From Prochlorococcus marinus str. MIT 0912 (GTDB taxonomy: Bacteria; Cyanobacteriota; Cyanobacteriia; PCC-6307; Cyanobiaceae): a stretch of 64,000 bases of DNA. Each line of letters opens with the position of its first letter. Within the stretch, counting starts at the first letter, position 1. Of the stretch, positions 1 through 64,000 are shown piece after piece. The notes below the pieces were generated by a model, which was not told the DNA's origin, ran no database searches, and saw nothing but the letters and a program-made list of their open reading frames with translations. The stretch spans positions 1,178,001-1,242,000 of the forward strand of contig NZ_CP114783.1 in NCBI RefSeq assembly GCF_027359595.1. Direction: 5' to 3'. Both the position numbers and the translations under genes were made by a program.

Positions 1-441
1 CCCCATCCATTCAGCATCTCTTTTGGCCAAATAATCATTCACTGTGACCACATGAACCCCTCTTCCAGTAAGAGCATTCAAAAAACTTGGGAGGGTTGCT
101 ACTAATGTCTTCCCCTCACCCGTTTTCATTTCGGCAATTTGTCCTTCATGAAGAACCATTCCTCCAATTAACTGAACATCAAAATGCCTAAGACCTAAAA
201 CTCTTTTAGAAGCTTCTCGAACCATTGCGAAAACTTCAGGCAATAATTCATCTAATAGCTCTAATTGTTTATTAAACTCTGATGCATTATCCAAGCGAAC
301 ACGAAAGTCAGATGTCTTCCTACGTAAATCATCATCACTGAGAGCCGCAATATCTTCCTCAAATAGGTTGATGTCAGATACTATGGGCTGATAGCTCTTC
401 AGTTTCCTATTATTAGGATCACCAAAAAGTTGTTTAAGCAT
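1..441 (-). CDS. secA: Preprotein translocase ATPase SecA, N-terminal part (gene runs off the window)
   Basis: Reading the minus strand from ATG at 439-441 gives 147 codons beginning [15 protein letters not shown], open to the window edge. The product contains the motifs [19 protein letters not shown] and [16 protein letters not shown], which are the Q-motif and Walker A region and the following helicase motif of SecA. SecA is the cytosolic motor that drives unfolded proteins through SecYEG (and thylakoid SecYE in cyanobacteria). Only the first part of the nucleotide-binding domain is present because the gene continues past position 1; nothing suggests that it is broken. It is divergent from gmd, with about 260 bp of AT-rich intergenic DNA between them. 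Confidence 0.97.
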
Positions 442-701
442 ATAGCTTGTTTTTATCACTACAGTTATTATTACTGATCGACGTAGTTTTTGAAAGGAAT
501 TTGTTATTACTTATAATCTAAGTGTCAACATAAACATGACAAACAAGCGCAATTATAAATAAAATTTCTATTAAATAACAAATCTAATATTGAATAGAAA
601 AAAAGAAGATATTATCCAGATTTATAGATTTATTCTAAAAAATTATTTATTCATAGTCCGATTTCTAAAATTGGAATGGTAGTGAAGTAAAATATTATTT
701 T

Positions 702-1760
702 ATGAAAAAAAGTTTGAATCAAAAAAATAAAACCGCCCTAATAACTGGAATAACTGGTCAAGATGGTAGCTATCTTGCAGAGTTTCTTATTGATAAAGGA
801 TACATTGTTCATGGCATCAAAAGAAGAGCAAGTCTTTTTAATACAGACAGAATAGACCACTTATATAAAGATCCACATGAAAAGAATGGAAAACTTTTCT
901 TACATTATGGAGACCTAACTGATAGCACTAATATCATTCGAATCATCCAAAATATTCAACCTGATGAAATTTATAATCTTGGAGCCCAAAGTCATGTAGC
1001 AGTAAGCTTTGAAGAACCTGAATATACGGCTAATACAGACGCACTTGGTGCTTTAAGAATACTAGAAGCCGTTAGATTATTAAACTTAACTTCGAAAACA
1101 AGAGTTTATCAAGCAAGTACATCAGAACTCTATGGGAAAGCAAAAGAAACACCTCAAAACGAATCGACATCCTTTTATCCAAGAAGTCCATATGCAATAG
1201 CAAAACTTTATGCCTACTGGATCACAATTAATTATCGGGAAGCTTATGGGATGTATGCATGTAATGGAATCCTTTTTAATCATGAGTCCCCCAGACGAGG
1301 TGAAACATTTGTAACGAGGAAAATCACAAGAGGGTTGACTCAAATCCATAAGGGGCTAGAAAAATTTCTCTACATGGGAAATCTTGATGCCAAGAGAGAT
1401 TGGGGACATGCCCGAGATTATGTTGATATGCAATGGCGAATGCTGCAACAAGAAACACCCGAGGATTTCGTAATAGCAACTGGAAGACAAGAGACGGTGC
1501 GTACATTTTTAGAGATAGCATCCAAAGCACTGGGATGGGGAGGTATTAATTGGAAAGGAAGTGGAATTAATGAGAAAGGATACCGACAAGACAACGGAGA
1601 GGAAGTCATCAGAATTGATTCACGCTATTTTCGCCCGGCAGAAGTAGATCAATTAATTGGTGATGCTAAAAAGGCTCAAAAGAAACTTGGCTGGGTACCC
1701 AAAACGTCTTTAGAAGAAATGATTCGTGAAATGATAAATCATGATCTAAATAATCACTAA
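702..1760 (+). CDS. gmd: GDP-mannose 4,6-dehydratase
   Basis: The 352-residue product has the usual length for GMD, a short-chain dehydrogenase that converts GDP-D-mannose to GDP-4-keto-6-deoxymannose, the precursor of GDP-fucose, rhamnose or perosamine. Visible signatures are the NAD(P)-binding GITGQDGS at about residues 16-23, the RRAS segment near 41-44, the active-site STSELYG at 139-145 and the catalytic YAIAK at 164-168, followed by [15 protein letters not shown], typical of this family. No GDP-fucose synthase or other follow-on enzyme lies next to it, so the final sugar cannot be named from this window. It is the first gene of the accessory surface region. A second, more diverged relative sits at 32626-33606. 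Confidence 0.95.
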
Positions 1761-1817
1761 AAAGCTTTCAATCATTTTTTAGTCCAAAAAAATTACAAAT
1801 CAATCAAATTTCAAAAT

Positions 1818-2165
1818 ATGTCCAATTCAAATGAAAACGAATCATCGAATATTGAATTAGATGATAAGAATCAAACAAAATGGGAATATAGGATCATTCA
1901 TTTAAATATTGATAATAATGAAAAACAGTCTCCAAACCCAACTGAGGCAAGTAATAAACTTGGAGGCTCCTTAAGTCCAGAATTCTTAAGTAAAGAATTT
2001 CCAAAGCAATATGGAGACCCAAAACAAGATTCACAAAAACATCCTGCAACTCAATTACAAGAAATTCTTAATCTATTCGGCGAAGAATGCTGGGAACTTT
2101 TTGAAATATCAGACATTGGAAGATTGAAGATGTTATTTTTCAAAAGAAAAAAAATAACTGATTAA
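1818..2165 (+). CDS. Small DUF4177-like protein
   Basis: This 115-residue acidic, Asn-rich protein has no signal peptide or membrane segment. The pattern KWEYRIIHLNI early on, then a low-complexity stretch, then LQEILNLFGEECWELFEI, resembles the DUF4177 pattern (W-E-Y-[KR]-[IV] ... L-N-x-L-G-x-E-G-W-E-L), with an insertion between the halves. No function is established for such proteins. It lies 57 bp downstream of gmd on the same strand and may be co-transcribed. It ends facing the secreted protein at 2382-3185; the 216 bp between them shows no clear gene or terminator. Confidence 0.6.
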   Translation: MSNSNENESSNIELDDKNQTKWEYRIIHLNIDNNEKQSPNPTEASNKLGGSLSPEFLSKEFPKQYGDPKQDSQKHPATQLQEILNLFGEECWELFEISDIGRLKMLFFKRKKITD

Positions 2166-2381
2166 AATATCCCTTAAATTCACATAATCTTTTTAAAATA
2201 TATTAAAAGTATATACGCCAACTTAAACAGGGTATTTAAATACTAAATACCTCAATTAATAGAGACAAATATCTGATTACATCAATCGAATTGATTAGGC
2301 ATACACAAGTCAGAGAATAGAAAGTGGGTTAAGTTGATGTGAAATATAAAAAACTCTAAATATAGAATTCAAAATTCTTAA

Positions 2382-3185
2382 TTAAAAGGTTTGAAAACTA
2401 GGTTGGAAAGGACCTGAACCAAAACCACAAATATCCTGTCCACAGAGTTCTCCCTGAGCATCTTGATCGTAGACACTTAATCCATAATTAGTCACAGCAA
2501 ATCTAACTTCTAGTCCTTTAGTTTGAGGTGTAATAACGATACCAGAGTTGGGTTTAAATGAGGTACCAATCCTTGCTGTACTCCCACAATTAGTCCCAAT
2601 ACTCTGCATCGAAGAATTCAATAACATGGCTTTCATAAAACCACCAGACATATTAGCGTAAGCGTAACCAGAGCATTCTTCTGTATCAAAAGACCTCATG
2701 TCTTCTGTAAAAGTCTTTGCTCCACCTGATTGATTTAAAACTGCTACACCAGATGAATTGGAAGAGTAAATTCCAGCACTAGTTGTTTGCTGACCTTTCA
2801 ATTTAAATGAAGGAGCCATGACTAAATAAGCATGAGTGTAAGTCCCAGGATTAGGGGCACCTTTACTTCCAAGATTGACGACATTTCCGTTAGCCAAGTT
2901 TGCTGAAGTACCGCTGGAAGTAAAAGTAGTTATGCAGCTAGATTTGTCGTAGATTGTATAACTAGCATTGACAGGATCAGTGGTGCAAAGTCCCATCTCA
3001 TAAATAGTGATCTCGTAATGATCTGGGCTTTTTCGACAATCACCGTCAGTAGGCATCCCAGATGATGGGCAAACTGGAGCCATACCCGAATCAGCTTTGA
3101 CACTAGGAGCTGTTAAAAATAAACCTCCCAAGACAGATCCCAATGAAATTAAACCTAGTGTTTTTGCAAGTGTGTTCAAAGTCAT
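2382..3185 (-). CDS. Secreted Cys-rich protein of unknown function, partner of the barrel gene
   Basis: The 267-residue product starts with a clear Sec signal peptide: an N-terminal Lys, a Leu/Gly-rich hydrophobic core and a probable cleavage after VKA near residue 31. The mature part has eight cysteines, an even number compatible with disulfides. Recognisable segments are HYEITIYEMGLC, a Ser/Thr/Gly-rich middle, and a C-terminus rich in Gly and Phe ending QPSFQTF. I recognise no characterised family. The gene starts 48 bp after the end of the inverse-autotransporter-type barrel gene on the same strand, so the two are probably transcribed together. Export to the periplasm or surface is inferred; a role as a ligand, plug or secreted partner of the barrel is only a suggestion. 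Confidence 0.7.
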   Translation of the reverse strand: MTLNTLAKTLGLISLGSVLGGLFLTAPSVKADSGMAPVCPSSGMPTDGDCRKSPDHYEITIYEMGLCTTDPVNASYTIYDKSSCITTFTSSGTSANLANGNVVNLGSKGAPNPGTYTHAYLVMAPSFKLKGQQTTSAGIYSSNSSGVAVLNQSGGAKTFTEDMRSFDTEECSGYAYANMSGGFMKAMLLNSSMQSIGTNCGSTARIGTSFKPNSGIVITPQTKGLEVRFAVTNYGLSVYDQDAQGELCGQDICGFGSGPFQPSFQTF

Positions 3186-3233
3186 GATGTTTAATGAAGT
3201 AAAAAGATAGAAAGAAGATTCAAAAAATTGTGA

Positions 3234-4457
3234 TTAAATTCCTCGAGCTCTATTAATAAATGTTCCAGAAGACCTTTCCAGCAAGACATCATACTTACGT
3301 CGAACTGGTTGAGTCATTTGTGTAATTAAATTCGCTTTTGTATCTTTTTTCAAGAATTTAATTGGCTGAGCAGTCAAACGGAATCTAACACCATAGAAAG
3401 TTTCATCTGTTCCAGGTAATTGAGAATTAACCTTGGTATCGTTTGCAGCAATTTCATTAGAAACCCACGCTTCCAAATTAAGATTCGGTGTGGCCTGCCA
3501 ATTAATTGATCCTTCCAAACCACTATTGTCATCTGTGTCTTCATAATCCCAATTAAAGCCTCGAACAAACAAAGCTAATTCAGGATTTTTAGGAAGTCTG
3601 TACCCTGCTTCTGCATCCCAACCCGGAACGACACGCTCGGTATAACTATTACCCTTAATGGTGACGTTCTTTTTATCGGTAATAGCTAAGTACCAATTGT
3701 TTCTAAATTCAAGATCCTTCCAAAAATATTCACCACCGATACCAAGTCGACTATGTGCTGAACTGTAGTCCGTCATCCTGTAGTCCACAAAGGTATTACC
3801 TCCCCACATTGAATGGTCATTAGGACGATGACGAAACCCTAAACCCAAGTTTGCTGTCGAACCGTCGCTATCAGAACTTGTAGCAAATCTACCTTGCGAG
3901 AAAACAATACCTTTTGTATCCCCATCTTCATCATTGCCTAATTCCTTTAATTTCATCAAGCTATCAAAAGAAAAATTAGTTTCAGATTTACTACCTGCTG
4001 AAAGAGAGATACTTGTTTGAGCAAAAAATGGAATATCTTGAATCTTCTCATTGATATAACCACTAGCCAATTGATAGCCACTATCTACTAATAAACTCTT
4101 GCTATTAGAAAAAATGGTATTTGGCAACTCTGCATGATTAGATCTATTGATCGTAGGGATTAAGCTAGCAAGATAATTAGAAACAGTATTGTTAACTGAA
4201 TCCTTGGAATAAGAATCTTCTTTGCGTTGATTGTCTTGAGTTATACTACTTTCTCCGTATTCGAAGATTGTAGGTTTTTCTGACTTAGATCTTGAGAACC
4301 ATGATCTTCTAGAAGACTGGACTGAACTTTCTCCTTCAGTCATTGATAAATTTATTTTTGAAGAAAAAGAGCTTTCTAGTTCACTAGCCTTTGTGTATTG
4401 CCCTGAGGATAAAGCTAAAAGACTTGCAAATAAAAACAGCTTTGATCTTTTATTCAT
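3234..4457 (-). CDS. Inverse autotransporter-type beta-barrel outer-membrane protein (stand-alone)
   Basis: The 407-residue product begins with a signal peptide (MNKRSK, hydrophobic Leu/Ala core, cleavage near residue 24). A Ser-rich spacer of about 100 residues follows. The segment from roughly residue 115 to the end carries the pattern of the intimin/invasin inverse-autotransporter barrel (IAT_beta): LGLGFRHR, WGGNTFVDYR, SRLGIGGEYFWKDL, NNWYLAIT, GWDAEAGYRLP, FYGVRFRLT, and a C-terminal PVRRKYDVLLERSSG. In known inverse autotransporters the barrel is N-terminal and is followed by Ig-like passenger domains; here the protein stops right after the barrel. The downstream gene encodes a separate secreted protein. 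Assignment rests on motif recognition and is fairly firm for the fold, weak for function. Confidence 0.75.
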   Translation of the reverse strand: MNKRSKLFLFASLLALSSGQYTKASELESSFSSKINLSMTEGESSVQSSRRSWFSRSKSEKPTIFEYGESSITQDNQRKEDSYSKDSVNNTVSNYLASLIPTINRSNHAELPNTIFSNSKSLLVDSGYQLASGYINEKIQDIPFFAQTSISLSAGSKSETNFSFDSLMKLKELGNDEDGDTKGIVFSQGRFATSSDSDGSTANLGLGFRHRPNDHSMWGGNTFVDYRMTDYSSAHSRLGIGGEYFWKDLEFRNNWYLAITDKKNVTIKGNSYTERVVPGWDAEAGYRLPKNPELALFVRGFNWDYEDTDDNSGLEGSINWQATPNLNLEAWVSNEIAANDTKVNSQLPGTDETFYGVRFRLTAQPIKFLKKDTKANLITQMTQPVRRKYDVLLERSSGTFINRARGI

Positions 4458-4654
4458 TTAACAAGTAACCATTAATACATATTCTGACGAGTCAAAAGTA
4501 GTGTGAGAGTAATAGTGGTCAGATCATGAGCCGACTATTAAGTTGGCAGATAGCTTGCTGAATTTATAAATAATTCGAATTTAAGCGCCTTGATATATAA
4601 AGCTATTTAATTCTATATAAAATCTAGACCAGCTAGCGGAAAAATCGTATTAAT

Positions 4655-6561
4655 TTAGCTAGCATAGCTTATAGTATTAATAATTAAGTCATTTACATAT
4701 AATTTTTCATCACCACTGACGTTAATAATTACTTGATATTTTCCATCACATCTTGGTTTTTTGGGAATATCAAATATTAATTCTTTTGTATTTGCAATAC
4801 CAGTTTCTAATGTACTGTTTGCTAATTCATTCATTATGGGATTGCTATTAACACATGTTATTTGAATAGAAGATTTATTATCATTTCCATTTAATAGTAA
4901 GCTATAAAACAATCTTAAACGATACTTACCAGGATTAAGATCAATGCTAGGAATATAAAGAATACCTTTTCCTTCTGTTACAATTAACCCCCAAAATTTA
5001 TTTGATAAAGCAATTGAAGAAATGAATTTATCTCCTCGCCATTGTTTTATATTTCTATGATTTTTTAATTTTTTTAAATTATATTCTGAAATTTTCTTGT
5101 AGTAGTCAACAAAATCGTTCTTATTATCTAAATGATAAATTTTAAGCGAACTATCTTTACATTTTCCGAATAGGTATTTAACATGAGGTGTTATATAGTC
5201 TTGATTATTTTTTGTAAGTAAATAAAAATCATTATATATACTTTCCATTGTTCCTATGTTTTGCATCCATAATCTTGGAGATCCATCTAAATTCATCACT
5301 ACTAGATCAATTCGAGGGTCATTTAATTGGACAGCATTGATATTTGCATCCCAATAATCCTGAATACCTACTCCAACTCGTTTATCTGTTTTCTTAAGTA
5401 TAAGCGAATCATTGATACACTCAGCAATATTTGTATTACGAATATTTAATCTATTGTTGTCTTTGATTTTATTAGAAAAATAATAATTTTGATATGGTAT
5501 TAGAAATAATGATGATAAAAATAAATTATAATAATTAGATAAATTATTAACTGATAATATATACAATATATTTATTAAATATATAATTATAAAAGAGTAA
5601 AAATATCTATAGTAACCATTATCAACTATTCCTCCAAGACTAGCTATTGAAAAGAAAGAAATGATAAATGATATAGAATTAATCTTATTAATCTTTTCAG
5701 CAATATCAATCTTCTTTAGCTTTAAATATATAAATATACCAATTAAAATAAGAATTATCGAAAATGGAGTAACTTCTGGATTATACTCAAAAAGCTTCTT
5801 AACTCCGATAAATATTTTATTTCCACTAGGAGTATATAATAATCTATCCCCATAAAGTTCTCATTTATATATTTTGAATAAGAAAGATAACCAAGAAAAA
5901 TACCAGATAAAATAGTTATAATATAATTTTGTTTTTCATAATATAGGAGTTTAAAAGATTTCCAAGAGTGTATATAGAGAAACTCTACAAACAGGTATGC
6001 AAATAAGTAAGATGTGGTTATGATCAAAGAAATACTAGTACTTAATCCAGTCAAAAAGCATATAAAAAATATAGTGATTAAGAATATGAATTTAAATTTT
6101 GCCCTGCCAGATATTAATCGCGGTAATATTATTAATATTAATATTAGATGAGAAAAATGATTATATTCAATTGCATATAGAGGCATATAGCCTTTTTCAT
6201 ATGATGGAATAAAAATTAAGCTGACAATCAAACTTAATAATATTGCTCGAGTATTACTAGAACTATAAATTGATTTTATAAAATATCTAAGAGATAAGAA
6301 AAGTATAATAAATTTTGATATCGCAACTGTTAATAGACTATCTTTTATAGTAAAAAATATTCTTGATGTTGCATATAAGAACTGATCGGGAAAATAAGCG
6401 GAAGCAGGCATTTGCAACCATCTATCTCCTAAGTTTATATCTCGTATATATGTATTTTGAAACACTTCCATATATAGAGAATCACTATTTATATTAATAT
6501 TTGAATTTAAAAATAATAATATAGAAAAGATCGACAAAAAAATTATAACTAATCTGTACAT
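4655..6561 (-). pseudogene. Multipass membrane protein, GT-C glycosyltransferase-like, split by a one-base frameshift
   Basis: Two minus-strand open frames, 6561-5755 (268 codons) and 5566-4655 (303 codons), belong to one gene. Translating the second frame upstream of 5566 gives uninterrupted coding back to about 5850: GDRLLYTPSGNK, then FEYNPEVTPFSIILILIG, then more hydrophobic helices joining YILSVNN. The first frame leaves this reading at NENFMG and ends soon after. Adding one base in the run at 5854-5856 (reading NENFYGDRLL) restores a single protein of about 635 residues. The N-terminal half has many transmembrane helices and an acidic SDS motif in the first loop, as in GT-C enzymes; the C-terminal 250 residues look soluble. 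It is the last gene of the operon, 4 bp after the nucleotidyltransferase gene. A real mutation and a sequencing error cannot be told apart here. Confidence 0.8.
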
Positions 6562-6565
6562 TTAT

Positions 6566-7300
6566 TTATAATATAGATTGACTAAGGAAATACTTCAAAT
6601 CCTCTGGTGTGCCTAAACCATACATATTTGAACAAGATCGATCAATATTATATAAACCAATATTCGCATTATTATTCAGCATATATTTATACACAGGTGC
6701 TACATAATATTCGCCTTTTGACATATTTTTTTCTTGAATCATTTGGCTTGCATATTTGCAAAATATATTTCCTCTAGAAAAGTTATAAATTCCAACTGTA
6801 GCTTGATTTGAAACTACGACCTTCTCAACTATATCAACGACAATTCCAGATGGATCAAATTTTATATATGACCATTTTGGATCACTTGAATACATGGTCA
6901 TAATGAAACCCTCTGATTTATTAATATCCCACATTTTTAAATATTCATCGATTGATGTATTGATCCATTGATCCGAATTCGCTATCATTAATGGATCTTT
7001 ATTATCAATATATTTTTTAGCTTCAAGTGCAGTACAAGCGGCTCCTTCAGTGATGCCATCAATGATAACAATTTCACAAGTAGGGCATAAGTTTTTGAGT
7101 AACTTATCAACTTTATATTCGTTAATATGTTCTTTTTGTACTACAAAAATAAATCTATGTTCTCTTTTTGGCCTTATATTTTCAATAACAACTTGAATCA
7201 TTGGCATTCCATTGACATCTATAAGGGGTTTAGGCCTTACATAACCTTCATTTAAGAATCTGCTCCCTCTACCTGCCATAGGTATAAGAATATTTAGCAT
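6566..7300 (-). CDS. Sugar/head-group nucleotidyltransferase with intact active site
   Basis: The 244-residue protein is a complete NTP_transferase-fold enzyme of the kind that joins NTP to a phosphorylated sugar or small alcohol phosphate. It has the nucleotide-binding PMAGRGSRF (residues 7-15), the PKPLIDVNG loop (23-31), the EGAACTALEAK region (86-96) and a metal-binding SDQW (109-112). Substrate and nucleotide cannot be read from sequence. It starts 2 bp after the cupin gene and ends 4 bp before the membrane protein, inside the tight minus-strand operon. Its overall layout, including the DPKWSY motif, matches that of the degenerate relative at 7633-8715, so the two probably arose by duplication. 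Confidence 0.85.
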   Translation of the reverse strand: MLNILIPMAGRGSRFLNEGYVRPKPLIDVNGMPMIQVVIENIRPKREHRFIFVVQKEHINEYKVDKLLKNLCPTCEIVIIDGITEGAACTALEAKKYIDNKDPLMIANSDQWINTSIDEYLKMWDINKSEGFIMTMYSSDPKWSYIKFDPSGIVVDIVEKVVVSNQATVGIYNFSRGNIFCKYASQMIQEKNMSKGEYYVAPVYKYMLNNNANIGLYNIDRSCSNMYGLGTPEDLKYFLSQSIL

Positions 7301-7302
7301 TT

Positions 7303-7632
7303 TTAATTATTATCTATAAGAATCTTATCACTTGGATTAGATGGATATTTAACTATAACTAGTGCACATTCTTCAATGCACTCGAATTTAGATATATCTC
7401 CTGGTTCTAAAAGAATAATACTTCCTTGTGTCAAAATTTGATTATACATTTTTATACTACCTGAAACCACAAGTGTTATTTCCCAAGTCTTTTCATGCAT
7501 GCTATTTGGTTCAATTTCTCCCTTTTTATAATGTTTGACACCAACTTCTATGTTCTTTGTTCTAAATATCGAGGGATCAAAATCACCAACAAACCAGCCC
7601 CTTGTAAATTGACTTAAATTATATTTCTTCAT
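7303..7632 (-). CDS. Small cupin-domain protein
   Basis: This 109-residue single-domain protein has the cupin pattern: HYKKGEIEPNSMHEKTWEITLVVSGSIKMYNQ followed by a second strand set, ILLEPGDISKFECIEECALVIVKYPS. His and Glu residues in the first motif could bind a metal, but the second motif lacks the usual conserved His. Small cupins in glycan loci can act as epimerases, isomerases or binding proteins, and this one could be any of these. Its stop is 2 bp before the next gene and its start directly abuts the end of the 360-residue nucleotidyltransferase-like gene, so it is co-translated with its neighbours. Confidence 0.75.
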   Translation of the reverse strand: MKKYNLSQFTRGWFVGDFDPSIFRTKNIEVGVKHYKKGEIEPNSMHEKTWEITLVVSGSIKMYNQILTQGSIILLEPGDISKFECIEECALVIVKYPSNPSDKILIDNN

Positions 7633-8715
7633 TCATATAATATTACTTTTTTGAAAACATTGTATAGAGCTTATTTTTTGATTCTCAAAGTTTAATATCT
7701 CTATCCCTTCAATTCTAGTACTTTTAAATTGAAGTGAAAATTGACAAATAGTCGAATCATTATCTAGGCAAGATATTTTATTAATAGAATATCTTATTAT
7801 CTCTTTTATTTCAAACAATTCTTTATAGAATATAGTGACATCTTTTATACCAATTACTTCATTAGAGAAAGGACTATCTAAATGTATAGATTTCGACATT
7901 AATTCTATGATTCTATTAATATTTTTCTTATTGAAAGACTTATAGTATTCTTCAGAAAAAAGAAGAATTTTATTATTATTACGTTCTAAATATTTTCTAA
8001 AATCATCTTTGACTGTATTTGAATAAAAATTAAAGTAATTATCTTTTTCAATTTTTGAATAAGCAACTTTTTTATTATTTATAATGAGTTCATTCAGACA
8101 GGGTGCTAAATAGAATCTTTTATTAATAAGTTCACCTCTATTAATATTATCTGATATACATTCGACCATCAAATTACCACTTGAAAAATAATAGCTACTA
8201 CTTAAAGCATTTTGACTAATCGGTACTTTTTCTTCTACCCGAGTCACAAAATTTTCATCATCAAGTTCAGCATATGACCATTTTGGATGGATAGATTGAA
8301 ATCCGATAGTGCCCGCTGATGCGCTGGTGGAATCAAAAAACTTCAGATGTGACTCTAGGTCTGTATCTATATATTGATCAGCAGAGGTAACTAAAAAAGG
8401 TTCATTTAAATTATAATTATCAATTCCCATCATAACTGCACAAGGCATTCCATTTGTATTTCTTCTCAGCCTTATTACATTGACTTCAGAATCAGTATAA
8501 AGAGGTAATACTTTATCTATATGGTTATGAGAAATGAATTCATCTGTAGAGATAAAGAAATATCTTTTATCACCTGTAAATCTTTCGATATGTTCTAAAG
8601 ACCAAGATAGTATAGAATGATCTTTAACGTGATCTAATATACTTATAGAGTTTTTACTATCAAGAGAAAAATTATCTTTTGATTGTCCATAAACAGGTAT
8701 AATTATATTCAACAT
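7633..8715 (-). CDS. Degenerate nucleotidyltransferase fold fused to an NTF2/SnoaL-like domain
   Basis: The 360-residue product has two parts. Residues 1 to about 245 follow the NTP-transferase layout of the neighbour at 6566-7300, with SADQYIDTD at 111-119, HPKWSY at 143-148 and VEEKV at 160-164. The GxGxR signature and the PKPL loop are absent: the N-terminus reads MLNIIIPVYGQSKDN and then SILDHVKDHS. Residues about 255-357 look like an NTF2/SnoaL-type cone domain (YKSFNKKNINRIIELMS, HLDSPF, then mixed strands). Loss of the phosphate-binding loop suggests a non-catalytic or regulatory subunit, or an enzyme with different chemistry. Its stop abuts the cupin start and it begins 5 bp after the HAD gene. 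No name is warranted. Confidence 0.7.
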   Translation of the reverse strand: MLNIIIPVYGQSKDNFSLDSKNSISILDHVKDHSILSWSLEHIERFTGDKRYFFISTDEFISHNHIDKVLPLYTDSEVNVIRLRRNTNGMPCAVMMGIDNYNLNEPFLVTSADQYIDTDLESHLKFFDSTSASAGTIGFQSIHPKWSYAELDDENFVTRVEEKVPISQNALSSSYYFSSGNLMVECISDNINRGELINKRFYLAPCLNELIINNKKVAYSKIEKDNYFNFYSNTVKDDFRKYLERNNNKILLFSEEYYKSFNKKNINRIIELMSKSIHLDSPFSNEVIGIKDVTIFYKELFEIKEIIRYSINKISCLDNDSTICQFSLQFKSTRIEGIEILNFENQKISSIQCFQKSNII

Positions 8716-8720
8716 TATTT

Positions 8721-9353
8721 TTACTTAGATTCTATAAAATCGATAAAATTTTTTATATTTTTATAATTCACTTCATTAACTGATTTAACTTTTAATACAT
8801 TTGCGCCCGCAGAATTTGCCGCCTCAATTCCATGATCATTATCCTCAATAATTATAACTTCTTTCGCCGTTAAATTTAATTTATATAACGCTTTAAGATA
8901 AATTTCGGGATTAGGCTTTGGATTATCAACATCTTCATTAGACAAATAAAAATCTAGAAATTTTCCTAATTTAGATAGTTCCATCATTGATTTAATTGTC
9001 TTTCTTACACTATTAGAAGCCAATGCTATTTTATATCCTTCTTCTTTTAACTTAGACAACGCATATTGATGGATAAACTTAGGTTTACATTTTACTGCAG
9101 TTATCTCCATTGTATATTTTTGCTTGAGTTCATTAATAAAATCATGAAGTTTATATGGCAATCTTCCACTCTCTGAGAGTAAATCTAATTTAGATTTTGT
9201 AGGAAGACCATCATATGTTGATTGATGTTCCGAAAATTCAATCTCCTCTCCAAAAACAGCTAAAGCTTTATTCAAGGCTTGATAATGCCATTCTTTTGCA
9301 TCTATTAAAACACCATCCATATCAAATATTACAGCCTTAATCTTCAAGATCAT
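8721..9353 (-). CDS. HAD-superfamily phosphatase/phosphomutase (beta-phosphoglucomutase-like)
   Basis: The product is a subclass I HAD hydrolase of about 210 residues: catalytic DMDGV (Asp11 and Asp13 from the chosen start), a helical cap with WHYQALNKAL, motif II LASNSVRKT, a conserved Lys in the PKPNPEIYLKAL segment, and motif IV IIEDNDHGIEAA. It may dephosphorylate or isomerise a small phosphate ester in the same pathway as the nucleotidyltransferases. I chose ATG at 9351-9353 (MILKIKAVIF); an ATG at 9377 would add eight hydrophobic residues and overlap the upstream gene more. Even with the shorter start it overlaps the GDPD gene by 17 bp, which suggests translational coupling. Confidence 0.8.
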   Translation of the reverse strand: MILKIKAVIFDMDGVLIDAKEWHYQALNKALAVFGEEIEFSEHQSTYDGLPTKSKLDLLSESGRLPYKLHDFINELKQKYTMEITAVKCKPKFIHQYALSKLKEEGYKIALASNSVRKTIKSMMELSKLGKFLDFYLSNEDVDNPKPNPEIYLKALYKLNLTAKEVIIIEDNDHGIEAANSAGANVLKVKSVNEVNYKNIKNFIDFIESK

Positions 9354-10002
9354 AATTAAAATGAAGATAAGCTTCATCAGCTTTATCTGTACATATTAAC
9401 ACAGTATTCCTCTTAAAATCTTTACTCTTAATCCATTCTTTAAGGCTATTCCAAAAAGCATTTGTTTGTCTTCCATGCAATTCAGGTGATACAAAGCATA
9501 AGAAATAATTTTGTTCAATATAATTTTCTAAAAAGCTAAATGAAGGATAATCTCCATAAAATGAATCAACCCACAAACCTTTTGCCTTTTCTAATAAGAT
9601 TGGAGATTCCTCAAGATCACTCACCCTAGAAAGAAATTTTACTAGTTTATCATTTGCATAATTTACTGTTTCAGGAATAGACATATCAAATAAAAAATAA
9701 TTTTCTATACTATATTTCTGTAATAAGGATAAAGTTTTGTCTTTAATTCCATCACATTTTACATTTAATAGTAAAGGTAAATTTTTACCAAGATCATTAT
9801 AAATTAATAGAAATTTATCCAATGAAATTAAATTATCATTAATGGGTATATCATGAGAAATTACTATTTCACCATTCCTCTCTCTGATATCCGTTTCTAT
9901 TCCATAATTATTACTTAATGCAAGCTTAAATGCATTCTCTGTATTTTGCTCATGTTCCTTTTTCCAGAGACCTCGATGACAAACTATTCCAATATTATTC
10001 AT
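9337..10002 (-). CDS. Glycerophosphodiester phosphodiesterase-family protein
   Basis: From the ATG at 10000-10002 the product has 221 residues and shows the GDPD pattern: CHRG (His9, Arg10), NTENAF, the metal ligands in IETDIR (Glu36, Asp38) and SHD (His50), then a TIM-barrel-like run of strands. GDPD enzymes release an alcohol and glycerol-3-phosphate from glycerophosphodiesters. It is slightly shorter than most family members, but the known active-site residues are present. In this operon it could supply glycerol phosphate or a head group from phospholipids, or remove a glycan decoration; both are inference. The chosen start overlaps the end of the GT2 gene by 8 bp; a longer start at 10026 would overlap it by 32 bp. 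Confidence 0.8.
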   Translation of the reverse strand: MNNIGIVCHRGLWKKEHEQNTENAFKLALSNNYGIETDIRERNGEIVISHDIPINDNLISLDKFLLIYNDLGKNLPLLLNVKCDGIKDKTLSLLQKYSIENYFLFDMSIPETVNYANDKLVKFLSRVSDLEESPILLEKAKGLWVDSFYGDYPSFSFLENYIEQNYFLCFVSPELHGRQTNAFWNSLKEWIKSKDFKRNTVLICTDKADEAYLHFNYDLED

Positions 10003-10801
10003 GGTTATATTTCTCATTATTTTCATATATAATATTGGCTGAATAAGTATAATCTTTGTTATTAGATTTATCCCTATTTATAAAAGATCTATGATTTAAA
10101 CAATATTGAGTTAACAAGTTCAGAGTGAAGAGTGCCTGTCTTGAAATTTTTACATTGGATACTTGATCTTCTTCTCGCCAAGTTATTGGAATAAATCGAA
10201 TAGCTCTTTTTCTATAGGAGTGAGATATAATGCCACAATAGTCGAAAGTTAAATCATTGGAAAATTTCAAATAATCTTTTTCTAAAAACGAACTTAATTT
10301 ATATATATTAATACCAGAACCTAAATCTAAAACTTCTTGATTCAAGGCCATACTAAAGATCTTGTTATATACTTTATTACCAAATGTTCTAAACCAAGAG
10401 TAGTTATACAACTTGGAATCAGGATGAAATCTAGCTCCCAAAGTGCAATCAAAATTCTCTATAGATTTGTCAATTATATAAGGTAATATGTCTGATAAAT
10501 CACCTTGATCATCTCCATGAAGTACTAACAGATAATCATAATTATTCTCAATCGCAAAATTAAAACCTATTTTAAGTGTCCCTCCATAACCTACATTTTT
10601 TTTGTTTGAGCAAAGGATTCCATTAATATTTTTGTTGAATTTCAATGCTTTTATTGCTTCATTAACAGTATTATCTTCACTTTGATTTTCAATTATTAAA
10701 ACGTTCTGAATTAAACCTGAGACCCTCTCATCGAATTTGCTTATAACTCTTGAGATCTGCCTGGCACAATTGTATGCAGGAATTACTGCTAATATTTTCA
10801 C
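9995..10801 (-). CDS. Family 2 glycosyltransferase (DPM-like)
   Basis: The 268-residue protein is a GT-A fold, family 2 transferase: VIPAYNCARQI at the N-terminus, IIENQSEDNT, a KNVGYGGTLKIG segment, the metal-binding LHGDDQ (DxD-like) and a GSGINIY motif. No membrane helices are apparent, so it may act at the inner face of the membrane on a lipid-linked acceptor. It is the first gene of the minus-strand operon running to 4655. The 135 bp upstream, before the end of the metalloprotease gene, would contain the operon promoter, though I see no clear -10/-35 pair. Confidence 0.85.
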   Translation of the reverse strand: MKILAVIPAYNCARQISRVISKFDERVSGLIQNVLIIENQSEDNTVNEAIKALKFNKNINGILCSNKKNVGYGGTLKIGFNFAIENNYDYLLVLHGDDQGDLSDILPYIIDKSIENFDCTLGARFHPDSKLYNYSWFRTFGNKVYNKIFSMALNQEVLDLGSGINIYKLSSFLEKDYLKFSNDLTFDYCGIISHSYRKRAIRFIPITWREEDQVSNVKISRQALFTLNLLTQYCLNHRSFINRDKSNNKDYTYSANIIYENNEKYNHE

Positions 10802-10936
10802 TATTTTTGGGTTTCCTATATTTTTTATAATACATAAACTTTATACATACTTTATTCTTATAGCAAAGAGAAAAATTATTTAAAACTTTGGTATGCAGTA
10901 ATTTTTGCATACATAAATATTAAGCGAAGCAAAATA

Positions 10937-13900
10937 TCAACTCAATCCAGTCATTTCAGTAAAGAGAGCATCATTTTCATCTGAGATAGCAAAATTCATG
11001 AGAACGTCTGATCTGCTCTGTTCTTCTTTATTTAAACTTCCCACCCAATAGTTAAAACCATCTTCATCTGGTAAACGGTCATACACATTGCGATACAAGG
11101 TCGTGACATATTCTTCAGTGGTCACGTTCTCTCCATAACGACTTTTAAATTCAGCTGATCGAACAAATGATGCAGCAACAACTTTCTTTGTATTAATCCC
11201 AGAACTATAGACATTAATCCAATATTTCAAACCTTCGGCATCAGGGAATCGTTTAAAGGCAGCGTTATAGAGTTGGAACATTTCACCAGAGGGATCAGTT
11301 AATCCAGTGACTTGATCAAAGGTCGCTTTAATATCAGCAATAGCACTGACATCACGTAAGGCACTTGTTGTGTCTTCTCCAGAAAATCTCAATAAGGGAT
11401 AGCCAGTGATGTCGTCATAACCAGAGTCAGTCTTGATTTCATATTTTCCATTGCCTCTGTTGTAGAACTTGTATTCATGATAATTACCGCTATAGGTTTT
11501 AACGACGTCTACTTTTGATGCTTCTACGGTTTGATCTGAGAATTGAATGTATTCAATATTTTTGAGAGTATCTGTTCCATCAGTTGTTCCTGTTGTCCTT
11601 TGGTCGGCGATTTCCAGAGTATTTGTTCCACGGGTAAAGGCGTAGTCTGAAAACTTTCCTGAGAAAGTGACAGTATCTGTTCCACCTAGACCATCGATAT
11701 AATCATTTCTTGAAGTGGTTTGGGACAAATCATTTCCATCAGTCGATAAAATTTCATTCAAATCATTGATATTGACTATTAGATATTGACTTGAGCTATT
11801 ACCTTGAGTGTCAGTTGCAATTACATTGACATTATATTTATTAGGCGCAATTGTAGAATAATTATCTGCAAGACTAATTGTCTTAAACGTTAGAAAATTG
11901 TCTGGTTGAACACCTAACGTCGAATCATAATTAAGTAAAGGTAACTGAGAAAAAACACTATTAGAATAATAATTAGAAGCATTATAAATTGTTGCATTGG
12001 AGAGTTCTTCTAAAACATCAAATCCATCTGCCAACACTCGTCCAAAGACAGTAAATCCACCATTAGATGAATCTAAAGATACATTATCTGAAAGATTGAA
12101 ATACCACTGAGATGTAGCGCTATCTGGATCACCTGGAACCTTTGCCATGGCAATGGTTCCAATCTTATTAGAATTCCCTGGTTCATTAAAAATAGTTCCT
12201 TTTGAAAGGATCGAAATAGGTGCATATGATGCTGAAATAGGTGCCGTATAACCCCCACCTTGCAAAACAGCATTCGAAACGGATCGATGAATAATTGTAT
12301 TTTGATAGGAGGAATCATTGACATAAGCAAGAAAATTATTGGCTGTGGTCGACGTTAAGGTGCTAGCGGAACCATTTTGATCAAACAGTTCTATATATAG
12401 ATCACTTGGGTTGCCTGACAAATTGGTTTCTACTTTGACAACAGTTCCAGAAGGAGTAAATGGGATTTCATAATCAGGTTTTTGTTTAAAAGTTAGTACA
12501 CCACTTGCACTATCAATTTGAAATAAAGAGCTAGAAAGTTGATCTATTGACCAGGTAACAGTCTCATTAGCATTGAATGTATGTACAACTGCGTTATTTT
12601 CAAAAACATTTGTTTTAGAAGTGGGTGCACCAGAGCTGTTAGCTGGGCCAAAAATTAAAGGCTTGATTTCATCCACATCACTAACTAACAAGTTGAAGGC
12701 TTGTTCCAAGGTTTTTCCACCGCTATCAATCGTTCTGACACGAATGCTATATATCGACTTCGTCTCGTAATCAGGGCTCGTCTGGATCTTTATGCTATTT
12801 CCACTAATCAAAAACGAGCTATTATCTGTATCTCCGCTTCCACTAACTAACGTATAACTATGACTATCTGTGGCGTCTTCATCACTGGTGAAAAGCGTCG
12901 CTACCGTTACATTCGCTGGAATATTCTCATCAATACTTAAACTGCTCAGCTTGATTTCTGTTGGCGCTTCATTTAAATCATTGACACTTAAAGAAAACGT
13001 TTGAGCAAAAGTTTTCCCTCCATCATCTTCTGATTGTAATCGAATGCTATAAGTCGACTTTGCTTCGTAATCTGGTGAGTTTTTAATAAAAAGTGATGCC
13101 CCAGAAATTGTAAATAGATCATTATCCGTATCACCATTACCACTCACAAATGAATACGTATGACTATCGCTAGCATCAGGATCAGTTGAGGAAATTATTC
13201 CCAAGATTGAATTCGCTGCAATATTTTCATCAATACTTAAACTGCTCAGCTTGATTTCTGTTGGCGCTTCATTTAAATCATTGACACTTAAAGAAAACGT
13301 TTGAGCAAAAGTTTTCCCTCCATCATCTTCTGATTGTAATCGAATGCTATAAGTCGACTTTGCTTCGTAATCTGGTGAGTTTTTAATAAAAAGTGATGCC
13401 CCAGAAATTGTAAATAGATCATTATCCGTATCACCAGTACCACTCACAAATGAATACGTATGACTATCGCTAGCATCAGGATCAGTTGAGGAAATTATTC
13501 CCAAGATTGAATTCGCTGCAATATTTTCATCAATACTTAAACTGCTCAGCTTGATTTCTGTTGGCGCTTCATTTAAATCATTGACACTGAGAACGAATTG
13601 CTTCTCCGTAGATAGATTATTACTATCAACTGCTTTTACTCGAATACTATAGGTTGGTGTCGCTTCAAAATCTGGTATAAAATTAATTTTCAAATTTGAT
13701 TGGTCAATCGTAAACATTGCATTATCTGTATCACCTTCACCAGAAACAAAAGAATAAGTAGTTGAGTTAACCTCTTCTTGATTAATATTAGTTAAATTAG
13801 AAATAATTGTATTAGATGATAGATTCTCATTGAAAAGTCGAGTAGATAGATCAATCTCTGGAGATTCAGGGATGTTATCTACATAGAGGTTGATATAATT

Positions 13901-15187
13901 ATCAAAAGTCAAGCCCCCGCTATCTGTAGATTGAATAGCTACCCGATATGTTGATTTTTGCTCATAGTCAGGAGTAGTTAAAATATATAATTGATTATTC
14001 TGAATCCGAAAATATTGATTATCTGTATATAAATTTGTATTAAATAGCTTATAAGTATGGGAGTCTAAGTGATCAACATCAGCTGTATATATTGTAGATA
14101 TAATAGTATCGGCTTGAATATTTTCATTAAATCTAACATTGGATAAATAAACTAATACAGGTGCTTCATTAACATCACTGACATTCAAAGTGAATGCTTT
14201 CGAAAAACTATTATTAGATTGATCAGTCGAGGAAATTCTTACTTTATATAAATTCTTGATTTCATAATTTGGAGTACTATTAATAATTAAATTATTACCC
14301 GTAATAGTAAAAAGATTATTATCATCATCGTCCTCACCCAAAACCAATGAATATGAATGAGTATCTAAATTATCGGGGTCGGTTGTTGAGATATTCGCAA
14401 CATTACTATTAGCAAATATATTTTCCTGAAAAATAGTCGAAGATAATGATATATCAGAAGGAGCAGACCCAGATTCAACACCATAAATCAACTGTAAAGC
14501 TGATATATCTGTAGCCGTAAAAAATGGTGTAGCAGTTCCTGTATCAACAAAATTATAAGACATTAATGTATCACTAGAATCATGCCAACTACCATATGGG
14601 TCTTCTACTTCTCCTTCTTTTGTAGGATGAGATAAACCTAAAGCATGGGCAATTTCATGCAAAATGACATAAGCATCAAATGAATTTAAACTTGGATAAT
14701 TAGCTAAAATAGATCTATTACTATTACTACTTAAATTAAAAGTAACATCGCTATTATATTTATAAGTCCAGCGAGATTTAGTAAAGCTATAGTTCTCTAA
14801 CCAAGGCAATGACCATGCAACACCTGCACTCGACTCATATCCAGGGATAGTTGCTCTATAAATATCAATAGATGAATCACTTTCATTAAAAACTCTAGTA
14901 AAATCTAAATCAATTAATGGATCTAATTGAGTAAAAGAATCAACTATAAAATTCTTAATATCTTGATCAATATTATAAGTTGAAATTCTACCTTGATAAG
15001 AGTAATCTCTATAACTACCAAAATTTTTAAATAAATAACTACCAGTTATATCATGTATATAATAAGTCGCATTTGCTGTCCAAGAATGGTCATCATACCC
15101 CCAACTATCTTCTATTGAATATCTATAACTGGATGTACTATCTGATAAGAAATAACTTTTCGCTAATTCAGTACTAACAACTGCCAT
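10937..15187 (-). CDS. M10 metalloprotease-cadherin-cyclophilin-DUF4214 protein, presumptive type I secretion substrate
   Basis: The 1416-residue mosaic protein has no Sec signal peptide. Residues 1-240 form a serralysin/matrixin-type zinc protease: HEIAHALGLSH at 177-187 (HExxHxxGxxH) and the Met-turn SDTLMSY at 205-211. Six cadherin-like repeats of about 100 residues follow (roughly 250-840), each ending with an NEAP- or DVDE-type linker. Residues about 910-1105 match a cyclophilin peptidyl-prolyl isomerase (NTIIHRSV, LQGGGY, GTIAMAK, SQWYFNLSDN, FTVFGRV). A beta-rich RTX-like stretch (1145-1225) and two DUF4214 modules (about 1300-1350 and 1355-1405) complete it. DUF4214 occurs often in type I-secreted surface proteins. 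The gene is divergent from the exporter operon at 15334, so export by that system is a reasonable inference. Confidence 0.85.
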   Translation of the reverse strand: MAVVSTELAKSYFLSDSTSSYRYSIEDSWGYDDHSWTANATYYIHDITGSYLFKNFGSYRDYSYQGRISTYNIDQDIKNFIVDSFTQLDPLIDLDFTRVFNESDSSIDIYRATIPGYESSAGVAWSLPWLENYSFTKSRWTYKYNSDVTFNLSSNSNRSILANYPSLNSFDAYVILHEIAHALGLSHPTKEGEVEDPYGSWHDSSDTLMSYNFVDTGTATPFFTATDISALQLIYGVESGSAPSDISLSSTIFQENIFANSNVANISTTDPDNLDTHSYSLVLGEDDDDNNLFTITGNNLIINSTPNYEIKNLYKVRISSTDQSNNSFSKAFTLNVSDVNEAPVLVYLSNVRFNENIQADTIISTIYTADVDHLDSHTYKLFNTNLYTDNQYFRIQNNQLYILTTPDYEQKSTYRVAIQSTDSGGLTFDNYINLYVDNIPESPEIDLSTRLFNENLSSNTIISNLTNINQEEVNSTTYSFVSGEGDTDNAMFTIDQSNLKINFIPDFEATPTYSIRVKAVDSNNLSTEKQFVLSVNDLNEAPTEIKLSSLSIDENIAANSILGIISSTDPDASDSHTYSFVSGTGDTDNDLFTISGASLFIKNSPDYEAKSTYSIRLQSEDDGGKTFAQTFSLSVNDLNEAPTEIKLSSLSIDENIAANSILGIISSTDPDASDSHTYSFVSGNGDTDNDLFTISGASLFIKNSPDYEAKSTYSIRLQSEDDGGKTFAQTFSLSVNDLNEAPTEIKLSSLSIDENIPANVTVATLFTSDEDATDSHSYTLVSGSGDTDNSSFLISGNSIKIQTSPDYETKSIYSIRVRTIDSGGKTLEQAFNLLVSDVDEIKPLIFGPANSSGAPTSKTNVFENNAVVHTFNANETVTWSIDQLSSSLFQIDSASGVLTFKQKPDYEIPFTPSGTVVKVETNLSGNPSDLYIELFDQNGSASTLTSTTANNFLAYVNDSSYQNTIIHRSVSNAVLQGGGYTAPISASYAPISILSKGTIFNEPGNSNKIGTIAMAKVPGDPDSATSQWYFNLSDNVSLDSSNGGFTVFGRVLADGFDVLEELSNATIYNASNYYSNSVFSQLPLLNYDSTLGVQPDNFLTFKTISLADNYSTIAPNKYNVNVIATDTQGNSSSQYLIVNINDLNEILSTDGNDLSQTTSRNDYIDGLGGTDTVTFSGKFSDYAFTRGTNTLEIADQRTTGTTDGTDTLKNIEYIQFSDQTVEASKVDVVKTYSGNYHEYKFYNRGNGKYEIKTDSGYDDITGYPLLRFSGEDTTSALRDVSAIADIKATFDQVTGLTDPSGEMFQLYNAAFKRFPDAEGLKYWINVYSSGINTKKVVAASFVRSAEFKSRYGENVTTEEYVTTLYRNVYDRLPDEDGFNYWVGSLNKEEQSRSDVLMNFAISDENDALFTEMTGLS
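12961..13560 (-). repeat. Two nearly identical 300-bp tandem repeats encoding adjacent cadherin-like domains
   Basis: The blocks 12961-13260 and 13261-13560 match base for base except for one substitution that I can see (caccattac near 13131 against caccagtac near 13431). Each encodes one 100-residue cadherin-like repeat of the metalloprotease, changing a single Thr to Asn. The shared sequence continues for about 30 bases on each side before diverging. This indicates a recent duplication or gene conversion inside the gene. Confidence 0.95.
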
Positions 15188-15333
15188 TAGCTTATTATAG
15201 ACTTTTTTACTATAACTTATTTGAATTTAGAGTAATAAAAAATAAAATCAAATGTCAAAATATTGCCATATGGTCGGGTAACCTCACCGGAGTCAGCATA
15301 ATTAATGTAATATCCATTCAATATTTTTTAATT

Positions 15334-15519
15334 ATGTCTCCAATAAAAATCGATGATACTGAGTATAGCTCAGAAAACTTATCAGAAAAAGCAAAAGCAT
15401 ACCTTGGAAATATACAATTCATCCAAACAGAAGTTAATAAGCTTCAAGATCAAATCAGAATTTACAAGGTTGCTGAAAGTCAATTTGGTCAATTATTAAA
15501 AGACGAACTACAAAATTGA
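15334..15519 (+). CDS. 61-residue small protein (DUF6447-like) at the head of the exporter operon
   Basis: The product is short and charged: MSPIKIDDTEYSSENLSEKA, then a helix with a coiled-coil look (QFIQTEVNKLQDQIRIYK). It resembles small DUF6447-type proteins in layout (IKIxGxEY, LSExAKA, a heptad-rich second half); that family has no proven role as far as I know. It starts 146 bp from the divergent metalloprotease gene and ends 39 bp before the parvulin gene on the same strand. Its position as first gene of the type I secretion operon suggests an accessory or chaperone-like role, which is inference. Confidence 0.7.
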   Translation: MSPIKIDDTEYSSENLSEKAKAYLGNIQFIQTEVNKLQDQIRIYKVAESQFGQLLKDELQN

Positions 15520-15558
15520 TATAAATCAAATCTTTACCTAAGTTACTAACCTTAATTA

Positions 15559-16275
15559 ATGAAGTCACTAGAATGTCTAAATCAATCTACGATTAAATTG
15601 TTGAATAGTAATAATTTGCTATTGCCACTTATAAAGAAAGAGCTGCTTAGAGAGAAACTCGAAAATTACAAATTAGAAGAAAACGAAGTAAAAGAAATAT
15701 TAGCTCGATTTTTTGAAGAGAAAAAGATAAGCGGTGAAGAAGAATTCAAAAAATTACTTGATAATAAACAAATAAATAGAGATGAGTTTATTAATACCAT
15801 AACGTATGATATAAGAATTAAAAATTATGCTAAACAAGAATACGGACATCAAGCTGAGTCTCATTTTTTAAAGAAGAAAAATGATTTAGACTCAGTTGTT
15901 TATAGCTTAATAAGAATTAAAGATCCTTTTAAAGCTAAAGAGTTATTCCTAAGGATTTCAGAAGGAGAGGCTGATTTCGGAACAACAGCTCAGAAATTTT
16001 CCGAAGGAAGTGAGAGAATTACTAGAGGTATTGTAGGTCCAGTCAAATTAACTCAAGCACATCCTTTATTAGTCGAAGTGCTAAGAACAAGCAAAATCGG
16101 ACATGTCAATGAGCCAATATCAATAGATAATTGGCAAATTATTGTGAGAGTGGAAGCCTATCAACATTCAAAATTTGATGAACAAATGTCAATTGAAATG
16201 GCAACAGATATTTTCGAAAAAGAACTAGAAAAAGAATCTAAGACTATACTCCATGGTATGATAAGTATTAATTGA
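15559..16275 (+). CDS. Parvulin-type peptidyl-prolyl isomerase in the exporter operon
   Basis: The 238-residue protein has a helical N-terminal region similar to SurA_N-type chaperone segments, followed by a parvulin-like domain from about residue 110: SLIRIKDPFKAKELFLRISEGEADF, then AQKFSEGSER, GIVGPVKL, and VNEPISIDNWQIIVRVE. No signal peptide is visible, so it probably stays in the cytoplasm. Parvulins catalyse cis-trans proline isomerisation. Its place between the small protein and the exporter suggests that it keeps the giant substrates export-competent; that is inference. It lies 28 bp upstream of the ABC exporter gene. Confidence 0.8.
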   Translation: MKSLECLNQSTIKLLNSNNLLLPLIKKELLREKLENYKLEENEVKEILARFFEEKKISGEEEFKKLLDNKQINRDEFINTITYDIRIKNYAKQEYGHQAESHFLKKKNDLDSVVYSLIRIKDPFKAKELFLRISEGEADFGTTAQKFSEGSERITRGIVGPVKLTQAHPLLVEVLRTSKIGHVNEPISIDNWQIIVRVEAYQHSKFDEQMSIEMATDIFEKELEKESKTILHGMISIN

Positions 16276-16303
16276 GTAAAAAGAAAAAATAAGTTGATTA
16301 AAT

Positions 16304-19252
16304 ATGGAAAATAATTTCGAATTAAATCTTAAAGATATTAAAGCATTTCAAAATTTATCAACACAAGGTTTAGAAAAAATAAAAAAGAAAAGTAGATTCA
16401 TAAAATATAATTTAGGCCAAATAATTTCACAAAATTTTATTATACCTAATTCAATCAATTTAATTATTACGGGAGAAGCAAGACTATTGTCTAAAAAAGA
16501 TTCAAAAACTGAGACCGTTACCAAATTGGGTCAAGGATTATTTACTGGTCTTGGATCTTTTCTTAACGTAAAAGCTTGTGAAGAAATTACAGCATCTTCT
16601 GAATTACAATGTCTTGCACTTGAAGATGAGTTAATACTGGATTTGTATCTAAGTGAGCCTTCATTTTATAAATGGTGTAATAGCAATGCACAGCCGGGAG
16701 AAATACAATTGCTAGCTGAAAATTTAATCACAAAATCAACTAGAAATGATATAAATTTAAAAGCTGCATTTCAACAATTAATTAACAATAGTAAGATTAA
16801 AATAGTCGAAAATAATAATGATCTGATTTTAAATAAAGACTTAACTACCATAGTATCAAGTAATAATGTTATTGACAATAACGTTGGAGATATTATCGAA
16901 GATAATAGTAAAATAAAAACAAAAGGTCCATTACCCGCAAGATTTATTGAAATCCCTAAAAATCTTTTTAAAGCTTTTATCTCAACTCCACAAAATACTG
17001 CAGGAATCGAAACCAAAGAAATTTCTTCTTTAAAGAACAATAATCTCGAAAATGCCCCTCTTTTGCCTGAAGTAAGTGGGACAGATATTGGGCAAATTTA
17101 TCAAGAAGAAAATTTTGAGATCATTACTGCAGAAGGAAGCCTAAAAGAAACGCAAGCATGCCTAGAAATGCTCGCAAGAGAAATGGATTTGCCTTTCAGA
17201 AAGGATGCAGTTGAAAAAGTTCTAAGAGATACTATTAGGGGTGGAGAACAGCCTACCTTACAAATATGTGGTTCCATTGCTGCAATCCTTGGGCTCCATG
17301 CAACAGGAGCAAAAATTCCAAGACAATTTGCAAATAGATTGCAAACACCTTCAATTATTACTTGGAAAGAATCTTTTGCCCTAGTAATTAATAGCAATGC
17401 CAAATTTCTAACAATTGCTTCTCCAAAAGAAGGATTGTTGAAAATTTCATCAACTGAATTTGAATCAAAGCTACCAGATTTTCTTGAAGTTTTACTGGTA
17501 GAAAAAACATACATGACTCCAGAAAAAAAATTTGGGATTGACTGGTTTTGGCCCGCACTTAAAAAACACAAAAATGTTTTAATTCAAGTTCTACTAGCTT
17601 CTTTTGTCGTACAACTGTTTGGATTAGCAAACCCTCTTTTAATCCAAGTTATTATCGACAAGGTTATTAGCCAAAGAAGTCTAGATACATTACAAATACT
17701 AGGTTTTGCACTAGTTATTGTGACTATTTTAGGAGGGATACTTGGAAGTTTGAGAACATTTTTATTTACCGAAACAACTAATAGAATTGATACAAGATTA
17801 GGTGCAGAGGTTATAGATCATTTATTACGTTTACCATTAAAATATTACGACAAAAGACCTGTAGGGGAACTAGCAAGCAGAATTTCAGAATTAGAAAAAA
17901 TTAGGAATTTCCTAACTGGTCAAGCACTGACAACACTTTTAGATGCATGCTTTTCGTTGATTTATATTTTGGTTATGGTAATTTACAGCTGGTTATTAAC
18001 ATTAATCGCCCTAGGAGTTGTTCCATTACAAATACTTTTAACTCTCATTGGAACACCCCTGATCAGAAGACAAATACGTGATGTTGCTCAAGAAAATGCA
18101 AAAACACAAAGTCATTTAATAGAAGTTCTGACAGGTATACAAACTGTCAAAGCCCAAAATGTTGAAACAGTTAGTCGTTGGAAATGGCAAGATTTATACA
18201 ATAAATATATAGCAAGAACTTTCGAGAAAACAATTACTGGAACAGCTTTAAACGAGACCAGTAACGTACTTCAACAACTTTCTCAGCTATTAGTTTTATG
18301 GGTTGGTGCCACCTTGGTTCTCAATGGACAACTAACTTTGGGTCAGTTAATAGCCTTCAGAATAATATCTGGATACGTAACCCAACCAATTCTTAGATTG
18401 AGCAGTATCTGGCAAAATATACAAGAACTTAGAGTCTCGTTTGAAAGGCTCGCAGATATAGTAGATACTCAAGAAGAATCAAGTGAAGCCGATAAATCCA
18501 ACATTCCTCTTTCAAGTATTAAGGGTCATGTTCGCTTTCATGATATTTGCTTTGGATTTAATCAAAACGATCAAGTTCTAAATACAATTAATTTAGAAAT
18601 TTCACCTGGCAAATTCATAGGAATTGCAGGACAAAGTGGCAGTGGCAAAAGTACGTTAATGAAACTTTTACCAAGGTTATATCAACCACAAAAAGGAAAA
18701 ATATTAATAGATGATTTAGATATTTCTAAAGTTGAACTTTATTCTTTAAGAAGACAAATAGGAATTGTTCCACAAGATCCACTTTTATTTTCAGGAACAA
18801 TTAGTGACAATATTGCATTAACCAACCCAAATGTTTCAAGCGAAGAAATAGTTGAAGCCGCCAAAATAGCAGGCGCACATGAATTCATCATGGAATTACC
18901 TATGGGCTATAGTTCTAATGTTGGGGAGAGAGGAGCTGGTTTATCAGGAGGGCAAAGACAAAGAATTGCCATTGCCAGAACAATTTTAAGCAAGCCAAAA
19001 TTACTAATTATGGACGAAGCAACGAGTGCACTCGATTATGATACTGAGCGAAAAGTTTGTGAAAATATTAAACGTGCATCGAAAGGTACAACATGCTTTT
19101 TTATCACCCACAGATTAAATACAATCAGAAATGCGGATATGATCGTTTTATTACACAAAGGAGTTCTTGATGAAAAAGGAACTCATCAAGAATTAATGGA
19201 AAATAAAGGTAGATACTATGCCTTATTTAGACAGCAGGAGTCGAGCGAATGA
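16304..19252 (+). CDS. Type I secretion ABC exporter with a CNBD-like and a C39-like N-terminal region
   Basis: The 982-residue HlyB-like exporter has an unusually long N-terminus. Residues about 15-130 resemble a cyclic-nucleotide-binding fold but lack the usual phosphate-binding Arg cassette. A disordered linker follows, then residues about 280-405 look like a C39-like domain without the catalytic Cys-Asp-Cys-Gly or His context. The transmembrane domain spans about 415-690. The ATPase domain has Walker A GQSGSGKST (776-784), signature LSGGQ (880-884), Walker B LLIMDE (900-905) and the switch His936. It should export unprocessed substrates directly from the cytoplasm with the HlyD-type adaptor, whose start codon overlaps its stop by 4 bp. 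The TolC partner must be elsewhere. Confidence 0.92.
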   Translation: MENNFELNLKDIKAFQNLSTQGLEKIKKKSRFIKYNLGQIISQNFIIPNSINLIITGEARLLSKKDSKTETVTKLGQGLFTGLGSFLNVKACEEITASSELQCLALEDELILDLYLSEPSFYKWCNSNAQPGEIQLLAENLITKSTRNDINLKAAFQQLINNSKIKIVENNNDLILNKDLTTIVSSNNVIDNNVGDIIEDNSKIKTKGPLPARFIEIPKNLFKAFISTPQNTAGIETKEISSLKNNNLENAPLLPEVSGTDIGQIYQEENFEIITAEGSLKETQACLEMLAREMDLPFRKDAVEKVLRDTIRGGEQPTLQICGSIAAILGLHATGAKIPRQFANRLQTPSIITWKESFALVINSNAKFLTIASPKEGLLKISSTEFESKLPDFLEVLLVEKTYMTPEKKFGIDWFWPALKKHKNVLIQVLLASFVVQLFGLANPLLIQVIIDKVISQRSLDTLQILGFALVIVTILGGILGSLRTFLFTETTNRIDTRLGAEVIDHLLRLPLKYYDKRPVGELASRISELEKIRNFLTGQALTTLLDACFSLIYILVMVIYSWLLTLIALGVVPLQILLTLIGTPLIRRQIRDVAQENAKTQSHLIEVLTGIQTVKAQNVETVSRWKWQDLYNKYIARTFEKTITGTALNETSNVLQQLSQLLVLWVGATLVLNGQLTLGQLIAFRIISGYVTQPILRLSSIWQNIQELRVSFERLADIVDTQEESSEADKSNIPLSSIKGHVRFHDICFGFNQNDQVLNTINLEISPGKFIGIAGQSGSGKSTLMKLLPRLYQPQKGKILIDDLDISKVELYSLRRQIGIVPQDPLLFSGTISDNIALTNPNVSSEEIVEAAKIAGAHEFIMELPMGYSSNVGERGAGLSGGQRQRIAIARTILSKPKLLIMDEATSALDYDTERKVCENIKRASKGTTCFFITHRLNTIRNADMIVLLHKGVLDEKGTHQELMENKGRYYALFRQQESSE

Positions 19253-20301
19253 AATTAAAAAAATTACCTATCAAAAAAAAGCTGAATGAATTATCAATTA
19301 CGGCCAAAGATTTTATAGAAAAAAATATAAATATTACCCCAAAAAAATGGATTGAATATTTACAAGATTCGTTAGAGAAAGGAGTAATTACAAGGCAAGA
19401 AGAGGTGGTTTTAAATCAACCCAAATATTGGGCTAGGGCAATAAGTTGGTCATTGATGGGAGGTACAGCATTTGGAGTGCTCTGGCTATCACTCGGTAAG
19501 ACAGAAGAAATTATTGTTGCGACAGGAAAATTAGAGCCAATAAAAGGAGTCATTGAAATTCAAATGCCTTTAGAAGGAATCACCAAGAAAGTTTTGGTCA
19601 AAGAAGGAGAGAAAGTAGTGAAAGGGCAGAAATTAATTCAATTAGACACTGAAATTTCAATAGCGAAAAGACAAGCATTAGAAGAAAGTCTCAAAATCAA
19701 CAACGATATTCTCTCTAGGCTAAAAATACTCGTAAGAGAAGGTGCGGTATCAGAATTACAATACCTTCAACAAGAAAATAAAATCGCAGAACTCAAAAGT
19801 CAGATCAAAGAAAGTAACGTCATAATCAAATATCAAGAACTCATATCACCCTCAGATGGAATGGTTTTTGATTTAAAACCAAAAGGTCCTGGCTTTGTAG
19901 CTCGTACAAGTGAACCAGTACTGAAGATTGTACCGACTGATTTTCTACAAGCCAGAGTTGAAATACCAAGTAGATCAATAGGGTTTGTCAGTGTCAATAA
20001 AAAAGCAGATATTAGTATTGATTCATTTCCAGCCACTGACTTCGGTGTAATAAGTGGAGTAGTAAAACGGATAGGCTCTGATGCATTACCACCAATACCA
20101 GCTCAAGGTTTGGGATATCGATTCCCAGCAGACATTACATTAGACACTCAATTTTTAGAAATGAAAACTGGAAAACGACTCAAACTACCTTTGCAACCAG
20201 GAATGAGTCTCACAGCAAATATTAAACTTAGAAAAGTATCTTATTTGCAATTGTTATTAGGTACCTTTAACGATAAAGCAAAATCACTGAAACAACTTTG
20301 A
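19249..20301 (+). CDS. HlyD-type membrane fusion protein (type I secretion adaptor)
   Basis: The 350-residue protein has a cytoplasmic N-terminus of about 65 residues, one transmembrane helix (SWSLMGGTAFGVLWLSL), and the lipoyl/barrel segments VATGKLEPIKGVIEIQMPLEG and ISPSDGMVFDLKP on either side of a short coiled coil (EESLKINNDILSRLK). The C-terminal part (LQPGMSLTANIKL) is typical of HlyD adaptors. The coiled coil is shorter than in HlyD itself, so the periplasmic reach may be smaller. ATGA overlap with the ABC gene shows translational coupling. The operon ends at a strong bidirectional hairpin 68 bp downstream. Confidence 0.92.
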   Translation: MKLKKLPIKKKLNELSITAKDFIEKNINITPKKWIEYLQDSLEKGVITRQEEVVLNQPKYWARAISWSLMGGTAFGVLWLSLGKTEEIIVATGKLEPIKGVIEIQMPLEGITKKVLVKEGEKVVKGQKLIQLDTEISIAKRQALEESLKINNDILSRLKILVREGAVSELQYLQQENKIAELKSQIKESNVIIKYQELISPSDGMVFDLKPKGPGFVARTSEPVLKIVPTDFLQARVEIPSRSIGFVSVNKKADISIDSFPATDFGVISGVVKRIGSDALPPIPAQGLGYRFPADITLDTQFLEMKTGKRLKLPLQPGMSLTANIKLRKVSYLQLLLGTFNDKAKSLKQL

Positions 20302-20368
20302 GCCATCAAAATAAAAAATAAGTAAGACTGGATCAAGATAAAATTTCAATTTCTAAGACAAAACATTA

Positions 20369-20400
20369 AAAAGGCTGCTTATCAAATAAGCAGCCTTTTA
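20369..20400. terminator. Bidirectional Rho-independent terminator
   Basis: A perfect inverted repeat, ggctgcttat / ataagcagcc with a 3-base loop, is bounded by an A-run on one side and a T-run on the other. It lies between the convergent ends of the adaptor gene (plus) and the giant repeat gene (minus), so it can terminate both transcripts. Confidence 0.92.
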
Positions 20401-20425
20401 TATAGTCTCAATTGAACTAAATTAA

Positions 20426-23400
20426 TTAAGAAAGAACGAAGTTGTTAGCAAGAGTAATGTCAGCGAGTAGAGCACTAGTATCTGCGATATTTGTTAGTGT
20501 CGCAATTTGCGTAACAGAAACACTGGCATCATTAGCCGTATCAGTATTAGATACATATGCAACACCAATTGAAGTGTCAGCAGCGATTTCCCAGAGAACT
20601 AACTTTTGACCAAGATTGGTTTCGTCCCAATGAGTGGTAAGGTCCATAGCAGCTTTTAGAGCAGTTGCGTTACCAACATTGGTATCACTTAGGGCAATAA
20701 TCTCTCTAGAAGTAGCGGCAGCGTTGATAGCCTGTTTCAAGATAGAAGTATTTGCACCAGCAGTATTATCAAGAAGTTCTTCAATACCAGCAGAGATGTC
20801 TAACTTGTCTCCACCACTTCCAGGAGCAGCGTGAGAGAAGCTAGTGATTGTATCTGAACCATTTCCTGAAGCTGTAGCTTCGAATCTGAAGATATCAGAT
20901 GATGTTCCACCACTTGCACCAGTGATGTTGTCGTCCCCATCTCCAGCTACGATTGTGAAACCTTTACCTGCTGCACCAGTCACAGTTGATAAATCAATAG
21001 TATTTGCTGCACCAGTACCATTCACAGTAACAGTTGAACCAGTACCATCTACTGAGAGCTTGATTAAGGCTGCATCTGCACCTTGTATAGCACTGAAATT
21101 ATCAGTCAAAGCAGTAGCATAAACCGCTCCAGTAGTGACAGCATCTACAGCTTCCAAATTGGCAACTGTTGAAGCACTAGTAATTTTTCCTGCAAAATCA
21201 GCTTTAAGAGTTACTTCGCCAGCTGCTTTGTCTGAGAGCAGAGCATCCCAGTTAGTTGCAGTACCAGTAATAGTCGCAACAGCAGAGGCATTAATTGCAG
21301 TTGTAGTTGCTCCATTCAAAGTAACTAGGGCTCCAGCTGTTGCATCATAAGCACTTGCATTGTCGGACAGGGTATAAGTAACACCTCCATCCATTGTTAT
21401 GGAACCTGCAACTACAGCAGCAGCCTCAAGTGTAGTACCTGTAACGGTAGTAATAGCGCCAGCTGCGACCGCAACGCTTGTTTTAGCATCTAAGCCTGTT
21501 AGATCAGTTGCAGCAGCCGTACCAGCTGAAACCGTAATAGTAAGAGCATCAGCCCCTCCATTTGCAGCAAGGTCACTATTGATAGCAGCGGCAGTCAAAC
21601 CACTGATTGCACCAGTAACTGTTCCAGTAGTGTTAGCTGAGATTTTATCAAGATTATTGATACCAGTCGCATCGGTTACTGCTGCACTTAATCCGTAGGT
21701 GTAATCAGCTTTAAGTGTCACCGTGCTTGTGTCTTGATCAGCCAGAGTCGCACCATTAGCTGCTGTTCCTGAGAAACCATCAATAGCTGAGGCATCGATA
21801 ATTACACTAGTTTTTGCATCTAGAGCTACAAGATCGGCTGATAAGTCAGATACAGAATCACCAAGTGTAAACGTCATAGCATCTGCTCCAGAAGAAGACA
21901 GCCTTGTATTGATGTTGCTTAAAGTACCGGTGATTGCTGAGCCGTTACCAATTGTGATTGCTCCGGTCGTTCTTGAACGAATGTCATCAAGACTATCAAG
22001 ATCACCGTTACTGAGTGCACCAGTATCGGTAAGACTTGCAGTCCAATCACCATCCCAAACAACAGCAGTACCAGCGTTTGAGTTAGAACCAGATATACCA
22101 CCAGTTGTGACGTCTACTGTGGCGGCAATGGTACTAGCAGTAATATTGGTAATGCTAGTTGCAATAATTGAACCACCAATCCTATCGTTCAATGTCTTGA
22201 TGTCTGCAGCTGCATCAGATGTATCAGAAACCGTGACAGTTAACGCGTCACCACCACTAGAGTGATTTGAAAGAGCAGTAGTCAATGCTGCAACAGTAGT
22301 CGATGCCAAAGTAGCCGTAACAGTACCACTTGTATCTCCCATGATGGTATTGATATCAGCCAAGTCAGGGGTACCTGAATTGACGGTCACGTTGTAATCA
22401 GTGTCAATGCTTATTCCGCCACTTCCGTGAGCTGCTAGAAGGGTTGAGAAGGCATCTTCAGTTCCAGTGAAAGTTGCAACTCCAGTAGCAACAATTGCGA
22501 CACTGGTTTCAGCATCGAGGGTATTAACATCTGCAGATGCAACTGATGTATCGCTTAGGGTGATCGTTAAAGTATCTTCATCGGAATCACCAAGTCTAGA
22601 AACAAGATTGGCAGCCACACCAGTTAATGATCCTGTAATGGCTCCAGTGGTAGCTCCTCTGACTGTTCCCAAATCATCCAATACTGCGTTGGACAATGCG
22701 CCAGTATTACTAAACGTCGCGGTCCAGTCTGTGTCTAATGACAAGCCAGAACTAGTATGAGCATCCTCAATTGATTCAATTGTAGAAGAAGTAATATTAG
22801 TAATAGTGGTTGCAGTAACTGTTCCACCGGTTTTTGCATCTAGGGCGTTCAAATCTGCTGCTGCATCAGCTGTATCAGTAATAGTGATGGCAACACTGTC
22901 TGTAGATGCCATGTCTTTCAGACCAGTTGTGCCATTCATAATGTTTGCAACTGTATCTCCAGTCACTGTTGCAGTAACTGCCCCAGTGGTCCTACTTAAA
23001 AGCAAGTTGAGGCCTGCAGTTGCAGCGGTACCATCAGTCCAAGCATCAGCATCACTAACAGCAGCTGTGAAATCTCCATCAACGTTAATGGTGCTATCAG
23101 CTGTAGCAGTAAGAGTATTAGCCAGAGTTGAAGAAGTAATACCGGTTACTGCTTGCGCATCAACTGTGACAGAAGTTTTTCCATCAATTCCAGTCAAGTC
23201 AGTCGCTGCTGCTGTAGCTGCGTGCAGAGTGACTGTTAAAGCATCACTTCCACCAATGGTTCCTAGGTTGGAATTAATTTGAGCAGCTGTTAAAGAGCTA
23301 GAACCAGTAATCGTTGCTGTAACAACACCAGATGTGTTATCCGCAATCGAATCGATATTTGCTACATGAGTAGTTGTGGTTGCAGCAGCAGTAGCTCCAA

Positions 23401-26400
23401 AGGTGTAATTAGCAGCAAGGGTTAGTCCAGAACCACTGCCATCATTACCAACCATGGTTGCTCCATTTGCAACCGTACCTGTGATTGCAGTGATAGCAGA
23501 GACGTCTACATCTGCAGAGGTCTTGCCATCAAGTGAATTAATAACAGCGGCTGTAGTTGTTGTACTTCCAGTTGTAATGTCCAATACATCAGTAGCACTA
23601 CCATTCGAGAGTGCTGTATCAATTGCAGCTGCTGTACCACTACCAATTGTTGCAGTGATATTACCTGTGGTTCTACCCATCAATGTGTTCAAGCTAGATA
23701 GTGTTGAAGCTTGATCACCGGTGACAGTAGATGTGTAATCAGTGTCAACGTTAATTACACCACTAGTATCTGCAGTGGCTGTAAGAACATCAGCAATAAC
23801 TCCATCCACGCCAGTAGCAGCTGTTGCATCAACTTCTACTCCTGTTGCAGCATTCGCATCCATGTAATTCAACTGAGCAGCTGTTGATCCAGCAGCTGTT
23901 GTGCTAACTGCAGTTGCCTGGCCTAAAGCTGCATTAACAACTGCACCATTGGTACCCAAATTGGCCGCTGTATCACTCAAGACTGCGAAAGTAACTTCGT
24001 TTAAATCTCCTCTTGCAGTATTTACTGCGGTTGCTTGCGTTGCATTAGTTGTACCGGTAATAGATACATTCGCTGCTGCTGCGACAACAGCAGAGTTATC
24101 AAGGGAATTATCACCACCAAATAAGTTCGTGTTGGAATCAGTTAAATCAAAGGTGACTGTGCTTAAACCGCTGCGGCCAGTATTAATCGTTGCAGCCTGA
24201 GACTGAATAATTGCATCACTGAGACTCACATTTGTAGCGTTATTAACAACTGATGCAGCACCTGTTGCATAACTAGCTGAAGATCCGCTAGATGCAAAAA
24301 CATTAGCTTTTGCATCTGTGATGTCGTAAGTAATGGTTCCAGAACCATTTAATGCATCTAAAGTTACATGTTGTGCAATTGTGATTGCATCAGTTACGAC
24401 TATATCAACGTTAGTTTTACTAAATGCAAGTTTGATATTTGCAACACCACCATTGGTTGATAAGTTTGCGAAAGTATCTGATATACATAGGTTTCCAGAT
24501 GCACCATTAACAACAGAACTTGATCCGTTAAGAAGGTTATCTACTGAGTCCTTTATGTAGTAAAGACCATCAGTAGAAGAATCGGCATCAGCATCATGAC
24601 CCTTGAACTTCGTACCAAATTCGGTAGTTAATGTTGTGTAATTAGCTAGAGAAATTTGAGTTGTGTTCGATAACTCAACGGTGGTAGCAGAAGTCAGATT
24701 TGCCTTATCAGTTCTGGCTAAACCGGTGATTAAGTTAGCGGCTGTATCCTTAATAGAATAAGAAAGATTGGAGACAGTAGATAGACCTCTGGTCTCACTC
24801 GCGTCTGTAGTTGTATTTTGATCACCCAATGCTTGCTGAACAGTCGCAAAAGCACCTGTTGTCAAGCTGATAGAAGCTGCACCAGTTAAAAGGGCTCTAT
24901 CTGAGGCACCTGCTGAACCAAATTGTGTATTTAGAGCTGAGTAGATATTTGCTGCTGAATCAGTGATGGAGTATGTCCCTGAAAGATTTGCGTATTCAGA
25001 GATAAGTGCAGCTTGTGCAACTGTTTGTGTTCCAGTAACAGTAAGGCTAGTTGCTGAATTACGAGCCGCGACTTCAGCAGAAGAGGTTCCAGCAATAAGA
25101 TTGGCTACTGTATCAGTGATGTTATAAACAAGAGTTGCATCAGTTGCGGATCCATTCAAACCCCAACCATCAACTGCATTAGCTTGTGCAAGAGTTACAG
25201 CATCAGTAACAGTAATTTTGCTTACGGTTAATGTTCTGCCACCTTGAGTTCCACCGTCTTTAATGCCAGATGATGATGTCAATAGGCTTGCGAAAGTACC
25301 AGTTAATTCATAAGCGACAGTCGAAGCAGCTTTAGAACCATCAATTACGGAATTAGCAGTGGTAATACTAACTGCGTCTGTGATTGTGACATTGCTAGAT
25401 GCTGCAAGAGCATTTGCATTCGCACTAGCAGTTAAGTTCGCTGAAGTATCAGAAAGAGTAAAGTTTCCAGTTCCACCTGCTCCTGCAACTATAAATGTGG
25501 TTTGGGCTGTATCTAAATCTCTTAAAGAAGTAGCTGTAGCAGCAGACACAGAAGCATCAGTAGCAGTGACGGTGTTATTAGATCCGTTTCCTCTGGCTAG
25601 TTCTGTAGCAGTCGCACTTAAAATATTGGCAGCACTATCAGCCAAAGTAAACACCGTATTCGTATCTGTTGCTCCAGTAGCAGCATCAAGGATCCTTGAT
25701 TGAGCAAGAGTTGTGTTGCCTGATGCAGTAATTAAATTAGAACCATTTCTAACCGCAGTTGAGGCAGCAACGATAGCTGCAGCTGTATCTGTCAATGAAT
25801 AGGCAGTGACTGAAGTAGCAGATGCAAGCATTGTTGTTGCTTCAGCAGCAGTTGCTGCATCTGAAGCAGTCATGGTGGCAACTGTATCGCCAGAACCAAC
25901 TGTCACAGCCGCTAATTGTGCCGAAGTACCTGTAACTGTGCCTAGGGTAACTGCAGGGGTCCGGGCAAGTAATTTAGTAGCAACGTCATGAGCAACAGAA
26001 CCTGTAACGGTTATAGATGAAGCAGCATTAACATCAGCTATCTCAGCTGTACTAAATGTACTTACAAAGCTAGTTGCATTTGAAGCTGTATCTGAGATTG
26101 TGAATGTTGTTGTTCCACTGTTGGTTGAATCAGCAATAGTTGCTGTTTGAGCAAAAGTAGCTCCATCAGTTGTCGCTACATTAACTAGACCATTCAGAGT
26201 ACTTCCAAGAGCGACAACATTAGTCGCTGTATCAGAAACAGAGAGAACATAATCAGCAGCAGAGATTGCATCAATCGTTGTGACTTGTGCTGCTGTAGCG
26301 TTATCAGTTGCTGTCAACTTCACAGCAGATGGTATTAGTGCATTACCACCAGCAAGATTTGCAGCCGTATCTGTGACTCGGAATTGCTGATTGGATGCAA

Positions 26401-29400
26401 GAGTTGCATAGAAATCAGAGTCTGAAGTCAAATCAGAAACAGAAACTGTGTATCTGACATTTGAAGAAGAGTTAGATGAATTAAGAACATCAGAAAGCGC
26501 AGCAATAGAAGCCTTAGTGCCTTCAATAGCTGTTGTAGCAGTTCCTGAAAGGGTAATAGTTGTGATCGTTAGAGCAGTTCCATCCTCACCTTTAACACTT
26601 GCTGCACCAGTTAATCTTGTTTGATTAGCATCTAAATGGGTAACAATATTGGCGTCATTATCAACAATGTTGTAAACAAAAGCACCTGAGCTATCAAGTG
26701 CCTTTATTTGAGCAAATTGAGCAAGATTTAAATCATCAGTAACTGTTGTAGTCGTTGAATCTACTATTGCAGCGGCATAATCAAAAGTCCCATCTTGAGC
26801 GGCATCAAGCATGAGATTCTCGTAAGTATCACTGATGGAATAGGCATAGCTAGTACCACCATCACCATCATCAGCATCATTGATTGTTTTACCTTGAGCT
26901 GCCGTTACAGTCCCTGTCACTGTGACATTAGTTGCCTTGGCTGAAACAGTGATGTTGGAAATAATGTCAGCGCCTGAACCTGAGACAGTGGAGAACGCTG
27001 TCGTGCCAGCGCCTATAGCATTGATAGTGACGGCATCAGCAATAGTAGTTGTACCAGAAGCTGTCAACGTTGTAATTGCATCACCAGTAGGAATTGACAA
27101 CGCTTTGACTGCTGTAGAAGTGTCAGTAACAGCAGCAATAGTTGTTGCTCCAGAGTTTGTAGCACTTAAAAGTTTGGTCGCGATAGCTGCTGTTACTGCA
27201 GAACCCGTTGCAGCAATAGTTCCAGCGCCGTTTAAACCTGCTGTTGTCGTGGCATCCAGTCCAAGATTTGCAGAGGTGTCTGAAATGTTATAGGTGGATG
27301 TTGAAGTAAATGCAGCGATCGCTGAAGCCTGAGCTCCAGTTGCATTATCTGAAGCTGCAATTGAAGTAGCTCCATTGGCTGATGCAGCTGATGCAGCCGC
27401 CAAGTTAGCTGAAGTATCTGAAATTGTATAAGTATTGGTTCCAGAATTAGTTGCAGCTACCAAGTCAGTCGCTTCAGCAACGCTAAGAGCATCTGTAACT
27501 GTGACATTCGTTGCACCATTAATGTTGGCATCAGTTGCTATTGACCCACCAGAGAAAATATTAGCTGAGGTATCTGAGACGTTATAAGAAATAGCACCAG
27601 CCATAGACTTAACAGTCAGCAATTTCGCTGCTTCTGCATTGGTTGCAGATGATGTGACTGTTACGGCAGATGCATTCTTAATAACATCTGAATCAGAATC
27701 AATTTGGGCAACAATGTTCGCTGCAGTGTCAGAAATTGTATAAGTCGCTCTTAATGATCCATCTGGATTACTGTTGGTATTAGCAGAACCATCATCGGCG
27801 CTATCAAATATCGCAAGAGCTTGGGCAACATCTACTGTTATTGATGTGGTGTCGTCGCTGATCGTAACTGAATCGACCCGAGTAAGTACAGATCCTAGGC
27901 ATGCAGCAATATTTGAAGCAGTATCAGTAACATCTAATGAAGCAACAACAGTATTCAGTCCTGATCCAGCGGCAGCTAAAGTTGCTAACTGAGCTTTAGT
28001 TGCTGCAGTTGAAGCACCACTAGTCAGTGCAACAGCACTTGCATTCGTAATAGCAGTCGAAGCATCTGTTCCAGCAAGATTGGCAACAGAATCTTTTAAT
28101 GAGGCAGCTGTAACTGTTCCTGAAGCAGAACCATTAACAGTGTTGTACTTAGCAACTGTTACATCATCAGAAATAGTTAGAGCAGCAGCAGCATTAACAA
28201 AAGTGGATACACCTGTTGTAGACGAGGTCAACTCAGCATATGTACTGGAAACCAAGTTATAAACAGTGGTTTTTGCAGCAGCTAGTGTATTGACCTGTGT
28301 AACGTCAGTTCCTGTATTAGCTGGATCCACAGTTCCAGTGATCTTGTAAGAACTTATTTTTGCTTTTTGCGCAGTTGTTGCTGAATTTAAATTAGTTAAT
28401 GAATCCTCTGCGACAACAGATGCTGCTGCTGCTGTAACTGTTGTTGCTGCACCATCAATATTGCTGACTGTGTCTTCAATAGTAAATGTTGCACCTGTGT
28501 AATTTCCTCTGACTGAATTAAGAGAAACCACCTGAGCTACAGAAACACCGTCACTAACAGTGATTGCAGTTGCCTTTTGTTGAGTATTAGTAGCTCCAGA
28601 AGCAGGCATTACCCCACTATTAGAGAAAATATTGGCAGCAGTATCAGAAATGTTGTAAGTAAGAGTTGTTCCTCTAACAAGAGCTGATCCAGAAGAAGCT
28701 GCGGTGAATATTGTATCTAATTCAGCAACGGTTAAATTACCAGTGATCGCAATACTTGCCGCATCCTGAACAGCATTTAAATCTGCACCCGATGTAGCAG
28801 CTTTTACATTGGTTGCTGAATCTGAAATCGCAAAAGTAGCTTCTAATTCAACACTGCTAAGAGCGGTATTGATTGTAGAGATTTGAGCAACAGTTGCATT
28901 TCCAGTAGCTGTGATAGTTCCAGCAGCAACAAGATTTGCAGTAGAAGTTGTATTGCTAGCAGCGGTTACAAGATTAGCAACGGTGTCAGATACAGGGATA
29001 GCACTGAAATTACTAATAGTTCCACAAAGAGTTTTGAGTGCGTTCAACTCAGCTACGGTTACTGTGTCAGAAGAATCAGAAGTCCATGTAATTGTTGTTG
29101 CATCAGCGACTGAACCGGCTGACATAGAAGCCAATTGAGTTGACGTACCAGTAACAGTAATATTGCTATCAACGACTTTCGTAGCACCAAACTTTGTGAT
29201 CAGATCATTCATCTGAGTCACAGTTAAACTGTTTGAACCAGTTATGGAAACCGTAGAAGTTGCACTGACTGTTGTAGAAGGAGCAGCTAAAAGATTTGTA
29301 AGAGTATCGTCTAAAACATAACTTTTTGTTCCACCAGTTAAAGCATTAGCAACTAATGAGTCAGCTACAGAGATATTTGTACTAGAAACTGTGACTCCGC

Positions 29401-32116
29401 CAGTTGCCGCTGTTACAACAGCTGTATTGGCAGTAGCATTTAATCCATTGGCGTTAGAAGAATCAATGATACCGGTAACTGTGTAACCACTAGTCAGAGT
29501 TCCAGTAATGGCAGCATTAATTGCAGTTGCTTGTTCAGCAGTTACTGAAGTGCTTAGTGTGACTGCAGTAGCCTGGTCAAGAGTAGCTTCGGCTCTTCCG
29601 GTATGTAAGTTTGTTGCTGTATCAGTAACGGAGTAAGTAGCATTAGCATTTCCTGTATATATAAGCTTTGCTGTTGCAAGATTCGTAGCTGCTCCACCAG
29701 TAATACTAACGCTATCAGCGAATACTAAACCAGCATTGTTATCTGCAAGCAAGGTGGCTGCATCAACAACATTTAGAGTGACAGTATTAGCATTTAAATT
29801 AGTAGTCCTACTAGAGTTAGCTGTATCGATTTGAGTGTCAATTGCTACAGCTTGTGCACTGGTTGCATTACCTTCGACAATTAAAGCGGAGCAGTTGTTT
29901 CCAAAAACTGATTGAGGAGCAAGAGCTAAGTTAGCTGCCGAATCAGACAAAGTATATGTTAACGACCCAGTAGTAAGAGCATTGACTGACTTTGCCTGTG
30001 CAACAGTGACGTTACCAAGAGCAACAGCTACTCCAGATAGCGATGTACTGGTAGCTAATAGATTTGTAATTGTGTCAGTAACACTAATTGTGAAACCAGT
30101 TTTGCCTGATAATGCATCAAGACCTGCAACAGTTGTATTGATCTGTAGGGAGTCACCAGTAGTAGCGCCAAAAGAACCAACTTGTCCTATTTGGGTTGCT
30201 GACAATTTGATAGTTATCTTGCCATCTCCACCAGTACCTGAAGTAGCCGTTAAAGATTTAAGTGTTGTAAGTGTAAGGCCTGTTAAATCAATTTCTGCAG
30301 CACCTGCTGTTCCATCAATGATTACATCACTAGAAGAGGATGATCCGGTTATTGTGGCCAGCTTATCTGCAATTAAAGTAGTCAATACTGAAGCATCAAT
30401 CGTGACTCCTGTTCCAGCCAATTCAAGAGTCTCGACACCAGCCAATTGATCAGCAGTAGTAATCGTATTTCCTGTGCCACTGATGATAACTTTGTCAGTA
30501 CCAAGTCCAGCTGTAATTAGATCAGCAGTGCTGAAATCTCCAGAACCGATAGTAATTGTGTCATCACCAGCTCCGGTCGTAACAGTATCGCCACCTGCTC
30601 CAAGATCAATTGTTTGATTACCAGCGCCTGACGCGGTGACAGTATCGTCGCCTGCTCCCGCTGTAACAGTATTATTACCAGAACCAACAATAGTTACAGA
30701 GTCATTACCTGCGCCTGAAGTAACAGTTGAATTACCATCAGAATCTAATGTAATTGTGTCAGCCGCAGTACCAGCAGTAAGAGTTGTACTTGAGTTTCCA
30801 GAGACAACAAATCCTCCATCTGAGGTGATGCCATCTGTGTTTAGAACAACAGTGCTAGATCCTGTACTTGGAGTGGTAACAGTAACTGCATTAGCTCCAT
30901 CCTTTGCATTATTTGTAGCAATTTCAGAGGCAGTAACAGTAAAACTTGTTTGAGTAGCAGCAGTTGTGGATGTATCAGCTACAGTTACGGCTTTAGACTT
31001 GCCTGCTGCGGTCAACGTAAGAGTCTCAGAACCCTCAGTAAGTGAATCTGACTTCAACGTAATGGTTACGTTAGCTTTGCTATCTGCGCCAACTGTGAAG
31101 TTACCTGAAAGAGATCCAGAAGTTAAATCATCAACGCTTATTCCAGAAATTGTGTAAGGAACTAAATCACCAGAAGATACGGAAGATCCGCACTCAATAC
31201 TGAAAGTAACACTACCGCCTTCATTAACAGATGTTGAATCAACTGAGATCGAGGTTACTACTTCAGGAGTTGTGGATGTATCAGCTACAGTTACGGCTTT
31301 AGACTTGCCTGCTGCGGTCAACGTAAGAGTCTCAGAACCCTCAGTAAGTGAATCAGACTTCAACGTAATGGTTACGTTAGCTTTGCCGTCAGCTCCAACT
31401 GTGAAATTACCTGAGAGAGTACCTGTAGCTAAATCATCAACACTAACTCCACTGATTACATAGGGAATTAACTCACCAGAAGATACAACGTTGGAAGAAC
31501 ACTCAATACTGAAAGTGACGCTAGCCCCTTCATTAACAGATGTTGAATCAACGGTGATGGAATCAACGTATGAACCGATATCTGCTACATGAGCATTTAT
31601 TTCAGCTGTAGTAGCACCAGATGCTCCAACATTACCTAAGAATGTCTTAGCTGCTGTTAAATCTGAACCAGCAATATATGGAGTCGAAGAATCAGCTTTA
31701 TATTCTTTTGTTGCACTTACAGATAGACGAATTTGAGCAGTTATCGCTTCAGCAGCAGTTGTTTTAGCTAAAAGAATGGTTTTATCATCACTGTCCGCAC
31801 CGTTTAAGGCTGAAGACCTTAAGTATTCTCCAAGTTCTGCGAGTTTTATATTGCCTGCATCTATTTGTGCTGTCCAATAAGTTTTACCATCTGTATCTGC
31901 GTTTCTATTAAATAAATTTTGATATAGCTGATCTATCTGCTGTGAAGTTGTTTTACCAGATTTAACGGAAATCCATTCGTTCTGGCCATCCATATGGGCG
32001 GCGAATTGTTTCAGGGTCGTACCTGCACTAACCCAGTAGTCAAGACCCTCTGGATCGGCTGCTCTGCCGAAATATGCAATGTATAGCTGCTGAAGCTGAG
32101 TTGCAGTTGCAGTCAT
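20426..32116 (-). CDS. Giant 3896-residue repeat protein, DUF4214 N-terminus, RTX-like elements; presumptive type I-secreted surface protein
   Basis: There is no Sec signal. Residues 1-105 contain two DUF4214 modules (LYIAYFGRAADPEGLDYW; LYQNLFNRNADTDGKTYW). Two Calx-beta-like repeats lie at about 184-282 and 287-385. Residues 460-545 carry glycine/aspartate-rich RTX-like repeats (GAGDDT). From about 650 to 2740 come roughly forty variants of a ~50-residue unit built on D-T-A-x-N-L and V-A-Q-A; from about 2740 to 3640, some eight copies of a different ~110-residue unit. The C-terminus has another RTX-like piece (AGDGDDNI near 3727) and a hydrophobic tail ending NNFVLS, as expected of an uncleaved type I signal. 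The gene is richer in G+C than its neighbours and almost free of Cys. A role in adhesion, an S-layer or motility (compare SwmB of Synechococcus) is only a suggestion. Confidence 0.88.
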   Translation of the reverse strand: MTATATQLQQLYIAYFGRAADPEGLDYWVSAGTTLKQFAAHMDGQNEWISVKSGKTTSQQIDQLYQNLFNRNADTDGKTYWTAQIDAGNIKLAELGEYLRSSALNGADSDDKTILLAKTTAAEAITAQIRLSVSATKEYKADSSTPYIAGSDLTAAKTFLGNVGASGATTAEINAHVADIGSYVDSITVDSTSVNEGASVTFSIECSSNVVSSGELIPYVISGVSVDDLATGTLSGNFTVGADGKANVTITLKSDSLTEGSETLTLTAAGKSKAVTVADTSTTPEVVTSISVDSTSVNEGGSVTFSIECGSSVSSGDLVPYTISGISVDDLTSGSLSGNFTVGADSKANVTITLKSDSLTEGSETLTLTAAGKSKAVTVADTSTTAATQTSFTVTASEIATNNAKDGANAVTVTTPSTGSSTVVLNTDGITSDGGFVVSGNSSTTLTAGTAADTITLDSDGNSTVTSGAGNDSVTIVGSGNNTVTAGAGDDTVTASGAGNQTIDLGAGGDTVTTGAGDDTITIGSGDFSTADLITAGLGTDKVIISGTGNTITTADQLAGVETLELAGTGVTIDASVLTTLIADKLATITGSSSSSDVIIDGTAGAAEIDLTGLTLTTLKSLTATSGTGGDGKITIKLSATQIGQVGSFGATTGDSLQINTTVAGLDALSGKTGFTISVTDTITNLLATSTSLSGVAVALGNVTVAQAKSVNALTTGSLTYTLSDSAANLALAPQSVFGNNCSALIVEGNATSAQAVAIDTQIDTANSSRTTNLNANTVTLNVVDAATLLADNNAGLVFADSVSITGGAATNLATAKLIYTGNANATYSVTDTATNLHTGRAEATLDQATAVTLSTSVTAEQATAINAAITGTLTSGYTVTGIIDSSNANGLNATANTAVVTAATGGVTVSSTNISVADSLVANALTGGTKSYVLDDTLTNLLAAPSTTVSATSTVSITGSNSLTVTQMNDLITKFGATKVVDSNITVTGTSTQLASMSAGSVADATTITWTSDSSDTVTVAELNALKTLCGTISNFSAIPVSDTVANLVTAASNTTSTANLVAAGTITATGNATVAQISTINTALSSVELEATFAISDSATNVKAATSGADLNAVQDAASIAITGNLTVAELDTIFTAASSGSALVRGTTLTYNISDTAANIFSNSGVMPASGATNTQQKATAITVSDGVSVAQVVSLNSVRGNYTGATFTIEDTVSNIDGAATTVTAAAASVVAEDSLTNLNSATTAQKAKISSYKITGTVDPANTGTDVTQVNTLAAAKTTVYNLVSSTYAELTSSTTGVSTFVNAAAALTISDDVTVAKYNTVNGSASGTVTAASLKDSVANLAGTDASTAITNASAVALTSGASTAATKAQLATLAAAGSGLNTVVASLDVTDTASNIAACLGSVLTRVDSVTISDDTTSITVDVAQALAIFDSADDGSANTNSNPDGSLRATYTISDTAANIVAQIDSDSDVIKNASAVTVTSSATNAEAAKLLTVKSMAGAISYNVSDTSANIFSGGSIATDANINGATNVTVTDALSVAEATDLVAATNSGTNTYTISDTSANLAAASAASANGATSIAASDNATGAQASAIAAFTSTSTYNISDTSANLGLDATTTAGLNGAGTIAATGSAVTAAIATKLLSATNSGATTIAAVTDTSTAVKALSIPTGDAITTLTASGTTTIADAVTINAIGAGTTAFSTVSGSGADIISNITVSAKATNVTVTGTVTAAQGKTINDADDGDGGTSYAYSISDTYENLMLDAAQDGTFDYAAAIVDSTTTTVTDDLNLAQFAQIKALDSSGAFVYNIVDNDANIVTHLDANQTRLTGAASVKGEDGTALTITTITLSGTATTAIEGTKASIAALSDVLNSSNSSSNVRYTVSVSDLTSDSDFYATLASNQQFRVTDTAANLAGGNALIPSAVKLTATDNATAAQVTTIDAISAADYVLSVSDTATNVVALGSTLNGLVNVATTDGATFAQTATIADSTNSGTTTFTISDTASNATSFVSTFSTAEIADVNAASSITVTGSVAHDVATKLLARTPAVTLGTVTGTSAQLAAVTVGSGDTVATMTASDAATAAEATTMLASATSVTAYSLTDTAAAIVAASTAVRNGSNLITASGNTTLAQSRILDAATGATDTNTVFTLADSAANILSATATELARGNGSNNTVTATDASVSAATATSLRDLDTAQTTFIVAGAGGTGNFTLSDTSANLTASANANALAASSNVTITDAVSITTANSVIDGSKAASTVAYELTGTFASLLTSSSGIKDGGTQGGRTLTVSKITVTDAVTLAQANAVDGWGLNGSATDATLVYNITDTVANLIAGTSSAEVAARNSATSLTVTGTQTVAQAALISEYANLSGTYSITDSAANIYSALNTQFGSAGASDRALLTGAASISLTTGAFATVQQALGDQNTTTDASETRGLSTVSNLSYSIKDTAANLITGLARTDKANLTSATTVELSNTTQISLANYTTLTTEFGTKFKGHDADADSSTDGLYYIKDSVDNLLNGSSSVVNGASGNLCISDTFANLSTNGGVANIKLAFSKTNVDIVVTDAITIAQHVTLDALNGSGTITYDITDAKANVFASSGSSASYATGAASVVNNATNVSLSDAIIQSQAATINTGRSGLSTVTFDLTDSNTNLFGGDNSLDNSAVVAAAANVSITGTTNATQATAVNTARGDLNEVTFAVLSDTAANLGTNGAVVNAALGQATAVSTTAAGSTAAQLNYMDANAATGVEVDATAATGVDGVIADVLTATADTSGVINVDTDYTSTVTGDQASTLSSLNTLMGRTTGNITATIGSGTAAAIDTALSNGSATDVLDITTGSTTTTAAVINSLDGKTSADVDVSAITAITGTVANGATMVGNDGSGSGLTLAANYTFGATAAATTTTHVANIDSIADNTSGVVTATITGSSSLTAAQINSNLGTIGGSDALTVTLHAATAAATDLTGIDGKTSVTVDAQAVTGITSSTLANTLTATADSTINVDGDFTAAVSDADAWTDGTAATAGLNLLLSRTTGAVTATVTGDTVANIMNGTTGLKDMASTDSVAITITDTADAAADLNALDAKTGGTVTATTITNITSSTIESIEDAHTSSGLSLDTDWTATFSNTGALSNAVLDDLGTVRGATTGAITGSLTGVAANLVSRLGDSDEDTLTITLSDTSVASADVNTLDAETSVAIVATGVATFTGTEDAFSTLLAAHGSGGISIDTDYNVTVNSGTPDLADINTIMGDTSGTVTATLASTTVAALTTALSNHSSGGDALTVTVSDTSDAAADIKTLNDRIGGSIIATSITNITASTIAATVDVTTGGISGSNSNAGTAVVWDGDWTASLTDTGALSNGDLDSLDDIRSRTTGAITIGNGSAITGTLSNINTRLSSSGADAMTFTLGDSVSDLSADLVALDAKTSVIIDASAIDGFSGTAANGATLADQDTSTVTLKADYTYGLSAAVTDATGINNLDKISANTTGTVTGAISGLTAAAINSDLAANGGADALTITVSAGTAAATDLTGLDAKTSVAVAAGAITTVTGTTLEAAAVVAGSITMDGGVTYTLSDNASAYDATAGALVTLNGATTTAINASAVATITGTATNWDALLSDKAAGEVTLKADFAGKITSASTVANLEAVDAVTTGAVYATALTDNFSAIQGADAALIKLSVDGTGSTVTVNGTGAANTIDLSTVTGAAGKGFTIVAGDGDDNITGASGGTSSDIFRFEATASGNGSDTITSFSHAAPGSGGDKLDISAGIEELLDNTAGANTSILKQAINAAATSREIIALSDTNVGNATALKAAMDLTTHWDETNLGQKLVLWEIAADTSIGVAYVSNTDTANDASVSVTQIATLTNIADTSALLADITLANNFVLS
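30964..31575 (-). repeat. Two 306-bp tandem units encoding the Calx-beta-like repeats
   Basis: The sequence starting at 30964 recurs at 31270, a spacing of 306 bp (102 codons). The first 120 or so bases of the two copies are nearly identical, with one substitution that I can see (gaatct against gaatca), while the rest is similar but diverged. This patchy identity suggests gene conversion or a recent partial duplication within the giant gene. Confidence 0.85.
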
Positions 32117-32625
32117 TCTTGAAAGTTCTTATAAAGTGGAGAAAATCGCCATACTCGGAAAAGCCAAAACTCCTGGTAAGAAGCCTGGCTTTCTCTGTAT
32201 CGGAACCCTTCTATAAATAGAAAAGGTTTTATAACGCTCCAAATATACATGTAATTAGGTATTTCTCCAGAGTATTTGGTGTATAAAAAGAACTGTCCAA
32301 AGGGAAATAACTGGAAAAAAAGACATTTCCAAACATTTTTACAGACAAAAACACAAGACAAAATGTTTCTTTTTTTAAAACAAATAATTTTGAAAACGAA
32401 GTCCCCCCAATTGATTAGGGAATTTCAAGGCCATTTCATTGCATTAGAAATACATATGCACACATCCAACAATCCTTTGCAATCTTGTGCGGTTGGAAAA
32501 CTGACACAGACTCAATGAAATATCAGAAATATAAAAATATTTTCAAATCACAATATCTTTTTCAACTAAATTCATGTTTTTAACCTGAGTTAATGTGAAA
32601 ATGAATTGGATATAAATACTCTCTG
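32117..32625. other. 509-bp region without a convincing gene, upstream of the giant gene and the GMD-like gene
   Basis: This divergent spacer should carry promoters for both neighbours. Short open frames exist on each strand, but they have no family resemblance, unusual composition and no ribosome-binding site. On the minus strand an imperfect hairpin at 32204-32228 (core ttctat / atagaa, loop aa) lies about 90-110 nt before the start of the giant gene and could be part of a leader. A plus-strand terminator-like hairpin at 32331-32377 is listed separately. I see no tRNA, riboswitch or insertion sequence. Confidence 0.6.
32331..32377 (+). terminator. Possible terminator hairpin inside the long spacer
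   Basis: A 9-base perfect inverted repeat (aaacatttt at 32331-32339 and aaaatgttt at 32360-32368) with a 20-base loop is followed by c and eight t on the plus strand. The stem is AT-rich and therefore weak. No recognised plus-strand gene lies just upstream, so it may terminate a small or antisense RNA, or may be chance. Confidence 0.3.
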
Positions 32626-33606
32626 GTGAGCCAAACCATATTTGTTTTTGGATGTACGGGACAAGACGGATCATTGATTTGCCAATCCCTGCTTAAAAAA
32701 AAATTTAAAGTCATTGGATTTTCAAGAAAATCAGACCCAAACAGAAACAACCATGAATTATTAGGAATTAGTAAGGATTTTGAAATTCATCAAATTGATT
32801 TCAAAAACCCTAAAGTAATCAAAAAAGCTATTGACAGATTTCATCCCTCTGAAATCTATAATCTTGGGGCACAATCATCTGTTGGGAAATCATATGTAGA
32901 AGTAAGCGAAACACTTGAAAGCATCGTTAATGCCACAGTCAACATCCTTCAGTCATCCAAAGAAGTTCAATATGACGGCAAAATATTTTTTGCCGGGAGT
33001 GGTGAGATTTATGGCGAAACAAATTTAGCTGCCAAACGCTCTACTCCTCCAAATCCACAAAGTCCTTATGGAATTGCAAAGGCGTGTTGCCTGAATTATG
33101 TAAAATTCTATAGAGAAGTTTATAAATTGAACTGTGTCTCAGGAATATTATTTAATCATGAATCAATTCTTCGTTCAGATCAATTTGTAACTAAAAAAAT
33201 AATTAAAAATGCACTAAAGTGTCTAAAAAATAAAAATCATAAGCTGAAAGTTGGAAACATTGATATTGCTAGAGATTGGGGTTGGGCTGATGAATATGTT
33301 GAAGCAATGCAAATTATAACAAGATCAAAAATTTTAAAGGATCAAATAATTTGCACAGGCACTCTTACAAAGTTAAAAGATTTTATACAGATTACCTTCG
33401 AGAAACTAGGCTTGAAATGGGAAGATTACGTCGAAATTGATAAAAAACTTTTTCGCAGATCAGAAATATCTCGAAACTTCGGTAATCCAATACAATTGAA
33501 ACAAGAGTTGGGTTGGGAATCTAGGTTGAAGATTAGTCAAATCATAGAGAATATGATCAATCATGAAATAATTTTCTGCAAAGATAATATCAACTCAACG
33601 CATTAA
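32626..33606 (+). CDS. GDP-mannose 4,6-dehydratase-like NAD-dependent sugar dehydratase/epimerase
   Basis: The 326-residue protein starts at GTG (32626-32628). It is a shorter, diverged relative of GMD with GCTGQDGS at 9-16, a GSGEIYG active-site segment (124-130) and the catalytic YGIAK at 148-152, then NHESILRSDQFVTKK, closely paralleling the GMD consensus. The classical RR segment that binds the cofactor phosphate is replaced by FSRKSD. It probably acts on a nucleotide sugar (GDP-mannose or similar) for glycan synthesis. Its last 17 bp overlap the 3' end of the convergent glycosyltransferase gene. Confidence 0.85.
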   Translation: MSQTIFVFGCTGQDGSLICQSLLKKKFKVIGFSRKSDPNRNNHELLGISKDFEIHQIDFKNPKVIKKAIDRFHPSEIYNLGAQSSVGKSYVEVSETLESIVNATVNILQSSKEVQYDGKIFFAGSGEIYGETNLAAKRSTPPNPQSPYGIAKACCLNYVKFYREVYKLNCVSGILFNHESILRSDQFVTKKIIKNALKCLKNKNHKLKVGNIDIARDWGWADEYVEAMQIITRSKILKDQIICTGTLTKLKDFIQITFEKLGLKWEDYVEIDKKLFRRSEISRNFGNPIQLKQELGWESRLKISQIIENMINHEIIFCKDNINSTH

Positions 33607-36600
33607 TTATTCCTTGTAATCTAATACCAAGAGAACTAAAAGAATGTTCTTTTCTCCAAGTTGCAAATGCAGAAGAATTAATATTCTGATTTCTAAAATT
33701 ACTACCTTTTACAAACCAATCTTGAATTCCTTTAGCAATATCTTCGGAGCTCAAACCCGGCAATTCATAAATTACAGGTTTAACGTCATCAAAAATTGAT
33801 AAAGGTGTTACTGCTACAGGAGTTCCACTGGCTAACCCCTGTCTGATTGCACCACTACAAGACTCATTAGAATACTGGTAAGGATAAACAATTAAATCGA
33901 CTTTGGACAAACATTCAAGTGTCGAAATATCGTCATGATAATGATTATCTATAGAAACATATTCCTTCAAATCAAGTTGTTCTATTAATGATACTAATTG
34001 ATTATAAAACCAGATATAATCTTGGCTATAACTTGCAGTTCTTAAATTCAAACTGACATTTAATTTTTTATCTCTTAAAATCTTAACTGCATATATCAAT
34101 TCAGGAAAACCTTTATTGGGCAGGCAAAAACCATAACTTGCTAATTTTATTTTATTTTCTATATGACTTTTATTATTTAAAACATAGGAAGTATAGGACT
34201 TTTCTTTTTTATCTAAATTCATATTAAAAGGTAAAATTCCATGAGGGAAAAGACAAACATTTTTAGTTAATTCTATGAGTTTTAATCGATTCAAATCATT
34301 TGGTGAGTGAACCATCAAGCGATCACATTTAATTAGGGCATCTTTGATATTAGAGAGCTTTCTATTAGGGTCAAATTTAGGATCAGAAGTGGCATGTAGA
34401 AATATAATCACAGAGATAGATTTGCTTTTTAAAAAATCTATTAACTCTTTCAATTCAGAGAAATCATAAAGCCCATAATTAAATTGTATTACTAATGTTG
34501 TAATTTTATCTCTTATAATAGATCTTTTTAAATCAATTAATGGTCTATTAATGCTCCAACATCTATTTACATTTTTTTCATCAGTTTCCGTTATTTCTTC
34601 ATCTATTGGAGCATAAATCTTTACTTCTGTAACTAAGTTTTGTATTAGATAGCGAGAGTATGAAGCCAAGCCACATCGAGAATTCCAAGTTGTTACCCAA
34701 CCAACTCTTAATGAATTCTTTTTTCTCTTAACTGCTTGAAAATTATTGAATATATATAAATTCTCTTTAACACAATTATCCCATGTCAGAGCTAGAACAC
34801 GCTCCTTAGCGAGTAATGTTTTAGACTTAATATCGTTGATAGAGGTATTATAAATCTCCTTCATTAACAATGCACAATCCTCTGCACGTGGTTCCGCCCA
34901 GGCCGAAGAAAACATATTAAAGTGTGACTTTGAATAGGCAAATTTATAGTCTATTAACCAAGCATTAGAGCTATCAATAAAGTCAAGTTGCCCCCCCCAA
35001 GCAGTTGTCATTACTGGTATTTCTAAAGCCATCGCTTCAGCTATTGGGAGACCAAATCCTTCTCCATGACTAGGCGCTATTAAGCAATCTGATTGAAGAT
35101 ATAATGACTTGATTTGAGGAAGTTTTAAGTCCTCCTCAATAACTACAACATGAGGATATTTATCATTAATTGATTGATGATATTTTAGTAATTTGAAAAC
35201 ATTATTATGTGGATTGGGAAATGTTTTAATTATTAAACTTACATTATCATCCTTAGAAAAACTGTTTCCATAAGCTTCTAATAAACAATCGATCCCTTTT
35301 CTTGGGAAACAAGAAGAGATATGTAAAAATTTATATTTTTTTGCATGAATAACATAACTAGTGTCTACTTTAATTTTCCTAATATGATCAATACCTAAAG
35401 AACAAATATGGATTGGAATAGAAACACCATTATCTATTAAAGTTTTTTTGACTTGAGCAGACATAACTGTTATGCCCTGTAGATATTGATTAAAATCATT
35501 GACCCAATCAGCAGGGAAACCAGTTTCTTCCCAACCATATGCATGCAAACAATTAAATCGAGAATCCATATCATGAACCCGAGGAGGATACATGTTTCGA
35601 CTGAGAATGAATTTTTTATTTTGTTTGCTTTGTGACGAATTAAATAAATTAAATAATGCTGGATGGTCCTTTAAAAATAAATAATCTATCTTATAGTCAC
35701 CTAACCCTTCAGTAATATTTATTTTTAAATTTAAATTATTATATTCATTAGCTGCAAGTGCAATTTCTTGATTCAATATTGATAAACTATAATTGGAATC
35801 AAATGGACCTTCTATCTGCCAATTTATAGACTTATTTTTATTAAATTGAAAAGCTCTTAAGTCTAAATCAAATTCTACTTGTATTAAATGAATGCAGGTT
35901 GATATAACCCTTACTAATTTCTTCAAATGCATATCCTCAGAACAAGTAGCCAAATCAGAAATGAGTGAATCTAGAATTAAGTTATAAGATGATCTTTTAT
36001 ATTCTGAAATCAAATTCCAATCATCAAATCTAATAGAATTAGATTTTTTCGATTGAACTAATTGCTCTAATTTCTCCAATACAAGATTGGCAGTAATATC
36101 CCATGAAAAAAAAGATGATCTTTCTTTTGAATTCTTCTTAAGATTATTCAATAATATTTGATTCTCCAAACAATTTTCTATTAATAAAGTAATTTCATCA
36201 ATGTTATAAGGATTAAATGTATAAGTACTTTCTCCAAGTATTTCGGGAATACTTGTTCTATTAGATGCAATAACAGGAGCACCACATGACATTGCTTCTA
36301 AAACTGGAAGGCCAAAACCCTCATGAATTGATGGGAAAACAAATAGACTGCAATTACGATACAGTGCCGCTAATTCTTCATCGGTTACAAAACCCATCAA
36401 CAATAATTGATCATCACTAATCTCAAATTGATCTCGCCAAGAATATATATCCTTTAATGCAGACTCTCCTATTTCACCAACTAGAATTATTTTATAAGTT
36501 GTTTTTAAGTTATCTTTTAACAATGAATAAGATTTAAGTAATCGCTTTAGATTCTTTCTAGGATCTGCTGCACCACAATATAAAATATATAGACCTAAGT

Positions 36601-37264
36601 TTTTTTCTCTAAATAACTTATCTGCCTGATTAACATTAGGATTAAAGATTTCTTTATTACATCCAGATGAAATATTAAAAATAAGATTAGGATCAAGACT
36701 TGTTAATCTTTTAAGTTCATTTTTTGTAAATTCAGAGTTTGTCAAAAAACAATCTATTGAACTTAACTCCTCTAGCATATTTAAGTAAAATTGTTTATAA
36801 CCTAAATTAATATCTAGATAATCTTTTGGATGCGAAAGAGGTATTAAATCATGAATTACACTAGCTACTGGTGGTAAATTAAATTTATGATCTAATGAAA
36901 TCACAGATTGATCATTATATCCATCAAAAAAACTAGTTAAAAGTAAAATATCTCCATTGATCAGTGATAATGCATAAGATCTTAATTTCTTAGCCACTTC
37001 AAAGCGAACTTGATTATTTGATACTTCTAATACATTTAAGTTAGGTCCATACCACTTAACATAAGAGACACGATTTTTAAATTCTAATAGTTCCTCTTCA
37101 AAATCACTGCTAATATTATTTAAACATGCATTAGCAAATAATATAAATTCATGATTGATAGAAATTCTTATTAATTTTTTGATTAATGATAAAGAGTATC
37201 TACCAATTCCTCTTACACGATGTCCATCTAATTGACAACCCTGTAGATCAATAATTATTTTCAT
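33590..37264 (-). CDS. Large glycosyltransferase with three GT-B/GT4-like units
   Basis: The 1224-residue protein contains three successive GT4-type units. Unit 1 (about 1-390) has GCQLDGHRVRGIGRY, YCGAADPRKNLKRL and the donor-binding EGFGLPVLEAMSCGAPV. Unit 2 (about 500-830) has ISSCFPRKGIDCLLEAY and GEGFGLPIAEAMALEIPV. Unit 3 (about 855-1224) has GWVTTWNSRCGLASYSRYL, YGFCLPNKGFPELI and CSGAIRQGLASGTPV, with the usual first Glu replaced. Such fusions can add several sugars in turn to a surface polysaccharide. No membrane helix is apparent. Its start overlaps the stop of the preceding 144-residue gene by 4 bp, and its end overlaps the convergent dehydratase gene by 17 bp. Confidence 0.88.
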   Translation of the reverse strand: MKIIIDLQGCQLDGHRVRGIGRYSLSLIKKLIRISINHEFILFANACLNNISSDFEEELLEFKNRVSYVKWYGPNLNVLEVSNNQVRFEVAKKLRSYALSLINGDILLLTSFFDGYNDQSVISLDHKFNLPPVASVIHDLIPLSHPKDYLDINLGYKQFYLNMLEELSSIDCFLTNSEFTKNELKRLTSLDPNLIFNISSGCNKEIFNPNVNQADKLFREKNLGLYILYCGAADPRKNLKRLLKSYSLLKDNLKTTYKIILVGEIGESALKDIYSWRDQFEISDDQLLLMGFVTDEELAALYRNCSLFVFPSIHEGFGLPVLEAMSCGAPVIASNRTSIPEILGESTYTFNPYNIDEITLLIENCLENQILLNNLKKNSKERSSFFSWDITANLVLEKLEQLVQSKKSNSIRFDDWNLISEYKRSSYNLILDSLISDLATCSEDMHLKKLVRVISTCIHLIQVEFDLDLRAFQFNKNKSINWQIEGPFDSNYSLSILNQEIALAANEYNNLNLKINITEGLGDYKIDYLFLKDHPALFNLFNSSQSKQNKKFILSRNMYPPRVHDMDSRFNCLHAYGWEETGFPADWVNDFNQYLQGITVMSAQVKKTLIDNGVSIPIHICSLGIDHIRKIKVDTSYVIHAKKYKFLHISSCFPRKGIDCLLEAYGNSFSKDDNVSLIIKTFPNPHNNVFKLLKYHQSINDKYPHVVVIEEDLKLPQIKSLYLQSDCLIAPSHGEGFGLPIAEAMALEIPVMTTAWGGQLDFIDSSNAWLIDYKFAYSKSHFNMFSSAWAEPRAEDCALLMKEIYNTSINDIKSKTLLAKERVLALTWDNCVKENLYIFNNFQAVKRKKNSLRVGWVTTWNSRCGLASYSRYLIQNLVTEVKIYAPIDEEITETDEKNVNRCWSINRPLIDLKRSIIRDKITTLVIQFNYGLYDFSELKELIDFLKSKSISVIIFLHATSDPKFDPNRKLSNIKDALIKCDRLMVHSPNDLNRLKLIELTKNVCLFPHGILPFNMNLDKKEKSYTSYVLNNKSHIENKIKLASYGFCLPNKGFPELIYAVKILRDKKLNVSLNLRTASYSQDYIWFYNQLVSLIEQLDLKEYVSIDNHYHDDISTLECLSKVDLIVYPYQYSNESCSGAIRQGLASGTPVAVTPLSIFDDVKPVIYELPGLSSEDIAKGIQDWFVKGSNFRNQNINSSAFATWRKEHSFSSLGIRLQGIINALS

Positions 37265-37695
37265 TCTGAATAAGATCTCCTATCTAACAAAAGCATTAAA
37301 TCTTGGTTAATTTTTTTAGCTTTAGAGGAAGATGAATACATTGATAGAAGTCTACTTTCATAATCAATTTGATTCGAATTTACTACTTCAGAAGAATATT
37401 GAATATTAAGATCTTTTTTTAGATTTTTTAAATTTTTTATATTGATATACCTGCTAATGATTCTTTTCGTAAAAAAAGAAAATCCAACATACTCTAAAAT
37501 CTTAATTGTCAGTTTTAAAATTTTATGAATAGTTTTTCTTAAAGTATTACCAAAAAAAGGACTAACTAAAATACTAGATTTAGTAAAATGATCAAATACT
37601 TTCCAGAAAAGAAGCTTAATAATAGAATAAATTTTTTTTCTTAATCGAAAAAAAATAATTTTGAATTTTAAAAAATTATAAATTTGTTTTTTCAT
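37261..37695 (-). CDS. Small basic protein of unknown function, coupled to the triple glycosyltransferase
   Basis: The 144-residue product is rich in Lys, Ile and Phe, with an amphipathic or weakly hydrophobic N-terminal half (IYNFLKFKIIFFRLRKKIY, LEYVGFSFFTKRII) and a Ser-rich C-terminal part. I recognise no family. The 4-bp overlap (ATGA) with the downstream glycosyltransferase gene shows that it is translated as part of the same unit. It might anchor the large enzyme to the membrane, but this is a guess. Its promoter should lie in the 221 bp before the divergent acetyltransferase gene. Confidence 0.6.
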   Translation of the reverse strand: MKKQIYNFLKFKIIFFRLRKKIYSIIKLLFWKVFDHFTKSSILVSPFFGNTLRKTIHKILKLTIKILEYVGFSFFTKRIISRYINIKNLKNLKKDLNIQYSSEVVNSNQIDYESRLLSMYSSSSKAKKINQDLMLLLDRRSYSE

Positions 37696-37916
37696 AAGTT
37701 TTGAAATTAAATCTGGTTTATTAACAAATTATGTTACCTTTTTAATTCAAAAGTAAATCTATACTCGTTGATTCAAAGTCTAAATCCATCATCAAACCCA
37801 AACTCCTATTCAGTATACCTAATCAAGTACTCGTGAAAACAAAACATCAAATACGTAATTCAATATAATCCTTGAGCGTACAAGTTATATTACTAAGAAA
37901 CGTATGAATTTATTCA

Positions 37917-38414
37917 ATGATTGGTGAATTAAATTCAAGTATAAATGAACCACTTAAGAGGGAAATATGCGTGATAAAGCATACTACTGGAGCACCTGGC
38001 TTAAGGTTTCTAGGCTTAGGTCCATTTTTCATTCCAAGTAACGGTCTAAAAAAGCTAAAAAATCTTTTAGATCTTAATACCTCTTGGGCTAAAGGAAGAG
38101 ATGAAAACCAGTTAAAAACAATGTTAGCAAATAGTGATGTTGTAATAACACTATGGAATTGCAAAAAACTTATAGGCTTCGGAAGAGCAACGAGTGATTA
38201 CAGTTTTCGAGCTGTTTTATGGGATGTCGTAGTAACAGATGACCTGCAAGGATATGGATACGGAAAAATCATAGTAAAAACCTTATTAAATTCTAAGGCC
38301 ATTAAGAAAGCAAAAAAAATTTATCTTATGACCACAAAAAGCAGTGATTTTTATCAGCAATTAGGTTTTAAAATAGTCAAAAATCAAGATCTGATGTTAT
38401 TAGAAAAACTATAA
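37917..38414 (+). CDS. GNAT-family N-acetyltransferase
   Basis: The 165-residue protein has the GNAT fold signature: a strand (VLWDVVVTDDLQGYGYGKIIVKTLL) carrying the acetyl-CoA pyrophosphate-binding pattern Q-x-x-G-x-G, an Arg-containing FGRATSDY segment before it, and a C-terminal FYQQLGFKIV strand-turn. It transfers an acetyl group from acetyl-CoA to an amine; the acceptor cannot be told. The ATG at 37917 follows a 7-codon out-of-frame ATG reading that overlaps it (37904-37927). It is the last protein gene before the tRNA that borders the core region. Confidence 0.85.
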   Translation: MIGELNSSINEPLKREICVIKHTTGAPGLRFLGLGPFFIPSNGLKKLKNLLDLNTSWAKGRDENQLKTMLANSDVVITLWNCKKLIGFGRATSDYSFRAVLWDVVVTDDLQGYGYGKIIVKTLLNSKAIKKAKKIYLMTTKSSDFYQQLGFKIVKNQDLMLLEKL

Positions 38415-38663
38415 ATATATTTATTATGTTTAATAGATTTATATCATTTTTATGTCTTATAAATTAGAAATATTATTAGCTTATTTATCTATTAATGACT
38501 GCAAATTTTTCACTTATTTAATTAATATTTTTAGATTAATTAAATATTTTCCTTTCTTGATTAATTAAAATTATAAGCTTTGGAAAAGTTTTCATTTAGG
38601 TTATATTTTAAATTTTATTCAACTGTAAAGATTCAAAAGTTATTGAAACAAAATGTTTATATA

Positions 38664-38735
38664 AGCGGATGAAGAGATTCGAACTCTCGACATTCTCCTT
38701 GGCAAGGAGATGCTCTACCACTGAGCTACATCCGC
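38664..38735 (-). tRNA. tRNA-Gly (anticodon GCC)
   Basis: The minus strand folds into a complete 72-nt cloverleaf: acceptor GCGGATG paired with CATCCGC, a D-arm with AGCTCAGTGGTAGAGC, an anticodon stem TCTCC/GGAGA around loop TTGCCAA (anticodon GCC), and a T-arm with GTTCGAATC. The 3' CCA is not encoded. It sits at the boundary between the accessory surface region and the core genes. Confidence 0.97.
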
Positions 38736-38764
38736 ATAAAGAATATAATTCGCTTACAAGCATG

Positions 38765-38798
38765 CCTCAAAAGAGGTTAAAAGGTCAAATGATCTTTT
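38765..38798 (-). terminator. Possible terminator hairpins after ribH
   Basis: Two small inverted repeats follow the ribH stop: gatctttt / aaaaggtc (38779-38798, one G-U pair) and cctc / gagg with an A/T loop (38765-38776). Each is weak, and the T-tracts are short. They fall between ribH and the tRNA-Gly gene on the same strand. Confidence 0.35.
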
Positions 38799-38813
38799 CA
38801 ATTGAAAATTTGT

Positions 38814-39290
38814 TTAACTCAAAGACTTCATTAGGGATCCCATTTCCAACGCTTGCAAAGCATAATTCCATCCAAGATTATTCTTAATGCCTGCCCTCTC
38901 CAAAGCCTGTTGCATTGTGTCAGTAGTTAGCACACCAAATATTATTGGAACTCCTGTTTCTCTAGAGACAGTTGCTATCCCTTTGCTTGCTTCTGATATA
39001 ACAACATCAAAGTGAGGAGTATCACCCCTAATGACTGCGCCCAAGGTAATAATGACCTCATATTTTCCTCTCCTAGCCAATTCTTGAGAAATAATTGGCA
39101 ACTCAAATGACCCTGGCACCCATGCAATATCTAACTGATTACTTGTTTCTGTTACATCAATACCATGTCTAGACAAACAATCAAGACAACCGCTTAAAAG
39201 TTTATTGGTAATTAAGTCATTAAATCTTGCTACAACAATAGCCGCTTTTAAAGACGATGATTTTTCAAAGGTACCTTCTATCGTTGCCAT
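38814..39290 (-). CDS. ribH: 6,7-dimethyl-8-ribityllumazine synthase
   Basis: The 158-residue protein has normal length and the lumazine synthase pattern: [46 protein letters not shown] with the catalytic His, and [17 protein letters not shown]. It condenses the ribityl-diaminouracil with dihydroxybutanone phosphate in riboflavin synthesis and normally forms pentamers or 60-mer shells in the cytoplasm. It lies about 100 bp after the psbZ-like gene on the same strand. Confidence 0.97.
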
Positions 39291-39394
39291 TTTTTAAGGC
39301 TTTTAATACCTTTTAACAGTAACCTCTTATGCGTAAATTTAAAACCACAATTAAAAAAAACTATCTATATAAGCATTTTTGTAAACTACGAAAC

Positions 39395-39610
39395 TTAGAC
39401 ACTCATTTGATGAGTGATGTATTCACCAACTAAGGCTTGAAGAAGAACTAGATGGAACCAGACTCCTGCTAGGATTTCTATCTTTTTAATGTTGGGATTT
39501 CTATTGTCCTCAGGATTGGTTTGTGTCATGTAAAAAACAGGAACACCAATCACCAAAAGCAATGATGAAAACAAAAGCGCGTTCGCAACGATTGAATTAA
39601 TAGCCAACAT
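39395..39610 (-). CDS. psbZ: Photosystem II protein PsbZ-like, two-helix membrane protein
   Basis: From the ATG at 39608-39610 the product has 71 residues and two transmembrane helices, the first with the family-like LLFSSLLLVIGVPVFYMT and the second with IEILAGVWFHLVLLQALVG. PsbZ stabilises the PSII core and its antenna contacts. The C-terminus (YITHQMSV) differs from the usual NSFVV ending, so the name is probable, not certain. The frame stays open 33 codons upstream to a TTG near 39709 without an in-frame ATG; that extension is described under findings. The gene is divergent from mutS. Confidence 0.65.
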   Translation of the reverse strand: MLAINSIVANALLFSSLLLVIGVPVFYMTQTNPEDNRNPNIKKIEILAGVWFHLVLLQALVGEYITHQMSV

Positions 39611-39757
39611 AGTTGAACTTGCAGAAAATTCTCTAATCCAATAATTGTCCCATGTAACTGTTTTTTTGAGGTATTCCTCTTCATATTTGTAGCGAGGCTT
39701 CACATGCAAAAATAATTAATTCTTCTAATATGCATTGATTAAGCGATTAGTGTTGAA

Positions 39758-42538
39758 ATGGCTGCCAGCCCAAATCCCATTCAAGGCAGTCTATTTGAAG
39801 AAAAAGAGCCGAGCGTTCTTAGTAAAAATGAGCAAGATGAAACTCTTGATATTTCGAACGAGAATCTTTCAAATCATCAACTAAAAAATGATGCCTTAGC
39901 AAGGCCCCGCGTACAAAGAGGGCCTCAAAAGGCTAATCAGATAATTGATCCAAATACTTTTTCTACCTCTGAAATCGAAGACCCTAAATGGTCACACCAT
40001 AATTTACCCAAAATTGATGATCTTACTCCTGCATTAAGACACTACGTTGAGCTCAAAATTGAAAATCCTGAACGCGTTCTGCTTTATAGACTTGGAGATT
40101 TCTTCGAATGTTTTTTTGAAGATGCAATAAAACTCTCACAGCTTTTGGAAATCACACTAACAAGCAAAGAAGGTGGAAAAAAAATTGGCAAAGTCCCAAT
40201 GGCTGGCATACCGCACCATGCATCTGATCGTTACTGCACAGAACTAATTAAGAAAGGGCTTTCAATAGCGATTTGCGATCAACTTGAAGCGGCCCCATCG
40301 AAAGGAAATAAATTAATCAAACGAGGAATCACTAGATTAATAACTCCTGGCACCGTTTTGGAAGAAGGAATGTTAAGTGCAAAACAAAATAACTGGTTAG
40401 CTTCTGTTCTAATAGAATCCAACTCAAATCCAGAAATAATTAATTGGTCTCTAGCAAAAATAGATGTCAGTACAGGTGAATTTATAGTTCAAGAAGGTAG
40501 AGACACTAATAATTTACGTCAAGAGTTAATTAAATTAAAAGCAGCCGAAGTCATATCAGAAAAAACCTCCATTTCCAATAAAAGCTGGTTTGAAGGAATA
40601 ATAGAAATAACTGAATTTAATCAAACGTCATTTTCAAAATTCGAAGCTGAAATAGCCATTAAAAATCATTATGAACTTAATGAGATTAATGGATTAGGAA
40701 TAGATTCTAATTCTATATCGATCAAAACAATTGGAGGATTAATATCCTATTTAAATAAAACTCATCCAAATCTAAACATCGAAAATGAAAAAAGAATTAA
40801 GACAAACATATGTATTGATTATCCTCACATAAAAAAGAACAAATTAGGTTTAATTATAGATAATCAAACACGCAGAAATCTAGAAATAACTACAACTCAA
40901 AAAAATGGGCAATTTCATGGTTCATTACTGTGGGCTATTGATAGAACATTAACGGCCATGGGAGGAAGATGTATAAGAAGGTGGTTAGATGAACCGTTAA
41001 TCGATATCTCCGCCATTAAGAATAGACAAGATATAATTGGCTTACTAGTTGAATCATCGAATTTAAGAAGGAATATTCGTAAAATACTACGATCTATGGG
41101 TGACCTAGAGCGCCTTTCAGGTAGAGCAGGCGCACAACAAGCAGGAGCGAGAGATTTAGTTGCAATTGCAGAGGGTATTAACCGTTTACCTTTAATTAAA
41201 AAGCATTTAAAAGACTCAATATTTGAAAAAACAAAATATTTTGAATCTGTTATAAATTTAGATAAAGAATTATTAGAAATTGCTTCAAAAATAAATAATG
41301 AAATAATAGAAAATCCTCCCCTTAGCCTCACAGACGGTGGCCTAATTTATGATGGTGTAAATCCTATTCTCGACGGACTTCGAAACCAACTTGATGATCA
41401 AAATTCATGGCTCAAATCTCAAGAATTAAAGGAAAGAAAGATTAGTAATATTAATAGTTTGAAACTTCAATATCATCGTTCTTTTGGATACTTTTTAGCA
41501 GTTAGCAAATCAAAAGCGCTTAATGTTCCAGATCACTGGATCAGAAGACAAACCCTAACTAATGAAGAACGTTTTGTGACTCCTGGTCTTAAGGAAAGAG
41601 AAGGAAAAATCTTCCAAATCAGGGCACGCATATCTCAACTTGAATATGAAATTTTTTGTAAGCTTAGAATTCTTGTTGGAAATAAATCCAATATTATTAG
41701 AAAGGCTGCAAAAGCAATTTCTTGCTTAGATGTTTTATCTGGCTTAGCAGAATTAGCAGCTACAAGTGACTACGTCAAACCTCAAATAGTTGAAAATGAA
41801 AATAAAAAAAAATCAAGAAAATTATCAATTGTAAAAGGTCGTCACCCTGTAGTTGAACAAATTCTAGTTGATAAAGTTTTCGTTGCTAATGATGTCGATC
41901 TTGGCTCTAAAACTGATCTAATAATTCTTTCAGGGCCAAACGCCAGTGGTAAAAGCTGCTACTTAAGACAAGTAGGCCTCTTGCAAATAATGGCTCAAAT
42001 TGGAAGTTGGATCCCAGCCAAATCAGCACAAATTGGCATCTCTGATCAACTATTCACACGTGTTGGAGCAGTAGATGATTTGGCTTCAGGCCAATCAACT
42101 TTCATGGTTGAAATGATTGAAACAGCCTTCATTCTTAATAATGCGACTGAAAACTCGTTAGTTTTATTAGATGAGATTGGACGAGGTACTTCAACTTTTG
42201 ATGGCTTATCTATTGCCTGGGCGGTAAGCGAATTCCTAGCCAAAAATATTAAAAGTCGTTCAATCTTTGCAACTCATTATCATGAGTTAAATCAAATTTC
42301 TGAATATATAAATAATGTAGAAAATTACCAAGTTCTTGTTCAATATAAAAATAATTCACTTTCATTTCTTCACAAAGTTGCAAAAGGAGGGGCAAATAAA
42401 AGCTATGGAATTGAAGCTGCTCGGCTTGCGGGAGTACCTAAAGAAGTAGTCAAAGACGCAAAGAAAATTTTAAATAATCTTGAGGAAAATAGCTCCAAAA
42501 ATATTCAGGTTACCCAACCAATTAAAAGCTATAAATAA
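39758..42538 (+). CDS. mutS: DNA mismatch repair protein MutS
   Basis: The 926-residue protein has a roughly 85-residue polar N-terminal extension before the MutS domain, as in other marine cyanobacteria. The mismatch-binding motif is GDFFE at 113-117 (Phe115-x-Glu117). Connector, lever and clamp domains follow, then the ATPase with Walker A GPNASGKS (726-733), the DDLASGQSTFMVEM signature, Walker B LVLLDEIGRGTSTFDG and the ATHYHEL switch. It recognises mispairs and recruits the repair machinery. It points toward cobH with only 16 bp between the stops. Confidence 0.97.
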   Translation: MAASPNPIQGSLFEEKEPSVLSKNEQDETLDISNENLSNHQLKNDALARPRVQRGPQKANQIIDPNTFSTSEIEDPKWSHHNLPKIDDLTPALRHYVELKIENPERVLLYRLGDFFECFFEDAIKLSQLLEITLTSKEGGKKIGKVPMAGIPHHASDRYCTELIKKGLSIAICDQLEAAPSKGNKLIKRGITRLITPGTVLEEGMLSAKQNNWLASVLIESNSNPEIINWSLAKIDVSTGEFIVQEGRDTNNLRQELIKLKAAEVISEKTSISNKSWFEGIIEITEFNQTSFSKFEAEIAIKNHYELNEINGLGIDSNSISIKTIGGLISYLNKTHPNLNIENEKRIKTNICIDYPHIKKNKLGLIIDNQTRRNLEITTTQKNGQFHGSLLWAIDRTLTAMGGRCIRRWLDEPLIDISAIKNRQDIIGLLVESSNLRRNIRKILRSMGDLERLSGRAGAQQAGARDLVAIAEGINRLPLIKKHLKDSIFEKTKYFESVINLDKELLEIASKINNEIIENPPLSLTDGGLIYDGVNPILDGLRNQLDDQNSWLKSQELKERKISNINSLKLQYHRSFGYFLAVSKSKALNVPDHWIRRQTLTNEERFVTPGLKEREGKIFQIRARISQLEYEIFCKLRILVGNKSNIIRKAAKAISCLDVLSGLAELAATSDYVKPQIVENENKKKSRKLSIVKGRHPVVEQILVDKVFVANDVDLGSKTDLIILSGPNASGKSCYLRQVGLLQIMAQIGSWIPAKSAQIGISDQLFTRVGAVDDLASGQSTFMVEMIETAFILNNATENSLVLLDEIGRGTSTFDGLSIAWAVSEFLAKNIKSRSIFATHYHELNQISEYINNVENYQVLVQYKNNSLSFLHKVAKGGANKSYGIEAARLAGVPKEVVKDAKKILNNLEENSSKNIQVTQPIKSYK

Positions 42539-42554
42539 CAATTATTTTTATAGT

Positions 42555-43187
42555 TCAAGTCTCAGCAGCTCTCAATAATGCATTGGTAGCAGCTGCAGCT
42601 AAAGATGCTCCTCCTTTAGAACCATCCAAGACAATATATGAACATTCACTATTCAATAAACGACTTTTACTCTCTGAAACACCTATAAATCCAACTGGCA
42701 TTCCAATAATTAAACTTGGTGTTGCGTAACCAGATTCAACAAGATCTAATAAAGAAATTAAAGCTGTGGGCGAACTCCCAATCACTACTATTGGAGGGGT
42801 TAATAACTTCTCTTTCTCTTTAAAATCTAACCAAATTTTTCTCATACCAATTTCACTTCTAGTTGTGACACTTGAATCAATTGACTTAGGAGCCATACCC
42901 AAAATGCATTGAATATCGGAATTTATAGTCCTTTTAGCCATTGGTGATATTGCCGACTTTGCCATATAAGTATCAGTTAAAATCGTGGCACCATTTTGCA
43001 ATGCATTAATCCCATTCTCACAAGCACTGGGACTGAACTTCAGGCATGATTGCAGGGTAAAGTCACCACTGGAATGAATAATACGTTCTAAAATTGATTG
43101 CTGAACCGTATCCAGCTGAGTAATGCCTAGTTTAGATCTAATATATTTTATACTTTCTAGAAAAATTGGATGTTCTGGTGTTTTCAC
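42555..43187 (-). CDS. cobH: Precorrin-8X methylmutase
   Basis: The 210-residue protein is of normal length and shows the CobH/CbiC pattern: the catalytic-His segment ERIIHSSGDF (His38), TILTDTYMAKSAI, VIGSSPTALISLLDLVE and IGMPVGFIGVSESK. It shifts a methyl group from C-11 to C-12 to form hydrogenobyrinic acid or cobyrinic acid in the corrin ring pathway, consistent with de novo (pseudo)cobalamin synthesis in marine picocyanobacteria. It is divergent from holA with 58 bp between the starts. Confidence 0.95.
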   Translation of the reverse strand: MKTPEHPIFLESIKYIRSKLGITQLDTVQQSILERIIHSSGDFTLQSCLKFSPSACENGINALQNGATILTDTYMAKSAISPMAKRTINSDIQCILGMAPKSIDSSVTTRSEIGMRKIWLDFKEKEKLLTPPIVVIGSSPTALISLLDLVESGYATPSLIIGMPVGFIGVSESKSRLLNSECSYIVLDGSKGGASLAAAATNALLRAAET

Positions 43188-43245
43188 TGTAAATTTCTTT
43201 GGCTAATTTAAGATCAAAATCCTTTTAATAACATATATCTAAGTC

Positions 43246-44274
43246 ATGCCAATACATTTAATATGGGGTGATGATTATGAAGCCTGTAACAGGGAAACAG
43301 AAAAAATAATTCAAACAGTTATTGAACCATCATGGAAAAGTTTTAACTACAGTCAAATAGATGGAAATGACCCAAAACAAAATTTCAGAGCCCTAGAAGA
43401 GGTTCAAAGCGCCCCTTTAGGAAGCGGAGGTAGAGTTGTACTAGTTAGAAGAAGCCCTTTTTGTAACGGATGTTCTATTGAACTAGCTAATAAACTGGAA
43501 CAAGCAATTAAATTAATACCTGATAATACACATCTAATTTTATATAATTCAAATAAACCAGACAAAAGACTTAAGACCACAAAGTTAATAGAAAAAAGTA
43601 TAAAATCAAATCCCTTTTCACAAGAAAAAAGTTTTATTCTTCCGCTGCCATGGGATATCAATGGACAACGGAATCTAGTCAAAAGTATTTTACATCAATT
43701 AAATCTAAAAATGAATTATGAAACAATTGATTTGATAGTAGAAAGTATAGGAAATGATAGCTCTTTAATTAATGCAGAGCTTCAAAAACTCTCATTATTT
43801 TCTGAGACAATTGATAAAAAATTGAATACAAATGAACCAAGAGAAATCTCAAAAGAACTAGTCAAAAAACTAATTCAAAATAATTCCACTAATGCACTCG
43901 AAATTGCCAATTTCCTACTGAAAGAAGAGAGAATTATAGCTCTAAATAAAATTCAATCCTTACTTCAAAATGGAGAACCAGCTTTAAGATTAATTACAAC
44001 GCTAACTGGTCAATCAAGAGGATGGCTTTGGGTACATCTATTAGATTCGCAGGGAAATCAGGACGTCAAAGAAATAGCCAAATTTGCTGGAATCGCTAAT
44101 CCAAAACGTATTTATGTAATTCGCAAACAAATTCAAGGCAAATCGTTGGAGTCATTGCTGACATTAATGAAAAAACTTTTAAAAATCGAAGCGGCAATAA
44201 AATCAGGAATCAATCCAATCGATTCTTTTAAAGATAATCTGCTAACAGAAAGTAAAATTTTGACTAATAACTGA
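43246..44274 (+). CDS. holA: DNA polymerase III subunit delta
   Basis: The 342-residue protein has the layout of HolA: an N-terminal IHLIWGDDYEACNRETEKI segment, the clamp-interacting region near residues 60-85 (SAPLGSGGRVVLVRR), the LILYNSNKPDKRLKTTK stretch, a helical linker and a C-terminal collar domain (LITTLTGQSRGWLW, GIANPKRIYVIRKQ). It is the subunit of the clamp loader that opens the sliding clamp. It lies 27 bp upstream of lysC on the same strand. The family is poorly conserved, but the pattern is clear. Confidence 0.9.
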   Translation: MPIHLIWGDDYEACNRETEKIIQTVIEPSWKSFNYSQIDGNDPKQNFRALEEVQSAPLGSGGRVVLVRRSPFCNGCSIELANKLEQAIKLIPDNTHLILYNSNKPDKRLKTTKLIEKSIKSNPFSQEKSFILPLPWDINGQRNLVKSILHQLNLKMNYETIDLIVESIGNDSSLINAELQKLSLFSETIDKKLNTNEPREISKELVKKLIQNNSTNALEIANFLLKEERIIALNKIQSLLQNGEPALRLITTLTGQSRGWLWVHLLDSQGNQDVKEIAKFAGIANPKRIYVIRKQIQGKSLESLLTLMKKLLKIEAAIKSGINPIDSFKDNLLTESKILTNN

Positions 44275-44301
44275 AATAATCAACAAGTTATCGAGAGTTC
44301 A

Positions 44302-46068
44302 ATGACATTGCTGGTTCAAAAATATGGCGGCACCTCTCTCGGAAGCGTTGAGCGAATAAAAGCTGTCGCGCAAAGAATCAAATTAAATAAAGAGAAAGGC
44401 AATGATCTGGTAGTTGTTGTTTCGGCGATGGGACATCAAACTGATGAGTTGACAAAACTAGCTTCAGAAATAACTCTTGACCCTCCTCATCGAGAAATGG
44501 ATATGCTCCTATCAACTGGGGAACAAGTTTCAATATCATTATTGACAATGGCCCTGAATGAATTGGGCACTCCAGCAATCTCGTTAACTGGAACTCAGGC
44601 TGGAATTATCACAGAATCAGCTCATGGAAGAGCAAGAATACTCGATATAAAAACAGAACGAATAAAAAATCTCTTAGATCAAGGAAAAATCATAGTCATT
44701 GCTGGATTCCAAGGTACCAGTCTTGGCATAGGAGGAATTGCTGAAATCACAACTTTAGGAAGAGGAGGATCAGATACTTCTGCAGTCGCTTTAGCAGCAT
44801 CTCTGGGGGCGGCAAAATGTGAAATTTATACCGATGTTCCAGGCGTTTTAACAACTGATCCAAGAATTGTTAAAAATGCAAAATTAATGAAAAATATTAG
44901 TTGTGATGAAATGTTAGAGCTGGCTAGCCTTGGAGCAGCTGTTTTGCATCCTCGAGCAGTTGAAATAGCCAGAAATTTCGGGGTAACTCTTGTTGTGAAG
45001 TCAAGTTGGGACAACCTTGATGGAACGACTCTAACAAGTAAAAAGAATCATGTTTTTTCTAAAGGTGGGATAGAACATCGTAGTCCTGTCGATGGGTTAG
45101 AACTTGTTGAAAATCAAGCAGTAGTAGCTTTATCAAATATTCCAGATCGTCCAGGAATTGCTGCTGAGCTTTTTGAATCTTTATCAGGAGGTGGAGTAAA
45201 TGTCGATCTCATTATTCAAGCAACACACCAGATCAATTCTAACGATATTACTTTTACTGTTAGAGAAACTGAATTAAATAATGCACTAACTCAATGTAAA
45301 AAACTCATTAATATTATTGGAGGTGAAATATCGTCTCAACAGGGTCTAACAAAACTAAGCATTTATGGAGCTGGAATAATGGGGAGGCCTGGAATAGCAT
45401 CATCTCTATTCCAAACTCTATCTGATTCTGCTATTAATATAAGACTGATAGCAACTAGTGAAGTCAAAGTAAGTTGTGTTATTGATGCAGATTTAGGAAA
45501 AAAAGCATTACGTAATGTAGGAGAAGTTTTCAAGCTAACTGATAAACAAATCACTCTGAATCCTTCGGTTGAAAATAACAATGAGCCCGAAGTAAGGGGT
45601 GTGGCTTTAGACAAAGATCAAATACAAATTTGCGTGAAGAATGTTCCAGATAAGCCAGGGACTGCTTCCACTATTTGTTCCACATTAGCTGAGAAAAACA
45701 TCAGTTTAGATACAATAGTTCAATCAGAAAGAAAGCATAAAGATAAAACAAAAGATATTAGTTTCACATTAAAGAAAAATGATAGAAGCCAGGCTAAATA
45801 TGCCTTGGAAGAATTGATTTCAAATTGGCAGGGTTCAAAACTCGAAGAAGGGGAAGCCATAGTTCGAATTAGCGCAGTAGGATCTGGTATGCCTTTTACA
45901 AAAGGAACAGCCGGTAAAATATTTAGAGCACTAGCAAATCAAAAAATCAATATCGAAATGATAGCAACGAGCGAAATAAGAACAACTTGTATTATCTCAG
46001 AAAAATATGGTGAAAAAGCATTAAATGAAATTCATTCTTATTTTAAATTAGGAAAGAATGAAAGCTAA
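44302..46068 (+). CDS. lysC: Aspartate kinase with duplicated ACT regulatory region
   Basis: The 588-residue protein is longer than the ~410 residues of single-regulatory-unit kinases. The kinase domain has KYGGTSLGS (7-15), VVVVSAMGHQTDEL, the catalytic TTLGRGGSDTSAVALAA and the EIYTDVPGVLTTDPR segment. From about residue 265 two successive ACT pairs follow, each starting with a V-x-x-x-PDxPG pattern (IPDRPGIAAELF; VPDKPGTASTIC) and containing SEVKVSCVID- or SEIRTTCIIS-like turns. This four-ACT form is characteristic of cyanobacteria and indicates feedback by lysine and/or threonine. It catalyses the first step to lysine, threonine and methionine; asd and dapA lie at 52-54 kb. Confidence 0.96.
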   Translation: MTLLVQKYGGTSLGSVERIKAVAQRIKLNKEKGNDLVVVVSAMGHQTDELTKLASEITLDPPHREMDMLLSTGEQVSISLLTMALNELGTPAISLTGTQAGIITESAHGRARILDIKTERIKNLLDQGKIIVIAGFQGTSLGIGGIAEITTLGRGGSDTSAVALAASLGAAKCEIYTDVPGVLTTDPRIVKNAKLMKNISCDEMLELASLGAAVLHPRAVEIARNFGVTLVVKSSWDNLDGTTLTSKKNHVFSKGGIEHRSPVDGLELVENQAVVALSNIPDRPGIAAELFESLSGGGVNVDLIIQATHQINSNDITFTVRETELNNALTQCKKLINIIGGEISSQQGLTKLSIYGAGIMGRPGIASSLFQTLSDSAINIRLIATSEVKVSCVIDADLGKKALRNVGEVFKLTDKQITLNPSVENNNEPEVRGVALDKDQIQICVKNVPDKPGTASTICSTLAEKNISLDTIVQSERKHKDKTKDISFTLKKNDRSQAKYALEELISNWQGSKLEEGEAIVRISAVGSGMPFTKGTAGKIFRALANQKINIEMIATSEIRTTCIISEKYGEKALNEIHSYFKLGKNES

Positions 46069-46076
46069 AAAATATG

Positions 46077-48113
46077 TCATTTACCCACTAACCGATGCCT
46101 TAATTTTTTTATACGATCTCTTAGAATTGCAGCTTTTTCAAAATCTAGATCCTTAGCTGTTATTTTCATTTTAGATTCCAATTTTTCAATTAATTCAGGC
46201 AGAGATTCTAAAGATACTCCGCTATCAGAATCTTTAGAACTATGATCTATCAACTTATCAGCAATATCAACAAAATCATCCGTGCTTCCATCTTGATTTA
46301 ATCTTCTTGAAAGCTCTAAAAAAGAAAGAATTGAATTATTTGCTTTCTTACCTGCTGGCTTAGGAGTTATTCCATTCTCTAAATTATAAGTATTTTGTAT
46401 TTCACGACGTCTTTCAGTCTCACTAATAGCTTTGGCCATGGAATCGGTCATTTTATCTGCATAGAGCAAAGCCAAACCTTCAATATGCCTAGCTGCTCGA
46501 CCAATTGTTTGTATCAAAGATCTTTGAGCTCTTAAAAATCCTTCTTTATCAGCATCGAGAATGACTACTAGTGAGACTTCAGGTAAATCTAAACCTTCTC
46601 TTAGAAGATTAACTCCTACTAGTACATCATATTCTCCCAGTCGTAAATCTTGTATAATTTCAATTCTCTCGATTGAATGAATCTCTGAATGTAAATAGCG
46701 AACTCTAATTTTATTTTCAGATAAATAATCTGTAAGATCTTCAGCCATTCTTTTAGTGAGGGTTGTGATAAGTACTCTTTGATTCTTAGAGACTCTTTTT
46801 CTAATTTCGAGCAACAAATCATCAACTTGACCATGTGTTGGACGTACTTCAACTAAAGGGTCTAAAACACCAGTAGGTCTTATAACTTGCTCAACTATAT
46901 TTCCAGTACTTTTAGATAATTCCCAATCACCAGGGGTAGCACTTATAAAAACAGTTTGTTTTGCTTTATCCCAAAATTCTATATCCTTTAAAGGACGATT
47001 ATCAGCAGCACTAGGTAATCTAAAGCCATGGTCTATTAATACTTTTTTTCTAGCCTGATCACCATTATACATAGCCCGTAATTGAGGACAAGTAACATGA
47101 CTTTCATCAATAAGCAATAACCAGTCTTTAGGAAAATAATCAATTAGGCATTCTGGAGCAGAACCAGGTTCTCTTCCAGATAGATGACGAGCATAATTCT
47201 CAACTCCATTACAATATCCAACTTCTTTCAACATTTCTAAATCATAAATTGTTCGTTGTTCTAACCTTTGTGCTTCGAGTAATTTACCCTCTTGATTAAG
47301 AAATTCTAATCTATCTTTTAATTCTTTTTTTATTGCTTTAATTGCAGATTCTAAGCGATCTTTTGGCGTTACAAAATGTTTTGCTGGATATATATTAATT
47401 GAGTTAAGTTTCTTCAATATTTCTCCAGTAGTAGGATCGACATAGCTAATAGTTTCAACTTCATCTCCAAACAATTCAAGCCTTACAAGTCTGTCATCAT
47501 ATGCTGGTCCTATTTCTACTACATCTCCTCTAACTCTAAATCTACCTCTACTGATTTCAATATCATTACGTGTATATTGATTAGAGACTAATGATCTAAG
47601 ACAAGATCTTAAATCAATACAGTGACCAACTTGAAACTTTACAGAAGCCTTTAAATATTCACTTGGAATTCCTAAACCATATATACAACTAATTGAAGCA
47701 ACAACTATGACATCATCTCGCTCGAATAAAGACCTAGTTGCGGAGTGACGTAACATATCAATTTCTTCATTAATAGATGAGGTCTTAGCTATGTAAGTAT
47801 CACTTACTGGAACATAAGCTTCTGGCTGATAATAATCATAATATGAGATAAAATATTCAACTGCATTATCAGGAAAAAACTCTCTTAATTCATTACATAA
47901 TTGAGCTGCAAGTGTTTTATTATGAGCCAAAACTAAGGCAGGTCTACCTGTTTGAGCAATCAAATTAGCTATCGTAAAAGTCTTACCTGTTCCAGTTGCA
48001 CCTAATAAAGTTTGAAATTTTTGCCCATCATTTACCCCTCCAACTAACCCTTTAATAGCTTCAGGTTGATCACCTTTTGGAACATAAGGGGCTTTAAGTT
48101 TATATTCTGGCAT
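46077..48113 (-). CDS. uvrB: Excinuclease ABC subunit B
   Basis: The 678-residue protein is a full-length UvrB: Walker A GATGTGKT (38-45), the DNA-wedging beta-hairpin region [12 protein letters not shown] (91-102), the DESH box [15 protein letters not shown], helicase motifs [14 protein letters not shown] and [28 protein letters not shown], and a C-terminal UVR motif ([22 protein letters not shown] in part). It verifies damage in nucleotide excision repair. The stop faces the lysC stop with 8 bp between them. Confidence 0.98.
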
Positions 48114-48194
48114 ATTCTTATTTAATTCTAAAAAAAGATAAACTTATTAATTCCATACTCTTCATATTGTTATCAAACAAAAGTTTAAATTAAC

Positions 48195-48983
48195 TTAGGA
48201 AATTGATTGGTTAATCTTAGCAACCAATTTAGATGTATCTAGGGCCTGTCGAAGACCTTTAACGGTTGCAATCATAGCTAATTCCGTATTCAATTTATTG
48301 ACAGCTGTCCCAATCCCAACTCCATTAGCTCCAACTGATATGGCCATAGGAGCAGTGACTTCAGACAGTCCAGAAGCAGACATTAAGGGCACATCATGTT
48401 GACTACCCTTTAAAGCTGATGATATGGCGACAGTCGCGGCCAAAGTAGGTGACGCTTTCTCTATTAAACCTAAAGTTCCAGGACTAATAGGATGCGAGCT
48501 TGTCCCTCCTTCTGTCTGAATTATATCGACCCCTCTATCAACAAGATCTAACGCTAATTGAGCTTGATTATCTAAAGTCAAAACATGGGGAACGGTTACT
48601 GATAAAACAACTTCAGGCAAAAGACGTCGAGATTCAACAGCTAATGAGAGCACCTCTTCAGCTGAGAAAAAACGCCCATCTGGATAAAAAGAATCAAAAT
48701 TCCCAATCTCAATAATTGATGCTCCTGCTTTAACAGCTTTAGGGAAAAGTTTTGGTTCTACCGAACTTACGCATACAGGAATATTCGAAGCCTCCACAGC
48801 GAGCTCTACTAGTTTTGGTTCACACGCAATGTCCAATAAATCTGCACCCCCAAGACCTGCAGCTTTAGAAATTCGAAATACTGATTCTGGATTAAAATTA
48901 TTTAATCCAGAAATTACTTTCAATAAAGATCTATTCTGAATACTTTTTTGAAGTGAAACTGGCAATGTCTGCAGGCGTGTCAT
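48195..48983 (-). CDS. DUF561/Ycf23-like TIM-barrel protein
   Basis: The 262-residue protein matches the cyanobacterial and plastid DUF561 (Ycf23) family: [14 protein letters not shown] near the start, [32 protein letters not shown], then [13 protein letters not shown] and [21 protein letters not shown]. The alternation suggests an (alpha/beta)8 barrel of the type that binds phosphate esters. No biochemical function is established. It is conserved in photosynthetic lineages and is divergent from tilS here. Confidence 0.85.
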
Positions 48984-49068
48984 AAAAACATCAACTATTA
49001 ATCTGATTGTGACACTGACTCAGCAAAAGAACTTCAAAAAAGCGAATAGAGCTCTGAAACCAAAGCAA

Positions 49069-50094
49069 ATGTCACAATCTTCCAACAACGACAGGCCTTG
49101 GAGTAAATGGCATATGCGTTTACACAAAAGGCTGAAACAAAATAAATCTCTTCTTCCTGTTAACTCAACACTTTTGTTAGCCATATCAGGTGGTCAAGAT
49201 TCGATGGCCCTTCTCAAATTAATTATTGATCTAAAAAGGCTATATAAATGGCAAGTCGAAGTCTGGCATGGAGATCATAAATGGCACACTAAATCCAAGC
49301 AAATAGAAGAAGAACTAAAACTTTGGTGCCTAAATAAGCAAATACCATTTCACTCTAATAAAGCAAATAAAGAAGAAGTAGCTAATGAAGCAAAAGCAAG
49401 AGATTGGAGATATCAAAACCTATTAATGAAAGCTAATTTATTATCATCAAAAAATATATATTTTCCATATACGAGAATATTAACTGGTCATACAGCTACT
49501 GATCGAGCAGAAACGGTCATTATGAACTTAGCGAGAGGAAGCGATCTGATCGGACTGAGTACCCTTAAAGAACAAAGAACTTTAGAGAATAATATAGATT
49601 TAGTAAGACCTTTTCTGATCTTCAATAGAAACGAAACACTCGAAATTTGTAAAGAGTTTAATTTACCAATTTGGATTGATCCTTCAAATGAAAATATTAA
49701 TTTAACAAGAAATAAAATTAGAAAAGAAGTTTTACCAATTTTAAATTCTATCTATCAAGGCGCAGACTCGAGGATAGCCTCCTTAGCTAGTAGGCTTGAA
49801 AGTATTAGCAAAGACCAACAATCATTAGCAAAAATAGCAATAGAATTTTGCCAAGGAGAAGACATCACTTCCCTATCCAGAAAAAAATTAATTGATTTCT
49901 CAAGCTCTATAAGAAAAATATTATTTTTTCATTGGCTGAATATGTTAGGAGTAACAAGAGTAACTTCTTTGCAAATCGAAGAAATCAATAGCAAAATATT
50001 AAAAAGCAAACCACCTGGCATAATCCATCTCCATGGAGACTTCATTATAAGATGGGATAAAGAAACTATTTATATATCAAATAAGGCTAATTAA
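49069..50094 (+). CDS. tilS: tRNA(Ile)-lysidine synthase
   Basis: The product carries the PP-loop [14 protein letters not shown], the ATP-binding core of TilS, then [11 protein letters not shown], the segment [26 protein letters not shown] and the [21 protein letters not shown] motif. TilS adds lysine to C34 of tRNA-Ile(CAU) so that it reads AUA. I chose the ATG at 49069 ([11 protein letters not shown]), 341 residues; a GTG at 49009 would add 20 residues with no family match and reduce the gap to the divergent DUF561 gene to 25 bp. It converges on rnj with 20 bp between the stops. Confidence 0.92.
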
Positions 50095-50114
50095 ACGAAA
50101 CAAATATTCAGTTA

Positions 50115-52064
50115 TCAGCTAATTGCTGATCTGCGTCGTCTTGTTCTTCCAGATGGCATTTCCTCAGAATTACTCTCACTATTTGTTTCTTGTTCAGTAA
50201 GTGAACTTGTATCTTTATTTGTTACGGATCCATTAGTTTCTTTAAGCGCTTTATCAGCGGTTTTCCTAACTACTTGTCGTGAATCTGGCTGTTGATCAAG
50301 TTGAGGTTTATATGCACGAGTTCCACCAGGAGCAGGTTGAACAAGACAAAGAATTAGTGGCTCAGCTTGAACTTCCCTTCTCAATCGACGAGATAATCCT
50401 GATTCAACCTCTCGTTGCAACCCAATCCAATCGACTTCTACTGACTTACCTCCAGTCTTAAGAACAAGCTGTTTCCATCGATTTTCTAAGACCCAATTAA
50501 TCTCTCTTTCAGTCCAATTAACCATTGTTTTAGCATCAACATTAGTGATAACACCTCGAAGATTGACCCTTGGAGGTGCAACCATTACGCCATCAGTGCT
50601 AATTGGAGTAAGAACAGTAATCACTCCATCATCCGCAAGTTGCTGACGTTCTTTTAAGACTCGAGTATCGACAACCCCTGTTCTAGAAGAATCGAGCAAT
50701 TCCACTCCTGATTTAACTGGTGAACCTTGCACAATAGAATCTGGTCTTAATTCAGCAACGTCCCCATTTTCCATAACCAATACATTTTCTGGATGAACCC
50801 CCATTGATACAGCAGTTTTTCCATGAAGAACTTGCATTCTGTACTCCCCATGCACAGGAATAAAGTATTTAGGTCTAGTTAATCCAAGCATCCATTTCTG
50901 ATCTTCTTGACATCCATGACCTGAAACATGGATACCCTTATCTTTGCCATAAATAACTTTTGCACCCAATTTTATTAATTTGTCAATCGTATGCATGACG
51001 GAAATAGTATTTCCAGGAATAGGACTAGCAGAAAAAATGACAGTATCACTGGTTTTCAACTGAACATGTTGATGCTCACCCCTCGCGATACGGCTCAAAG
51101 CAGCCATTGATTCCCCTTGACTTCCTGTCATCAACAAAAACGTCTCTCTATCAGGCAAATCTCTAATCTGTTTAATTGGGAAAAACAAATCATCAGGAAA
51201 ACGCATATATCCAAGTTCTCTCGCTTTCCCAACAACATTTAGCATTGAACGGCCTAGCAAGCCGACTTTTCTACCGTTTTTCATCGCCAACTCTAAAAGC
51301 ATCGCTACTCGATGAGTTGAACTAGCAAATGTAGTGACCATAACTCTGCCCTCTGCAGTAGCGATGTATCTATCTAAATTAGGAAAAACAGAATATTCAG
51401 AGGGGGTGAATCCTGTGACTTCAGAGTTGGTTGAATCAGATAGAAGGCAAAGAACACCTTGATCTCCGTAATAAGCCATTCTTGCTAAATCTGCAGGCTG
51501 TCCATCGGGTGGCGTATGGTCGAACTTGAAATCACCAGTAAAAAACACTACCCCAACTGGAGTCGTTACTGCGAAGGAATAACTATCAGAAATTGAATGA
51601 GTATTTCTTACAAATTCAACAGAAAAATGTTGTCCAACTTTGATAACTTCTCTTGGTCCACATACTTGTATTGTTGTCCGATCAGCAACTCCTGCTTCCT
51701 CCATTTTTCCCCGAAGCATAGACATAGCAAGGGGAGGACCATAAACAATTGGAATATTAAAGTTCTTTAAATGATGAGAAATCCCACCAATATGATCTTC
51801 ATGTCCATGCGTTACTACCAAACCCCTTATTCGACTTTGATTCTCACGTAAATAAGTAGTGTCTGGCATGACAACATTTACCCCATGCATCCCATCAGTT
51901 GGGAACGCCAGTCCAGCATCAAGAATCATGATGTCATCGCCATATTCAAAGACGCAGGTATTTTTTCCAATTTCTCCGAGGCCACCTAAGGGAATAATCC
52001 TCAAACAAGGAGATTTTGATTGATTATTTTTTGAACCTTGAAAATTCATTGAACTTGATGTCAT
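50115..52064 (-). CDS. rnj: Ribonuclease J
   Basis: The 649-residue metallo-beta-lactamase/beta-CASP nuclease shows GGLGEIGKN (27-35), the zinc motif HGHEDH (86-91), LTGSQGESMAALSRIA, ISASP-like FSASPIPGN and VSGHGCQEDQ, then VHGEYRMQVLH. RNase J degrades and matures mRNA and rRNA by endo- and 5'-exonucleolytic action; it is the main partner of RNase E in cyanobacteria. The C-terminal 60 or so residues are polar, rich in Ser/Glu/Lys and end in an Arg-rich cluster (RTRRRRSAIS), a form also common in cyanobacteria. It sits 72 bp after dapA on the same strand. Confidence 0.95.
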   Translation of the reverse strand: MTSSSMNFQGSKNNQSKSPCLRIIPLGGLGEIGKNTCVFEYGDDIMILDAGLAFPTDGMHGVNVVMPDTTYLRENQSRIRGLVVTHGHEDHIGGISHHLKNFNIPIVYGPPLAMSMLRGKMEEAGVADRTTIQVCGPREVIKVGQHFSVEFVRNTHSISDSYSFAVTTPVGVVFFTGDFKFDHTPPDGQPADLARMAYYGDQGVLCLLSDSTNSEVTGFTPSEYSVFPNLDRYIATAEGRVMVTTFASSTHRVAMLLELAMKNGRKVGLLGRSMLNVVGKARELGYMRFPDDLFFPIKQIRDLPDRETFLLMTGSQGESMAALSRIARGEHQHVQLKTSDTVIFSASPIPGNTISVMHTIDKLIKLGAKVIYGKDKGIHVSGHGCQEDQKWMLGLTRPKYFIPVHGEYRMQVLHGKTAVSMGVHPENVLVMENGDVAELRPDSIVQGSPVKSGVELLDSSRTGVVDTRVLKERQQLADDGVITVLTPISTDGVMVAPPRVNLRGVITNVDAKTMVNWTEREINWVLENRWKQLVLKTGGKSVEVDWIGLQREVESGLSRRLRREVQAEPLILCLVQPAPGGTRAYKPQLDQQPDSRQVVRKTADKALKETNGSVTNKDTSSLTEQETNSESNSEEMPSGRTRRRRSAIS

Positions 52065-52136
52065 GGAAAAATCTATGTAAAAAACTTGGTTGTTACCTAA
52101 ATGAAAGTCAAATCCACTCGAGAACGAGAGAAAAGA

Positions 52137-53045
52137 TCAAATCAATCTCATAGAAGAGAGTATCTTCACGAGTTCCTCTTGCATTTCGCTGTTTAAAGAG
52201 ACTAAAGGACTCCGAGGAGGTCCAACAGACCAACCAATGAGTTGAAGTGCCGCTTTAACAGGAATGGGATTTGTGGTTGCAAAAAGAGATTTAAAAAGAG
52301 GTTGTAATTTCTCGTGCAAATAAAGTGCATCAGCATATTTACCTTCTAAAAAACTTTCTATAATTTTCTTCAAATTAGGACCAACTAAATGACTAGCGAC
52401 ACTAACAACCCCTACTGCCCCTACTGAAAGCATTGGTAAAACCAAAGCATCATCACCGCTATAAATAGCTAAATCTGATCCACAATAGTTCCTTAATTGA
52501 GTCACTTCCTCGGTTGTACCACTTGCAGCTTTAAAACTGACTACATTACTGCAATCCATAAGCTTACTTACAATACTAGGTGATATCGAACATCCTGTCC
52601 GCCCAGGAATGTTATAAAGCATCAAAGGCAACTGTGGGGCTGCATTTGCAATAGCGCGAAAATGAACTTCTAAGCCTTCTTGCGGTGGTTTATTGTAATA
52701 AGGAACAACGACTAATGCACCATCTGCTCCTGAATTAGCTGCTTCCTTTGTTGCTGCAATTGCCTCAGAAGTAGAATTACTTCCTGTTCCAGCCAAAACT
52801 TTAGCCCTAGAGCCTAAAGAATTTCTGACTGTTTCCAGCATCTTTTGTTGTTCTTGCCAAGTCAAAGTCGGAGACTCACCTGTAGTTCCGCATACAACGA
52901 TGCCATCGGAACCTTGATCTACTAAATAATTTGCTAAATCTGCAGCAAGACCATAATCAACTTTCCCTTCCTCATTGAATGGAGTTACCATTGCGGTTAA
53001 AATCCTTCCAAAAGGGGCTGGTGATAATAAAGCTGACTTATTCAT
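52137..53045 (-). CDS. dapA: 4-hydroxy-tetrahydrodipicolinate synthase
   Basis: The 302-residue aldolase-type TIM barrel has [11 protein letters not shown] (51-61), the catalytic Tyr in LYNIPGRTG (Tyr144) and the Schiff-base Lys in VSFKAASG (Lys172). It condenses pyruvate with aspartate semialdehyde, the first committed step to lysine and diaminopimelate for peptidoglycan. The start overlaps the asd stop by 4 bp (ATGA), so the two are translationally coupled; asd makes its substrate. Confidence 0.97.
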
Positions 53046-54076
53046 GATTTTTTCGGCAATAGAAGTTCAGCAATCTGCACTGCATTAAGTGCAGCTCCTT
53101 TCCGGATTTGATCTCCACATAACCATAGTTCTAAAGCATTGGGGTTACTTATATCTTGCCTTATACGGCCAACGGATATGGGGTCTCTACCAGTTACATC
53201 TTGAGGCATCGGAAAACGATTGTTTCCCAAATCCTCAAGTATCTCAACTCCTCGTGCGGATTCCAAAATCTCATAAGCTTCTTTTACAGGGAAAGGCTTT
53301 ATAAATTCAATATTCACTGCTTCAGAATGAGCTCTAAAAACTGGAACTCTTACACATGTTGCGGTCAATGCAAGTCCAGGGTCTCCAAGAATTTTTCGGG
53401 TTTCTTTAACCATTTTCATTTCTTCCTCGCAATAATTATTCGATTGCAAAGGTGAATTATGCAAAAAAAGATTAAATGCCAAAGAATAAGGAAGAACTTT
53501 ACTTTCTGGAGTTATTCCATCTAAAACTTCTTGGCTTAATTTCCCTAATTCTTCCATTGCCATTGCACCTGCGCCACTAGCGGATTGATATGTGGACACA
53601 ACAATCCTCTTAATAGGAATATGCCTAGTCAATGGAGATAGAACCAACGCTAATAAAATAGTCGTGCAATTAGGATTAGAAATTAAACCTTTGTGCTTAC
53701 TAGCATCGGAAGGGTTAACTTCTGGAACAACCAAAGGAACATTCTCATCCATTCGAAATGCACTGGAGTTATCAATCATCAAAGCTCCAGAACTTTGAAT
53801 TTTATCTTTCCATTTACGAGATATTGAACTACCAGCTGAAGCCAACACCAAATCTACATTTTCAAAACTATCTTTAGTTGTCTCTTCGACTTTTAACTCA
53901 GTTCCGCAAAAACTCTGAATCTCCCCTGCCGAACGATGAGAGGCTAGTAAAATTAATTTTTTTATAGGAAAAGATCTCTCTTCAAGCAAAGTCAATAATT
54001 CCTTACCTACAGCTCCACTTGATCCAAGGATCGCAACTGTAAGAGGTCTATTTGGAAGAAGAAACTGTGTTTTCAA
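53042..54076 (-). CDS. asd: Aspartate-semialdehyde dehydrogenase
   Basis: The 344-residue protein has the NADP-binding [13 protein letters not shown] (16-28), the active-site Cys in SNPNCTT (Cys137), the [10 protein letters not shown] segment and [16 protein letters not shown] with the catalytic His. It reduces aspartyl phosphate made by LysC to the semialdehyde used by DapA and homoserine dehydrogenase. It starts 152 bp from the divergent tig gene and leads the asd-dapA pair, possibly also rnj. Confidence 0.97.
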
Positions 54077-54228
54077 ACTTGATGAGGAAAATTAAAAGGT
54101 TTAACAAAAAATTTTTTCTTATTGGAAAAATCAACAAATAACAAATTTTTCGATGCTTTTTAGGCCACAATAGCTTTGGAAGTGAATTAACGCTTTCTTA
54201 CGCTAACCAATTTGAGAATTCCTTTTCA

Positions 54229-55647
54229 ATGAGTGCTGCCAAATTAAAAGTAAAAACCAGTTCAAAACCTAATAGCAGAATTGCTGTAGAGGTAGAAGTA
54301 CCAGCAGATCGATGCAAAAATAGTTACAACGAAGCTTTAAGCAAACTCAGCAGATCAATCTCAATCCCAGGTTTTCGCAAAGGTAAAGTTCCAAAAACAG
54401 TAGTCATCCAACAACTTGGGGTCAAAAGGATACAGGCCTCCGCACTAGAATCACTTTTGCAAAAAATATGGACGGAAACATTAGATCAGGAAGGAATTGA
54501 GCCCTTGTCTGAGCCGGAACTGGAAGATGGCTTTGAAACTATTTTAGAGAATTTCAACCCTGAAAAAACTCTTACATTAAAGCTTGAAACTGATATAACC
54601 CCTATCCCAACACTAAAAAAATCTTCAGGTCTTACGGCTGAGGTAGAAACTTTAATCTTTGATCCCAAAAAAGTAGATGAACTTATTGAGCAATCAAGAA
54701 CGCAGTTAGCGACTAAAATTCCAGTTAGTGATCGTCCCGCAAAAAAAGGAGATATTGCTCTAGTAAGCTTCAAAGGAAGTTTCTCAGATGATGGCAGCGA
54801 AATTGAGGGTGGAAGCGCAGATTCAATAGAAATAGAACTTGAAGAAGGCCGAATGATTCCTGGGTTTATTGAGGGTGTGATTGGAATGAATATCAATGAT
54901 CAAAAGACATTAAAGTGTGAATTCCCAAAGGATTATCATCAGGAAGATGCCAAAGGCAGAAAAGCTGAATTCAAAGTCAGTCTTGAAGATTTAAAAATTA
55001 AGGAACTACCAGAACTAAATGACGAATTTGCCAAGCAAGCAAGTGATAAAGACAATATGAGTGACTTACGGGCAGATCTAGAACAGAGGCTTAAAGAAGA
55101 TAATGATAGAAAACAAGCGAAAAATCGTCAGGACTCACTTCTTGCGGCTTTAGTCAAAGAGCTTGAAGTTGAGCTACCAAAAAGTCTTATTGACCAGGAA
55201 GTTCGAGTAATTGTTGAACAAACAGCTCAAAATTTTGCTCAACAAGGCATTGATGTGAAATCAATGTTTACTCCAGAGCTTGTGAAATCGCTAATGGAGT
55301 CTTCAAAAGGAGAAGCAGAGAAAAAGCTTCGTCAAAAATTCGCTCTAAATGCTTTGGCTAAGTCGGAAAAAATTGAAGTTTCACAAAAAGAAATCAATTC
55401 AAAGCTTAAAGAAGTAGAAGCTGATATCAAACTTTCAAAAGAAAAAAATATAGATGAAAATCGTCTAAAAGAAGCTATTACTGATGATTTGTTGCAAGAA
55501 AAATTATTTGTTTGGCTCGAAGAGAATAATACTGTTTTAGAAAAAGACCCAGAAAAAAATAAGGATCAAAGCAAAGAGAAAAGTTCGAAAAAGGCAACAA
55601 CAAAAACAAATAAAGAAAAGAAAAGTTCTAAAACACCCAAATCCTAG
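54229..55647 (+). CDS. tig: Trigger factor
   Basis: The 472-residue protein has the ribosome-binding signature IPGFRKGKVPK near residue 50, a central FKBP-like isomerase domain (KGDIALVSFKGSFSDDGS, EGRMIPGFIEGVIGM) and a long helical C-terminal domain. It chaperones nascent chains at the ribosome exit. The last 35 residues are a Lys/Ser/Thr-rich tail beyond the conserved domain. It is the first gene of a plus-strand run tig-clpP-clpX-dnaX, and the spacing (43, 104 and 144 bp) leaves room for internal promoters. Confidence 0.97.
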   Translation: MSAAKLKVKTSSKPNSRIAVEVEVPADRCKNSYNEALSKLSRSISIPGFRKGKVPKTVVIQQLGVKRIQASALESLLQKIWTETLDQEGIEPLSEPELEDGFETILENFNPEKTLTLKLETDITPIPTLKKSSGLTAEVETLIFDPKKVDELIEQSRTQLATKIPVSDRPAKKGDIALVSFKGSFSDDGSEIEGGSADSIEIELEEGRMIPGFIEGVIGMNINDQKTLKCEFPKDYHQEDAKGRKAEFKVSLEDLKIKELPELNDEFAKQASDKDNMSDLRADLEQRLKEDNDRKQAKNRQDSLLAALVKELEVELPKSLIDQEVRVIVEQTAQNFAQQGIDVKSMFTPELVKSLMESSKGEAEKKLRQKFALNALAKSEKIEVSQKEINSKLKEVEADIKLSKEKNIDENRLKEAITDDLLQEKLFVWLEENNTVLEKDPEKNKDQSKEKSSKKATTKTNKEKKSSKTPKS

Positions 55648-55690
55648 TTTCTACACATAGATTACAAGTATTAGTTATCTAAAGTTCAAG

Positions 55691-56347
55691 TTGATTGAAG
55701 CAAGACAAAATCACCCCATTAATAGTTTATGGAATAACTCCTGTCTTTTTTCAGGACCGGGAGTTCTCCCAACAGTCATCGAACAATCAGGTCAAGGTGA
55801 AAGGGCATTTGATATTTACTCCCGATTACTTCGAGAAAGAATCATCTTTCTAGGAACTGATGTAAATGATCAAGTTGCTGATGCATTAGTGGCTCAAATG
55901 CTTTTTTTAGAAGCTGATGATCCAGAAAAAGATATTCAGTTATATATAAATTCTCCCGGAGGATCAGTAACTGCGGGACTGGCTATCTATGACACCATGC
56001 AGCAAGTTAGTCCGGATGTCATAACAATTTGCTATGGCCTTGCAGCAAGCATGGGGGCTTTTCTTCTCTCTGGAGGAACAAAAGGTAAAAGACTTGCATT
56101 GCCCAATTCCAGAATAATGATTCATCAACCTCTTGGTGGAGCTCAAGGTCAAGCTGTGGAAATTGAAATTCAAGCAAAAGAAATTCTCTATTTAAAAGAG
56201 ACTCTTAATTCACTTTTAGCAGAACATACCGGGCAAGATATTAAAAAGATTTCAGAAGACACTGATCGTGACCACTTTCTTTCTCCCCAAGAAGCGGTTG
56301 AATATGGCCTGATCGACAAAGTGGTTTCCAATCTCAACTCCATATGA
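55691..56347 (+). CDS. clpP: ATP-dependent Clp protease proteolytic subunit
   Basis: The 218-residue serine protease subunit has the catalytic triad Ser120 ([10 protein letters not shown]), His145 (IMIHQPLGG) and Asp194 (DRDHFLS), all intact. The N-terminal [26 protein letters not shown] is typical of the cyanobacterial copy encoded with clpX. The only suitable start is TTG at 55691 (MIEARQ); the first in-frame ATG comes at residue 70, well inside the conserved domain, so the TTG start is favoured. It forms tetradecamers that pair with ClpX encoded next. Confidence 0.95.
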
Positions 56348-56451
56348 ATCATTAAGGAAAGCTGACAAGGCATCAATCCTCAATGATCCTATTAATTGAG
56401 ACTGAGTAAAATTAATTATCGGTCTATCTAACCTATTTTTTATAGAGCTCG

Positions 56452-57807
56452 ATGGCAAAATTTGAGGCCCATCTTAAATGCTCCTTTTGTGGCAAGGCCC
56501 AAGATCAGGTGAGGAAACTCATTGCTGGTCCCGGAGTGTACATATGCGATGAATGTATCGACTTATGCAATGAAATTTTAGATGAAGAACTAATTGATAA
56601 TCCAACTCATCAAAGAAGTGGACATGAGCAAAGTCGTAAAACTAAAGCTGCCACCACAGCAGCTAAACCTGCTCCAACGTTGGCTTCCATACCAAAGCCC
56701 ATTGAAATTAAAAAATTTTTAGATGATCAAGTAGTTGGGCAAGAACCAGCAAAAAAAATCTTATCAGTAGCTGTCTACAACCACTACAAGAGACTTGCAT
56801 GGAAAGGTGATGGTTCTGGCGAGACAGATTTAACAGCCACCAAATTACAAAAATCTAATATTTTATTAATTGGACCAACTGGATGCGGAAAGACATTACT
56901 TGCCCAAACATTAGCAGAAATGCTCGATGTTCCCTTTGCTGTCGCTGATGCCACAACTCTTACTGAAGCTGGATATGTTGGGGAAGATGTCGAAAACATT
57001 CTCTTACGTCTTCTGCAAAAAGCAGATATGGATGTGGATTTAGCACAAAGAGGAATTATTTACATAGATGAAATTGACAAAATTGCTAGAAAAAGTGAAA
57101 ACCCATCTATTACCAGAGATGTGTCTGGAGAAGGTGTGCAGCAAGCTCTTCTGAAAATGCTCGAGGGTACTGTTGCCAACGTCCCTCCTCAAGGAGGGAG
57201 AAAGCATCCTTACGGTGATTCTATTCAAATTGATACGAGCCAAATACTCTTTATATGTGGTGGAGCATTCGTTGGTTTAGAAGATGTAGTACAAAAAAGA
57301 CTTGGGAAAAATTCAATTGGTTTTATACCAAATGAAAATAGGGCAAGAACCAAATCCAATCGAGATCGTCTTGGTGCAAATTTAATTAATGACCTTGAGC
57401 CGGACGATCTAGTGAAATATGGGCTAATTCCCGAATTCATTGGAAGAATGCCTGTTAGTGCAATCTTAGAACCATTAAATGCTAAAGCACTTGAGTCTAT
57501 TCTCACAGAACCTAGAGATGCCTTAGTAAAACAATTTAGAACCTTATTGAGTATGGATAATGTAGAGCTTTCATTTGACGAAGATGCTGTTGAGGCAATT
57601 GCGCAAGAAGCCTACAAAAGAAAAACTGGAGCTAGAGCTCTGCGGGGAATTGTTGAAGAAATTATGCTAGATCTGATGTATAGCCTTCCATCTCAAACTA
57701 AAATTAAAACTTTCAACGTAACAAAAAAAATGGTTGACGAAATTACAGGCGGCAAAGTGGTTCCACTCTTATCAAATGACAAAAGAATTGTTAAAGAATC
57801 TGCTTAG
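56452..57807 (+). CDS. clpX: Clp protease ATPase subunit ClpX
   Basis: The 451-residue AAA+ unfoldase has the N-terminal zinc finger (Cys10, Cys13, Cys32, Cys35), Walker A GPTGCGKT (141-148), Walker [11 protein letters not shown], the pore-loop segment [11 protein letters not shown], sensor motifs and the [14 protein letters not shown] sensor-2 region. It selects, unfolds and feeds proteins to ClpP. The Ala/Lys-rich linker after the zinc finger is longer than in E. coli. It lies 104 bp downstream of clpP. Confidence 0.97.
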
Positions 57808-57951
57808 ATCAAATAAACTTTTTGAATACCTTTCTTAATGTTAATTGTAAAAATTTAAAAAATTAAATTAGTCAAATATTTGATCAATGGTAATCAATTT
57901 TGAATATGATCAAACAAATCAAGATTAAATTCATCAATATTTTAATTTCAA

Positions 57952-59661
57952 ATGATAAAAACTTATGAGCCGTTACATCATAAATATCGACCAACAAACT
58001 TTGACGAGCTTATTGGGCAAGCTCCAATTACATCTACATTAAAACAAGCATTAATCAGTGATCGAATTGCTCCTGCATATATATTTTCTGGACCTCGAGG
58101 AACGGGTAAAACATCAAGTGCAAGAATTTTTGCAAAATCTTTAAACTGCTTAAAAAGTGAAAAAGCTACAACCGTACCTTGTGGTGAATGTGACTTATGT
58201 AGGGGGATTAGCGCTGGCAATGCTTTGGATGTAATTGAAATTGATGCAGCTTCCAATACAGGTGTGGAAAATATTCGTGAATTAATAGAAAGATCTAGAT
58301 TTGCGCCAGCAAAAGCTCGCTGGAAAGTTTATGTCATCGATGAATGCCATATGTTGTCAACTGCAGCTTTTAATGCGCTTCTAAAAACCTTAGAAGAACC
58401 CCCTCCTCAAGTAGTCTTTATTCTTGCAACAACAGATCCCCAACGCGTTTTACCTACAATTCTTAGTAGATGTATGCGCTTTGATTTTAGAAGAATAGCA
58501 CTACATGATTTAGAAAGTCATTTAATGAGTATTGCTAAAAAAGAAGAGATTTCAATCAACGAAGAGGCAATATCATTAATTGCAAAGCATTCCCAAGGAG
58601 GGTTGAGAGATGCGGAAAGTTTACTTGATCAAGTCAGTTTACTCCCTCCACCAATAACTCAATTAAATATTATCAATCTAATAGGGGCTGTACCAGAAGA
58701 AGAATTAATTATCTTAGCCAAGTCATTACTAAATAAAGATCCTAATTCAATTCTAAATATCTGTAATCGTCTAATTGATACAGGGAAAGAGCCAATTGCA
58801 ATTCTACAAGGAATAGCATCTATATTAAGAGATTTAGTTGTCACTAAAGTCATAAGTAAGCCAACTAATTTATGTAATATCTCTCAAGAAAATCGTGAAA
58901 GTTTAAAAGATTTAGCAACGTCAATCAATCTTGATAAAATACTAAGCTTACAGGCTAAATTAAAAGGATCAGAAAACTATATAAGAAACAGTAATCAGCC
59001 AAAATTATGGCTGGAAATTAATTTACTTGGAATGCTTTCAAATGAAGTTTATAAAGAAAATAATAAAATCAAACAATCCTTTGTTAAAATAAACAAATCA
59101 GAGAAGTCTGAACCTAAAAATGCAAATCTTATAATAGACAATGTAGATTCAAATAGCAATAAAGAACAAGTCAAAAGAACAGTTGCTCAAGAAAAATTAA
59201 TACCTGATAAAAACTTGAATCTTGATGATATATGGAAAAAAGTCATAGCCATGTTAGAGCTTCCATCAACAAAAATGCTACTTTCACAACAAGCTAAATT
59301 AATAAATTTAAGCTCAGATTCTGCCGAAATAGCAATTTCAGAAAAATGGATAAATATGATTCAAAGTCGAAAAAATCTTATTGAAGATGCTTTTTATAAG
59401 GCGAGAGGATCATCAACAAAAGTTCTTTTAATACAACAAAAAGATAACTTATCCCATTCGCGAAAAGATGAAAAAAATTCTCAGAATATTGAACAAAAAA
59501 ATGAAATTAAAGTCAATAAGGAGATAAATAAGAATGACTCCAAAAAAGAGGAGGAGAAGAACAAAAATATAGAGGCAGAAATCAATTCAGAAGCAAGCTA
59601 TATTGATGAAAAAGCTAAGCAATTTGCAGACTTCTTTAATGGAGAAATTGTTGATATTTAA
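57952..59661 (+). CDS. dnaX: DNA polymerase III subunit gamma/tau
   Basis: The 569-residue protein starts with HHKYRPTNFDELIGQ, followed by Walker A GPRGTGKT (47-54), zinc ligands Cys66, Cys77, Cys80 and Cys83, Walker B VYVIDECHML, and the SRC motif TILSRCMRFDF. It is the ATPase of the clamp loader, working with the delta subunit encoded at 43.2 kb. The region after about 370 is poorly conserved and rich in Lys, Asn and Glu, as is usual for low-GC members. I saw no slippery A-run of the E. coli type that would make gamma by frameshift. Confidence 0.95.
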   Translation: MIKTYEPLHHKYRPTNFDELIGQAPITSTLKQALISDRIAPAYIFSGPRGTGKTSSARIFAKSLNCLKSEKATTVPCGECDLCRGISAGNALDVIEIDAASNTGVENIRELIERSRFAPAKARWKVYVIDECHMLSTAAFNALLKTLEEPPPQVVFILATTDPQRVLPTILSRCMRFDFRRIALHDLESHLMSIAKKEEISINEEAISLIAKHSQGGLRDAESLLDQVSLLPPPITQLNIINLIGAVPEEELIILAKSLLNKDPNSILNICNRLIDTGKEPIAILQGIASILRDLVVTKVISKPTNLCNISQENRESLKDLATSINLDKILSLQAKLKGSENYIRNSNQPKLWLEINLLGMLSNEVYKENNKIKQSFVKINKSEKSEPKNANLIIDNVDSNSNKEQVKRTVAQEKLIPDKNLNLDDIWKKVIAMLELPSTKMLLSQQAKLINLSSDSAEIAISEKWINMIQSRKNLIEDAFYKARGSSTKVLLIQQKDNLSHSRKDEKNSQNIEQKNEIKVNKEINKNDSKKEEEKNKNIEAEINSEASYIDEKAKQFADFFNGEIVDI

Positions 59662-59678
59662 TAATTAGATTAACTTAA

Positions 59679-60995
59679 TTAAGAACCAATATGATCAGTT
59701 TTTTCCCATATTAAAGTCTTGCGAAATAGTGACATTTTAAAAACTATAAAGGGAATTACAATAAACCAATGTGCAAGGTAAATCGTTGCTCCAAGTATAT
59801 TGATAAAATTAGGCGATGGTAATCTTGGACCTTCACTAATTTGAGAACATCCTTTCCAAAAAGCTAAGCTAGAAATACCAAATGCAACTATAGATAGAGG
59901 CCAATATAAGGGGCTCTCAAATAAAATAATTGATACAATAAAATCGATAAATGATACTACTGGTAAAACATATTGCAATAAAAAAAAGCAAGTTAAATCT
60001 ATTTTCTTGAATTTGGATAGTCGTTTTGAGATCAATAAAGGCCAGTAATCAAAAAACCTTTGTAATCCTCCCTCAGCCCATCTTTTTCTTTGTCTAAATA
60101 AAGCCGCCAATGATTCCACTGCTTCCTCTTGAATAGGTGGATCCCACATTATTACTATTGGCGATCGGGTTAATAAAAACCGGAAGCTTAAATCTAAATC
60201 GTCAGTGATAGTTTGTTCATTAAATCCTCCACAAGATTCAAGAACTTTTCGATTAATTAATTGGCCATTACCTCTTAACTCCGAAACACCACCACAAGCA
60301 AGCCTGCCTCTTTGAATAACCGCATCCATTGCCATCTCCATTGCTTGATAAACAGCTATTTTATTCAACTCACAATTCACAACTGATTTTCTTAACTGCA
60401 CACCAGACCATCCACCATGCAAAGCAAGAGATATGGCTTTAAGTAATACATTGCTCTGTAATTGTGCATCAGCATCAAGAATAAACAACCATTCCCCATC
60501 AGTTTGATTCAATACAGAATTCAAAGCTCCTGATTTACCACCACCACTCAATAATGGACGACTTAAAACATTAATCCTAGAGCAACTTGTACGTAATTTT
60601 TGTAATAAATCAGGTGTTCGGTCTTGACTCCCATCATCAATTATCCATAGAGAAAGTTTTTCCTCTGGATATTCAATTGATAAAAGTCTTGAAACTAATC
60701 TCTCTATTACATTTTCCTCATCACGTGCTGCGACCAAAACATCAACTTTGGGAAGAGTTGCAAAAAATTCTTCATCCTTAATTAGAAGCTCTTTTTGTAA
60801 TTGATAATTTTCCCTGCGATCTCTTATGACAACTCTCAACCCATACCCTCCTAGTAAGACAGCCAAAGTAATTGAAGGGAGTAAATTCTTGGTAGGCTCA
60901 ATTAAATGAGGAAAAATTCCTATTAAGGCGCAGCAAATCAAAAACAATATTGATTTAATGCGTCGGTTTTCTCCACTAATTTTGGCTAAAGCCAT
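59679..60995 (-). CDS. Membrane-bound family 2 glycosyltransferase (processive, BcsA-like fold)
   Basis: The 438-residue protein has two N-terminal transmembrane helices, a cytoplasmic GT-A domain and several C-terminal helices. The catalytic signatures are VLVAARDEENVIERLV, IIDDGSQDRTPDLL, the metal-binding LDADAQ, a TDDLD motif and RQRKRW (Q-x-x-R-W type). This set is characteristic of membrane GT2 enzymes that make or decorate polysaccharides or glycolipids. The product is not identifiable from sequence. It is convergent with dnaX (17 bp gap) and lies just downstream of the SpoIID-domain gene on the same strand. Confidence 0.85.
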   Translation of the reverse strand: MALAKISGENRRIKSILFLICCALIGIFPHLIEPTKNLLPSITLAVLLGGYGLRVVIRDRRENYQLQKELLIKDEEFFATLPKVDVLVAARDEENVIERLVSRLLSIEYPEEKLSLWIIDDGSQDRTPDLLQKLRTSCSRINVLSRPLLSGGGKSGALNSVLNQTDGEWLFILDADAQLQSNVLLKAISLALHGGWSGVQLRKSVVNCELNKIAVYQAMEMAMDAVIQRGRLACGGVSELRGNGQLINRKVLESCGGFNEQTITDDLDLSFRFLLTRSPIVIMWDPPIQEEAVESLAALFRQRKRWAEGGLQRFFDYWPLLISKRLSKFKKIDLTCFFLLQYVLPVVSFIDFIVSIILFESPLYWPLSIVAFGISSLAFWKGCSQISEGPRLPSPNFINILGATIYLAHWFIVIPFIVFKMSLFRKTLIWEKTDHIGS

Positions 60996-61040
60996 GGAGC
61001 AATACTTTTATCAACAAGTGACTCTAAGAGGCTTTCATCA

Positions 61041-62594
61041 CTAAGGCAAAAATCCATATTTAGTTTTTGGATAATAATGAGAAAGAATTTGTTTGGTAGT
61101 CCATCCATTTTTTGCTAACTCTATAGCCCCAGACTGAGACATTCCTGCTCCATGTCCAAAACCTCCACCAGAAAAAAGCCATTTACCTTCTTTAATTTCT
61201 TTAACAACAAATAATGTGCTTGGTAATTGTCTAAGAACTCGACGAATCTCATCAAGTTTAAGGAAAATTTCCGAGCCAGTCTTTCCTTCAATTTTCATGG
61301 AAGTGACTCTCCCACTTATACCTCTCGTTAAAACCTGAATTTTATTTGGATAAAAAGAACTACTAACTTTTTGAGCTTGATTGAGCTGTTCAGATATCTC
61401 AGAAGACTCTAGCGTTCTTTCCCACCTGAAAAGTGGATGATCAGACCCAAAAGCCTCAGACTTAGAAAATAAAAAAGATTTCAAATATTTTTCATTTGAC
61501 AAAGGTAAATCAACTTTACGAGTCCACTGTTTTGGTCCATCCAAGCGCATTTGCAAATAAGGAACTTGATTAATTGACCATGCTTCATCGACCGATGCCA
61601 TTACTCCACCATTTGTCGCGTGATAAACAGTATTTATTGGCTTTTTCTTCCAAGTCAGAATTATGCCAGCCGTTTTTTTTATAGCCGTTTTAATTTTTTG
61701 ATTGGCTTTAGATGGATCTTTGTAAACCTGACATTGCGTATCACTGCAAAGGTTGTATCCATCAACTTTGAATCTATGACTATTAGCCAAAGCCCATGTT
61801 CTCGCTAGTACAGCCTGCGCTGCTAATGCTGCTTCAGGAGAGGTGGCGCCAATTTCGTAAGGAACTACTCCATTTAGATATCTCTCAATAGGAACATGCT
61901 CAACTAATGTCCAACTTCCATAAGCATCTGACTGGATCGAAAAAGGACCCAAGTATATTCCCTTCCCCCAGCGCATCCCATCAGGGGCTTCCAAAGAGAT
62001 AGGTCCTTTGAGAGAAATCTTTCCATTATTTCCGTATACATAAGGGAAAACAGTCTTTGAAACTTTAATTTTTTGATAAACCGACTCGATAGATGCGGGA
62101 ATCTCAATATCGCCGGACACCCAAACCTCCCAATCCAGTGGATGAGCAATAGTTGATTCAATACCTTTTTCTTTTAAATCATTTGCTACTTTTTCAGCAG
62201 ACTCGAAACTTGCAAAAGGGCCAATTGTTTTTCGAATAAATACTTTGGGATTTAATAAGTCTCTCGCTCGCCAACCAATATTAATTTCTTTAGCCTTTAG
62301 AATTATTCCATTAGCATCTTTCAGAATCAATTTTCTGCCATTACTGACAAGCCTCAAAGATGGTGAATTCTGATCATTAATGATTTCTTTTCCTAAGTAT
62401 GGTTTGATCCCAACAAGCAGCACATTTTTTTCTGAACTAATTAAAGGTGTTTGAGGAGGTGCCTGATGAGTTGCAAAAACGTTCACTTTGCGAGGATTCG
62501 CAATACAAACTTGATTTGAATAATGCGTAACAATCAAGAGAAACAATCCAAGACCAAAAAAACACTTTTGATTCTTTAAATAGTTTTTAATCAC
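61041..62594 (-). CDS. SpoIID/LytB-domain secreted protein
   Basis: The 517-residue protein has an N-terminal signal peptide (CFFGLGLFLLIVTHYSNQVCIA). A SPOR-like stretch (FASFESAEKVANDLKEKGI) precedes the SpoIID domain, which shows YLNGVVPYEIGATSPEAALAAQAVLARTWAL, then CQVY, a THNGGV-like ATNGGVMASVDEAW, and GGGFGHGAGMSQSGAIELA near the C-terminus. SpoIID of Bacillus is a lytic transglycosylase that cleaves denuded glycan strands; cyanobacterial members are presumed to act on peptidoglycan in the periplasm. It is divergent from rpmI (92 bp gap). Confidence 0.92.
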   Translation of the reverse strand: MIKNYLKNQKCFFGLGLFLLIVTHYSNQVCIANPRKVNVFATHQAPPQTPLISSEKNVLLVGIKPYLGKEIINDQNSPSLRLVSNGRKLILKDANGIILKAKEINIGWRARDLLNPKVFIRKTIGPFASFESAEKVANDLKEKGIESTIAHPLDWEVWVSGDIEIPASIESVYQKIKVSKTVFPYVYGNNGKISLKGPISLEAPDGMRWGKGIYLGPFSIQSDAYGSWTLVEHVPIERYLNGVVPYEIGATSPEAALAAQAVLARTWALANSHRFKVDGYNLCSDTQCQVYKDPSKANQKIKTAIKKTAGIILTWKKKPINTVYHATNGGVMASVDEAWSINQVPYLQMRLDGPKQWTRKVDLPLSNEKYLKSFLFSKSEAFGSDHPLFRWERTLESSEISEQLNQAQKVSSSFYPNKIQVLTRGISGRVTSMKIEGKTGSEIFLKLDEIRRVLRQLPSTLFVVKEIKEGKWLFSGGGFGHGAGMSQSGAIELAKNGWTTKQILSHYYPKTKYGFLP

Positions 62595-62686
62595 AACAAA
62601 AATCTCCTTCCAGCAAAAAATTAATAATTTGGGTTGGCTTAAGTGAGCTTAAGGACGTATTCTTATAGTCTAACTATGCTTTATCA

Positions 62687-62884
62687 ATGCCAAAGCTCAA
62701 GACCCGCAAAGCTGCTGCAAAGCGGTTCAAAGCAACAGGCACTGGCAAGTTCATGAGACGTCGTGCATTTCACAATCACTTACTTGACCATAAGAGCCCT
62801 AAATTAAAAAGGCACCTTAAAACAAAAGCAGTGGTAGACGAACGTGATGCAGAGAACGTAAGCCTTATGCTTCCTTATGCTTAA
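62687..62884 (+). CDS. rpmI: 50S ribosomal protein L35
   Basis: The 65-residue basic protein begins [21 protein letters not shown] and contains [21 protein letters not shown], the usual L35 pattern and length. It is 52 bp upstream of rplT, the conserved pair; infC is not next to it. The terminator after rplT probably ends the transcript. Confidence 0.98.
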
Positions 62885-62936
62885 GACTTCTTACTACCGG
62901 TTATTAGTTCAATTTCTTGATTTCTGATTATTAATT

Positions 62937-63284
62937 ATGGCACGTGTTAAAAGAGGTAATGTTGCAAGAAAACGTAGAAACAAAATTCTTCGTCTAGCAA
63001 AAGGCTTTAGAGGGGGGAATGGAACTCTTTTCAGAACTGCAAATCAAAGAGTAATGAAAGCTCTTTGTAACGCCTATAGAGACAGAAGAAGAAGAAAGCG
63101 TGATTTCCGAAGACTTTGGATTGCAAGAATCAATGCAGCCGCAAGACTAAACGGATTAAGCTATAGCAAGTTTATGGGTAGCTTAAAAAAAGCAGATATA
63201 AAAATCAACAGAAAAATGTTGGCTCAATTAGCTGTTACAGATCCTAAAACATTTACAAATATCGCAGTTAATTCAAAAGGCTAA
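62937..63284 (+). CDS. rplT: 50S ribosomal protein L20
   Basis: The 115-residue protein begins [26 protein letters not shown] and contains [23 protein letters not shown], the standard L20 signature. It binds 23S rRNA early in 50S assembly. It follows rpmI and precedes a candidate terminator. I did not detect a recognisable autoregulatory leader in the short gap. Confidence 0.98.
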
Positions 63285-63286
63285 AT

Positions 63287-63311
63287 GCACTATAGTAGTG
63301 TTTTCTTTTTT
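63287..63311 (+). terminator. Probable terminator after rplT
   Basis: A 5-base stem (cacta / tagtg) with a 3-base loop lies 3 bp after the rplT stop and is followed at once by ttttctttttt. The stem is short, but the T-tract and position fit a Rho-independent terminator of the rpmI-rplT unit. Confidence 0.55.
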
Positions 63312-63431
63312 AAAGTTATGTATAAATATTTAATTAAACCAAAAGAATACAGAAGAAAATCCAAAAATTAAGATTATGCTAATAATAAATAATTACTATA
63401 CGCTCAACAAGTTAGTAATTAGTTTTAGACA

Positions 63432-63989
63432 ATGATAGCTAATCTTCCTCAAACTTATTTAATAGGACTATGTTTGCTATTAGTAATTATAGCTATTTTA
63501 GTAGGAAGACAATTATATAAAGTAAGAAAAGATGAAATGAAGCTTATAAAACTAGAGAAAGAGGATTCAAATACAAAAGAAGATTCTGCTAAAATGTATG
63601 AATTAGCATCTGTTCAATTAAAGAAAAGATTATATCCTCAAGCCACATCAACTTTAAAACAAGCATTAAAGAAACTAGATGGAGAACCACAAGAAGCTAA
63701 AGCACTTATAGAAAATGCCTTAGGTTTTGCACTTGCTGCCCAAAATGACTTTAAATCCGCAGTAATTCATTATAAAAAAGCATTAACTGCTAAATCTGAA
63801 TATCCAGTTGCATTAAACAATCTCGGTTTTGCTCATCAGCGTTTGCTTAAAGAAGATGAAGCTTATAAAAATTATCAAGAGGTTTTAAAGCTAGATCCTA
63901 ATAACAAAACTGCAATCTCCCAAATAAAAAGACTTGAACGAATAATTGGAAAAAGTAAAGATCAATTATTGAATAAAAAAGGTTTCTAA
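63432..63989 (+). CDS. Membrane-anchored TPR protein
   Basis: The 185-residue protein starts with one transmembrane helix (TYLIGLCLLLVIIAILVG), then a short charged linker and three or so tetratricopeptide units: LASVQLKKRLYPQATSTLKQA, NALGFALAAQNDFKSAVIHYKKAL, and NNLGFAHQRLLKEDEAYKNYQEVLKLDP. This layout is common in small cyanobacterial TPR proteins that hold complexes at a membrane, for example for photosystem assembly or glycan handling; no specific partner can be named. The stop at 63987-63989 lies just inside the window. Confidence 0.85.
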   Translation: MIANLPQTYLIGLCLLLVIIAILVGRQLYKVRKDEMKLIKLEKEDSNTKEDSAKMYELASVQLKKRLYPQATSTLKQALKKLDGEPQEAKALIENALGFALAAQNDFKSAVIHYKKALTAKSEYPVALNNLGFAHQRLLKEDEAYKNYQEVLKLDPNNKTAISQIKRLERIIGKSKDQLLNKKGF

Positions 63990-64000
63990 ATAAATTTTAA

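Follow-up and report, generated by a model that had tools for sequence, protein, structure and literature searches.

Organization of the operon

The window analyzed here, a 64,000-nucleotide stretch of the Prochlorococcus marinus str. MIT 0912 genome, contains a compact minus-strand operon of six intact genes (6566–10801) followed by one interrupted gene (Table 1). Gaps between the open reading frames are 5, 0, 2 and 4 bp. The overlaps are 32 and 41 bp if the longest reading frames are used, or 8 and 17 bp with the later Met starts that relatives favor in alignments (likely Met9 at 10002 for the GDPD-like protein and Met9 at 9353 for the HAD protein). Promoter and terminator scans scored the real sequence no better than shuffles, and a scan for RNA families found nothing except one tRNA.

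Table 1. Genes of the operon and the evidence for their assignment.
Feature	Position	Strand	Evidence
GT2 glycosyltransferase	9995..10801	-	PF00535 E 1.7e-11
GDPD-like TIM-barrel protein	9337..10026	-	AlphaFold2 model, Foldseek, alignments
HAD sugar phosphatase / beta-phosphoglucomutase-like protein	8721..9377	-	PF13419 E 2e-34
NTPa, degenerate nucleotidyltransferase domain + NTF2/SnoaL domain, 360 aa	7633..8715	-	motif alignment
Small cupin, new family	7303..7632	-	alignment of relatives, AlphaFold2 model, Foldseek
NTPb, canonical sugar-phosphate nucleotidylyltransferase	6566..7300	-	PF00483 E 8e-12
Interrupted gene, ~640-aa multi-pass membrane protein, candidate GT-C glycosyltransferase	4655..6561	-	two-frame tblastn

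The seventh gene had been described as a membrane protein; its reading frame, 5755–6561, is only a fragment. By two-frame tblastn, this reading frame and that at 4655–5566 correspond to the beginning and the end of a single protein, of which two related Prochlorococcus genomes (L015 and L024) have the intact form of 640/642 aa; frame +1 matches at 44% identity up to base 714 of the reverse complement and frame +3 at 37–38% from base 711, which places the frameshift near a GGGG run at about 5848–5851. The protein has no Pfam match, the intact relatives have seven predicted transmembrane segments, and its size, segment number and context make it a candidate GT-C glycosyltransferase.

Conservation of the module across bacteria

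Seventy-two loci, representing 14 phylum-level groups, were fetched with the GDPD-like protein alone, and these underlie the conservation counts. A recurrent order, GDPD-like – HAD – NTPa – (NTF2) – cupin – NTPb, is present in many phyla. The HAD gene directly follows the GDPD-like gene in 67 of the 72 loci and is itself followed by NTPa in 59; 64 loci have NTPb nearby and 51 the cupin. This is the gene-neighborhood comparison that the original prediction proposed, and the outcome that would have told against it, an order conserved nowhere else, is contradicted by the distant phyla that share it. Several of the genes are also fused. NTPa is joined to the NTF2 domain in the window (in L105, L109, L110, L112, L130 and L132, NTF2 has its own gene, located between those for NTPa and the cupin), NTPa to NTPb in L016, L017, L122, L123 and L127, and both HAD to cupin and NTPb to NTF2 in L076.

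The commonest neighbor of the module is WavE (21 of 72 loci; 15 of 111 neighbors), and others include glycosyltransferases and NDP-sugar dehydratases, which point to surface-glycan loci; LicD, TagF and Stealth-type phosphotransferases are not among the recurrent neighbors. One genome collection holds 273 GDPD-like loci, and the hosts of the module include gut Gastranaerophilales, bee-gut Gilliamella, marine Bacteroidota, cyanobacteria, Campylobacter and Acinetobacter. Scanning genome contigs with the single GDPD-like sequence of the window gave no match; an alignment-based scan succeeded. Phage and viral collections yielded no module and one distant viral match at 28% identity. Homologues in plasmid records are mostly annotated as hypothetical proteins or misleadingly named: NCBI labels the gene before GDPD in two plasmids as GT2, and a Pfam scan identifies that of the P. 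alcaligenes plasmid as NTPb, on which ground a general GT2–GDPD pair was rejected for the type-1 loci.

Features of the encoded proteins

The GDPD-like protein has no match in Pfam or NCBIfam, the curated GDPD family model (PF03009) included, and its assignment comes from its fold: the AlphaFold2 model (mean pLDDT 94) is a TIM barrel whose best Foldseek matches in the PDB are GDPDs (3i10, E 3.6e-8, then 1zcc). The HRG, E-x-D and HD motifs are present, with H17 R18 G19, E44, D46 and H58 invariant in 48 sequences. There are two departures. First, the third metal-ligand Glu is replaced by Asn88 in 48 of 48 relatives (the corresponding stretch of UgpQ is NIEIK), a position assigned by eye with the ExK/NxK motif as guide, since the profile alignment spans the N-terminal part only. 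Second, the GDPD insertion is absent, about 30 residues separating HD from NxK compared with about 60 in UgpQ. Salvage of a phosphodiester is therefore not established. The idea of an ordinary phosphodiesterase recovering a phosphorylated molecule is further weakened by a predicted cytoplasmic location (there is no hydrophobic N-terminus) and by the company that the gene keeps: in distant clusters it stays with paired NTP domains while the sugar-supply genes vary (a class II aldolase, a kinase, or ADH/RPE/isomerase). These clusters also combine GDPD and the NTP pair with GT2, GtrA and large membrane proteins.

The two nucleotidyltransferases have different fates, and a pair of catalytic enzymes is not supported. 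NTPb, a PF00483 member (AGxGSRF...PKP), retains the GxGxR and PKP motifs in 63 of 63 relatives. For NTPa, the GxGxR motif for nucleotide binding is gone from every one of 61 relatives, PK-like residues are kept in 40, and a few complete loci (L076, L097 and L134) have no NTPa. The pair is therefore probably one enzyme and a pseudo-enzyme partner. The closest solved relative of NTPb is 4evw (E 8e-26 with a profile), a Vibrio cholerae nucleotidyltransferase, for which we found no published role; resemblance to guanylyltransferases is modest.

NTPb and the HAD protein fall far under every curated equivalog cut-off in NCBIfam. The HAD protein scores 113.6 bits against TIGR02009 (cut-off 153) and 95.8 bits against the beta-phosphoglucomutase model TIGR01990 (cut-off 189), and its closest solved structure is the carbohydrate phosphatase TM_1254 (3kbb). 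No Pfam family matches the cupin, whose AlphaFold2 model (mean pLDDT 95) resembles PDB cupins including 3h8u, the phosphomannose isomerase 7zvm and KdgF. The family carries the motif KGWFVGNFxP, and most members have a metal motif, HxH-x4-E, of which the window protein has lost the first His. The closest solved relatives gave no basis for deducing the substrate of the pathway.

The GT2 is closest to polyprenyl-phosphate-sugar synthases (AglJ/DPMS-like) and has no transmembrane segment; its best NCBIfam match, AglJ (E 4.8e-10), is far under its cut-off, and similarity to AglJ and PpgS lies well below the cut-offs. It is 65% identical to the GT2 of L056, whose gene adjoins a GtrA gene. GtrA adjoins GT2 in L015 and in L024/L056, with an intact membrane protein at the opposite end; in the window operon there is no GtrA beside GT2, and one copy lies elsewhere in the genome. 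Most type-1 loci are without the GT2/GtrA/membrane-protein set, and this route is therefore a local addition, which in this strain is probably broken.

A possible pathway for an activated sugar

We propose, with a probability of roughly 0.6, that the product of the five-gene core is a single nucleotide-activated sugar destined for a surface glycan, which these Prochlorococcus would export by a lipid-linked route. The earlier view of a single unit joining nucleotide activation to surface transfer is supported. What we observe is the conserved gene set and order, the fusions, motifs and folds and the broken gene; every catalytic step, the substrate and the acceptor are inferred. The cupin would isomerize or epimerize a sugar phosphate, the HAD enzyme would remove or move a phosphate, and NTPb would join the sugar phosphate to an NTP. 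NTPa would assist NTPb as a partner subunit without catalysis, in the manner of GMPPA beside GMPPB, and the NTF2 domain would be an accessory. For the GDPD-like protein we envisage a cytoplasmic metal-dependent enzyme of the phosphodiesterase type, whose substrate would be an intermediate of this pathway, either a phosphodiester or a diphosphate, and not the glycerophosphodiesters derived from phospholipids. In these Prochlorococcus genomes, GT2 would load the NDP-sugar onto polyprenyl phosphate, GtrA (next to GT2 in two relatives but missing from the window operon) would flip the lipid-linked sugar, and the 640-aa membrane protein, interrupted in this genome, would transfer it outside.

The original prediction had the GDPD-like protein freeing a phosphorylated small molecule that the HAD protein trims and a nucleotidyltransferase activates for attachment as a phosphate-linked head group. 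The GDPD fold with its conserved H17, R18, E44, D46 and H58, the presence of HAD and NTPb in nearly all loci, and the CDP-polyol precedent of C. jejuni HS:5 and S. pneumoniae 35A (PMC10918830) speak for it, but we consider it improbable: the third catalytic Glu and the insertion are gone, the dedicated phosphotransferases do not recur nearby, the GDPD-like protein stays with the NTP pair when the sugar supply changes, and a GT2 of the Prochlorococcus type would imply an NDP-sugar donor rather than a CDP-polyol. Least credible by far is the idea that surface-glycan genes came together by chance in a genomic island and form no common pathway; the low GC of this flexible region (27% as against about 35%) and the patchy occurrence within the genus (3 of 41 genomes) would fit that idea, and the order kept across phyla and the multiple fusions already contradict it.

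Two further alternatives concern individual proteins. The gene for the GDPD-like protein comes straight after that for GT2 in the window, L015, L018, L020, L023 and L140, and the protein constantly accompanies the NTP domains in clusters that differ widely in sugar supply. This would suit a role in housekeeping or proofreading, in which the enzyme breaks down faulty donor (NDP-sugar or polyprenyl-phosphate-sugar) and is not a step in the pathway; adjacency by itself defines no role, however, and in most type-1 loci, where such a GT2 is missing, the module begins with the GDPD-like gene, so that we regard this role as unlikely, if somewhat less so than the head group. The retention of NTPa in most loci and its PK-like residues might instead signal an active nucleotidyltransferase with another substrate or chemistry, two activated sugars then being made; we think this no likelier than the head group, given the universal loss of GxGxR, the fusion to NTPb in several lineages and the complete loci that dispense with NTPa.

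Returning to the single activated sugar, our search of the open-access literature turned up no pathway described for these genes, as had been surmised. Phosphocholine/LicD and phosphonate pathways were ruled out from gene content, as was the methyl-phosphoramidate pathway (neither glutamine kinase nor amidoligase is present). More tentatively, the module could represent a mobile, phylum-spanning surface-glycan pathway for an undescribed NDP-sugar. In it, an enzyme with the GDPD fold and a modified metal site would catalyze a novel reaction on an activated sugar, and the nucleotidyltransferases would work as a catalytic/pseudo-enzyme pair. Given its wide spread, the module may account for a part, as yet unassigned, of many surface polysaccharides. 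Its five small soluble proteins are a defined set whose product is directly readable, and it marks a family of GDPD-fold proteins whose active site has changed, as well as a family of probable nucleotidyltransferase pseudo-enzymes.

Comparison with known systems

The GDPD-like protein shares the TIM-barrel fold and the HRG, E-x-D and HD motifs with GDPDs such as E. coli UgpQ, 1zcc and 3i10, and differs in its Asn, its missing insertion and its lack of a Pfam match. Pairs of a catalytic and a regulatory nucleotidyltransferase are known from GMPPA and GMPPB. The module likewise has one canonical enzyme and one homologous partner without the motif, although here that partner carries an NTF2 domain and the similarity to guanylyltransferases is modest. 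The Prochlorococcus relatives recall GtrA/GtrB/GtrC glycosylation in having a DPMS-like GT2, GtrA and a large multi-pass membrane protein; unlike that system, the module has its own sugar-activation genes, and the window lacks an adjacent GtrA and has a broken membrane protein. Finally, the CDP-6-glucitol and CDP-mannitol pathways (HS5.17/HS5.18 of C. jejuni and Mnp1/Mnp2 of S. pneumoniae) work with a cytidylyltransferase of the IspD type (PF01128) and a reductase (PMC10918830). They too are small operons in which a nucleotidyltransferase activates an unusual building block of a surface polysaccharide. In the window, the IspD match reaches E 0.004 only, below cut-off, and the module has no NAD(P)-dependent reductase; it relies instead on PF00483-type enzymes and adds the HAD, cupin and GDPD-like proteins.

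Organization of the operon

The operon, in a 1.9 Mb single-contig genome whose closest named relative in our searches is Prochlorococcus sp. AG-402-L09, likely serves nucleotide activation and surface transfer. The original prediction of a compact seven-gene operon holds for six intact genes, which are separated by short overlaps or gaps of 0–5 bp; the seventh is only half a gene. This ORF and the one beyond it match, in two frames, the first and last parts of a single 640/642-aa membrane protein, which two other Prochlorococcus genomes (L015 and L024) encode intact. The apparent frameshift may be a true mutation, phase variation (a switch), or an error of sequencing or assembly.

Features of the window and of two other loci (L140 and L136)
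Coordinates	Strand	Feature	Remarks
702-1760		GDP-mannose 4,6-dehydratase family	
3234-4457		Inverse autotransporter beta-domain protein	IAT_beta E 9.8e-62; only 407 aa, no clear passenger
4655-6561		Candidate GT-C gene	Frameshift at GGGG run near 5848-5851
4655-5566		ORF	Last part of membrane protein
5755-6561		ORF	First part of membrane protein
10801-6566	-	GT2, GDPD-like, HAD, NTPa (nucleotidyltransferase-like) with NTF2/SnoaL domain, cupin, NTPb (second nucleotidyltransferase)	Gene order from 10801
10937-15187		1416-aa protein directly upstream of operon	Cadherin repeats, cyclophilin-type peptidyl-prolyl isomerase domain, C-terminal DUF4214
16304-32116		Type I secretion pair (ABC transporter with C39-like domain, HlyD partner) and 3896-aa DUF4214 repeat protein	Near operon
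32626-33606		GDP-mannose 4,6-dehydratase family	Much more divergent than the first
33590-37264		1224-aa multi-domain GT4 protein	Shares one surface-glycan region with both dehydratase genes
6022-14984 (L140, NZ_CP145712.1)		NTP-NTP / GtrA / GT2 / GDPD-like / membrane-anchored PRK kinase / HAD / class II aldolase	E. coli plasmid p5-S1-CAM-01-A
11232-11993 (L136, NZ_AP025274.1)		Labelled 'glycosyltransferase family 2'	Pfam match is NTP_transferase (NTPb)

In related Prochlorococcus loci (L015 and L024/L056) the genes run GtrA, GT2, GDPD, HAD, NTPa-NTF2, cupin, NTPb and membrane protein. The GT2 is most similar to AglJ and other polyprenyl-phosphate-sugar synthases, and together with the GtrA and membrane-protein gene order this suggests a lipid-carrier route, in which the NDP-sugar would be loaded onto the carrier and flipped before its transfer outside. 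The window operon has no GtrA (one copy lies elsewhere in the genome) and its membrane-protein gene is interrupted; the final export steps may therefore not function in this strain.

Because the operon lies near DUF4214 proteins and a type I secretion pair, we speculate that the acceptor might be a secreted surface protein. A 3896-aa DUF4214 repeat protein is encoded convergently beside that pair; its local GC is about 42%, compared with 33% in the surrounding sequence. In L015 the position equivalent to that of the 1416-aa protein is taken by a subtilase/cadherin protein.

Conservation and spread

Loci were chosen by the GDPD-like protein alone, neighboring genes playing no part in selection. 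Relatives occur in 11 of the 201 genomes searched in the family by whole-genome search and in 16 of 386 of the phylum by profile search, and a scan of genome_contigs gave 273, from which 80 loci were taken and the 72 with a clear GDPD ORF counted. HAD is the immediately following gene in 67 of these and is itself followed by NTPa in 59; 64 have NTPb nearby and 51 the cupin. Outside the module, WavE is the most frequent neighbor (21/72). The core is a conserved module. Fusions provide strong evidence, coming from different lineages, that its proteins belong to one pathway: NTPa-NTPb in L016, L017, L122, L123 and L127, HAD-cupin and NTPb-NTF2 in L076, and NTPa-NTF2 in the window. In L105, L109, L110, L112, L130 and L132, NTF2 has its own gene, located between those for NTPa and the cupin. 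At L136 the gene after HAD, in the NTPa position, is also labelled 'glycosyltransferase family 2'.

The GDPD tree includes 14 phylum-level groups, and its phyla are intermingled, which suggests horizontal spread, though by the tree program such mixing is no proof; the three Prochlorococcus proteins group together (100/99). A close HAD is present in only 3 of 41 genomes of the genus.

Distant clusters and the question of salvage

Another group of clusters, found in picocyanobacteria, elsewhere in the same phylum and on an IncR E. coli plasmid, brings together a related GDPD-like protein, tandem NTP domains, GT2, GtrA and large membrane proteins. Their sugar-supply genes vary: some have a class II aldolase and HAD, with a PRK/uridine-kinase domain on the E. 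coli plasmid, and others alcohol dehydrogenases, a ribulose-phosphate epimerase and an isomerase-like protein. From this variation we infer that the GDPD-like protein is tied more to activation and transfer than to one sugar source. Only 2 of 5426 E. coli genomes carry the plasmid cluster (≥99% identical). One viral contig (L144, IMG/VR) encodes a distant relative of the GDPD-like protein, with 28% identity over query residues 42–156.

The original observation is partly confirmed and its interpretation partly supported: activation and surface transfer are likely, whereas neither phosphodiester salvage nor a head group linked through phosphate was established. The main argument against plain salvage is the variation in sugar-supply genes that accompany the GDPD-like protein. 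No published description of the pathway was found in open-access literature.

Comparison with known proteins

NTPb retains both motifs, AGxGSRF and PKP, in 63 of 63 relatives. The first motif is absent from NTPa in 61 of 61, and we therefore read NTPa as a putative non-catalytic partner, by analogy with GMPPA/GMPPB. The HAD is nearest to carbohydrate phosphatases and beta-phosphoglucomutases, yet falls under every curated equivalog cut-off. The cupin represents a new, small family marked by a KGWFVGNF motif; the matches of its model (pLDDT 95) are generic cupins, phosphomannose isomerase and KdgF among them.

The remaining protein is GDPD-like by predicted fold and motifs, short of a proven GDPD. 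The best matches of its model (pLDDT 94) are GDPDs, it retains H17, R18, E44, D46 and H58, and no hydrophobic N-terminus was found. However, where E. coli UgpQ has a metal-ligand Glu in its ExK motif this protein has an invariant Asn (ExK and NxK being paired by eye, as the profile alignment ends earlier), and the stretch from HD to this motif is about 30 residues rather than the approximately 60 of UgpQ.
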